A stretch of 34,503 nt of DNA, taken from positions 1-34,503 of the forward strand of contig JACQGE010000004.1 in assembly GCA_016199675.1 (NCBI GenBank), read 5' to 3'. The translations under genes and the position numbers were made by a program. The stretch is from Acidobacteriota bacterium (GTDB lineage: Bacteria; Acidobacteriota; Terriglobia; 2-12-FULL-54-10). The notes beneath the pieces are model-generated. The model did no database searches. It saw only the letters and a program-made list of their open reading frames with translations, and was not told where the DNA came from. Positions 1-34,503 of the stretch are shown piece after piece; the stretch's first letter is position 1; the number at the start of each line of letters is the position of its first letter.

Positions 1-38
1 AATCCGCAGGTCCCAGGTTCGAGCCCTGGTCGGGGAGC
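1..38 (+). tRNA. 3' part of a tRNA gene (T-arm and acceptor 3' strand), truncated by window start
   Basis: CCAGG-TTCGAGC-CCTGG T-stem/loop followed by TCGGGGAGCC; anticodon is outside the window. Confidence 0.7.
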
Positions 39-256
39 CGTCTAGGTGCAAAGCTGACCCCTCGATAGATCACCGCGCCTTACCGTCAATCGCCCGGCCA
101 AGTCGTTGTCACTGCCTCGCATTTGCACGAGGCCGGAACAAATCGAATCCGACTCCAGCGGTAGTGGTGGTGAAAATGGAATTAACCCGGTGACCCGCTG
201 AGCAAGCCGTCGTCAATTGCTGCTCGTCGCACTCGTGGCTGAAGGCCTCGCCGATC

Positions 257-349
257 CCTTGCAATACCCATAAGCGGCGAGTAGGCTTTGCTGCTAGGGG
301 AGGTTTCAATCCACGTATCCGTAGGCCCCCGTGTTACTCAAACGGGGGT
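257..349 (+). promoter_or_regulatory. Structured leader repeat, copy 1
   Basis: Shares CTTGCAATACCCATAA, GAGTAGGCTTT, GGGGAGGTTT and GTATCCGTAGGCCCCCGTGTTAC with 2750-2843; two hairpins (AGCGGC/GCTGCT and CCCCCGT/ACGGGGG); ends 23 nt before the ATG at 373. Confidence 0.75.
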
Positions 350-372
350 GCCGATTGTTGCAGGGAGGCAAC

Positions 373-1704
373 ATGAAGGAATTCAAGACTAGAAAGCTGC
401 GTCTGCAGGACATCTACCTCGACAATGAGAACGCGCGGCACGAACCGATTGACAGCGAGCCCGAGATTATTGCCGAGCTTTTGTCGAAGGGGAAAGTGAA
501 GGCCCTCGCGGCCCACATTGCGAAAACCGAGGCCACAAGCCCATTGGACCGGGTCGGAGTGTTTCCGCATCCAATAGTTAAAAGCGCTTTTGTTGCCGGC
601 GAGGGGAACCGTCGGCTTTGCGCTCTTAAGCTATTAAACGATCCGGACAAAGCGCCCGATTCACACCGCGCCTATTTCCGCAGTTTATCTAATTCGATGT
701 CGGCGAAGCCGAAAGAAATTGAAGCCGTAATTTTCGACGACCGAGCTGCGGTTAGGCCCTGGATAGAGTTGCGCCATGAGGGGCCGCAGAACGGCGTCGG
801 CACCGTCAGCTGGGACCCGAGGGCGAAGGCTCGTCACAATCGAGGTGCTGCAAAGCCGACAAATCCCAATCTACTCGCGGTGTCCGTCGCTGAGTACGCC
901 CATAAGCGCGGACTGATTACGAAATCTGAGCATGACGGCTTAAATGTGACCACCCTCACAAGGTATTTGAGCAACCCCACCTTCCGAAATGTCTTCGGCC
1001 TCGCCTCGCCCAAGGAGCTTTCCATCGTCGTCGATCAAGCCGAATTCGACTCCGCCATTGGACGATTCCTGAAGGACTCGCTCAAGGGTGAAGACGGCGG
1101 GGTCAATTCGCGGAGCAATGCCACTCAGCGAACAAAATATGCGCGCAGACTACAAAAAGAAAAGGTCGCTCCGACTACGTTTTTTGAGGACCCCGTTCCG
1201 CTCGACCCAGCGACAGGAAGTGGGCCGCAGTCCCGTGGCAAAGCTCCTGGAAGAAGGAATAGCAGCAACCCAGACCATCGGCGTCATGTAATCCAGCCGC
1301 CTTTCGCAGCAAAAATAACGAACAAGGTGCTGGCTCGAATTTACTTCGAGCTACGTGAGGTGGATTGTCAGAGCCACCCGCTGGCTGCTGCTTGTCTTCT
1401 CCGTGCAATGATTGAGGTGCTGATAAAGCTTTTTTGTAAACAAGAGGGCATCGGCACCAATGGGATCAAGGTGAACGTCCTCTGCGGGAAGGTCTGCGAC
1501 AAGCTGCTGGCGGACGACCCTACGCTAAGAAAACAGCGCCTTAAGCCCATGCGCATAATGGCAAACGACGAACACGGGCTTGCATCTCACGACACCTTGA
1601 GTTCGTTTATTCACGGCGGCTCTATTCCAGACGGGCGGTACATCAATAGGACGTGGGATTCGATTGAAGATTGTATTGGGCTGATACTGAGCAAGCTTAA
1701 ATAG
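373..1704 (+). CDS. ParB/Srx-like N-terminal domain protein
   Basis: ATG preceded by AGGGAGGCAAC. N-terminal LRLQDIYLDNENAR...VAGEGNRRLCALKLL resembles the ParB/Srx fold; C-terminal region unassigned. Confidence 0.6.
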   Translation: MKEFKTRKLRLQDIYLDNENARHEPIDSEPEIIAELLSKGKVKALAAHIAKTEATSPLDRVGVFPHPIVKSAFVAGEGNRRLCALKLLNDPDKAPDSHRAYFRSLSNSMSAKPKEIEAVIFDDRAAVRPWIELRHEGPQNGVGTVSWDPRAKARHNRGAAKPTNPNLLAVSVAEYAHKRGLITKSEHDGLNVTTLTRYLSNPTFRNVFGLASPKELSIVVDQAEFDSAIGRFLKDSLKGEDGGVNSRSNATQRTKYARRLQKEKVAPTTFFEDPVPLDPATGSGPQSRGKAPGRRNSSNPDHRRHVIQPPFAAKITNKVLARIYFELREVDCQSHPLAAACLLRAMIEVLIKLFCKQEGIGTNGIKVNVLCGKVCDKLLADDPTLRKQRLKPMRIMANDEHGLASHDTLSSFIHGGSIPDGRYINRTWDSIEDCIGLILSKLK

Positions 1705-1762
1705 TTCTGGCCAAGTGTCCCGCGGTCGGCTACGATCGACGCACCAATGAGCGCTCGTCTCC

Positions 1763-2665
1763 ATGCCCGTCACTGACTCCCCTCTCCGATATCCCGGGGG
1801 AAAGAGCCAGCTTGCCCCCCTAGTCATCGATATCCTGCGCTCGAACAGGTTGCTTTATGGCATCTATGTTGAGCCCTTCGCAGGCGGCTCTGGACTTGCG
1901 TTGAAGCTGCTCCTCAACAGCCTTGTGAGCGAGATATACATAAACGACATCGACCGCTCGATCTACGCCCTGTGGCATAGCGTGCTCAATTCGACCGATG
2001 AGCTGTGCGCACGCGTGGGAAAAGCCAAGGTCCACATAACTGAATGGCGCAGGCAACGGGCTGTCCAGGACGCTCGATATTCCACATTGCTGGACCTGGG
2101 GTTCTCGACCCTGTTCATGAATAGGACAAATCACTCAGGCATTATCCGTGGAGGCGTGATAGGCGGTTTCGATCAAAATGGGCCATACAAAATTGATTGT
2201 CGATTCCGCAAAGGGGAATTGATAAGAAAAATAGAACGGATTTCTAAGTACAAGCCAGGGATACACCTTAGCCGAATGGATGCACTTCAATTCCTGACCA
2301 AGGTAGTTGCCAAGAAGGTCCAAGGACCAGCGCTGGTGAACCTCGACCCTCCTTACATAAGAAAGGGACCCGAGCTTTATCAGAATCACTACACGATGGA
2401 CGACCATGCCCGCCTTGCTAAGGCGGTCCGAGGGATCAAGCAATACTGGATGGTGACCTACGATGACACGCCTGAGGCAAGAGCCCTATATGTTGATTTC
2501 CCGTCGTTCACGCAGGAACTGAAGTACACCGCCCAGATTAAGAGGGTCGGCGTTGAACTGCTAGTCCTAGACCCGAGGCTTGATCTGCCGAGATCATTGA
2601 GCCAAGTTCAGCGCTTGGCGGCCTGCAAAGGGAAGGCCCGCGGAGAGGGTAGGCGGGATCTGTGA
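1763..2665 (+). CDS. DNA adenine methylase, D12 class
   Basis: LRYPGGKSQLAPL, FAGGSGLALKLL and NLDPPYIRKGPELY motifs. Confidence 0.9.
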   Translation: MPVTDSPLRYPGGKSQLAPLVIDILRSNRLLYGIYVEPFAGGSGLALKLLLNSLVSEIYINDIDRSIYALWHSVLNSTDELCARVGKAKVHITEWRRQRAVQDARYSTLLDLGFSTLFMNRTNHSGIIRGGVIGGFDQNGPYKIDCRFRKGELIRKIERISKYKPGIHLSRMDALQFLTKVVAKKVQGPALVNLDPPYIRKGPELYQNHYTMDDHARLAKAVRGIKQYWMVTYDDTPEARALYVDFPSFTQELKYTAQIKRVGVELLVLDPRLDLPRSLSQVQRLAACKGKARGEGRRDL

Positions 2666-2749
2666 CTTGACTCTTATTGCTTGGCTTTGAGCGTAATTTG
2701 CAATTCCCATTGGTGCCCATTTCTGCTCGCGTCGGGGACCCGCACCCTT

Positions 2750-2843
2750 CCTTGCAATACCCATAACGGGAGAGTAGGCTTTTCTCCTTGGGGAGGTTTT
2801 CTGTCCATGTATCCGTAGGCCCCCGTGTTACCTCATCGGGGCC
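2750..2843 (+). promoter_or_regulatory. Structured leader repeat, copy 2
   Basis: Diverged copy of 257-349 with both hairpins retained, including compensatory pair changes; ends 34 nt before the ATG at 2878. Confidence 0.75.
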
Positions 2844-2877
2844 ATACTTGGCGCTAACGAGCCGCTATCCCAGTGCT

Positions 2878-5049
2878 ATGACAACAATAACCTTCACCAG
2901 GCCTAACCTACTTGGAATTCTGGCGGCGGAATCAGACCGTGAAATGCTTAATAAGGCATTTCTCGAAACTCCAGACTACCGCACTCTCATCGAGACCTCA
3001 GATCGGATTGTAGTAGTCGGTAGGCGCGGCACTGGAAAGAGCGCGCTGGCAATTGCATTAGAGAAGTATTGGCGCAATGTAGAACGCACCAAGCTATTGA
3101 AGCTTACGCCGGAGGAACATCATGTAATCGGTGCCCGCCCGCTAATTCAGCTGTTCGGAGGTTCCTTTTCAAGAATTCGAGCGGGTTCCAAATTGCTTTG
3201 GCGTTACTCCCTAATGATGGAGGCTGCCCATGCGCTCGCCCCGCGGTTTTCGTTCTCGCATACAAAAGAGTACGAACTCCTGAAGGCGCCTATCGAAACG
3301 TGGCTACGCCGCGGCCCCACAATTCCCGACCGCTTTACAAGACTACTGAAAGACGCTGTGGACCCAAGTCGCTCCCCAGAGGAACGGATTGGGGATCTAC
3401 CAATTAAGCTCGATCTCACAAAGATCGAAACTGCGCTCGCATCTGCCTGCAAACAAACTAACGAATGCGTTGTTTTCCTAATCGACCGACTAGACGAAGG
3501 GTACGAACCTGACGATATTGGCATTGGCTTGGTAGATGGATTGGTTCAAGCAGCAATAGACCTCAAGGATCGCCTTCCGGGCGTCAGATCCATTGTCTTT
3601 TTGCGCGATAACATATTCCGAGCCGTTCAGGCGCGTGATCCTGACTACACGCGGAACATAGAAGGACACGTACTGCGCTTACACTGGGATCCACCCGACC
3701 TACTTGATTTTGCAGCCAACCGACTCAAGATTGCCCTCTCCATTCACGAGGAGTCCTCTCAAAAGGTATGGAACCTCTGCACTACAGAGGACCTTAAAGG
3801 CATGCCGGGGTTTCTGAAATGCCTTCAGCTCACACTTTACCGACCACGTGACTTGATGGCCCTACTCAATGACGCGTTCTATCTCGCAGGAAAGCAAGGG
3901 CAGATGCACCTTTCGTTACCGCACATTGACGGCACCGCTAAGGCAATATCCGAAAATAGACTCCGCGATCTGCAAAAGGAATACGAGGCTATTATCCCCG
4001 GCTTAGAAGAATACATCGGCGCATTTAAGGGGATGCCACCAGAGCTCGGGATTGCAGAAATCACACCATTCCTGGAACAGACACTCGCGAAGGGCTCAGA
4101 GAATTCACTAATACAGCAGGATTTTCTCATTCTAGATGATGCAAAAACGCTAACTCGCGCCCTTTTCACCATCGGCTTTCTCGGCGCACAGGACACTCTA
4201 ACCGGATCCTTTGTCTTCTCCCACGATGGTCGTACGCCTGATCGCGAATTCAATAGCGGTGACAAAATCTTGATCCATCCGTGTTATCGAATGGCACTCA
4301 ACTGTGCGAAAACGCACCTGGAGCCAGGCGAAGCCGAAGAGATATTTGACGAATACGATATTGAAGTCTCGTCTGAAACTCCAGCAATTCGAAATGCGAA
4401 GATCAGCCAACTGATCCAGCAACTTGAGCAGATCCCCATAGGCAATGATGGGGATGGACTTTTTGAGGTGTGGTGTCATAAGGCTATAAGGATATGTTTT
4501 GCAAAAGGGCTCAGAAACGTAGAAATTAAGCCGAATAAGCAAGCCAATACCCGCCGCGACGTTGTAGCACTCAATCTCGGAGAGGGGAACTTTTGGAACC
4601 GAATTCTGCAGGATTACGGCGCACGTCAGGTTATTTTTGAGATTAAGAACTATCAAGATTTGAAAGCCGATGACTACTACCAAGTGCTTTCATACCTGAC
4701 AGGGGAATATGGGAGACTGGCCTTTGTCGTCACCCGTGATGACACCGTTGACCTATATTCAAAGAGAGATGTCGAGTGGGTACGCAGTTTGCATGCAGAG
4801 CATAAAGTATTAATCGTTAAACTTACCGGCAAGTATTTCTCAAAGTTGCTCTACAAACTTCGGAACCCACAGCGTCACGACGAAATGAACGACGCTCTGC
4901 ACAAAATCCTAAATACCTACACAAGGCTCTATCTGGCAGGCCAAACCAAAACCGAGGCCCGCGAGGAAAAACGTCACCGGCGCAAACATCAAAGAGCACG
5001 GAAAGCTTCGAAGCCGACGAACCCGCTATTAGGAAGAAAGGTCCGCTGA
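2878..5049 (+). CDS. P-loop ATPase with C-terminal nuclease-like region
   Basis: Walker A VVVGRRGTGKSAL, VVFLIDRLDEGYEP Walker-B-like; C-terminal RRDVVALN...QVIFEIKNYQ resembles a PD-(D/E)XK core. Start chosen downstream of the leader repeat. Confidence 0.7.
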   Translation: MTTITFTRPNLLGILAAESDREMLNKAFLETPDYRTLIETSDRIVVVGRRGTGKSALAIALEKYWRNVERTKLLKLTPEEHHVIGARPLIQLFGGSFSRIRAGSKLLWRYSLMMEAAHALAPRFSFSHTKEYELLKAPIETWLRRGPTIPDRFTRLLKDAVDPSRSPEERIGDLPIKLDLTKIETALASACKQTNECVVFLIDRLDEGYEPDDIGIGLVDGLVQAAIDLKDRLPGVRSIVFLRDNIFRAVQARDPDYTRNIEGHVLRLHWDPPDLLDFAANRLKIALSIHEESSQKVWNLCTTEDLKGMPGFLKCLQLTLYRPRDLMALLNDAFYLAGKQGQMHLSLPHIDGTAKAISENRLRDLQKEYEAIIPGLEEYIGAFKGMPPELGIAEITPFLEQTLAKGSENSLIQQDFLILDDAKTLTRALFTIGFLGAQDTLTGSFVFSHDGRTPDREFNSGDKILIHPCYRMALNCAKTHLEPGEAEEIFDEYDIEVSSETPAIRNAKISQLIQQLEQIPIGNDGDGLFEVWCHKAIRICFAKGLRNVEIKPNKQANTRRDVVALNLGEGNFWNRILQDYGARQVIFEIKNYQDLKADDYYQVLSYLTGEYGRLAFVVTRDDTVDLYSKRDVEWVRSLHAEHKVLIVKLTGKYFSKLLYKLRNPQRHDEMNDALHKILNTYTRLYLAGQTKTEAREEKRHRRKHQRARKASKPTNPLLGRKVR

Positions 5050-5090
5050 GAACGTAGGGAAAACGTAGTTCGGCGAGTCTTGCCGAGCGT

Positions 5091-5456
5091 CTACGAGTGA
5101 GGGCGGGCCGTTGATACCGCTAAATAGGGCGTAATTAACAACTGAATATCGTCCGAGCAGTACCGGCCGCTTGTCCGGTCGTGGACTGTCGCGTAGAGCA
5201 GTTGCGCCGCGGCCAGGCTTAGTGCCGCGACCTCGGCCTTGCTGAAGTCCTCATCCGCCGTTAGCCAAGTGAGAGCGTGGAGCACCCGCACCAGCAGCCT
5301 GCTTTCGACCGTCGCCGGCGAATGCCGTATTCGGTCCAGAATCGCCCGTAGCGGATCGTGCAGCTCGATTTCGGTGGCGATGGCGGTACGCCCCCGCACC
5401 CGATCGGCCACCTCAAAGATGAAGCCGGCAAGGCTGAGTTTTTCAGGGCTATTCAT
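5091..5456 (-). CDS. Hypothetical protein coupled to XRE regulator
   Basis: ORF overlapping the stop of the upstream XRE gene. Confidence 0.5.
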   Translation of the reverse strand: MNSPEKLSLAGFIFEVADRVRGRTAIATEIELHDPLRAILDRIRHSPATVESRLLVRVLHALTWLTADEDFSKAEVAALSLAAAQLLYATVHDRTSGRYCSDDIQLLITPYLAVSTARPHS

Positions 5457-5725
5457 TATCTCGACCGCGCCCGCTTGATCGGCCGCAGCTCAATTCGGTC
5501 GGCGATCTCGTGCAGCAGCCCGACGGCATCGACCCCGATCGCCTTCGCCACGTGCAGAAATTCAATGATGTCCAGCCGCCGCTCGCCGTTCTCATACTTC
5601 GAGACGAAGGACTGGGGCCGCTTGAGGCGTCGGGCCAATTCCTCCTGGGTCATTCCCGAATCCTTCCGCGCCTGGCGCATCCGGGCCAGGAATTCCTGGT
5701 ATTGCCTGAGATAGGTGGTCTTCAA
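5456..5725 (-). CDS. XRE-family HTH regulator
   Basis: ARKDSGMTQEELARRLKRPQSFVSKYENGERRLDIIEFLHVAKAIG, typical HTH_3. Confidence 0.9.
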   Translation of the reverse strand: MKTTYLRQYQEFLARMRQARKDSGMTQEELARRLKRPQSFVSKYENGERRLDIIEFLHVAKAIGVDAVGLLHEIADRIELRPIKRARSR

Positions 5726-5763
5726 AGGAGCAGCCGACCATTGGGGTAGCTGCCCTTCTTAAA

Positions 5764-5790
5764 CCTATTTTCGGATTATCCCAAAATAGG
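5764..5790. promoter_or_regulatory. Probable XRE operator
   Basis: Perfect dyad CCTATTTT-N11-AAAATAGG between divergent genes. Confidence 0.6.
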
Positions 5791-5829
5791 ATATTATGGT
5801 CAGCCCACGGTCCTTCAGGGAGGGAGGTC

Positions 5830-6630
5830 ATGGCTAGAGCTAGAACGGCTATTGCGGCACCGGCAGCAAGAAGCGCCGCGAACTCACGACTGCGCATGCT
5901 CCTTTGGGGCTTCCTGGGCATGCACTATCCGACCATGGTCGGCACCACCTTCAGGGCTCTTTCGCGCCTCGCTCACAGCGGAATGGGCCTCCTGGTCGCC
6001 ATTACTACGCCCTTGGCGCTCGGGGGATGCATTGCAGCGCTTCCCTTGATCGGCGCAGAGGTCGCGGCTCTTGGCTTCACAGGGTTCAAAATCGTTCAGA
6101 CGACGACGGGAGGGTCCTTCGAAATTGCGGTGGACGTGAGCAAACTGTCGAACGAGCAAAAGGCGCACATAAGGGCCATCAAGAGTCTAGCCGTATGGCC
6201 GGAACGACGAGGCGGCTCAGTGTCGCTGGCGGAGGCCCTGGCGGAAGCCAAGAAATTCGCGGTCATACCCCCGGCGCGCGTGGCAGCGGTATTGAAGAAG
6301 CTCGAACTTGCAGACGATCTGAAAGCGATGACCGCAACGGAGACGAAAGACACATTTGCCAAAGTGTGCGACGCAACCGGTGCCGACGCCGTCATTGCCA
6401 CCAAGAGTACGGCGGTAACGAGAAACATGAGTATATGGTCATTCGAGCGCGCCAACATCACTATGGAATTTCTCACGTCCATCTACGCGAAGAACAGCAA
6501 TGCGTATATCGCGGCGATCCCGGTGACCATCAAGGTACTGGTCGGCGAGGCGAAACAGCCCAGCAACGACGAGATTTTGAATGGGGCGAATGCCGAATTG
6601 GCCAAGAATATTCTGGCGCTGGCGCGTTAG
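5830..6630 (+). CDS. Putative lipoprotein of unknown function
   Basis: Lipobox-like TTPLALGGC after a hydrophobic segment; start codon uncertain. Confidence 0.6.
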   Translation: MARARTAIAAPAARSAANSRLRMLLWGFLGMHYPTMVGTTFRALSRLAHSGMGLLVAITTPLALGGCIAALPLIGAEVAALGFTGFKIVQTTTGGSFEIAVDVSKLSNEQKAHIRAIKSLAVWPERRGGSVSLAEALAEAKKFAVIPPARVAAVLKKLELADDLKAMTATETKDTFAKVCDATGADAVIATKSTAVTRNMSIWSFERANITMEFLTSIYAKNSNAYIAAIPVTIKVLVGEAKQPSNDEILNGANAELAKNILALAR

Positions 6631-6768
6631 CCAGGACGCGAAACGAAAGAACCCATGCGGATTGCAACGCCCCTCCGAGGCGTCGCAATCCTTTTTGGGT
6701 GGCTGGCATATGTTTCTGCCGGAGGAGATAGGCCATTTGATATTCCGGCTATTACCCAGGGAGGCTAT

Positions 6769-7008
6769 ATGAACGGCGTATTGAAATCTGCAATCATTAT
6801 TTTGATAGCGTCTGGCATCGCAACAGTATGGGGCTATCAGTATAGGCAGAGCCATGCTGTGGAAGGCGCCATGGGAATGTTTTTTGGGGGAGTCTCGCAG
6901 ACCTATGTAATCGCTGGATGGGCATTGGGGCTCGGCATCCTCGGATTCCTGATCGGCATCGGTGTATTGGTCGCAGGCTTGCTTAAGGCCGGGAACGGAC
7001 CCAAATGA
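6769..7008 (+). CDS. Small membrane protein
   Basis: AGGGAGG before ATG at 6769; two hydrophobic segments. Confidence 0.55.
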   Translation: MNGVLKSAIIILIASGIATVWGYQYRQSHAVEGAMGMFFGGVSQTYVIAGWALGLGILGFLIGIGVLVAGLLKAGNGPK

Positions 7009-7256
7009 TCCGTGCAGAGTTCATACTCATCGGGTGCATCCTTGTTGTTCTCGGCATAATCATTTCGAGCATCGGATACGACAAGATCCAACCAACGATG
7101 CTTGAAAATGTTGTGTCATTCGCCGAGAAGGTTTCCGGGCAAGTAGCGCCCGACGAATTACACCAGTCAAAAACATCCGGCTACCTTCTTTTAGCGCTTG
7201 GAGGCGGTTCGGTTGTTACGGGACTCGGATTCATTCTCCGCAGCCGCAAGAAGTAG
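7005..7256 (+). CDS. Small membrane protein
   Basis: ATGA overlap with the preceding gene; two hydrophobic segments. Confidence 0.5.
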   Translation: MIRAEFILIGCILVVLGIIISSIGYDKIQPTMLENVVSFAEKVSGQVAPDELHQSKTSGYLLLALGGGSVVTGLGFILRSRKK

Positions 7257-7362
7257 CGTTGACAGGCGTGGCTTTTCCGCAGAGCCCCAATCCGACGGTC
7301 AACTGGACCTGCGCGAGAGGCCGCGGTATCAACTGGGTCAGGGAGCGAAGAGTATCGAATAT

Positions 7363-8679
7363 TTAATCAGCAGCGCCCTGATTTGCGGTTGCCGCTCCGT
7401 ATCGGATACAGAGTTGATCCACCTTGGCTTTCTCGGAGGCAGGCACCACGAATACCCCATGGCTTTTGTGGCTTACGAGATGGAGCCGCTTTCGCAGGAT
7501 GCCGCCGATATAGCGGTTCGTGATCGGCCGGTCGTACTCGGACCCGAAGCGGGCGGCGAAGGCCGCCGCGATCTCGGACACCGGAATGCTCGGTCGCGAG
7601 CCGTCCTGCAGCAGCTCGGCGAGAATCTCCAAGACGCCCGCCTCCGTGGACGCAGATCGCTCGGCGTACAGCTCTTCGTCGAACGACCTGACCGACTCAC
7701 GCATGTCTTCCCGCAACGTTTCGTCGTCGATGATGGAAAGAAGGGGCACCAGGATCTGGTTGAGCCGGGGCGAGAGCGTCGGCTCGACCAAGGAATCATC
7801 GACCCGAATGCGGGGAAGGGTCCGGAACCGGTACATGAGCAGGCGATTCCGAAGCGCCAGAGCCTCGTCCTTCTGCGTATCCGGCAAATTGATCGGAATG
7901 TCTTCCCGTAGCATTCGCTGTCCCATCTCTTCCGTGAGGAAGCGGCTTTCGAGCGCCTGATCCTCGAACGATCGCCGCATGGCCACGATCTTGGGGCCGA
8001 AAACATCGAAGGCCCGAGGGTCGAATTCGCGCTTGGCCGTCACCGCCGTCCGAAGGACGGGAAATCCTCGGACATTGCCGTTGTTGAAGATCTTCACCAG
8101 TTCCGATTTCTCGTCGCTGAAGCGGAAGTCGGCCTCATCGAAAATGAGCGTCCCGCGGAAGGTGTCGAGGGTGTGGAAGATCGGCGAGACGGTCGAGGCG
8201 CCGGACGCGAAGAAGGCCTTATAGCAGAGGGAGCCGATGACGAAGAGGGCCCGGGTCTTGCCAGTGCCGAAGTCGCCCCGCAGCCGGAGGTACGGCAGTT
8301 CGTTAAAAGCGTCGTACACCCAGGTAAGGAGGACGTAGGCGGCGGCAATTCTCCGGAATCGGTCGGAAAAGTCCACGTACCGATCGACGTACGACCCGAT
8401 GTCCGAGAGAAGCTGCGGCACACTTTCAAACGGCTCCGGGCGCTCCGGCAGTAAGACCGCGTGGTGCTTGATGAGGTTATTCGACGCTGGCATAGGCCGA
8501 AGTTCAGCCAGGCCATCCATAAGCTTGTCGGCAAATACGACCTCAGCACCGTCAAAAACCGCAAGCATCGTCTTCTTCTGTTCCTCCGAATATACAAGCT
8601 CTGCGCGCCGGCCATCTAAAAGGAGCCGTGAGACAGTTGGCGATCGGCGTAGCGGCGTTTGATCTGGTTCTTTTGACAT
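7363..8679 (-). CDS. P-loop ATPase, replication/helicase-like
   Basis: Walker A LRGDFGTGKTRAL, Walker B LIFDEADF; start taken at MSKEPDQTP. Confidence 0.7.
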   Translation of the reverse strand: MSKEPDQTPLRRSPTVSRLLLDGRRAELVYSEEQKKTMLAVFDGAEVVFADKLMDGLAELRPMPASNNLIKHHAVLLPERPEPFESVPQLLSDIGSYVDRYVDFSDRFRRIAAAYVLLTWVYDAFNELPYLRLRGDFGTGKTRALFVIGSLCYKAFFASGASTVSPIFHTLDTFRGTLIFDEADFRFSDEKSELVKIFNNGNVRGFPVLRTAVTAKREFDPRAFDVFGPKIVAMRRSFEDQALESRFLTEEMGQRMLREDIPINLPDTQKDEALALRNRLLMYRFRTLPRIRVDDSLVEPTLSPRLNQILVPLLSIIDDETLREDMRESVRSFDEELYAERSASTEAGVLEILAELLQDGSRPSIPVSEIAAAFAARFGSEYDRPITNRYIGGILRKRLHLVSHKSHGVFVVPASEKAKVDQLCIRYGAATANQGAAD

Positions 8680-8711
8680 CGTGTACAGAGTATTAGCTCC
8701 GTCACGCGATG

Positions 8712-8751
8712 CACGGGGTGCAAATGTGCGCAGGAGGCAAGAAAGCACCCC
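8712..8751. promoter_or_regulatory. Shared dyad motif, copy 1
   Basis: CACGGGGTG-N25-CACCCC, 35 nt before ATG 8787. Confidence 0.6.
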
Positions 8752-8786
8752 TTCTCGGTCTTTCACGGCGGCACTACGTTGTGCGC

Positions 8787-8996
8787 ATGAGCGAGCAACA
8801 GACGCCGACCGTTTCGCCGTTGATCCAGTCGCTCCTCCCGGACGCGACCGTCGAGGAGCAACTGGAGGCACAGCAGAATTTCCGCGAGTTCTTGGCGGTG
8901 GCGTACCGCATGCACCTGCGGCTGCAGGCCGAAAAGGAAGCCTCGCGTGACAAAAAGACGGAGGGTGATACGGTAAACGACGCGCCAACGGTATGA
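8787..8996 (+). CDS. Small protein coupled to serine recombinase
   Basis: MSEQQTPTVSPLIQSLLPDATVEEQLEAQQNF...; stop overlaps recombinase ATG (ATGA). Confidence 0.55.
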   Translation: MSEQQTPTVSPLIQSLLPDATVEEQLEAQQNFREFLAVAYRMHLRLQAEKEASRDKKTEGDTVNDAPTV

Positions 8997-10570
8997 ACAG
9001 CTATTACGCGTATGTCCGTGTTTCCACGGTCAAACAGGGAGAAAAGGGTTCCTCGCTTCAAGAGCAGCGAGGCGCCATTGAAGCGTATGCCAAAAGAAAC
9101 GATCTGACCGTCGCGGAGTGGTTCGAAGAGACAGAAACGGCTGCCAAGCGCGGGCGCCGCGTCTTCAATCACATGCTCAAACTTCTCGAGAAGAACCGCG
9201 CCGCCGGCGTCATCATTCACAAGATCGACCGCAGCGCTCGGAACCTGAAGGACTGGGCGGATCTGGGGGAAATGATCGACCGCGGGGTGGAAGTGCACTT
9301 CGCCCACGAAAGCTTGGATCTGCATTCCCGGGGCGGGCGTCTTTCTGCTGACATCCAGGCGGTGGTGGCTGCCGACTACATCCGGAATCTCCGGGACGAG
9401 GTGCGGAAGGGGTTCAACGGTCGGCTCAAGCAAGGAATCTATCCGTTGCCGGCGCCGCTTGGATACAAGGACCAAGGCTCGGGACTACCCAAAACCCCGG
9501 ACCCCGTGATGGGCCCCTTGGTGCGGCGCGCCTTTGAGATATACGCGACCGGGCGCTCCAATCTGCACGCGCTCAGAGCACAACTCCACGCCTTGGGATT
9601 GCGGAATCGTCGGGGGCGGGCCGTGTCTCTAGCCGGACTTTCCTGGGTCCTGAACAACCCCTTCTACATCGGCCTCATACGCATTAAACGGACCGGCGAG
9701 ACGTATCCTGGCATACACCAACCCCTGATCTCGAAACAGCTCTTTGACCGGGTGCAGGCGATTCTCCACGGCCGGACCAAGAACCGGGGACTCAAATACG
9801 ACTTCGTGTTTCGGCGTTTCCTCCGCTGTGCGACCTGCGGGTACCGGCTGATCGGCAGCCTGCAAAAAGGACGCGTGTACTACCGTTGCCAAACGAGAAC
9901 CTGCCCGACCACCTGTTTGCGGGAGGACGCGGTCGCCGAACAACTGGACCGAGCTATCGCGGAACTCAACCTGGATTCGCTCGACATTGACCTACTCAAG
10001 CAGGAATGCGCGTTCGTGACCAAGGATATTGCCGGCAGCCGAGAGCAGGACGTGAAGGCACTTCAGCTTAGCGTCTCGCAGATCGACGATCGGGTCCTGC
10101 GACTAACCGACGCGTACATAGATCGGCTCATCGACAAAGAGCTGTTTGAAACTCGCAAGGCGAAGCTCTTGGAGGAGCGAATAGCCATCCAGGAGAAAAT
10201 CGCCGAGTTCTCCCAGGGCGACTCCTACCTCGACGCAAAGCTCACGGAATTCCTCGAACTCATAAGATCGTTGGCGGGCAAGGAGAATCCGGCGAATCTG
10301 GAGGAGAAGAGGGAATTCGCAAAATCAGCCACCTCGAACTTGGCGGTTGATCAAAAAACCCTTGTGTATGCTTGGCGACCGCCGTTCGATGCGTTCGCCA
10401 ACTGGCAAGAATCGCTATATGGTGCGCCGCATCGGGGCGCATCTCGAACTTTCCATAAGAAAAGCACGGCGTGCGGGAAGACGCAAGCCCGCAAACCTTG
10501 CTCTGTCTGTGCAAGTTATCACCGCTTGGCGAGAATAATTATGAGTGTTCTAGGGGATGACAAAGAGTAA
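8993..10570 (+). CDS. Large serine recombinase
   Basis: N-terminal YYAYVRVSTVKQGEKGSSLQEQ and IIHKIDRSARNLKDW; recombinase domain; zinc ribbon CATCGYRL...YYRCQTRTC. Confidence 0.92.
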   Translation: MNSYYAYVRVSTVKQGEKGSSLQEQRGAIEAYAKRNDLTVAEWFEETETAAKRGRRVFNHMLKLLEKNRAAGVIIHKIDRSARNLKDWADLGEMIDRGVEVHFAHESLDLHSRGGRLSADIQAVVAADYIRNLRDEVRKGFNGRLKQGIYPLPAPLGYKDQGSGLPKTPDPVMGPLVRRAFEIYATGRSNLHALRAQLHALGLRNRRGRAVSLAGLSWVLNNPFYIGLIRIKRTGETYPGIHQPLISKQLFDRVQAILHGRTKNRGLKYDFVFRRFLRCATCGYRLIGSLQKGRVYYRCQTRTCPTTCLREDAVAEQLDRAIAELNLDSLDIDLLKQECAFVTKDIAGSREQDVKALQLSVSQIDDRVLRLTDAYIDRLIDKELFETRKAKLLEERIAIQEKIAEFSQGDSYLDAKLTEFLELIRSLAGKENPANLEEKREFAKSATSNLAVDQKTLVYAWRPPFDAFANWQESLYGAPHRGASRTFHKKSTACGKTQARKPCSVCASYHRLARIIMSVLGDDKE

Positions 10571-10649
10571 CAACAGGAACGGGCGAATTGCTGTTTGGAG
10601 TCTAATTGGACTCCAGTAATTTGTCGCGACCACCCAGTGTGCTTTATCC

Positions 10650-11153
10650 TCACGCATAAGTGCTTGGGAGAGACGGGGTCCTGCTTTTGATGTAATGGAA
10701 TAACTCTTGACGCCAAGCGCAAATAAAATGGTGGGCTTCGCCGATACCTTCTTCGCAAAGAAGCTCTAAGGTTTCTTCATCCAAAATATCGCCTTCAGGA
10801 TTGGAGAACCATCTCGCGAGTGTTTCGGCCATCAAAACGTCCTCGCTGCGTGTTGCACCCAGTAGTACAGAGCAATATGCATTGAGAAACAACAGGTGGT
10901 ATTGAGGGAATCGGGAAAACATCTGACCTATTTCACTATTTCGTGGCCACAGTGCATCCAGCTTGGCCTTTATCTCTCTCACGGATCGGGGATCGCCGAT
11001 GGCATCGCAGAATGTACCTCCAATCGCCTTCAGGAGAAGACGAAATCCCAAGCCATACAACAGGAGCTGCTTCTCGTCCGCAGGCAACAGACTATAGTAG
11101 CCAGATAGCAATTGCTCAGAATTGAACTCATCAAGCGTGTGGACTTCGTCCAT
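10650..11153 (-). CDS. Hypothetical protein
   Basis: 167-aa ORF with no recognised family. Confidence 0.45.
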   Translation of the reverse strand: MDEVHTLDEFNSEQLLSGYYSLLPADEKQLLLYGLGFRLLLKAIGGTFCDAIGDPRSVREIKAKLDALWPRNSEIGQMFSRFPQYHLLFLNAYCSVLLGATRSEDVLMAETLARWFSNPEGDILDEETLELLCEEGIGEAHHFICAWRQELFHYIKSRTPSLPSTYA

Positions 11154-11423
11154 GAGCCTCCCCTATGCTGTGCTTTCGTGTTTAGGGCACCCCCTAATAT
11201 TGTGCCAGAAATCATAAGGGCGCTTGCCTTGTCCCTGCGGCTCGCGCTCACGCTTACCTCCGAAAGTTGGGTTAGGCGTGTTGCGCTGTAGGTTCTTAGG
11301 TCGGCAAGTTATTCGAGCAATCGGCCATCGTTCGTAGTGAGCTTTCCCGGAGCGGTCGGAAATGACAATAATTGGCTAAAGTGGAATTCCTGGGAAGCGA
11401 TCAATCGGGATTAAAGGCTACTG

Positions 11424-11558
11424 ATCGTGACGAGGCTACAACCATCGTAGGTGCGTATTTCAGCCCATCGTAGACGGCCATTTCAAAGGATCGTAGACGG
11501 CATTTCAGGCTGATCGTAGACAGCGTTTCAAGCTGATCGTGGACGATCGCGGGGGTGC
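11424..11558. repeat. Degenerate 23-bp tandem repeats
   Basis: ATCGTAG-starting units at 11444, 11467, 11490 and 11513 at exact 23-bp spacing, with partial units at 11424 and 11536. Confidence 0.8.
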
Positions 11559-11766
11559 GTGAGTGACCTGACCACAAGCATGCTTGCCGATTTTTCAGAC
11601 AAACCATGCCTACACCCGGATCACAATGCGCCAAATTCGCCACACCCTTGTTCGTAAACAACTATTCGTGCGATAGCCCTGAATCATAATGGCTTTGCCC
11701 CTTGACAATTGTTTGTCTTGCTACTAGCCTTCATTTCGAGACGCGCCACGCAACGGGAGGCAGAAA

Positions 11767-11976
11767 ATGGTCGAAGAGCACAAGGCAGAGATCTATGATC
11801 TTGAAAGTTCGCAGGCCGCTGATCTTGCATGCCCCGGTTGTTCCATCACCCCGACCGGACCGGCCACGAATATTCATCGCCCAGTCTTATATGACTTAGA
11901 ATTAGCTCAAGCGGGAGATTTGGCCTGTCCGGGGTGTTCTATTACCCCCGCTCCCAACACTGCGCAAACGTCCTAG
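11767..11976 (+). CDS. Candidate RiPP precursor with two internal repeats
   Basis: ATG after CGGGAGGCAGAAA; YDLESSQAADLACPGCSITP and YDLELAQAGDLACPGCSITP, with mostly synonymous codon differences across ACPGCSITP. Confidence 0.7.
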   Translation: MVEEHKAEIYDLESSQAADLACPGCSITPTGPATNIHRPVLYDLELAQAGDLACPGCSITPAPNTAQTS

Positions 11977-12021
11977 GTGTTCAGTCGCGGGTTGCAAATC
12001 CGTTCCTAGGAGGAGCACTGC

Positions 12022-12150
12022 GTGCGAGTGAAGGTAGGTATTCTGTGCTGCGAGCGACCCAGCATGGGTCTTTTGCAGCTATGCACAACAAGCGACCAAA
12101 AGGGAGAGCGAAATATAAACACCGATTTGTTTAGCGTACTGTACACGTAG
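12022..12150 (+). CDS. Possible small ORF (GTG start)
   Basis: CTAGGAGGA before GTG; 42 aa MRVKVGILCCERPSMGLLQLCTTSDQKGERNINTDLFSVLYT. Confidence 0.3.
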   Translation: MRVKVGILCCERPSMGLLQLCTTSDQKGERNINTDLFSVLYT

Positions 12151-12431
12151 TGCATGATTTCATAATCATGGAATATTAGCCTGGTCAGTCGCTCTCCGAA
12201 AAACACCTCAATAGTCGCGTTTGGGCTTTGGTCCAACGTTCGTATCTATTAGCACATTATCTTAGACGCGATCTAAATAGCCTCTAACGGTCCTTTACTT
12301 CTGACCCAATATTTGTGCTCCAAAAGAGGGATAAGCGTCGCCGAATCCTCACGGCAGGGCGTTACACCTAATCGTGAAAAGAGGTGGGGCCAGTCTCGTG
12401 TTCAGCCAGTTCCCATAAATGTACCGCATAT

Positions 12432-13634
12432 ATGAATTACTACCTCGTTAACATCGACACTGGCCACCTAGTTGGATGTAACCTGATCGCCGCTTCGTTT
12501 ATTCGAGAGTGGATTAAAGGAGGCGTGGAAGGCGATCGCGAGATTTTTGCAGAAATGGCGCGGCGGGGATTTTCAAGACGTAATACTCGAATTATCGCCG
12601 AGTGCTACGAAAATGGCACACCAACTATCCTTGCCGCGCAACTTAATCTAACGTGGAAATGCAATTTAAAATGCAAGCATTGCTACGTTGGCAATAATAT
12701 GCTTCTGGCGCCACCTCTAGCCTTTGACGAGTGGGTTTGCATAATCCAGGAACTAAAAAATCTGAATGTTCCGCGTATAGCCTTCCTTGGGGGCGAGCCA
12801 ATTCTCTTTAAGTACTTCTTCGATCTCTCTCAGGTTGCACGAGATCAGGGATTCAAAATCTTGACGTCAACAAACGGCACACAGATTGATCGACAAACTG
12901 CACGGTCGATAAAGCAAGCGGGTTACACGGAGGTCGATGTATCCTTGGATGGCGGGCTGCCCAGCACGCATGAGGCTCTACGTGGATACGGTACGTTCCG
13001 GAAGACCCTTCAAGGCATTCGCTTTCTCTTGGAGGAGAGTCTAAGCGTCAAGACCGCAACGGTTCTGCATAAAAGCAATTTTAGAGAGGTTCTAGAAATA
13101 GCGAAGATTGCTGAGCAAATGGGGGTTGAGCACTGCTTCTTCAACAATCTAGTCCCTGGCGGGCACGGAGCGGACCTTTGGCGTTCCGAACGGTTAGATA
13201 CGGCGGAACTCGAGGAGGTAAAACGAGTAGTGTTTCGATGGAATCAATTGCACGAGCAGCCGCGGCTTTTTATGGAGCTGCATTTTGACTATAAGATCCT
13301 CGACCGAAAGTTGCTAACGGTTCCGTCATCCTACGCGGGTTGTAAGGCCGGCCGAAGAGAAATCCTAATTCGGCCAGATGGATATGTCGCACCATGCCCA
13401 TTATTCCTGACAAACCCGGTAGTGCTGAAATCCAATGTCCGGGACATGTCTATTCTTGATATTTGGTCCAAGGATTCTGCGATACTGCAATTCCGGCGAG
13501 CGAATGACGAAGCCAACCTGAAGGGAAAATGTTCGAATTGTGGCTTCAAGTCTTTGTGTAAGGGGGGATGCCATGCAGCTGCATATCACGATTCGCACGA
13601 TTTATGTAACCCCGACCCAAGGTGTCCACAGTAG
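12432..13634 (+). CDS. Radical SAM/SPASM peptide-modifying enzyme
   Basis: CNLKCKHCY (CxxxCxxC); SPASM-type C-terminal cysteines (CKAGRREILIRPDGYVAPCPL...CSNCGFKSLCKGGC...CNPDPRC). Confidence 0.9.
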   Translation: MNYYLVNIDTGHLVGCNLIAASFIREWIKGGVEGDREIFAEMARRGFSRRNTRIIAECYENGTPTILAAQLNLTWKCNLKCKHCYVGNNMLLAPPLAFDEWVCIIQELKNLNVPRIAFLGGEPILFKYFFDLSQVARDQGFKILTSTNGTQIDRQTARSIKQAGYTEVDVSLDGGLPSTHEALRGYGTFRKTLQGIRFLLEESLSVKTATVLHKSNFREVLEIAKIAEQMGVEHCFFNNLVPGGHGADLWRSERLDTAELEEVKRVVFRWNQLHEQPRLFMELHFDYKILDRKLLTVPSSYAGCKAGRREILIRPDGYVAPCPLFLTNPVVLKSNVRDMSILDIWSKDSAILQFRRANDEANLKGKCSNCGFKSLCKGGCHAAAYHDSHDLCNPDPRCPQ

Positions 13635-13646
13635 CGTCGGCAGCTG

Positions 13647-14366
13647 ATGTTGCGGGCCGCGGACTTACTTCTTCAATATCCACGGCCAGATAACATTCGC
13701 AATTGCGAGCACGTAATGGTGCTTGCACCTCATCCTGACGACGACATCATAGGCGCCGGTGGGGTAATTGCACTGCATCTCGCAGCTGGGGCCAACCTAA
13801 CTGTCGTCTACTTGACTGACGGGGAAGCGACAGTAGCCCTACGTGGGTCACCTCAATGCGCAAGAAGAACTGTAAGACTGCGAGAAGCAAGAACCGCTCT
13901 TGCAAAACTGGGGACTGCCAAAACCGAATGTTTACACCTGGAAGATGGTCGCTTAAATAGTGCACTGACAGCCCTTAGTTGCCAGGTAGCCTTTCTTCTC
14001 GACACATACAAACCACAAATTATTTACTTACCATTTTTTGGAGACGCCCACCCTGACCACCGCGCCGTTACGTGGGCGTTGAGCCGTATCAAATGGACTG
14101 CGCAATCGGACGTAACAGTCGCGTGCTACGAAATCTGGTCTCCTCAACCCGCGAACATAATTGTGGACATAACCGATGTTGCAGCAAAGAAGTTTGCAGC
14201 GTTAATGGAACATAGGACGGCATTAACATCTCTGAATTATCTACCCTACGTTAAATCCCTAAACCGATACCGGGCTATGCACCGAGATTCGTGGCGTTAT
14301 GCGGAGGCTTTTCTTGTTCTTGCGTTGAAAGAATATATTTGTCTCGCACGGCAATGTCATCCTTGA
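13647..14366 (+). CDS. PIG-L/LmbE-family deacetylase
   Basis: VMVLAPHPDDDIIGAGG and GDAHPDHRAV metal-binding motifs. Confidence 0.92.
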   Translation: MLRAADLLLQYPRPDNIRNCEHVMVLAPHPDDDIIGAGGVIALHLAAGANLTVVYLTDGEATVALRGSPQCARRTVRLREARTALAKLGTAKTECLHLEDGRLNSALTALSCQVAFLLDTYKPQIIYLPFFGDAHPDHRAVTWALSRIKWTAQSDVTVACYEIWSPQPANIIVDITDVAAKKFAALMEHRTALTSLNYLPYVKSLNRYRAMHRDSWRYAEAFLVLALKEYICLARQCHP

Positions 14367-15505
14367 ATCTATTGATGTGGCCGAATTTCTTCTTCCCAAA
14401 GACTGGGGGCGTTGCAACTGTTGTGTACAATCTTGCGCACCAGCTCCGCTATTACGATATTCACACTTCTGTTGTAACAGAGACGTTTAGAGATGCTCCC
14501 GCTATGGAGCGTGGGTCTTGGGGTGGAGCAGTCTTTAGAATCCCCTTTATGGTCCCGGAAGCTGAACTGGGTGATGCTGCTAACCGCTACATGTCTCCGC
14601 TAAGGCGGATCATTGTTGACGAATCTATCGACCTCGTGCACGTACATCTGCTAGATATACAAGGCTACTATGCGAATGTGCTTCTCAAAGAGGTAAAGAT
14701 TCCCTTAGTAGTATCAATTCATGGATCGGACATATTCCACTTCCACCGTAAGAACCGCTTTCTCCAGGAACAGGCGATAAGTCTTCTTGAAAAGGCACAG
14801 CTCGTCATTTCTTGCTCGGCTGCCCTCGCGCAGGAATTGGAAGCGATTATGGCTGACGCGCGTGCGAGTAATCCGAACATAGCGGTTATCCCAAACGGAA
14901 TTAATATTTCATGCTTATCGTACGCGGTTGAATCAGCGGCTCGGCCACGACCTGGAGGTCCAATTCGCGTGCTCGGGATTGGCCGCCTCGATTGGGTAAA
15001 GGGATTCGACATTCTTGTACAAGCTGTTTATCTAATAAAAGAAGAGAGGACCATCCCCAAGCTTGCCGTTCAGATTGTCGGGGATGGAGAAGAGCGGGAA
15101 CCGTTGCAGCGCATGGTGCAAGAACTCGGATTAGTGGACTGTATTGGATTTAATGGTGAATGTCCAAATGATCTTATCCCACGGTTCCTCCAGACAGCGG
15201 ATATGTTGGTAGTCCCTTCCCGGACAGAAGGATTTGGAATCGTAGTATTAGAGGGCATGTGTGCCGGGCTACCAATAGTGGCGAGCGCAACTGGTGGAAT
15301 TCCGGAGATAATAACGCATGGCAGGCACGGCTGGCTTGTTCCGCCTGAGAATCCCCGGGCTTTGGCCGAAGCCCTACTCAGCGCGATTCGGGATAGGGCA
15401 AGGTGGCCGGACTATGCAATGCAAAACAGAAATGACGTGCGTCGTTACGACTGGCGCCACATTTCGGCTCGGTATGCGAAAACTTATAGAGATCTTCTAG
15501 TGTGA
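14354..15505 (+). CDS. GT4-family glycosyltransferase
   Basis: N-terminal FFPKTGGVATVVYNLA; C-terminal VPSRTEGFGIVVLEGMCAGLPIVASATGGIPEII. Confidence 0.92.
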   Translation: MSSLNLLMWPNFFFPKTGGVATVVYNLAHQLRYYDIHTSVVTETFRDAPAMERGSWGGAVFRIPFMVPEAELGDAANRYMSPLRRIIVDESIDLVHVHLLDIQGYYANVLLKEVKIPLVVSIHGSDIFHFHRKNRFLQEQAISLLEKAQLVISCSAALAQELEAIMADARASNPNIAVIPNGINISCLSYAVESAARPRPGGPIRVLGIGRLDWVKGFDILVQAVYLIKEERTIPKLAVQIVGDGEEREPLQRMVQELGLVDCIGFNGECPNDLIPRFLQTADMLVVPSRTEGFGIVVLEGMCAGLPIVASATGGIPEIITHGRHGWLVPPENPRALAEALLSAIRDRARWPDYAMQNRNDVRRYDWRHISARYAKTYRDLLV

Positions 15506-15513
15506 GATGGACG

Positions 15514-17004
15514 CTAATGTGAGCGGGCAATGTAAACCAGCTCAGTTGCTTCGTTCCCGCTCACAATACATTTTCGATTACGTGGTCGTTCCGCGTCTTG
15601 GAATGCAACTCCGCATACGTAGGCCCCGCGGGTCTTCTCCTGCAGTATTTTGCCATATTGCTCTCCGTCTGCACCAATGCTACAGAAGGGCACTCGGACA
15701 AACCCCCCCGCACTGTCAAGGATAGCGATAGCAGCATCCAGCGTTTCAGCATCATGAATCTTGTCTGCAAAGTAGGTGCCTGCGCTATCTTCTAAGTGGA
15801 CGTCAAGGTTCCGGGACGCAGTTGCTATTGCCTCCACGAGATTCGAATCCGCGACCTCCACCTTACCCGGTAACACACGGATATTGATTACTGCACTACC
15901 TTTGTCAATATCCCGTCGGCCAATCTCTATGCGTAAAGGTACTCCTTTCATTTCCCATTCATTGAACTTGAATCCAGGAGTTCTATCCGTTGCATCAATG
16001 AAAGGCCGATAGTTTGCGGCACGAAGGCTCTCTTCTACGGCAGCACATTTGGCCAAAATATTGGAATTCACGGCCACGTCACTCGATAGGATGGGGATGA
16101 TTACGATCTGGATGGGGGCTACGTCAAAGGGTAAGACAAGTCCCTTGTCGTCTCCGTGAATGCCGATCAACGCAGCCATAATCCTCCAGATACCGGGCCC
16201 GAAGCAATTCTGGTAGACGTACCGCTCTACGCCGGCTGGGTCCGAGAATTTAATACCGAAAGGCTTTGCGAACCGTTGACCTAGATCATGTGTGCTGGAT
16301 ATCTGGTTACGTTTCCCGTCGGGCATTATCGTATCCGCGACGTAGGTGTCCTCAGCACCTTTAAACTTATCCCATTGCGGTCTCTTTAGGAAAAGATGAG
16401 GAATTTTTAGTTTCCCCCAAATAACCTTGCGCATTGTCTCCATGTCGTGGGTGATTTCTGTCATCACTTGCTCATGGGAGGCAAAACAGTTGTGCGTCTC
16501 GAAGAACAGAAACTCCCTGCCGCGAAGAAAGGGCCTTGTGGAAAGTTCATAGCGAAACACCGTGTGCCGGGACTGATATCTTCTAAACGGAAGCTGACTG
16601 TGGGATCGTATCCAACGAGCGTACATTGGGTAGAATTGCGTCTCCCCGGTAGGCCGCAAAGCCAGTCTTTCCTCAATCTTTTTGGTTCCCGCAGCTTCGA
16701 CCCAGAACACTTCCGGGGTGAACCCGGCGTGCTCCTTTTCTAACGTAAGATATTGTTCCCGAATTAAAGTGGGGAAGATTACTGGCTCGTGGCCTCTATC
16801 TTCTACTTCCTTTTCGAGCCACTGGTAAATCGATCGTATTATGCGAACGGCGTTCGGAAGATGAACCAGTAACCCACCAACTCCATAATTCACGTCCACC
16901 AACTCCGCGCCGGTGAGACCGCAGACTTGCGAATACCACTCCGAAAAGTTCTCCGCTTTTGGAGTGCGAATACCAATTGCCTTATTTTTCTTTTCGCGAG
17001 TCAT
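15514..17004 (-). CDS. proS: Archaeal/eukaryotic-type prolyl-tRNA synthetase
   Basis: ALRPTGETQFYPMYARWIRSHSQLPFRRYQ, VFRYELSTRPFLRGREFLFFETHNCFA, C-terminal Cys-containing domain ending VYIARSH. Confidence 0.85.
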   Translation of the reverse strand: MTREKKNKAIGIRTPKAENFSEWYSQVCGLTGAELVDVNYGVGGLLVHLPNAVRIIRSIYQWLEKEVEDRGHEPVIFPTLIREQYLTLEKEHAGFTPEVFWVEAAGTKKIEERLALRPTGETQFYPMYARWIRSHSQLPFRRYQSRHTVFRYELSTRPFLRGREFLFFETHNCFASHEQVMTEITHDMETMRKVIWGKLKIPHLFLKRPQWDKFKGAEDTYVADTIMPDGKRNQISSTHDLGQRFAKPFGIKFSDPAGVERYVYQNCFGPGIWRIMAALIGIHGDDKGLVLPFDVAPIQIVIIPILSSDVAVNSNILAKCAAVEESLRAANYRPFIDATDRTPGFKFNEWEMKGVPLRIEIGRRDIDKGSAVINIRVLPGKVEVADSNLVEAIATASRNLDVHLEDSAGTYFADKIHDAETLDAAIAILDSAGGFVRVPFCSIGADGEQYGKILQEKTRGAYVCGVAFQDAERPRNRKCIVSGNEATELVYIARSH

Positions 17005-17410
17005 GTACCAAGTCTATAACAAGACATGCCTATCTGGTATCTTTCATATTACCAAGGCCTTCTTACCACCGCAACTAAGCTAACTGTGGGGCTGTCAACG
17101 GGGATTAAAATCCGCGTGTTCTTGGGGGTACGCGGAAAGCAGGCATCGATCATGCTTGCACCGCGTGTCGGACGTTTTTTCTTTACAAGCGAATTCTGTT
17201 CGATCAGGCACATAACGTTGAACGTAGCCCACCAGGAGAGCGCTGCGGGGTCTTACTTCCGTATAGAGCAGATCCGTCTGCCGCGCGTTTCGCCACCATT
17301 TTCCGGCGGATTTACAACCCCAGCAACAGTGGGGCCGTCGAGCACGTCCAGTTGGCGCGCAATCGTGCTGCTATTAGGGCGTCTATAGAAACGAAATCGC
17401 TTTCCTATAT

Positions 17411-17974
17411 TCACTTTGCAAGCATCGGATTCAGAGCAAAGTAGTCGCAACGAATAACTATCTCGGTCCGAGAATTTATGGAAATGTCCGAATTTCCTAG
17501 GGCACCCACAAGTTTGCTTAGACGTGCAGAAGAAATTCGACACCTTCCCCTTCCGAGTATCGAGCCACCGGCGTCAATGACCGTTACGACGTCACCCTCG
17601 GAAAATAACCCACGGACATTCTCAACTCCTATTACCAATATCGAGACTGCCCGCCCATTTCGGAGATTATCAGCGAGAAAAGTACTTACTTCCAACTCGC
17701 CCTTACTCGCTGCCGCGAGGGCTATCCAGCTCTTCATCTGGCCGAGGCGTTGCCCTCGCGGCTTAACTCTAGTTACTGTTCCTTCGTTTTCCATGAATGG
17801 AGATTCATTTTCGGCATTGCCGGTGCCTACAACCATTTCAATTCCAAACCCCGATAACAGCCGGGCAGCATTAAACTTTGCAACAATTCCCGCAGACTTT
17901 GACACAACAATGGAATCCATGTCACTAATAGTTCCGAGCCTACAGTAATTGAGATCCGTCGCAGGATCGACCAT
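17411..17974 (-). pseudogene. Glutamate 5-kinase C-terminal part plus PUA-like domain, lacking most of the kinase domain
   Basis: VSKSAGIVAKFNAARLLSGFGIEMVVGTG...RGQRLGQMKSWIALAAASKGELEV...GLFSEGDVVTVIDAGGSILGRG matches the ProB C-terminal pattern; in-frame TGA shortly upstream. Confidence 0.55.
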
Positions 17975-18023
17975 TTCACCTTCCGCACAGACAAACAGAT
18001 ACCGAGAGCGAAAAATACGATGT

Positions 18024-18050
18024 CAAACAAAAGCCCACCGATTGGTGGGC
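18024..18050 (-). terminator. Rho-independent terminator downstream of radC
   Basis: On minus strand GCCCACC-AATC-GGTGGGC followed by TTTTGTTTG. Confidence 0.8.
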
Positions 18051-18071
18051 GAAACTTTCGTCTGTTGCGTG

Positions 18072-18638
18072 CTATATCAACCCCCTTTCTGCAAAACTTA
18101 TTGCCTTTGTCCCCGCCACCACGAAGTGATCGAGCACGCTGATGTCCACGAGGGCGAGCGACTGCTTGAGCGTCCGGGTGAGCAGCTCGTCGGCACTGCT
18201 TGGCTCCGCGACCCCGGAAGGATGGTTGTGGGCGAAAACGGCGGCGGCGGCATTATGCTTGAGCGCCTGCTTCACGACTTCCCGGGGATACACCGACGTC
18301 TGGGACAGTGTTCCGCGAAATAGCTCCTCGATCTCGATGACGTGATGCTGCGAGTCGAGGAACAGCGCGACGAACGCTTCGTGCTCCTTGCCGATGAAAT
18401 GGAGCCGCAGATAATCGCGAACCGCAGTCGGGCTGGAGAGACCCGGCTGGCAATTTAAGTCTTCCCGGAGCGCCCGGCGCACGATCTCGCGGGCGGCCAA
18501 CAGCTTCCCATACGTCCGAACATCCTTTTCCGCCTCGGAAAGCATTTGGCCAAGAGACCGCTCACGAAGGCGAGCGGCGGCCTGCCGGCCGATAAGCAGG
18601 GTGATGAGTTCCTGATCTGAAAGCGTTGCGTAGTCCAT
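18072..18638 (-). CDS. radC: RadC/JAB-family protein
   Basis: [43 protein letters not shown]; start after AAGGAATCCGAC. Confidence 0.92.
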
Positions 18639-18699
18639 GTCGGATTCCTTTTCAAAAGAACGAACCGACACTCATCATTTCGCGCACCCTTCTGAAAAA

Positions 18700-18744
18700 C
18701 ACGGGGTGAGAATTTGCTCCGCGGGCACAATCGCACCCCGTGTT
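18700..18744. promoter_or_regulatory. Shared dyad motif, copy 2
   Basis: CACGGGGTG-N25-CACCCC, 35 nt before ATG 18775; longer dyad AACACGGGGTG...CACCCCGTGTT (18698-18744). Confidence 0.65.
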
Positions 18745-18774
18745 CTCCCGTAACAGTCCCGATACCGTTATGGG

Positions 18775-19977
18775 ATGTCCCTCAACCCCGCGATTTCCTA
18801 TTTCGGCGTCACCAACGGCCGGCTGCCGCACCAGGCGTTCGGGATCAAACAGGCCGACCGACTCTTTCACATGTATCTGCTCGGCCGAAGTGGCGTCGGC
18901 AAGACCACGATGCTGGAGACGATCGCGCTGCAGGACATTGGCCACGGCCGCGGCATCGCTGTCATCGACCCTCACGGCGATCTGGCCGAGAGTCTCGTAC
19001 AGCAGGTTCCAGATTGGCGCAAGGATGATCTCGTCTATCTCAACGCCGCGGACCCGACGCAGTCGTATGGATACAACCCACTGCGTGGCGTCAGGGCCGA
19101 CAGAATCCCCTTGGCCGCTTCAGGCCTCATGGAAGCCTTCAAGAAGCTCTGGGACGAGGCCTGGGGAGTACGCATGGAGCATGTGTTGCGGCAGGCCCTC
19201 TATGCGCTCATCGAATACGGCCAGGCAACGCTGCCGGACGTGCTCCGCATCCTCACCGACAAGTCCTTCCGTTATGCCGTGCTCGCCAAAGTGAAGAACG
19301 ACCAGGTGCGCGCCTTCTGGACGAAGGAATTCAAGGAATACAACCCCCGCTATCGCCAGGAATCCATCGCCCCGATCCAGAACAAGATCGGCGCCTTCCT
19401 GGCCGATCCGCGGCTGTACCGCATGCTCACCGCTCCGCCCATTGACCTTCATTTCCGGAAGCTCATGGACGAAGGCAAGATCCTCATCGTTAATTTGGCG
19501 AAGGGACGTCTCGGCGCAGATAGCGCGAATCTGATCGGTGCGCTTTTGGTGACTACCCTAAGCCTCGCCGCCTTCAGCCGGGCCGATGTTGATGAATCAA
19601 AACGTCCCGACTATTTCATCCTGATAGATGAATTTCAAAGCTATACAACCCTCTCTGTCGCAATTATGGTCTCGGAGCTGCGCAAGTACCACGTCGGACT
19701 GGTGCTAGCGCACCAGCATCTGCACCAATTGGAACCGGCGGTCCAGCATGCGGTCTTGGGCAACGCCGGCACCCTCATTTCCTTCCGGATCGGCCCCGAG
19801 GACGCGCGGGTCATGGCACGGGAGTTCGAACCGGTGTTCTCCCCCGAGGACCTGGTGAACCTCCCGAACCACAGCCTATACGTGAAGCTCATGATCGACG
19901 GCGCCCCAAGCCGGCCGTTCAGCGCCAATACGTTGCGTCCGATGGATCTTGAGAGAGCGAACCAATCGGGATCATAA
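18775..19977 (+). CDS. HerA/TraG-like (T4CP-type) ATPase
   Basis: LLGRSGVGKTTML, AVIDPHGDLAESL, FILIDEFQSYTT, LVLAHQHLHQLE. Confidence 0.85.
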   Translation: MSLNPAISYFGVTNGRLPHQAFGIKQADRLFHMYLLGRSGVGKTTMLETIALQDIGHGRGIAVIDPHGDLAESLVQQVPDWRKDDLVYLNAADPTQSYGYNPLRGVRADRIPLAASGLMEAFKKLWDEAWGVRMEHVLRQALYALIEYGQATLPDVLRILTDKSFRYAVLAKVKNDQVRAFWTKEFKEYNPRYRQESIAPIQNKIGAFLADPRLYRMLTAPPIDLHFRKLMDEGKILIVNLAKGRLGADSANLIGALLVTTLSLAAFSRADVDESKRPDYFILIDEFQSYTTLSVAIMVSELRKYHVGLVLAHQHLHQLEPAVQHAVLGNAGTLISFRIGPEDARVMAREFEPVFSPEDLVNLPNHSLYVKLMIDGAPSRPFSANTLRPMDLERANQSGS

Positions 19978-20012
19978 TAGCCGCTCGGTTCATAACCCAT
20001 GGGGAGGGGAAT

Positions 20013-20399
20013 ATGAAGCTGTTGCTGCGGCGGAACCAGAAGGCCGGCATGCTCGGCATGGGCAAGATCGCCTTTATCCTTGAAGTCCGAGCCGAGCTCA
20101 CCGACCAGGAAAAGAAGAACATCGAGAAATACCGGCTCGGGGACACGATGCTCTATGAGCGCGACAAGATCATCGACCCCGGCAAGGGGCTTCTCGGCTT
20201 GGCATCGCGGCTGGCCTTCAAGATGATGAATATCTCGGTGTCGGTCGATGATCTCTCGAACGGCAAGAAGATCGACTGCAAGGACATCGTCGAGATGCTT
20301 GCGGTCGAAGAACAGATCCGGGAAGCCGCCCAGACCTTCAAGAACGTGCTTACCGCAGCCGCCTCCTTCGGCGGTGAGGAGGTTATCGAGCTGAAGTAG
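20013..20399 (+). CDS. Conserved-looking hypothetical between two ATPases
   Basis: 128-aa ORF abutting the next gene, whose ATG follows its stop. Confidence 0.6.
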   Translation: MKLLLRRNQKAGMLGMGKIAFILEVRAELTDQEKKNIEKYRLGDTMLYERDKIIDPGKGLLGLASRLAFKMMNISVSVDDLSNGKKIDCKDIVEMLAVEEQIREAAQTFKNVLTAAASFGGEEVIELK

Positions 20400-23171
20400 A
20401 TGTCGTCCAACCTGTGGAACGGGCTGCTCGACCTGTTCGTCGGAACTGGTCAGGAGCGCGAGGTTCGGGACACCCTCAAACTGTGCGCGGAAGTCACCAG
20501 CGCTCGGAGCGCCTCTCCCTTCGCGGACGAAAAGCGACTCGGCCGGTTTCTCGTTGACCTTATCGCCGAAATCTGCGAGCGCCGCGGCGTGACGCCGTCG
20601 ATTCCGCTTGGCGGGATGCTCTGGGGGACCATCAAGAACCTGCTGTACTTTGACGGCATCCTCGTCGAGCTTCCAGAGGAATCGGTTCTTCGCAACCTCA
20701 CGCTCGAAGAGGGCGTCCAGATGCGCGCGACCTTGAACCGCCAACTGCATTTCCTCACCGACCACGACCGCCTGCTCACCCTCTGGCGCAACAAGCTCTT
20801 GAATCTGTTTGCGGGCCTGCTCGAATACTTTCCGTTGTCGGCCTTCACGGATATCGACGACAACGGAATCGCTGCCGACGAATCGGTCGTGCTGCCGGAA
20901 GCCAAGGCGTATGACCTCTGCGACAACCTCCCGGAGCTGGTCGAGCGGCTCATCGTCTCCTTCTACGACGACGATATCCAAAACGCGCATTTGTTCCAGC
21001 CGCTCCGGGAGCGCTTCAATAGCAACCTGTACCGGGTGTCCGGCATCCCAGACAACACACCGCATGAAGAGGTCAACAGGAGGGCCATTCTTCCCACCAG
21101 AAACAAGAACACGTCGCCGGAGTACCTCATAGAGGCGTACCTGCAGGGGACGCCGTTTCTTCCGATGTTCCACGATACCCTGCCGTTTGCCATTCCGTTC
21201 CCCGCCCGCTTCGAACATACGCACGTCGTCGGCGGGACCGGGCACGGCAAGACGCAGCTCCTGCAGTTCCTCATCAACCACGACTTGGTGCGCGCGATGC
21301 GGGACGGCCGCTCGGTGGTGGTCCTCGACAGCCAGGGCGACTTGATCCGCACAATCTCCCGGCTGGCATATTTTGGCCCCGCCGCCGCCGAGAGCCTTGC
21401 CGACCGATTCGTTCTCGTCGACCCCAACGACGTCGAGCATCCCGTCTGCCTCAACATGTTCGACTTCAACCGGGACCGCCTGAGCGGCTATGCCCCGGTG
21501 GACCGCGAGAAAATCCTCAACGCCACGGTCGAGCTGTATGAATACTTCTTCGGGGCGCTCCTCGGCGCCGAGCTGACCCAGCGCCAGGGACTCATTTTCC
21601 GGTATCTTGCGCGGCTCTTGATCGAGATCCCCGATGCGACCATTCATACCCTCCGGGAACTCATGGAGGACGGCGAGCGGTTCCGTCCATACATGGAGCA
21701 GCTCTCCGGGACGGCGCGGAGTTTTTTCGCGACCCGCTTCTTCGACCGGCAATTCAACGAAACGAAGAAGCAGATCCTCACCCGCCTCTGGGGCGTGCTT
21801 TCCAACGCGTCCCTGGAACGAATGTTTTCCCACCCGACAAACAAGATCGATATCTTCGAACTGCTGAACGAAGGCAAGATCATTCTCATTAACACGGCGA
21901 AGGACCTCCTTGGCCAGGAGGGGTCGGCCATCTTCGGTCGGTTCTTCATCGCCCTCATTGCCCAAGCGGCGGTGCAGCGCGCGGCGCTCCCCCCGCATGA
22001 ACGCCGGCCGAGCTTTGTGTATATCGACGAGGCCCAGGACTATTTCGACGAGAACATTTCCAATCTCTTGCACCAGGCGCGCAAATACCGCGTCGGGCTC
22101 GTCTTTGCCCACCAGAACCTGGACCAGCTCGGCGCGGGACTCCGCTCCAGCGTGCTGGCGAGCACCACGATCAAGTTCGTGGGAGGGGTGAGCGCAAAGG
22201 ACGCCAACGTGCTGGACTCGGAACTCCGGTGTCCCGCTGACTTCTTGATGGCCCAGAAGAAAGAGCGCGACTCCACGGAATTTGCCTGCCACGTCCGCAA
22301 CTTCACCGCGAAGGCCCTCTCTGTGCGCATTCCCCTCGGCTACGTCGAGTCGCTGCCAACGATGGACGCTTCCGAGCAAGAAGAGCTACTCGAAGAGAAC
22401 CGCGCCCGATACAGTACGCCGCCGGTCATCCCCCCGAGCGCTCCGTTTACCCCGACGCCTCGGCCTGCAACCGAGCGCGCGGCTCCCGAACCTCGAAGGC
22501 CAGCAGCACCTCCCAAGCCGGCGGAGGTGCCGGCAAATTCGCAGCCAGAAGTGACGCCTGCGATGCCGGAGATGGCAGTCCAAGTGCGAGAATCCGCTGC
22601 AGTGCAACCTGAAGCGAAGAGAAAACCGCCACCAGCCAGAAAGGAAGCGGTGCAGCCAGGCCGGGGCGGGCAGCAGCACAAGTACCTGCAACATCTCATC
22701 AAGCAGCTCGCAGAAGAACGCGGATTCCGGGCGTCGATTGAGGAAACGATCCTGAACGGCGCCGGGCGCGTCGACGTGTCCCTCGTGCGCGGCAAATCGA
22801 GGATCGCGTGCGAGATTTCCGTAACGACGAACCAGGACCAGGAGTTGGGGAACGTCGAGAAGTGCTTGGCTGCCGGCTACACCGGGGTGCTCTTGGTCGG
22901 GAGCAACGAACGGCACATCAAAGCGCTTGCCAAGTTCGTCGAAGAGAATATGGACGAGAGCGATCAGGGCAAGGTACGGTACCTCGTGCCGGAGCGCTTA
23001 ACTGAGTATTTGGACTCCTTGGGAGAAGCCCCGCCGCCTACGGAGCAGACTGTGCGCGGGTACAAGGTGCGCACCGTGCAGCAGGTGGTGGACCCGAAGG
23101 AGGCGGGCGCGCGACGACAGGCGATTGCGGAAGTGATTGCGCGGTCACTCAAGAGGAATGTTGGAGCGTAA
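20400..23171 (+). CDS. HerA/TraG-like ATPase with C-terminal nuclease-like domain
   Basis: VVGGTGHGKTQLL, VVLDSQGDLIRT, FVYIDEAQDYF, LVFAHQNLDQLG; Pro-rich linker; C-terminal GRVDVSLVRGKSRIACEISVTT. Confidence 0.85.
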   Translation: MSSNLWNGLLDLFVGTGQEREVRDTLKLCAEVTSARSASPFADEKRLGRFLVDLIAEICERRGVTPSIPLGGMLWGTIKNLLYFDGILVELPEESVLRNLTLEEGVQMRATLNRQLHFLTDHDRLLTLWRNKLLNLFAGLLEYFPLSAFTDIDDNGIAADESVVLPEAKAYDLCDNLPELVERLIVSFYDDDIQNAHLFQPLRERFNSNLYRVSGIPDNTPHEEVNRRAILPTRNKNTSPEYLIEAYLQGTPFLPMFHDTLPFAIPFPARFEHTHVVGGTGHGKTQLLQFLINHDLVRAMRDGRSVVVLDSQGDLIRTISRLAYFGPAAAESLADRFVLVDPNDVEHPVCLNMFDFNRDRLSGYAPVDREKILNATVELYEYFFGALLGAELTQRQGLIFRYLARLLIEIPDATIHTLRELMEDGERFRPYMEQLSGTARSFFATRFFDRQFNETKKQILTRLWGVLSNASLERMFSHPTNKIDIFELLNEGKIILINTAKDLLGQEGSAIFGRFFIALIAQAAVQRAALPPHERRPSFVYIDEAQDYFDENISNLLHQARKYRVGLVFAHQNLDQLGAGLRSSVLASTTIKFVGGVSAKDANVLDSELRCPADFLMAQKKERDSTEFACHVRNFTAKALSVRIPLGYVESLPTMDASEQEELLEENRARYSTPPVIPPSAPFTPTPRPATERAAPEPRRPAAPPKPAEVPANSQPEVTPAMPEMAVQVRESAAVQPEAKRKPPPARKEAVQPGRGGQQHKYLQHLIKQLAEERGFRASIEETILNGAGRVDVSLVRGKSRIACEISVTTNQDQELGNVEKCLAAGYTGVLLVGSNERHIKALAKFVEENMDESDQGKVRYLVPERLTEYLDSLGEAPPPTEQTVRGYKVRTVQQVVDPKEAGARRQAIAEVIARSLKRNVGA

Positions 23172-23258
23172 TGTACTACGAAGCTGGAGTGCGCCCAGGT
23201 CGGCGGCAAGTTTCCATCCAAACCTCGCCGCTGGTTTTCCGACAATTCAATTTCAATA

Positions 23259-24587
23259 ATGCTGGTGAAAACAGGGGCGAATTGGAAGCTAACCACTCGC
23301 CGGACTAGTGCAAGCCACAGAGAGAAGGTCGTGAGTAGCTCCAGGTCTAAGAGGACAGGTGCCGGGAATTCTGAAACACAGCGTCACAAGCGCACTCGGA
23401 CCGCCACGATTGGTGATCAGCGACTCGCAATCCCGTCGAGGCATAGTGCCTTTCGTCTTCTCGCCTGGCAGTCCTTGTCTCTTACACTAGAAAACGCGCG
23501 GCCTGTCAGCGTGTCGTTGCAGGGCATAAGTTGCTGCCTGACGCTACGACCTGCACAGCGAGGAGAACTCGCACAACGGACACGAGGCGGGTCGTTTATC
23601 GGACTAGATTTCCATCTTCCGAAGACGACGGATCTCTTAGTTGCCATACGTAAGGGGGTGGATCTCATCGAGGATTTTTTGTCGGCCGTGGCCTTGGTGG
23701 AGGGTGCGCCGTTGCGCGCGATCGAACCGGTGCAGGTGGCGCGGGCGTATGAGTCCTCTTCCTCTTTGCACAGGTATACCTTTGTCAGCTTCCTTCCGTT
23801 GATCCATAATCACTGGATTAAGCCGATATCGTCTGCCACAATCAACCGAGTTCGCCGCCTGGTCGCTCACTGGGATGGCCTTGATACTGGAACCCGTCTA
23901 CGTCGGGCCGCGCGGCACTTCCGTCGAGCAATCGGCACGTCTGACGATCTGGCCGCATTTCAAAATGCCTACATGGGACTCGAAGCAATGGAGAAGCCTC
24001 TCGCCCAAGCGATGAATATTCCGCCTGGCGTTGAGGAATTACAGGGGAGATGCGCCAACTGCGGGGCTACCTACACGCGGCGAAAGACGGTCCTCGCTGG
24101 AGTGCGAGCGTACGTGCGCGGCGATGTCCATCCGGCAACGACGTCGGCCGAGCGCCAGAAGGAATGGAAGGAGCTAAGCAGCCTCCGGCAGGAACTCTTC
24201 CACGGCTTGGCCGATACTTCAGAACTGGAGAATCGCGGTCAAAAGAGTCTCCCAGCCGCAATGCACTATCTTCACGACGCCATCTGTTGTCAGTCTCACG
24301 CTCACGATCTTGAATTTCCAAGGTTTAAGCTGGCCCGACCGCCACGCCAGCTCATTATGATGGGAGCCTTCACCGCGAACGAGCTTGGACCGCTCCAGAA
24401 CTGGGCGCCTCTCTTTGACACGCCGGACATGCATTGGGTCCGGCACAAACGCTACGGAATCGTCCCCGAATATCGTCTTCGTAATCGCGCCGTCCGGAAC
24501 GTGAGAGCGCGGTTCTTTTGGCTCAAAGGGCCTTTGAGTCTCGCATCGGAGGCGCGGCTTGAGGCTGCGAAATGGGAATCAGGTTGA
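23259..24587 (+). CDS. HEPN-like (Apea-type) hypothetical protein
   Basis: Long ORF with ELSSLRQELFHGLAD; start uncertain and N-terminal ~100 aa doubtful. Confidence 0.5.
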   Translation: MLVKTGANWKLTTRRTSASHREKVVSSSRSKRTGAGNSETQRHKRTRTATIGDQRLAIPSRHSAFRLLAWQSLSLTLENARPVSVSLQGISCCLTLRPAQRGELAQRTRGGSFIGLDFHLPKTTDLLVAIRKGVDLIEDFLSAVALVEGAPLRAIEPVQVARAYESSSSLHRYTFVSFLPLIHNHWIKPISSATINRVRRLVAHWDGLDTGTRLRRAARHFRRAIGTSDDLAAFQNAYMGLEAMEKPLAQAMNIPPGVEELQGRCANCGATYTRRKTVLAGVRAYVRGDVHPATTSAERQKEWKELSSLRQELFHGLADTSELENRGQKSLPAAMHYLHDAICCQSHAHDLEFPRFKLARPPRQLIMMGAFTANELGPLQNWAPLFDTPDMHWVRHKRYGIVPEYRLRNRAVRNVRARFFWLKGPLSLASEARLEAAKWESG

Positions 24588-24590
24588 GTA

Positions 24591-24738
24591 ACGACGCTGG
24601 ATGTTCGAGACTATCACAAGGATATATCTTCCCGGATTTCGAAACAGCAGCGCCAACCTGCAACCGAGAATATGGAGCATAGCCTGATTGCAGCACCTTC
24701 TCGGCGATTGTCACAATGCTCAGCAGTATCGTTATCAA
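24591..24738 (-). pseudogene. Truncated cytidine deaminase-like N-terminal fragment
   Basis: TTG start overlapping the YwgA-like stop; EKVLQSGYAPYSRLQVGAAVSKSGKIYPCDSLEHPAS matches the CDA N-terminus; catalytic HAE/CxxC region absent. Confidence 0.55.
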
Positions 24739-25268
24739 CGATCACTTATAACTCGATCTACGGCATCAATAGCCTGTAGAGCTTTGTCGAATGGAATGTG
24801 GGGTTTAATTTGCCTGATGCGTTCTGCACGTTTTTCGGCCGTGTCCTGTGGCATTTCTCGTTTTGTGACATAGAGGGCAGTTGTTAATCGCTCCAACTCT
24901 GATACGTTCTTATTTGCCAATTCATTTGCAGCTCTAGTGATCGTATCAGCGAACTGTGCGAGGATGTCACGATATCTCTTCAGCAAGATATCACCTCTGT
25001 CAGACGGCCTTAACGTGGGTCCATAAGGCTGTGTATTCGGTGATAGCTCCAAGAGACCGTCGGCCCTCATTGAGGTAAGTTCGTCGCGAAGATCGAACGA
25101 GAATGGTCCGTGCTTGTACAAAATAAATTGAAATCCCAAAGGCAGCGAACGCAATTCTTCTGCCCAATACGCTGCCTTTTGAAGGTGCGTTTCTCCGCAC
25201 CAACTACCCTTCTCATGAAGTTGTTTTGCTAATTCAAATAACAAGGCCGTGCGTTCCAAACGCTCCAT
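24735..25268 (-). CDS. YwgA-like protein
   Basis: ALLFELAKQLHEKGSWCGETHLQKAAYWAEELRSLPLGFQFILYKHGPFSFDLRDELTSMRADGLLE. Confidence 0.7.
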   Translation of the reverse strand: MERLERTALLFELAKQLHEKGSWCGETHLQKAAYWAEELRSLPLGFQFILYKHGPFSFDLRDELTSMRADGLLELSPNTQPYGPTLRPSDRGDILLKRYRDILAQFADTITRAANELANKNVSELERLTTALYVTKREMPQDTAEKRAERIRQIKPHIPFDKALQAIDAVDRVISDR

Positions 25269-26596
25269 TATTCACCTCCTTCAGAAATTATTGCCGCCTT
25301 GCTTGATTGCAACCAAGCGTCCGCCTTGGACAAGATCTGCTTGTCCGCAAAAATGTAATCTGTCGAGACCACCGGTAATCTAGCGAGGGTATCGGACAAA
25401 GAAATGGATGAGACAATTCTTCCGTCATGCATTCGAACCGGAAAATCTGGCGAGCCGCCTTTCTGAGAGTATCGGTCATGCCGAATCAGGTCCGACGGAA
25501 ATTCTTTCTGTGCAGCCTTATAAAGTGCCTCTCCTGATTCGGGATTGATTTTTACGTCGTCCGGGCTTCTTGCATATAGCAGCCTGAAATGCGATCGACA
25601 TAAAACCCTCTTTGCTAATGGTGATAGAGGATCTTCCCCGGCTTTCTTACTACGAAGAGCAGTAAGCATCGCTGCCGTCACCTCATTATCAGTCAACGCT
25701 AGGTGACTATCTACGTCTGTTGGGAATTTGCCGTCGGGAAGCCATGCAGACAAGAAATCTTGGAGATGTTTATCGTAAATCCTGCGGACATGGTGCATAT
25801 ACATCTGCGAGTACATCAAATATCTTGCTAACAACAGCGCTTCCGAGGACTGAATTCCGCCTATGTCTACACCTAATGCAGGCTCATTGGTTGATTCTGC
25901 AGTGTCACTGGGTGGTGCAGGCAAGATTCGTAGCGTATCGATCAGACGATAATGGTCGAAGCGACCATACGTGACCCCGGCGTGATAGGAGTCACGAAGC
26001 AGATAGTCCATCCGGTCAACACCAAAAGCGTCGCCCACAATGATTTCCGACAGAATAGCTTCCCAGGCGGTAAATGTTACTTTTGTATCGAACTCCGCTG
26101 CTTTCTTTGGACCGACCGCAAGCTTCGCAATATCCAGAGCTTGAACCTTCATCTCTTGCCAGTAGCCAGCCATTTCGGGGCAAAAGATAAGGTCCCACGT
26201 TAGTCGTTCGTGGTTCCACCCTGCGGGTAAGAGTTCCTTTTCCGCTCCGTGAGAAAAGGGCAGATGGCCAATATCGTGACACAAGGCGGCCATTCGCAGA
26301 ACCTGTCTCCAGTAGTGCCGCATGTGTCCTTCATTAGGCAGGATGTCCTCGATGCTTCTCTCAATATTATTCGCATCAGTGACAACGTCATACACCCGCC
26401 CCGCAAGTTCCATCACCCCCAGGGAATGCTCGAATCTCTTGTGGGTAGCACCGGGATACACAAGGTAGGTAAGCGCAAGCTGATGGATACTCCGTAATCG
26501 CTGGAAAGGCCGTGAGTCAAGAACACGACGCTCTTCCGAGTCGAGCCGGACGAAGACATGGATTGGATCTCGAATTTCGTGGAAGGACTTGGCCAC
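25268..26596 (-). CDS. HD-superfamily phosphohydrolase (YwfO/dNTPase-like)
   Basis: IRDPIHVFVRLD, RLRSIHQLALTYLVYPGATHKRFEHSLGV, MAALCHDIGHLPFSHGAE. Confidence 0.88.
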   Translation of the reverse strand: MAKSFHEIRDPIHVFVRLDSEERRVLDSRPFQRLRSIHQLALTYLVYPGATHKRFEHSLGVMELAGRVYDVVTDANNIERSIEDILPNEGHMRHYWRQVLRMAALCHDIGHLPFSHGAEKELLPAGWNHERLTWDLIFCPEMAGYWQEMKVQALDIAKLAVGPKKAAEFDTKVTFTAWEAILSEIIVGDAFGVDRMDYLLRDSYHAGVTYGRFDHYRLIDTLRILPAPPSDTAESTNEPALGVDIGGIQSSEALLLARYLMYSQMYMHHVRRIYDKHLQDFLSAWLPDGKFPTDVDSHLALTDNEVTAAMLTALRSKKAGEDPLSPLAKRVLCRSHFRLLYARSPDDVKINPESGEALYKAAQKEFPSDLIRHDRYSQKGGSPDFPVRMHDGRIVSSISLSDTLARLPVVSTDYIFADKQILSKADAWLQSSKAAIISEGGE

Positions 26597-26645
26597 AGCT
26601 ATTCAAGCAGTCCGAACAAGATCCAAAGAACTGAGACGGTAGTGT

Positions 26646-26813
26646 ATGGCACCATCACCGATGCATATGCGCAACGACGTCCGCCTTCTTGTGTATTCGG
26701 GTTCCGATGCGAGGAACCGCGTCTGGTCGCTCGCGGAAGAGCTTGGCAATTGGGCGAGCAGTGAATTCCTTATCCGCGAAGACGGCATTCATGACAATCT
26801 CTTCCGTGGTTAG
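26646..26813 (+). CDS. Possible small ORF
   Basis: 55 aa MAPSPMHMRNDVRLLVYSGSDARNRVWSLAEELGNWASSEFLIREDGIHDNLFRG; weak RBS. Confidence 0.3.
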   Translation: MAPSPMHMRNDVRLLVYSGSDARNRVWSLAEELGNWASSEFLIREDGIHDNLFRG

Positions 26814-26850
26814 CGTTGCCGGCGTTGGCCCGGCTCAATAACGATCAATA

Positions 26851-27393
26851 CTAATGATTCACGTACCCGAGATAATCGAGCCGAATAGTTAACGCTTGAA
26901 CACTTACACCATACTTGAGTGCCAAATTGCGGAGAAAATCGTCGTCTGCGATAAGATCAACATTTTTTTCCTTCAGATCCTTTTCCAAATATCGTGCGGG
27001 CATGAGGAGTTCAGCTGCAAAGAGGTTTGCTTCGCGCTCATTTGAGTCTTCGCCTGTTGATGAATTCGCGTTCCTTAGTTGCAGCGTGTAGCCTGGTTTT
27101 CGCTCGTCCAAGTGCACAGATTCCGCTTCGTGGAGCAGAAAATGGCCAAGTTCGTGTGCGATCGTGAAGTTGATGCGATTGGCATGATGGTTTCCATTCG
27201 CCCCAATGACAGTTCTGCCTGACTTGCGATCACGATAAAGAAATCCGGAGAGTTCGTCGTCAACTAGCTCAAGCTTTACTTCTATGCCGAGTAATTCGGC
27301 GATGTGCTTAACGCGGATTGGCGGTTTGCGTTGGCGATATTCGTCAATGAGCTGCTCCGCCAGATCTCTGATGTATTTGCGGCGTACGCCCAT
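26851..27393 (-). CDS. ImmA/IrrE-type metallopeptidase
   Basis: INFTIAHELGHFLLHE (HExxH); EREANLFAAELLMP. Confidence 0.92.
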   Translation of the reverse strand: MGVRRKYIRDLAEQLIDEYRQRKPPIRVKHIAELLGIEVKLELVDDELSGFLYRDRKSGRTVIGANGNHHANRINFTIAHELGHFLLHEAESVHLDERKPGYTLQLRNANSSTGEDSNEREANLFAAELLMPARYLEKDLKEKNVDLIADDDFLRNLALKYGVSVQALTIRLDYLGYVNH

Positions 27394-27417
27394 ATCCTTC
27401 TCCTCACTTGTGTTCTT

Positions 27418-27741
27418 CTAGTCTTGCTCTTTGGGTGCAACCGAGGTACGTACCCAGTCGCGGCCTTTCTTCGTCTTATCTTTAAGCAACAGCATTAATT
27501 CATCTTGTGATGACAAGAGGGCTTCAGGCGAGGTGCCCAATGCCCGCGCAATATCGGTCAGGGTGTGGACAAGCAACTGCTGGCGTCCTTTCTCGATGTT
27601 GATTACCGACGTACGAGTCATGCCGATCTTCTTCGCGAGGTCTTCTTGAGTGAGAAGGCCGCGCCGCGCTTTGGCAATTCGTTGCCCAAGCGCCAGATAG
27701 AACTCGCGGTTTGTGGCATAGCGCGCTCGTGCCATCAGCAA
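27418..27741 (-). CDS. XRE-family HTH regulator
   Basis: ARRGLLTQEDLAKKIGMTRTSVINIEKGRQQLLVHTLTDIARALG. Confidence 0.92.
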   Translation of the reverse strand: MLMARARYATNREFYLALGQRIAKARRGLLTQEDLAKKIGMTRTSVINIEKGRQQLLVHTLTDIARALGTSPEALLSSQDELMLLLKDKTKKGRDWVRTSVAPKEQD

Positions 27742-27847
27742 GAGGTAATTGATACATGTGACACGGGGTATGTTATTACTTACGAATGCAAAATGTCAAG
27801 TAGCAAAAACGTCAGCCGCAGAAACGTATTGAATACGCGTATGGTAA

Positions 27848-27878
27848 TTGACAGCGCGGCCGGAATTAGAGATATAAT
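27848..27878 (+). promoter_or_regulatory. Candidate sigma70-type promoter for the Ubl operon
   Basis: TTGACA-N19-TATAAT; long spacer. Confidence 0.45.
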
Positions 27879-28114
27879 TGACGTAAATTAACGTAGCAAG
27901 AACGAGGAGGGAGGTGCGTATGAAAGCCAAATGAAAACGGGCAAACCCCGAAGGAGCTTGCCCGTAGTGAACGCGGTACAAGGACCACGTCCGGTTTGGC
28001 GACTGACAGTATCCCTGGACCCCGCTCCTGCTGTCAAGCCCTTCGGCAGAGATGCGCGCACTGTTCCTCAGACTGTACGCGAAGCGATATCCATCTTTTA
28101 CAAGGGCAATACAG

Positions 28115-28426
28115 ATGACAGCAGAAAAACCGGCCGCGGCGCCGCACGCCGCACCTGACCTCATCAACGTTCAAGTCCGCTATCCGGCGGCGCCGAGGCC
28201 ATTCATTGACCCGAAGGCGCAGGCGGCGGAGACACTCGGACAGCTCAAGTCACGGGTGCTCGCCGCCTTCGAAGTGGCTGAAACGCAGGGACCGGAGCAG
28301 CAGGTCTTGTTCTTCTTCTACCACGAGAACGAGCGTCTTGACGATCTTACTCGGACACTCGGTCAAATAGCGGGAGAAGACCGGGTGCTCAAGTTGAAAC
28401 TTGTCCAGCAAATCGTGCAGGGGTAG
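28115..28426 (+). CDS. Prokaryotic ubiquitin-like protein with C-terminal Gly
   Basis: INVQVRYPAAPRPFIDPKAQAAETLGQLKSRVLAAFEV...VLFFFYHENERLDDLTRTLGQIAGEDRVLKLKLVQQIVQG; beta-grasp pattern. Confidence 0.75.
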   Translation: MTAEKPAAAPHAAPDLINVQVRYPAAPRPFIDPKAQAAETLGQLKSRVLAAFEVAETQGPEQQVLFFFYHENERLDDLTRTLGQIAGEDRVLKLKLVQQIVQG

Positions 28427-28429
28427 GTC

Positions 28430-28867
28430 ATGGCCGACGATCTCGCCGTGCTCTGCTTTGAGGCAGATCTTGAAGAGATCGTGGCCGCGCCCGAGTCGGC
28501 GCGATGGACCCTCAAGCGGGGTGACCCGCTTGAGGTTTTTGCCACCATGTCTCCTAGTCGTGCGCCCGGTGAGCAGTTCCAGGTGCGACTCCTCTATCGT
28601 GAATACCCTGGTCTCCCGTCACTAAGATTTCGAGACCCCGCCACGGGAAGGCTCGACAACGCACGCGCGTGGCCGCAATGCCCAGGTTTCCGTCCGCAAT
28701 CACTCGACACCTGCGTGAGCTGGACTGCCGAAGGTCACGCGCTCCATCCGGAGTGGGGCAACGCACCCGCGACGCGGCTGAACCGGACCGGCAACGTGCT
28801 ATTTCGCTCCCTTTGCATATTGCAGGACACGTTGGATTTCGGCTTTACCGGGAGGTATGGAGGATGA
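28430..28867 (+). CDS. E2-like / predicted CEHH metal-binding partner of the Ubl system
   Basis: Position between Ubl and JAB; DTCVSWTAEGHALHPEW contains a C..E.H..H arrangement. Confidence 0.55.
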   Translation: MADDLAVLCFEADLEEIVAAPESARWTLKRGDPLEVFATMSPSRAPGEQFQVRLLYREYPGLPSLRFRDPATGRLDNARAWPQCPGFRPQSLDTCVSWTAEGHALHPEWGNAPATRLNRTGNVLFRSLCILQDTLDFGFTGRYGG

Positions 28868-29391
28868 GCCTCTATGAAAAGATCAAGCACTGGCGGATGC
28901 CGACCAATACGCTCTCCGCGTCTCTTCAGGCGATGGCGCCTGACGGCCTTCGCGGAAACGAAGGCATCGTGATGTGGCTAGGTCGGTCCGCGAGCAACGT
29001 AGCTACGATCACGCATCTCGTCACTTTCGCGGAGCATCTCTTGCGCAAGCGGCCGGATTTCCTGGAAATCCCGCCGAGTACGATGAGCAGGTTGACGGAC
29101 TTGGCGGAAACGCTGGAGGTCTCGCTCATCGGACAGATTCATTCGCATCCGGGCACCTTCATCGACCTCTCTATACCCGATCGGCGCTATGGGATTTCTG
29201 CGCCGTATTACCTCTCAGTTGTTGCGCCGCATTACGCACAGCGCCCTGACACCGATTGGCGCGACTGCGGGGTTCATCAGTTCATTCCGCGCGCCGGATT
29301 TCGACGAGTATCCAACGTCGAGGTGCGCTGGCGTATTGAACGGCTCCCGTTTGCCAATGCAACGTCAATTTCCTTGGGAGAAGAAGCATGA
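28864..29391 (+). CDS. JAB/JAMM metallopeptidase (DUB-like)
   Basis: NEGIVMWLG and QIHSHPGTFIDLSIPD (HxHx7SxxD). Confidence 0.85.
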   Translation: MSLYEKIKHWRMPTNTLSASLQAMAPDGLRGNEGIVMWLGRSASNVATITHLVTFAEHLLRKRPDFLEIPPSTMSRLTDLAETLEVSLIGQIHSHPGTFIDLSIPDRRYGISAPYYLSVVAPHYAQRPDTDWRDCGVHQFIPRAGFRRVSNVEVRWRIERLPFANATSISLGEEA

Positions 29392-30926
29392 TCGATCAAG
29401 ACCTCGCGTACAGCCGCCCGCGGGCGACGGCCGCTCGACTTGCGGCTTACGCGGCAGAAGCGCACCGATTTACTGAAAAGACAGTGCTTCTCACTGGTGA
29501 TGCGGAGACGCTGGCGACAAGTAACGGCACGCTTTGCCTGCTTGACGCTCTTCGCCTCCTCCTTCGGACCGTCAAGCACCTCCACGTCCATGTTCCGCCG
29601 CAGTGTTCGGCGTTGTTGGCCTCTGTTGAAGCGCTCGCGTGCAAGCTCGAATTTGGGACCCCTATCGTGTTCCTTGAGGACATACCGCAGTGGCAACGTT
29701 GCGACGCCATCCTTAGCGTAGGCTGGCGTGTGCGACCGGAACTGCCCTGGACCGCAGTCAACTCGAATGGATGGGTTGCTCGTGTGTCATCAGGGAGCGC
29801 GTTACTCCCGCCCGAATGCGATCAGCACAATCCGGTCGGAGCGCTCGGCGCTGCGTCATTTGGCGTCTCGGAGGTATTTAAGCGGCTCGTCGGTCTGCGT
29901 CCAGAGCGCGGCAGCATGTTCGACCGCATGCAGTTCTCGTTCTACGACTACAGCGTTGATCCGAGCAATCTCGGTCCAATCTTGCTACCTGAACTCCATC
30001 TCCCACCGACGCTCCTTGCCGGCGGCGGCGCGATCGGTAACGGTATTGCACTGCTTGTTAGTCAATTCAACCTGATTGGAAAGATTTGGGTGCTCGATCG
30101 CCAGGCTTTTGGTCCGGAGAACCTCGGCACGTGCGTCATGCTTGGGCCGAATGGGGTTGAGTCTTTGAAGGCCGAATACCTTTCCGCAGAACTCTGTGAC
30201 CCCGGCCGGCTTCACGCTATTCCGCTGACCGGCGAGATTGCGGCGGTGAAGCATGCATTTGGACGAACTGTGCCTTTCCCCGTCCTGGTGCTGGCCGGGT
30301 TCGACAACGTTTCTGCCCGCCATCGCCTGCAGGAGCTTTGGCCGGATTGGCTGATTGACGGCGGTATCAGCGATTTCGGCGTTCAAGTTTCTGCCCACTA
30401 CTGGGGTAGGTCGGTAGGGTGCCTAAAGTGTCAGTTCGTTGAAGAGGTGCATACTGATCACACTACGCTTGCTGCCGAATTGACCGGTCTAAGGCCCGAG
30501 CGGCTTGCATCGCCGGAAGACGTCATCAGGTCAGAGGACGTGGAAGCGGCACCATCGGAGCGCCGCGAGCAACTGCAGCGAAATGTTGGCAAAAAGATTT
30601 GTTCGGTCGTGAGCGAAGCGGCGATAAAGTCGATAAGCTCCGCTGGGGCGCGGAATAGATTCTCTCCTTCCGTGCCATTTGTGGCATGCGCCAGCGCGGC
30701 TCTCGTCTTCAGCAAGGCTCTCAGGCTACTGCTGGAGGGCCGTGATGACGCGCCGCCTCGGTTTGTGTTCGACATCCTCACCGGGCCGGCAGGCGGGGTA
30801 GAACTCTTTGAAAAAGCAAAGGCTACGTGCGATTGCGTGCGGCGGGCATCGATTATCGAGCGCTGGCGCCAGGAAAGGCTATTGGCTCCCGCTGACAACC
30901 TCACGCTATCGGACCAGTTGCTATGA
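29388..30926 (+). CDS. E1-like ThiF-family enzyme
   Basis: LLAGGGAIGNGIALLVSQFNLIGKIWVLDRQAFGPENLGT; CLKC. Confidence 0.85.
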   Translation: MIDQDLAYSRPRATAARLAAYAAEAHRFTEKTVLLTGDAETLATSNGTLCLLDALRLLLRTVKHLHVHVPPQCSALLASVEALACKLEFGTPIVFLEDIPQWQRCDAILSVGWRVRPELPWTAVNSNGWVARVSSGSALLPPECDQHNPVGALGAASFGVSEVFKRLVGLRPERGSMFDRMQFSFYDYSVDPSNLGPILLPELHLPPTLLAGGGAIGNGIALLVSQFNLIGKIWVLDRQAFGPENLGTCVMLGPNGVESLKAEYLSAELCDPGRLHAIPLTGEIAAVKHAFGRTVPFPVLVLAGFDNVSARHRLQELWPDWLIDGGISDFGVQVSAHYWGRSVGCLKCQFVEEVHTDHTTLAAELTGLRPERLASPEDVIRSEDVEAAPSERREQLQRNVGKKICSVVSEAAIKSISSAGARNRFSPSVPFVACASAALVFSKALRLLLEGRDDAPPRFVFDILTGPAGGVELFEKAKATCDCVRRASIIERWRQERLLAPADNLTLSDQLL

Positions 30927-31078
30927 TGACCGATGCAAGACAGAAGTCTTGGGTCGATAAGGCGTTTAACACGATCGTGTCAGAGAGTGGATATGGAATG
31001 ACGTCTGATATAAAGCAAGTATTTCCGTCGAAAAAAGAGCGGCCGGCAGGAAGTCCGCTGGCGAATCTCGGAAAGTAA
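30923..31078 (+). CDS. 51-aa protein coupled to E1 gene
   Basis: ATGA overlap with E1 stop; MMTDARQKSWVDKAFNTIVSESGYGMTSDIKQVFPSKKERPAGSPLANLGK. Confidence 0.55.
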   Translation: MMTDARQKSWVDKAFNTIVSESGYGMTSDIKQVFPSKKERPAGSPLANLGK

Positions 31079-31093
31079 GAAGGAGGACCGAAA

Positions 31094-31528
31094 GTGACAG
31101 AACGGCCGCGGTTCACCAATGAGGAGCTTTCTGCAATATACGAGCGTACGAGCGGGAAATGCCACCTCTGTCATAGGAAGCTCGCCTACGTAAATTACGG
31201 CGTGAACGGCAAACGGGGTGCCTGGCACGTCGATCATTCACGAGCGCTAGCAAACGGCGGCACCCATCGGAAAAACAATCTTTACCCAGCATGTATCTCA
31301 TGCAATTTAGAGAAGGGCACGTTCACAACGCGCACCGCGCGTCGATGGGCGGGAAAGAGCAAAGCCCCGCTGAGCCGCAAATCGCGCGCCGCCGCGAAAG
31401 TAAATAATGCGCTTGAGAGTGGGATTGCTGGTGCGGGAATCGGCGCGGCAATCGGCGGGCCGCCGGGAGCTATAGTCGGCGCGATTATTGGAGCAGTTGT
31501 CGGGCATTCGCGAAACCCGGACCGATGA
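31094..31528 (+). CDS. HNH nuclease with C-terminal glycine-zipper segment
   Basis: GTG start after AGGAGG; CHLCHRK...WHVDHSRALANGGTHRKNNLYPACISCN; AGAGIGAAIGGPPGAIVGAIIGAVVG. Confidence 0.8.
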   Translation: MTERPRFTNEELSAIYERTSGKCHLCHRKLAYVNYGVNGKRGAWHVDHSRALANGGTHRKNNLYPACISCNLEKGTFTTRTARRWAGKSKAPLSRKSRAAAKVNNALESGIAGAGIGAAIGGPPGAIVGAIIGAVVGHSRNPDR

Positions 31529-32027
31529 ATCGTGCTTTCAGATCTCTCAAACGATCGGATTTGCAGGAAATCGGAGGAACTAAGCGGTGAGTTTCCGCTG
31601 CTTTCTAAACAGAGTGATCCCACGTCCTTCCGAAGCTTTCCAAGTGCGTTCGGCTATTCCAAGGTGTCGGGCAGTCTTTCGGCCAGCATGTGCTCACACG
31701 GGCTTCGGTTGACGCCTTCGTCCTTCGCCTCGGCGTCACCCCTTTCTTCACTGGCGGTTTGCGCCAATCCCACGGTGGCGTCGGATGTGTGTCAGCCCAC
31801 AAACCGCGCCGTGCGGTTCGCGCATCCTGCTCGAGGCGGTAAAGGACCGATTGTGGCGCGGCGTATTTGCGGTACACCCAGGCCATGCCGGTACGGACCT
31901 GCCAGGTACCAACCTTGCCTATCCGGTTTGTTGCCAAATGGATGAACCGCCCCTCGAATAAGGCGTGATCCCAGCCGTGCTATATTTCAGATGCTCCGAC
32001 CTGGAATCAATCACGAAAGGAGCCTTC

Positions 32028-32306
32028 ATGGACGACAAGATCAATCTCGGCTGGCAAACCAGCATAAGCGCTGCATTCGTGAGCAAACTGCCTACACACA
32101 TTGACTGCAAACGCTGCGGCCAGCGCCTTGTTACCATCGACAAAGATTATCTGGCCGAGCGCGTAAAGATTCAAATCCATTTTACAAACTCGCCGGAGAT
32201 CGTGAACGCCGTCGAAAACAAGGGGCGCGTGCGCTGCGAAAGCTGCGGAGCAAAAAATACTCTCGACTTACGCCTATTTCGCGTGGCTCAACCCCCAGTT
32301 CACTGA
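32028..32306 (+). CDS. Zinc-ribbon passenger protein of the TIR element
   Basis: MDDKINLGWQTSISAAFVSKLPTHIDCKRCGQRL...RVRCESCGAKNTLDLRLF; two CxxC pairs. Confidence 0.6.
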   Translation: MDDKINLGWQTSISAAFVSKLPTHIDCKRCGQRLVTIDKDYLAERVKIQIHFTNSPEIVNAVENKGRVRCESCGAKNTLDLRLFRVAQPPVH

Positions 32307-32315
32307 GGAATCGAA

Positions 32316-32339
32316 GCCAAGCAGATATATTTGCTTGGC
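32316..32339 (+). terminator. Hairpin downstream of passenger gene
   Basis: GCCAAGCA-GATATATT-TGCTTGGC perfect 8-bp stem just after the stop; no strong T-run. Confidence 0.45.
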
Positions 32340-32734
32340 GGGGTAGGGTAATGTGGATCGTAGAATTGTTCATGCAGCGTCCTTATGTGATAAAAAATCA
32401 GCCGTTTGGCAACAAACCGGATAGGCAAGGTACCAACATCCGCACCGGCGCACGATATGTGCGCCACGGTTCGCTTGTATTGATCAGTTGCCAACGTCTC
32501 GGTTGCCGGTTGGCCAAAGCAAAGGGTTCGCCAATGATTCACGGGAACGTTGCCCAAACGGCTGCTTCAATTCCGGAGCATCAATATTGGCGATGCGGAC
32601 TCTGACTTGCTACCGCTCCACCAGCAGCGTCAGCGTATCCCCGTCGTGGATGGCTACAACACGACCCGCAAGGTTGCCTGCGCCGGCGGGTATGGCGGCG
32701 AAAAGAGCCACCGCAAGGAGCGTAAAGATCACGT

Positions 32735-34503
32735 TCATTGCGGAATCTGGTAGCCCTTCTCTCGAAATAGGCGAAGGCAGGCATCGACGACATCCGCGTC
32801 GTACCGAAGGCCCCGAAACTGTACGATCTCCTCAATTGCCGCGTCGATTCCCAAGGTCGGGCGGTATGGGCGGTGCGAAGCCATTGCTTCCACGGTATCG
32901 GCGACCGCAAGAATTCGCGCCTCGACGATGATGTCGTCGCCTTTCAGGCCGCTCGGATACCCGGACCCGTCCAGACGCTCGTGATGCTGCAGGATCGCTT
33001 TGGCGACCGGCCAGGGGAAGTCCACATCCTTGAGGATCTCGTATCCGGCCTTGGGATGGTTCTGGATAAGGGTACGTTCGATGTCGCTCAGACGACTCGG
33101 TTTGGCGAGGATCTCGGCCGGGACGGAAATCTTGCCGAGGTCATGCACCCGGCCGATGTGCTCGAGACTGTTGCAGACGTCGTCCGGAAGGCCCATCTCG
33201 GCGCCAATGGCCCGGGCCAACAGGCCAACCCGTCGCTGGTGACCGGCCGTGTACGGGTCGCGCATTTCAACCATCGTTGCGACCGCCGTGAGGGTGCCGA
33301 GCAGTGCGGCTTCGAGCTGTTTGGTACGGGCTTCAATTTGGCGTCGCGCTTCCTCGCGTTCGCTGATGTCCTGGACCATGCCGACGGCGATCGGTTTGCC
33401 CTCCACTGTGGCCGGAGCAATGTTGGCGCCGACCAGCACCGTCGATCCGTCCTTGCGCCGTGCGTGGAAAGTGCGAGCGAGTCTTGTCGCTGTACCGCCC
33501 AAGCGCCCGCTGAAGTGCGCCCGCACAAACGGACGGTCCTCGTCCGAAATGACATCGACGACCCGAAGGCCGACCATTTCTTCTGGCGCGTATCCGTGGA
33601 TGTCGGCAAATCGGGGGTTCACGTATGTGAATCTGCCGCCTTCGACGATGCATATGCCGGTGAGTGACTGTTCCACCAAGCACCGGAATTTCACCTCGCT
33701 TTCGGTCAGGGCCTTTTCCGTCTGCACGCGTTGTCGCTCGGCCTCAATACTATCCATGGCGAACGCGATGTCAGACACCATGTCACCGAGCAAGGTGGTC
33801 ATGTCGGCATCGAAAAAATCTACCTCCATCGCGTTGAGCGCAAACACGCCAATGGGTTTGTTCTGGCGCCGAATCGGCAGCGCCGCAGTGGTGCGAATGG
33901 CCGCGGACCGTAGAGCCGTCTGCCACGGTTCGTCGAAGTCGTGGGCGAGGAGATCGTTGGCGATGACAAGGCGGTTTTCGCGATAGGCGGTTGCCACAGG
34001 GCCGTGGGACTCGGGTAGGGCCAGATTGCTGGGGTTCAACGTCTTCGCCGCTACGGAACGCATGTTTTCCGAATAAGCAACGGCACGCAGGATTCCCTCG
34101 TCGTCGGCGATCCTGATCATCGCGCCGTAGAACCGGGAGTTGCCGATCGCGGCGCGCGAGAGGTGGTCATAGAGTTCCTGTTCGCTGCGGGCGCGCACGA
34201 TGGCTTGGTTCGTACTGGAGAGCAGGGCATACATTTGCGAAAGGTGCTCGATTCGGCGCGCGGCTGCCTTTCGCCGGGTAATGTCTCGGGTCGCGGCGTA
34301 CACATAAGGCCGACCGTCGAATTCAAACGTACTCAGGCTGACTTCCGGATCGAACACCGTGCCGTCTTTGCGGCGGCATTTGGATTGCAAGAGCTCCTTG
34401 AATCCAACCGTCTTGGCTTTATCGATGCGCGCTTGGACCTCCTCCGGGCCCAAGTCGACCACCCAATCGCTGAGATGGAGCCCGAGCGCTTCCTCCTTCG
34501 TGT
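32735..34503 (-). CDS. PAS/GAF sensor HD-GYP phosphodiesterase (N-terminus beyond window)
   Basis: PAS repeats, GAF-like region, VHDLGKISVPAEILAKPSRLSDIE...HHERLDGSGYPSGLKGDDI; frame open to window end. Confidence 0.9.
   Translation of the reverse strand, partial: TKEEALGLHLSDWVVDLGPEEVQARIDKAKTVGFKELLQSKCRRKDGTVFDPEVSLSTFEFDGRPYVYAATRDITRRKAAARRIEHLSQMYALLSSTNQAIVRARSEQELYDHLSRAAIGNSRFYGAMIRIADDEGILRAVAYSENMRSVAAKTLNPSNLALPESHGPVATAYRENRLVIANDLLAHDFDEPWQTALRSAAIRTTAALPIRRQNKPIGVFALNAMEVDFFDADMTTLLGDMVSDIAFAMDSIEAERQRVQTEKALTESEVKFRCLVEQSLTGICIVEGGRFTYVNPRFADIHGYAPEEMVGLRVVDVISDEDRPFVRAHFSGRLGGTATRLARTFHARRKDGSTVLVGANIAPATVEGKPIAVGMVQDISEREEARRQIEARTKQLEAALLGTLTAVATMVEMRDPYTAGHQRRVGLLARAIGAEMGLPDDVCNSLEHIGRVHDLGKISVPAEILAKPSRLSDIERTLIQNHPKAGYEILKDVDFPWPVAKAILQHHERLDGSGYPSGLKGDDIIVEARILAVADTVEAMASHRPYRPTLGIDAAIEEIVQFRGLRYDADVVDACLRLFREKGYQIPQ

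Follow-up and report, generated by a model that had tools for sequence, protein, structure and literature searches.

Why do two genes near the start of this contig carry diverged copies of the same leader? The window, the whole stretch of DNA analysed, comprises the first 34,503 nt of contig JACQGE010000004.1 from an Acidobacteriota bacterium. The two copies, each about 93 nt long, lie on its forward strand at 257-349 and 2750-2843, ending 23 nt and 34 nt before the ATG codons at 373 and 2878, respectively. An earlier note on this DNA had reported both copies with these coordinates and distances, all of which were borne out by a repeat search and by a search of the organism's own genome (2.5 Mb in 198 contigs), where copy 1 used as query recovered copy 2 at an E-value of 2e-22. 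The copies were 88% identical across 82 nt; as direct repeats, the segments 257-306 and 2750-2799 were 88% identical and the segments 297-347 and 2791-2841 were 80% identical. Of the 98 columns in the full alignment, 78 were identical, 18 differed and 2 contained gaps. The substitutions showed no clear clustering (longest identical run, P = 0.18; three longest runs, P = 0.065), so that selection is unproven for every part of the repeat. Inspection by eye revealed that the gene frames cross the 5' halves of the two copies in different registers, which excludes a common peptide, and no attC core was seen. A literature search returned nothing to the point on the leader.

To the genes downstream of the two copies we could assign families. 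Copy 1 precedes PD-Lambda-5_A (373-1704; PADLOC model PDLC04013, 7.4e-152), which has an SD sequence, GGGAGG, at 363-368 and is adjacent to PD-Lambda-5_B on the same strand (1763-2665), a Dam-like D12-class adenine methyltransferase (PADLOC PDLC04018, 5.4e-111; Pfam PF02086, 3.2e-16), the pair spanning 373-2665. Copy 2 precedes a P-loop ATPase of the Sll1717 family (2878-5049, forward strand; NF047389, 1.5e-76) that is 44% identical to a protein of the F plasmid. The earlier note had named the two genes ParB-like and ATPase; the second name holds, for a gene that forms a module of its own, whereas the first is replaced by PD-Lambda-5_A with its methylase partner according to PADLOC. Vassallo et al. 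(2022; PMC9519451) identified PD-Lambda-5 in a functional screen in E. coli and likened it to a compact system that combines RM with Abi. By the PADLOC models both proteins are present here in the same order, the differences being the repeated leader, which was not found when 29 further PD-Lambda-5_A loci were searched, and the neighbouring ATPase module. Of these 29 loci, at least 2 of which appear twice in the count, 26 had B close to A and none had the ATPase, although the flank of 7 of them (L010-L016), at most 1.5 kb, is too short for the ATPase to be ruled out there. Because the AB pair travels without the ATPase, the predicted anti-phage PD-Lambda-5 pair and the ATPase are separate modules, each with its own leader copy. 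An alignment search for relatives of PD-Lambda-5_A yielded 21 loci, all about 25-33% identical. No relatives of A or of the ATPase were confirmed in viral contigs, and no solved structures for either protein were found by sequence.

Both copies contain, at the left end of their homology and without a single difference, TTGCAA followed after 17 nt by TAGGCT, on the forward strand at 259-264 and 282-287 in copy 1 and at 2752-2757 and 2775-2780 in copy 2. These hexamers resemble the -35 and -10 boxes of a sigma-70-type promoter (4 of 6 positions to TTGACA and 3 of 6 to TATAAT), in which the -10 box is followed after about 7 nt by the transcription start; the predicted starts would be near 293-296 and 2787-2789. 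The most likely reading of the repeat, to which we give a probability of about one half, is an old duplication of a promoter together with part of the 5' UTR, and the segment is likely to be regulatory and common to two transcription units. Compared with a bacterial sigma-70 promoter that carries a hairpin in its 5' UTR and is duplicated ahead of two operons, the repeat is alike in the distance of 17 nt between the boxes, in the position and direction before two genes and in a hairpin within the UTR. The differences are the weakness of the boxes (7 of 12 to the consensus, with no site in either region in a stricter 9-of-12 promoter scan), a start that is predicted, and an unusually long identical stretch downstream.

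We estimated the frequency of such motifs using 302 upstream regions, with both copies excluded. These regions came from the window and from 60 stretches of other contigs (612 kb in total, out of a genome of 2.5 Mb), and a simple script was used to call the open reading frames. The pattern TTG[AC][CA]A-16..18-TANNNT, a motif chosen after being seen in the copies, occurred 9 times in forward and 2 times in reverse orientation, as compared to a mean of 1.3 in shuffles, while the looser pattern TTG-17-TANNNT occurred 23 and 14 times versus 8.4 in shuffles. The corresponding chance expectations per 93 nt were 0.003 and 0.019. Since this motif class is enriched upstream of genes, promoters of the TTGCAA/TAGGCT type appear to be used in the genome. 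Further points against the promoter are that the 23 identical nucleotides GTATCCGTAGGCCCCCGTGTTAC are not needed by one, and that chance is a borderline unlikely source of two compensatory changes in the hairpin considered below (P = 0.008-0.019).

That hairpin, drawn by the earlier note in the left half of each copy (273-295 and 2766-2788, forward strand), has an identical loop, GAGTAGGCTTT, and a stem that changes in compensation. The stem letters are as it described them: they are compatible with pairing in both sequences and differ by C-G to G-C at columns 20-38 and C-G to A-U at columns 23-35, with a C-C mismatch at columns 19-39. The identity of the loop is likewise real, but its meaning as an RNA loop gives way to a simpler reading, as it contains TAGGCT: the 'conserved loop' would be the putative -10 box and its flanking bases, and the variable 'stem' would correspond to the promoter spacer plus the likely start. 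Six of the 18 differences between the copies fall in the spacer and in the bases surrounding the start, as promoter spacers may allow.

A rival reading in the spirit of the earlier note is an RNA of about 93 nt, either structured and cis-acting or a small RNA, that comprises stem 1 (with the loop GAGTAGGCTTT) and stem 2, would be transcribed from a promoter further upstream and would control or partner each module. We consider it unlikely. Its favourable evidence is that stem 1 is near certain in copy 1, that stem 2 occurs in both copies and that stem 1 carries the two compensatory changes. However, the eight pairs of hairpin 1, which form with probabilities of 0.82-1.00 in copy 1, have probabilities of 0.00-0.02 in copy 2, irrespective of whether 0, 20 or 60 nt of flank are included; copy 2 favours another fold in which GGCUUUUCUCC is paired with GGGGAGGUUUUC. 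Folding energies of the single copies corresponded to z-scores of -1.28 and -1.29, and the RNAalifold energy of the two-copy alignment to a z-score of -1.17, with 127 of 1000 column shuffles equally good. The two tests of compensation were at odds with each other: a local-segment score, the weights of which were set after the data had been seen, yielded borderline P-values of 0.019 and 0.008 for the best segment, whereas a first and cruder score yielded P = 0.10-0.39 for random positions and P = 0.19-0.57 for fixed positions. Covariation could be scored on two sequences only, and the observed score was reached by 113 of 500 pair shuffles. Hairpin 1 as a structure kept by both copies was thus unsupported by the pair-probability, shuffled-alignment and compensation tests. 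A search of the whole window on both strands against Rfam 15 at the gathering score gave no matches. The repeat shares with the leader RNAs and small RNAs of the Rfam kind an intergenic, hairpin-bearing position upstream of genes, and differs from them in the missing Rfam match, a hairpin 1 fold that is not conserved and the lack of a homolog set.

The second stem fared better. As the earlier note had claimed, it persists in both copies, where folding places hairpins at 326-348 and 2818-2843 on the forward strand (pair probabilities of at least 0.92; local z-scores of -3.0 and -3.6) with pairing registers that differ by one base. By these folding predictions, it is the only RNA feature that survives as common to both copies. 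Within the right half, which would be the first part of the 5' UTR, this single GC-rich hairpin would lie at least 14 nt before the ribosome site, and it may steady the messages or serve as a protein-binding site. Copy 2 also contains a possible minigene at 2788-2824 (GGGGAGG, 10 nt, ATG TAT CCG TAG), which we regard as a mere curiosity since copy 1 carries ACG instead of ATG.

For the identification of further homologs, a covariance model was built from the two copies, in line with the Infernal search that the earlier note had called for. No copy beyond the two was found. The model recovered only the known copies in the organism's own genome, nothing beyond that genome among 399 genomes of the class, and one other, weak match (L046, 22 bits) among 396 genomes of the phylum, the two sets overlapping and both being searched with stricter filters; the weak match lies antisense to an oxidoreductase-like frame and was attributed to chance. 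Nor did the model find the leader in 30 loci (the 29 PD-Lambda-5_A loci and the F-plasmid locus). A blastn search of 101 genomes produced a single match (L007), again read as chance, with 22 nt at the end of an apparent open frame. The exact pattern AATACCCATAAN{4,8}GAGTAGGCTTT had no matches in the genomes of 84,980 species, a scan for one exact pattern that diverged copies would escape, and three exact patterns had none in viral contigs. Four matches to a 17-mer in viral contigs were dismissed as chance, the rest of the element being absent and one flanking sequence common. Neither copy matched in plasmids and copy 1 had no match in phages, while a match of copy 2 to a Klebsiella phage (25 nt, E = 0.9) was of the kind expected by chance. 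The earlier note had itself named an absence of further homologs as the outcome that would speak against its RNA, and that objection stands as far as these sequence searches reach. Because hairpin 1 is not predicted to form in copy 2, the consensus fold is no better than that of shuffles and no third homolog was found in these searches, a selected structured RNA is unsupported, and there is no evidence for a new RNA class. We find it distinctly improbable that a lineage-restricted structured leader, whether infection-sensing or protein-binding, couples the PD-Lambda-5 pair and the Sll1717-family ATPase as one RNA switch.

The genome of 2.5 Mb contains the sequence TTGCAATNCCCAT exactly three times, and each occurrence lies at this locus (starting at 259, 2698 and 2752), where 0.20 matches were expected in a scan of the window with one mismatch allowed. 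The repeat could on this basis be mainly an operator that overlaps the promoter, with TTGCAATNCCCAT, and perhaps also the GTAGGC repeats inside each copy, as the recognition site of a DNA-binding regulator of both modules. Such an operator is compatible with the promoter reading as an added layer. However, module 1 has only one TTGCAATNCCCAT site upstream, no regulator was identified, and the third occurrence (2698-2710, forward strand), recognised from the motif count in the genome, may be an operator or a mere fragment of an older duplication. As the main role of the repeat we hold an operator to be rather improbable. With one mismatch allowed, GTATCCGTAGGCCC is present in the genome only within the two copies.

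The copies bracket the AB module, as direct repeats would if they had served to move the PD-Lambda-5 cassette between them or had stayed behind after its movement, and the 3' end of a tRNA-like gene lies at 1-38 of the window. The plasmid relatives of A and of the ATPase are also suggestive of mobility. The best relative of A in plasmids (34% identity) is found in Kosakonia, and the F-plasmid protein is a near-best relative of the ATPase; the Kosakonia PD-Lambda-5 pair and the F-plasmid relative each directly follow a small resolvase gene (tnpR). As the resolvases share 78% identity, the elements align at the DNA level with 73% identity over 804 nt and the F-plasmid element is annotated as Tn3-like, both module types are carried by related Tn3-type elements. 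This context is a lead on how the modules travel, not on the role of the repeat: the repeat model has no match in either of the Tn3-carrying loci (L023 and L024), the copies, short and 88% identical, would be poor recombination substrates, and each is located at promoter distance from a gene. Nor does any such pair precede A at other PD-Lambda-5 loci, with the exception of a 162-nt repeat at L012/L041, between the copies of which we read an ORF6N-like gene from the sequence. That the leader is primarily a trace of mobility therefore seems to us highly improbable.

The contig end itself carries the 3' half of the tRNA-like gene (1-38), with plasmid matches at 1-44, the only part of window positions 1-400 that matched in the plasmid search. 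ARAGORN identified no complete tRNA there. Possibly a tRNA gene marks the start of the island.

Other genes in the window resemble defence genes as well. Four forward-strand genes in a row at 28052-30926 are similar to a diverged Bil system in the order ubiquitin-like protein, E2-like protein, JAB peptidase and E1-like protein. PADLOC recognised BilC (2.4e-9) and BilD (1.9e-17) in this row, for which there were no Pfam matches at 0.001 and no NCBIfam matches at 0.01; the first two genes look like their Bil counterparts as judged from their sequence and order. Two TrwB/HerA-type ATPase genes at 18775-23171 on the forward strand are weakly similar to mad8 of the MADS defence set, and at 24735-26596 on the reverse strand an HD/dGTPase-like protein adjoins one with a likeness to the C-terminal part of DarG.

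Returning to the duplicated promoter, the repeat would go back to an old duplication of a single upstream control region, with a putative sigma-70-type promoter in its left half and the beginning of the 5' UTR in its right half. One copy would drive the PD-Lambda-5 pair and the other the stand-alone Sll1717-family ATPase, and because each would be driven by one promoter copy, the two independent defence modules would switch on together. The identification of PD-Lambda-5 and of an F-plasmid-related ATPase is useful for the annotation of the island. If the promoter reading is right, the locus would represent a small and clean example of two defence modules that travel independently and would be expressed together by means of a copied control region, and co-regulation within a defence island would be directly testable here.

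Follow-up and report, generated by a model that had tools for sequence, protein, structure and literature searches.

A putatively acquired gene segment in an Acidobacteriota bacterium carrying a two-core peptide, a radical SAM/SPASM enzyme, a deacetylase–glycosyltransferase pair and a second prolyl-tRNA synthetase

The window analysed here, a 34,503-nucleotide stretch of an Acidobacteriota genome, contains seven open reading frames at 10650..17974, bounded by a serine recombinase gene on the left and by radC on the right. They share a similar base composition (GC3 0.44-0.53) that is well below that of most flanking genes, with values of 0.70-0.79 for those encoding the recombinase, RadC and the coupling protein, and we therefore regard the block as one acquired segment. 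The left edge is adjoined by a gene for an XisF-like large serine recombinase (8993..10570, plus strand; PF00239, PF07508, PF13408), which scored below the cut-off of the NCBIfam profile NF041201 and is possibly the gene that mobilised the segment. The leftmost gene of the segment (10650..11153, minus strand) encodes a 167-residue protein of unknown family with the low GC of the island (GC3 0.52) and no match in Pfam, NCBIfam, PADLOC or PHROG, and repeats resembling insertion-sequence ends lie at 11440-11560. There were no tRNA genes or Rfam families in the window, and no protease or transporter gene within the segment. A preliminary description of this DNA, which did not remark on the compositional island (10.65-17.97 kb), had reported a repeat-bearing 69-residue peptide followed on the same strand by radical SAM/SPASM, PIG-L and GT4 genes, and a convergent archaeal-type prolyl-tRNA synthetase (ProRS). 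All five genes were present where it had placed them, and their identities and order were supported.

The precursor-like peptide (11767..11976, plus strand) carries two units of the form YDLExxQAxDLACPGCSITP. Within these, comparison of the repeats defined two cores, DLACPGCSITP, spaced 32 residues apart (residues 19-29, 11821..11853, and residues 51-61, 11917..11949; both plus strand). The cores differ at 9 nucleotides, of which 8 are third positions of their codons, and every difference is synonymous, an outcome that was reached in 0 of 300,000 random placements in a simulation. Together with a Shine-Dalgarno site (GGGAGG) 6 nt before the ATG, this all-synonymous divergence shows that the peptide is a real gene under protein-level purifying selection. 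The locus thus has an encoded precursor peptide under selection, as expected for a RiPP. The gene is present in a single copy in the host genome, and pattern-based scans of limited reach found no relatives in GTDB, plasmids, phages or IMG/VR viral contigs. A match to the zinc-ribbon-like family DUF7559 fell below the cut-off of that family and was rejected. A 42-codon open reading frame with an AGGAGG site, at 12022, had no NCBIfam match.

The intact radical SAM/SPASM enzyme (12432..13634, plus strand; 400 residues, with an alternative GTG start possible at 12384) is separated from the peptide gene by 455 nt. It was assigned by Pfam and NCBIfam profiles (Radical_SAM, 1.3e-20; SPASM, 2.7e-9), by alignment, and by comparison with the PDB in both sequence and fold. 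The alignment placed the CxxxCxxC motif at C77/C81/C84 and the SPASM cysteines at C304, C322, C367, C370, C376 and C380. Its top NCBIfam profile was that of mycofactocin MftC (162.7 bits, cut-off 265), and it also scored well on the heme-synthesis profiles AhbD and NirJ. SkfB, SuiB and PqqE were its neighbours in the PDB by sequence and fold, with the RiPP maturases SkfB and SuiB ranking first for the predicted fold (mean pLDDT 60; only the core fold was used). That peptide maturases (MftC, SkfB, SuiB, PqqE) are among its best profile, sequence and fold neighbours favours a RiPP-like pathway. An RRE or leader-binding domain is common, if not universal, in RiPP pathways; no Pfam match to an RRE was found, and the model of the enzyme had a pLDDT <50 over its first 65 residues. 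No close relative of the enzyme turned up: identity reached at most 33% in 100 relatives, in 396 genomes from the phylum and in 399 from the class. Scans of IMG/VR and GTDB returned distant enzymes only. For two of the IMG/VR scans and the GTDB scan, altered versions of the enzyme (patchworks or conservative substitutions) served solely to guide the choice of patterns, and no close match emerged; the best GTDB match (L079) was a distant SPASM radical SAM protein without other cluster genes nearby. A match to anti-phage viperin (PADLOC pVip, 70 bits) was rejected as generic radical SAM similarity, because a SPASM domain is present and other families scored higher.

The next two genes encode a PIG-L/LmbE-type deacetylase of 239 residues (13647..14366, plus strand; PF02585, 1.3e-26), with intact HPDDD and HPDH motifs, and a GT4 glycosyltransferase (14357..15505, plus strand; PF00534, 9.4e-41), with an intact E-x7-E motif; the two genes overlap by 10 nt. 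Such a pair forms a ‘transfer GlcNAc, then deacetylate’ module in mycothiol and bacillithiol synthesis. With a synthetase-like protein nearby, the arrangement resembles those pathways (BshA/BshB, MshA/MshB/MshC), but neither protein reached the corresponding equivalog cut-offs. The deacetylase scored highest against BshB1 (75.4 bits, cut-off 182.5; MshB 20.5, cut-off 224.35), and the glycosyltransferase is BshA/EpsE-like (BshA 130.9, cut-off 273.7; MshA 106, cut-off 462.5) and below the NCBIfam cut-offs. Moreover, the synthetase is a class II ProRS and not a class I CysRS-like ligase as in mycothiol, and the window contains a radical SAM enzyme and a peptide in addition.

Converging with the GT4 gene across an 8-nt gap is the gene for a second, divergent ProRS of methanogen type (15514..17004, minus strand). 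It scored above the TIGR00408 cut-off (444.7 bits against 437) and keeps the class II catalytic residues of archaeal/eukaryotic-type enzymes. Its nearest solved structures are the methanogen enzymes 1nj1 and 1nj8, and the label ‘archaeal-type’ given to it earlier is therefore right. That it is a divergent second copy had been missed. The host's own ProRS is encoded on another contig (G000:C187:4483-5763) and is 32-35% identical to the window copy, and none of six genomes of the same family tested had more than one ProRS. A second, divergent copy beside biosynthetic genes is the pattern sought for a self-resistance synthetase, and it is the strongest natural-product-like signal here besides the peptide. 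The window enzyme keeps R117, T119, E121, R151, E153, E169, H171, H239, R274, E351, R376 and K381. Every catalytic residue examined is retained, while pocket-shell residues and zinc Cys are altered, and S120G, T172N, H174F and T237S fall at positions invariant in 39 references. Unlike MshC, it still has its anticodon-binding domain, together with a conserved segment, WExKGVPLR, and tRNA binding is therefore likely to have been retained. Methanogen-type ProRS has been reported to activate cysteine. Matches to ProRS genes on Clostridioides plasmids were set aside, as these sit in ordinary synthetase gene rows.

Directly after the radC terminator, at the right edge of the segment, lies a 5'-truncated glutamate 5-kinase (ProB) gene encoding the C-terminal half with its PUA domain (17411..17974, minus strand; TIGR01027), which the preliminary description had not noted. 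It covers only positions 208-359 of the 363 in TIGR01027, short of a complete kinase domain, and similarity to proB, judged by eye, runs on upstream of the ATG. Where canonical ProB carries a GTGGM-x-TK loop, it reads SKSAGIVAK. From these sequence features, it is likely to be a proB remnant cut at the island edge; a single-sequence model (pLDDT 34) was not used. Its presence suggests that genes for proline supply were also part of the donor locus. No proB gene was found beside any of the 37 ProRS loci examined (flanks of about 1.5 kb), and a ProRS–proB pairing is thus no ordinary housekeeping arrangement in those loci.

The earlier statement that no described RiPP class combines a peptide with radical SAM, PIG-L, GT4 and ProRS genes was supported by comparison with known systems. 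Mycofactocin (MftA-F), a glycosylated radical-SAM RiPP (PMC7491314), shares a short peptide, a SPASM enzyme for which MftC is the top profile, and glycosylation in the pathway. However, the window enzyme falls short of the MftC equivalog cut-off, the MftB, MftD and MftE families were not found among the island open reading frames by Pfam or NCBIfam, the peptide has CPGC repeats in place of the MftA C-terminus, and the glycosyltransferase is a GT4 with a PIG-L partner. Sactipeptide and ranthipeptide systems (SkfB, CteB) likewise place a short Cys-containing peptide beside a SPASM radical SAM enzyme, and SkfB is the best solved structure for the window enzyme by sequence and fold, at an identity of only ~23%. 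These systems are without GT4, PIG-L and ProRS, and a thioether in the window peptide is a proposal. Duplicate synthetases in antibiotic clusters serve resistance or aminoacyl transfer (AcmD and SbzA, PMC12945691; SerRS2, PMC9437257), and the window resembles such clusters (AcmD/AcmF, SbzA, albomycin SerRS2) in that biosynthetic genes are accompanied by an additional, divergent synthetase. For ProRS as self-resistance in a biosynthetic gene cluster, our literature search found the enzyme only in a reference list. The duplicated ProRSx of Streptomyces arose from a bacterial ProRS and has its own tRNA (PMC9437257), whereas the window enzyme is of methanogen type and has no such tRNA partner here, as the window lacks tRNA genes and Rfam families.

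Our preferred reading, with a probability of roughly 0.4, is that the segment is an acquired orphan RiPP-like cassette for an aminosugar-bearing, Cys-modified peptide, with ProRS providing self-resistance or aminoacyl donation. The radical SAM enzyme would act on the Cys-Pro-Gly-Cys cores, introducing a thioether or other C-H modification, and may be guided by the YDLExxQAxDL segment repeated before each core. The modified unit, or else a small acceptor, would receive an N-acetylhexosamine from GT4, and deacetylation by PIG-L would yield a free aminosugar. ProRS could duplicate the product's target in a resistant form, or could supply prolyl groups for the product. Against this RiPP-like reading are the single locus, the 455-nt gap, the lack of a detected RRE, protease or transporter, the opposite strand of ProRS, the AhbD and NirJ scores, and glycan-type loci elsewhere that contain radical SAM/SPASM, PIG-L and GT4 genes. 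The preliminary description had also proposed one pathway, to be checked by co-occurrence outside this locus. No co-occurrence emerged, as pattern-limited scans found neither peptide relatives nor close radical SAM relatives, and the proposal therefore rests on adjacency, shared composition and the PIG-L/GT4 overlap, with the peptide-free glycan-type loci of the same phylum counting against it. One shared pathway is thus something we infer from a single locus, and is unproven. If it holds, the pathway would unite radical-SAM peptide modification, a GlcNAc-transfer/deacetylation pair and a pathway-linked ProRS, a combination not found in the literature searched, and the duplicated synthetase points to ProRS as a testable target. 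It is quite improbable that the locus represents a new natural-product class, in which a radical SAM-modified two-core peptide becomes an aminosugar conjugate that targets or uses ProRS, with the archaeal-type enzyme for self-resistance or aminoacyl transfer.

A serious, if somewhat unlikely, rival is a surface-glycan or glycolipid pathway, in which a sugar would be the substrate of the radical SAM/SPASM enzyme, PIG-L and GT4, with the peptide gene lying alongside but unrelated. In two genomes of the same phylum (G174 and G183; L129, L130) a radical SAM/SPASM–GNAT–PIG-L row lies near GT4 and B12-dependent radical SAM genes, and in G298 a PIG-L 33-36% identical to that of the window accompanies GT4-type genes and an apparent ABC-2 type exporter. 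The closest relatives of the window PIG-L sit in glycan-type loci, and such same-phylum loci carry no CPGC peptide. However, the G174 and G183 radical SAM enzymes are just ~22-25% identical to that of the window, whose operon has no further glycan genes and is directly preceded by a strongly constrained peptide. It is also unlikely that chance co-transfer produced a composite acquired fragment of unrelated genes (peptide, glycan-type operon and ProRS–proB remnant). The cut through proB at the right edge, the insertion-sequence-end-like repeats and the failure to find co-occurrence elsewhere would fit such a fragment, but the similar composition of all seven open reading frames and the absence of proB from the 37 ProRS loci argue against it. 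Less likely again is a mycothiol- or lincosamide-like route, in which a glucosamine conjugate would be built by GT4 and PIG-L, the ProRS paralogue would activate Pro or Cys and couple it to the free amine of this conjugate, and the peptide and radical SAM enzyme would belong to a separate step or system: the genes match the logic of MshA, MshB and the CysRS-like MshC, which couples an amino acid to a free amine (PMC9437257), lincosamide synthesis provides a precedent in proline-aminosugar amides and an LmbE protein (PMC4351081), and both the grouping of ProRS with methanogen enzymes and its pocket-shell substitutions are in keeping with this, but ProRS lies outside the operon and, with its anticodon-binding domain and WExKGVPLR segment kept, probably still binds tRNA.

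The repeat-containing 69-residue peptide (11767-11976, + strand) is a real gene. Of the 33 nucleotides in the DLACPGCSITP unit, its two copies disagree at 9, 8 of which are third codon positions, yet both encode identical residues; when nine changes were placed at random in the unit, 300,000 trials never reproduced this synonymous-only pattern. Over the longer unit YDLExxQAxDLACPGCSITP, 12 codon differences were synonymous and 3 non-synonymous. The start codon (ATG) is preceded, 6 nt upstream, by a GGGAGG site. The peptide is present once in the source genome, and no relative was found in plasmids, phages, IMG/VR or GTDB, the last two being scanned with exact short peptide patterns that moderate-identity relatives can escape.

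A 455-nt interval separates the end of the peptide gene from the ATG at 12432 of the radical SAM gene (12432-13634, +), whose start is either this ATG or GTG 12384. Between the two genes lies a 42-codon ORF (12022-12150, +) with a GTG start and AGGAGG 8 nt 5′ of it; a search for a family match gave none, and it may encode another small peptide or be what is left of a gene.

Profile searches confirmed the remaining ORFs and their domains as first named: radical SAM with SPASM, PIG-L (13647-14366, +), GT4 (14357-15505, +) and an archaeal/eukaryotic-type prolyl-tRNA synthetase (ProRS; 15514-17004, −). A 10-nt overlap joins PIG-L to GT4 and only 12 nt lie between the radical SAM gene and PIG-L, so the three genes make up an operon-like row. 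In alignment, the radical SAM protein shows CxxxCxxC at C77/C81/C84 and the SPASM cysteines; HPDDD and HPDH motifs in PIG-L and E-x7-E in GT4 were read from the sequence. The nearest families of the radical SAM enzyme were mixed (MftC, then the heme-synthesis proteins AhbD and NirJ), and the peptide maturases SkfB, SuiB and PqqE head its closest solved structures by both sequence and fold.

Since a constrained two-unit peptide adjoins the enzyme, its likeliest role would be modification of the CPGC cores, and we put the probability that the peptide is its substrate at roughly 0.55. The main rival is a glycan-type locus, in which radical SAM/SPASM, PIG-L and GT4 genes are grouped without a repeat peptide. 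Two loci of the same phylum (L129 and L130) hold a radical SAM/SPASM-GNAT-PIG-L row near GT4 and B12-dependent radical SAM genes, and a CPGC repeat peptide looked for there was not found; however, their radical SAM proteins share only ~22-25% identity with ours. No radical SAM relative above 33% identity was found in 100 relatives, 396 phylum genomes, 399 class genomes, or, by exact short patterns, IMG/VR and GTDB. PIG-L relatives in the phylum reach 41% identity, several in glycan-type loci. At two further loci of the phylum (L107, 1459-3348; L108, 1390-3345) a PIG-L domain is fused to an apparent GT2-type glycosyltransferase sequence, in proteins of ~630-650 aa.

In mycothiol and bacillithiol synthesis, a GT4 and PIG-L pair carries out GlcNAc transfer and deacetylation, which makes a free aminosugar likely here. 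We propose only tentatively that the sugar genes share their product with the peptide and radical SAM enzyme, and the single pathway first suggested is plausible but unproven. Mycofactocin is a precedent for a glycosylated radical-SAM RiPP (PMC7491314).

The locus is more interesting than first described because it carries a second ProRS and a proline-linked (proB) remnant. Another ProRS, 32-35% identical, lies on contig 187 of the source genome; family-I matches numbered at most one per genome in the 60 relatives searched. The window ProRS clusters, on a long branch, with the methanogen enzymes 1nj1/1nj8. Against 39 reference sequences it keeps all catalytic residues examined. Substitutions at invariant or near-invariant positions fall around the active site (S120G, T172N, H174F, G236S, T237S, T266N) and within the anticodon-binding domain (R375I, D377V); at the C-terminal zinc site, two cysteines that most references conserve are also replaced (C450Y, C482S). 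We take the changed positions to lie at the proline pocket, from general knowledge of ProRS structures. Such a pattern would be expected of an enzyme that stays active but binds its substrate or an inhibitor differently. It could be a resistant duplicate, an aminoacyl donor or ligase, or a passenger; participation in the pathway is slightly less than an even bet. AcmD/AcmF and SbzA (PMC12945691), and albomycin SerRS2 and MshC (PMC9437257), are precedents for the first two roles, and lincosamide synthesis offers proline-aminosugar amides together with an LmbE-type protein (PMC4351081).

Judged from its sequence, 10650-17974 is an acquired segment. GC3 is 0.44-0.53 in all seven of its ORFs, against 0.70-0.79 for the genes that flank it (recombinase, radC and coupling proteins). 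On two other contigs of the source genome, the stretches measured have 55-56% GC. An M78-type gene elsewhere in the window is also low (GC3 0.50), so the segment's genes are not the only such genes. On the left the segment borders a large serine recombinase gene (8993-10570, +), identified by profile searches. Its right end truncates a glutamate 5-kinase gene (17411-17974, −), which matches only profile positions 208-359 of 363 and has a degenerate kinase loop, with the radC terminator immediately beyond; by eye, ProB similarity appears to extend 5′ of its ATG without a start codon. We read this gene as a remnant, and the donor locus therefore probably had a proB-like gene beside ProRS.

Within the segment, 11440-11560 holds an imperfect tandem array, of three to four copies, of a ~23-nt unit (GATCGTAGACGGCATTTCA...), which resembles the multiple terminal repeats of IS21-family elements; a second copy of the whole stretch was sought in the source genome and not found. 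Two coupling-protein/HerA-like ATPases (TrwB/DUF87; 18775-24587, +) adjoin radC and hint that the segment lies within a mobile or integrated element. At 331-5049 (+), two proteins that match phage families of unknown function (phrog_9592, phrog_13260) flank a D12-class adenine methyltransferase gene.

What the first reader, a model, noticed from the sequence alone, without database searches (positions are those of the whole stretch)
11794..11949. Precursor peptide with an internally duplicated core under synonymous divergence
YDLESSQAADLACPGCSITP and YDLELAQAGDLACPGCSITP lie 96 bp apart. Across ACPGCSITP, 7 of 9 codons differ and all changes are synonymous (GCA TGC CCC GGT TGT TCC ATC ACC CCG vs GCC TGT CCG GGG TGT TCT ATT ACC CCC). 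This argues for a translated, selected motif and for two cores per precursor, each with a CxxC pair as candidate modification site.
Basis: seen in the sequence. Interest (0 to 1): 0.82.

Follow-up and report, generated by a model that had tools for sequence, protein, structure and literature searches.

The report
Two-core peptide with archaeal-type immunity candidate
A small bacterial gene encodes a peptide carrying the same nine-residue motif twice, next to enzymes that probably turn it into a modified, sugar-bearing compound and next to a spare archaeal-like enzyme that may protect the producer from it.

Summary
ORF 11767-11976 (69 aa, GGGAGG before ATG) holds two 20-residue repeats at 11794-11853 and 11890-11949; 17 of 20 residues are identical, 13 codons differ silently, 3 change the residue. 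Random drift with as many substitutions did not preserve the protein in simulation, so the peptide is almost certainly translated and under purifying selection.

It heads a cassette: radical SAM/SPASM maturase, PIG-L deacetylase, GT4 glycosyltransferase (these three in one compact operon), with a convergent prolyl-tRNA synthetase 9 bp beyond. All lie in a 50% GC segment within 58-60% GC mobile/defence DNA. That ProRS is a second copy: 42-46% identical to Asgard archaeal ProRS, about 32% to the genome's own other copy. It keeps catalytic residues but changes several pocket residues.

I read it as an orphan RiPP pathway with two cores per precursor and, less surely, an acquired ProRS as self-resistance, which would make ProRS the product's target. 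No homologous precursor or close maturase was found in any collection searched, so repeat-number variation is untestable here. Modification chemistry, sugar and target are inferred; a leader-binding domain in the maturase is only weakly suggested.

The parts
11767..11976 (+). Precursor peptide ORF, 69 aa, GGGAGG 6 nt before ATG
   Evidence: no Pfam model at its gathering score and no NCBIfam match
11794..11853 (+). Repeat 1: YDLESSQAADLACPGCSITP
11890..11949 (+). Repeat 2: YDLELAQAGDLACPGCSITP
12432..13634 (+). Radical SAM/SPASM maturase, 400 aa from ATG 12432 (the frame is open from a GTG at 12384); CNLKCKHC at residue 77, SPASM cysteine motifs at 304 and 367; first 70 aa possibly a leader-binding domain
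   Evidence: PF04055 and PF13186 over cut-off; best NCBIfam is MftC at 162.6 bits, cut-off 265; motifs; N-terminal model
13647..14366 (+). PIG-L/LmbE-type deacetylase with HPDD(D) and HPDH motifs, 12 bp after the maturase
   Evidence: PF02585 94 bits; BshB1 75.4 bits, cut-off 182.5; motifs
14354..15505 (+). GT4 glycosyltransferase, start overlaps the end of the deacetylase gene
   Evidence: PF00534, PF13439; BshA 130 bits, below cut-off; overlap
15514..17004 (-). Second prolyl-tRNA synthetase, archaeal-like; candidate self-resistance protein
   Evidence: TIGR00408 444.7 bits, over cut-off 437
17411..17974 (-). C-terminal fragment of a glutamate 5-kinase (ProB) with PUA domain, at the right edge of the low-GC segment; membership in the cassette uncertain
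   Evidence: TIGR01027 positions 208-359 only; GC step

Best explanation
A horizontally acquired RiPP cassette. The 69-aa precursor carries two copies of a unit made of a recognition-like stretch (YDLExxQAxDL) and a core (ACPGCSITP), so one translation product yields two cores. The radical SAM/SPASM enzyme modifies the cores; the two cysteines of the C-P-G-C turn and the S-I-T-P tail are the likely sites. The GT4 and PIG-L pair probably add and then N-deacetylate an amino sugar, by analogy with other GT4/PIG-L pairs (recalled). The convergent archaeal-like ProRS is most likely the producer's spare, insensitive copy of the target, so the product would inhibit bacterial prolyl-tRNA synthetase. 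Shown: the peptide, its selection, gene order, a second and archaeal-like ProRS, changed pocket residues. Inferred: that the peptide is the maturase's substrate (about 0.8), two cores (about 0.65), sugar step (about 0.4), ProRS as immunity (about 0.4).
For: Repeat selection; operon order and 13-bp overlap of deacetylase and glycosyltransferase; full radical SAM and SPASM cysteine sets; one low-GC block, 0.50 against 0.58 and 0.60 flanks. ProRS: the genome has another, at G000:C187; identity 44.1 and 41.9% to two Lokiarchaeal ProRSs and 32.0% to the own other copy; 128 of 227 genomes in the archaeal sample match at E <= 1e-100, best 46%, 444.9 bits, while the best of 25 relatives reaches 242.6 bits. 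Of 162 columns conserved in 22 archaeal ProRSs the window differs at 42, including RPTSET to RPTGET, W167F, I168F and S273W near the ATP/proline pocket (pocket placed by motif from passages of PMC9004777). Precedent: AcmD and SbzA, extra aaRS copies inside biosynthetic clusters (passages of PMC12945691); eukaryote-like IleRS with low mupirocin sensitivity in some bacteria (start of abstract of PMC4861432).
Against: No second instance of the cassette exists in the data searched, so the association of ProRS, maturase and precursor rests on one locus. Many pocket differences against bacterial ProRS are shared with Asgard enzymes and come from ancestry, not from selection by a drug. No peptidase or exporter was identified in the cassette. 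A 455-bp spacer separates precursor and maturase. No leader-binding domain is detected by sequence. The ProB fragment next to ProRS suggests the pair may instead be a piece of a donor chromosome.
Confidence: 0.45

Rival explanations
1. RiPP cassette as above, but the ProRS and ProB fragment are unrelated passengers from the donor chromosome; the product and its target are unknown.
For: ProRS is convergent, not in the operon; the ProB piece is truncated at the segment's right edge; archaeal-type ancestry explains many pocket differences.
Against: Spare aaRS copies are known inside natural-product clusters; this frame is intact over 496 aa and above NCBIfam's ProRS cut-off, and the window-only changes include pocket residues identical in 34 other ProRSs.
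Confidence: 0.35
2. The product is a peptide-derived cofactor or thiol rather than an antibiotic: the maturase, a BshA/MshA-like GT and a BshB/MshB-like deacetylase would make a glucosaminylated CPGC peptide, comparable in logic to mycofactocin or bacillithiol.
For: Best profile of the maturase is MftC (162.6 bits), of the deacetylase BshB1 (75.4), of the GT EpsE and BshA (132.5, 130.6).
Against: All are far below the curated cut-offs. The genome has its own BshA at C95 (542.3 bits), so this GT4 is not the bacillithiol enzyme. Nothing like mftD or a cofactor-using oxidoreductase was identified in the cassette. A cofactor would not explain a second ProRS.
Confidence: 0.12
3. The ProRS paralog is a biosynthetic enzyme, for instance transferring prolyl groups to the peptide, as IleRS-like SbzA does with isoleucyl groups in its pathway.
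For: SbzA precedent (passages of PMC12945691); changed pocket; the core ends in Pro.
Against: The core already encodes its prolines; the conserved catalytic residues are present as for normal charging; the opposite strand does not suit an operonic step.
Confidence: 0.08

Closest known systems
Mycofactocin (mftA-F)
   Same: Small precursor, radical SAM/SPASM maturase (best profile match), glycosyltransferase in the cluster
   Different: Maturase below the MftC cut-off (162.6 of 265); precursor with a duplicated motif; GT is GT4; no separate MftB-like gene identified beside it
Sactipeptides and ranthipeptides (StsB, PapB, SkfB, CteB-type maturases)
   Same: Cys-bearing core near a SPASM maturase; SkfB is the best solved-structure match by sequence
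   Different: Far below the StsB and PapB cut-offs (122.1 of 625; 75 of 340); only two Cys per core, in CPGC; thioether formation untested
Multi-core RiPP precursors (e.g. the multi-core microviridin precursor, PMC5934393; start of abstract seen)
   Same: Several cores in one polypeptide
   Different: Here the recognition-like part seems to be repeated too, and the enzyme is radical SAM
Clusters with a spare aminoacyl-tRNA synthetase (AcmD, SbzA; passages of PMC12945691)
   Same: Extra aaRS copy beside biosynthetic genes
   Different: Those concern AlaRS and IleRS and nucleoside or sulfonamide products; here ProRS, of archaeal-like ancestry, beside a RiPP-type cassette
Bacillithiol/mycothiol GT4 plus PIG-L pairs (BshA/B, MshA/B)
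   Same: GT4 next to a PIG-L deacetylase
   Different: Both below cut-off; the genome has a separate true BshA

Membership tests
RiPP pathway (radical SAM type) | Small precursor ORF with ribosome-binding site and conserved core, near a maturase gene | tested here: met
   maturase. Conservation judged only between the two internal copies
RiPP pathway (radical SAM type) | Peptide actually modified | not testable with these tools
   needs mass spectrometry
RiPP pathway (radical SAM type) | Leader-binding domain (RRE) in or beside the maturase (common, not universal) | tested here: inconclusive
   No Pfam or NCBIfam match for the N-terminus; hhalign against 4 PqqD/MftB-like sequences, probability 0.3%. 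Single-sequence model pLDDT 73.6, order beta-beta-alpha-alpha-alpha-beta; lasso-peptide B1 chains (6jx3, 5v1v, 5v1u) among weak hits, E above 1, Z under 3
SPASM-domain radical SAM enzyme | CX3CX2C plus CX9-15GX4C and CX2CX5CX3C (motif forms recalled) | tested here: met
   PF04055 and PF13186 over cut-off
Mycofactocin | MftC equivalog score | tested here: not met
   162.6 bits, cut-off 265
Sactipeptide/ranthipeptide | StsB, SkfB or PapB family score | tested here: not met
   122.1 of 625, 72.5 of 300, 75 of 340 bits; thioether bonds themselves not testable
Bacillithiol biosynthesis | BshA and BshB equivalog scores | tested here: not met
   130.6 of 273.7 and 75.4 of 182.5 bits; a true BshA lies on another contig, 542.3 bits
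Prolyl-tRNA synthetase family I | TIGR00408 score; conserved class II motif residues | tested here: met
   444.7 bits over 437; motif residues kept
aaRS self-resistance copy | Second aaRS gene besides a housekeeping one, at the biosynthetic locus | tested here: met
   assembly 86.6% complete, other copy at C187
aaRS self-resistance copy | Insensitivity to the cluster's product | not testable with these tools
   needs product and enzyme assays

The most novel reading that the evidence does not exclude
A new class of radical-SAM, sugar-decorated RiPP that inhibits prolyl-tRNA synthetase, made two at a time from a tandem recognition-plus-core precursor, with immunity conferred by a horizontally acquired archaeal-type ProRS carried on the same mobile segment.
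Probability: 0.27. Interest if true: 0.85.

Novelty: new variant of a known kind. Interest (0 to 1): 0.6.

Why it matters
If right, it would add a RiPP whose target is named by its own gene neighbourhood: bacterial prolyl-tRNA synthetase. My searches listed no paper that joins ProRS with RiPP self-resistance (openly licensed PMC papers only, judged from titles and abstract starts). It would also show an archaeal-type aaRS used as an immunity gene in a bacterium. The tandem recognition-plus-core design is directly testable with four or five genes.

Tried and rejected
Homolog searches that led nowhere. Precursor by protein: 72 of 101 genomes gave something at E <= 1, but apart from the window itself the best was 0.0033 over part of the query, which I treat as noise. 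Nothing in plasmids or phages. Viral contigs by pattern: 16 stretches, none precursor-like when translated; by peptide patterns, 14 stretches, none confirmed. Maturase: 2 of 101 relatives at E <= 1e-30, the window's own and one at 29%; 3 of 396 in the phylum sample at E <= 1e-40, own and two at 32-33%; genome contigs gave 3 distant Lokiarchaeal loci, 26-32%; viral contigs none; 22 of 227 archaeal genomes at E <= 1e-35, best 38%, whose 4-kb locus showed a long radical SAM gene and no CPGC peptide in its ORF list of 60 aa and more. Plasmid matches to the maturase: 79 records, all under 60% identity, 27-29% in the 40 rows shown, mycofactocin or unrelated where I looked.

My first idea, that the ProRS pocket differences as a whole show selection for resistance, was partly withdrawn: FRGREF, the one-residue longer GPAI-R loop and (in several) LPF are shared with Asgard ProRS. 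What remains window-only is listed in the report. No enrichment test was made.

The full-length maturase model was poor (pLDDT 43.5) and was not used. No Rfam family, tRNA, promoter-like or terminator-like site was found near the cassette; the 455-nt spacer folds little better than shuffles (z -1.15). The viperin match of the maturase is superfamily-level and was rejected, as the protein has a SPASM domain.

Full report
What is there. The peptide is MVEEHKAEI-[YDLESSQAADLACPGCSITP]-TGPATNIHRPVL-[YDLELAQAGDLACPGCSITP]-APNTAQTS. Thirteen of 20 codon pairs differ silently, three change the residue and four are identical; third positions carry 15 of 21 differences. Random substitution at this density did not keep the residues in hundreds of thousands of draws, apart from 2 of 169,190 for the core alone, and no other frame shows the likeness. 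So this is a coding duplication, old enough for synonymous saturation and held by selection on the protein. The selection covers the YDL...DL stretch as well as ACPGCSITP.

The cassette. After a 455-bp spacer come a radical SAM/SPASM enzyme (ATG 12432), a PIG-L deacetylase 12 bp on, and a GT4 glycosyltransferase overlapping the deacetylase. The radical SAM protein has CNLKCKHC and both SPASM cysteine motifs. Its best NCBIfam model is MftC at 162.6 bits against a cut-off of 265, and it falls below the cut-off of each of the 25 models shown, of 78 matched, so it could be filed under none of those named maturase families. The deacetylase keeps HPDD and HPDH. The genome has its own high-scoring BshA (542.3 bits, contig C95), so the GT4 at 130 bits is not the host's bacillithiol enzyme.

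The neighbour that changes the picture. Nine bases beyond the GT stop, on the other strand, ends an intact prolyl-tRNA synthetase (15514-17004; TIGR00408 444.7 bits, cut-off 437). The genome has another ProRS on contig C187. The window copy is 32.0% identical to it but 44.1 and 41.9% to two Lokiarchaeal ProRSs; in a 227-genome sample of that archaeal phylum 128 match at E <= 1e-100, best 46%. Among solved structures the two best by sequence are 1nj1 and 1nj8, which I recall as methanogen enzymes. I aligned the window copy with 22 archaeal ProRSs (the two and the 20 best-scoring loci, out of 128 genomes with a match) and 12 bacterial ones (11 relatives plus the own C187 copy, out of 14 long family I matches). 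The window keeps FRYE, FLRxREF, GDD and the loop arginine, yet departs at residues found in all 34 others: S120G in RPTSET, W167F in motif 2, G277A, and V93A with a one-residue deletion in the HVEGF loop; further differences at archaeal-conserved columns are I168F, T266N, A271G and S273W. In Toxoplasma ProRS the matching motif-2 loop, TTR loop and HFG loop touch ATP-site and halofuginone-site ligands (passages of PMC9004777; the residue matching is mine). Several other differences from bacterial ProRS are simply archaeal and do not count.

Setting. GC is 0.50 from about 10.6 to 18.0 kb against 0.58 and 0.60 on either side. To the left lies a large serine recombinase (8993-10570), to the right RadC and TraD-like genes, with PD-Lambda-5-like and Bil-like genes further out. 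At the segment's right edge stands the C-terminal part of a glutamate 5-kinase (17411-17974). No full ProB reached the cut-off in this 86.6% complete assembly. Two proline-related genes side by side may be a hint or a coincidence.

How it most likely works. The precursor is made; the maturase recognises a repeated element and modifies two cores; the sugar enzymes may decorate them; processing and export are left to host proteins, as I identified none in the cassette. The spare ProRS most simply protects the producer. Extra aaRS copies in natural-product clusters have that role, sometimes a biosynthetic one too (AcmD, SbzA; passages of PMC12945691), and eukaryote-like IleRS copies in some bacteria show low mupirocin sensitivity (start of abstract of PMC4861432). 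This step is inference from position, copy number and pocket changes at one locus.

A leader-binding domain. The maturase's first 70 residues match nothing by profile. A single-sequence model is fair (pLDDT 73.6, pTM 0.60) with two strands, three helices and a strand. Three lasso-peptide B1 entries bound to leaders are among the weak hits, but so are unrelated proteins, and none is significant. I count this inconclusive.

Limits. No second cassette was found, and metagenome scanning was not available, so dN/dS across strains, repeat-number variation and gene co-occurrence could not be measured.

Verdict. I file it as a new variant of radical-SAM RiPP clusters, outside the named families tested, with a plausible and testable target in ProRS.

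Noticed in passing
331-1704 (+), 1763-2665 (+): PD-Lambda-5_A-like defence protein (504.6 bits in PADLOC) next to a D12-class DNA adenine methyltransferase.
   Followed up: partly
28052-30926 (+): BilC-like (34.4 bits) and BilD-like (61.1 bits) proteins preceded by two small ORFs without family matches; perhaps a ubiquitin-like conjugation defence operon.
   Followed up: partly
12022-12150 (+): 42-codon GTG ORF with AGGAGG just upstream, in the spacer between precursor and maturase; no family match. It may be a second small peptide or a gene remnant.
   Followed up: partly
11457-11545: 23-bp tandem array, 3.9 copies, about 220 bp upstream of the precursor; possibly the end of an insertion element.
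   Followed up: no
17411-17974 (-): Truncated glutamate 5-kinase (C-terminal part and PUA domain) at the right edge of the low-GC segment; no full ProB over cut-off in the assembly.
   Followed up: partly
10650-11153 (-): 167-aa ORF in the low-GC part with no Pfam, NCBIfam or PHROGs match.
   Followed up: no
L022:1138-2496: In a relative (G021) a radical SAM/SPASM gene whose N-terminus looks PqqD-like by eye follows a subtilase-like ORF with a Cys-Pro-rich tail; perhaps another uncharted peptide-maturation pair.
   Followed up: no
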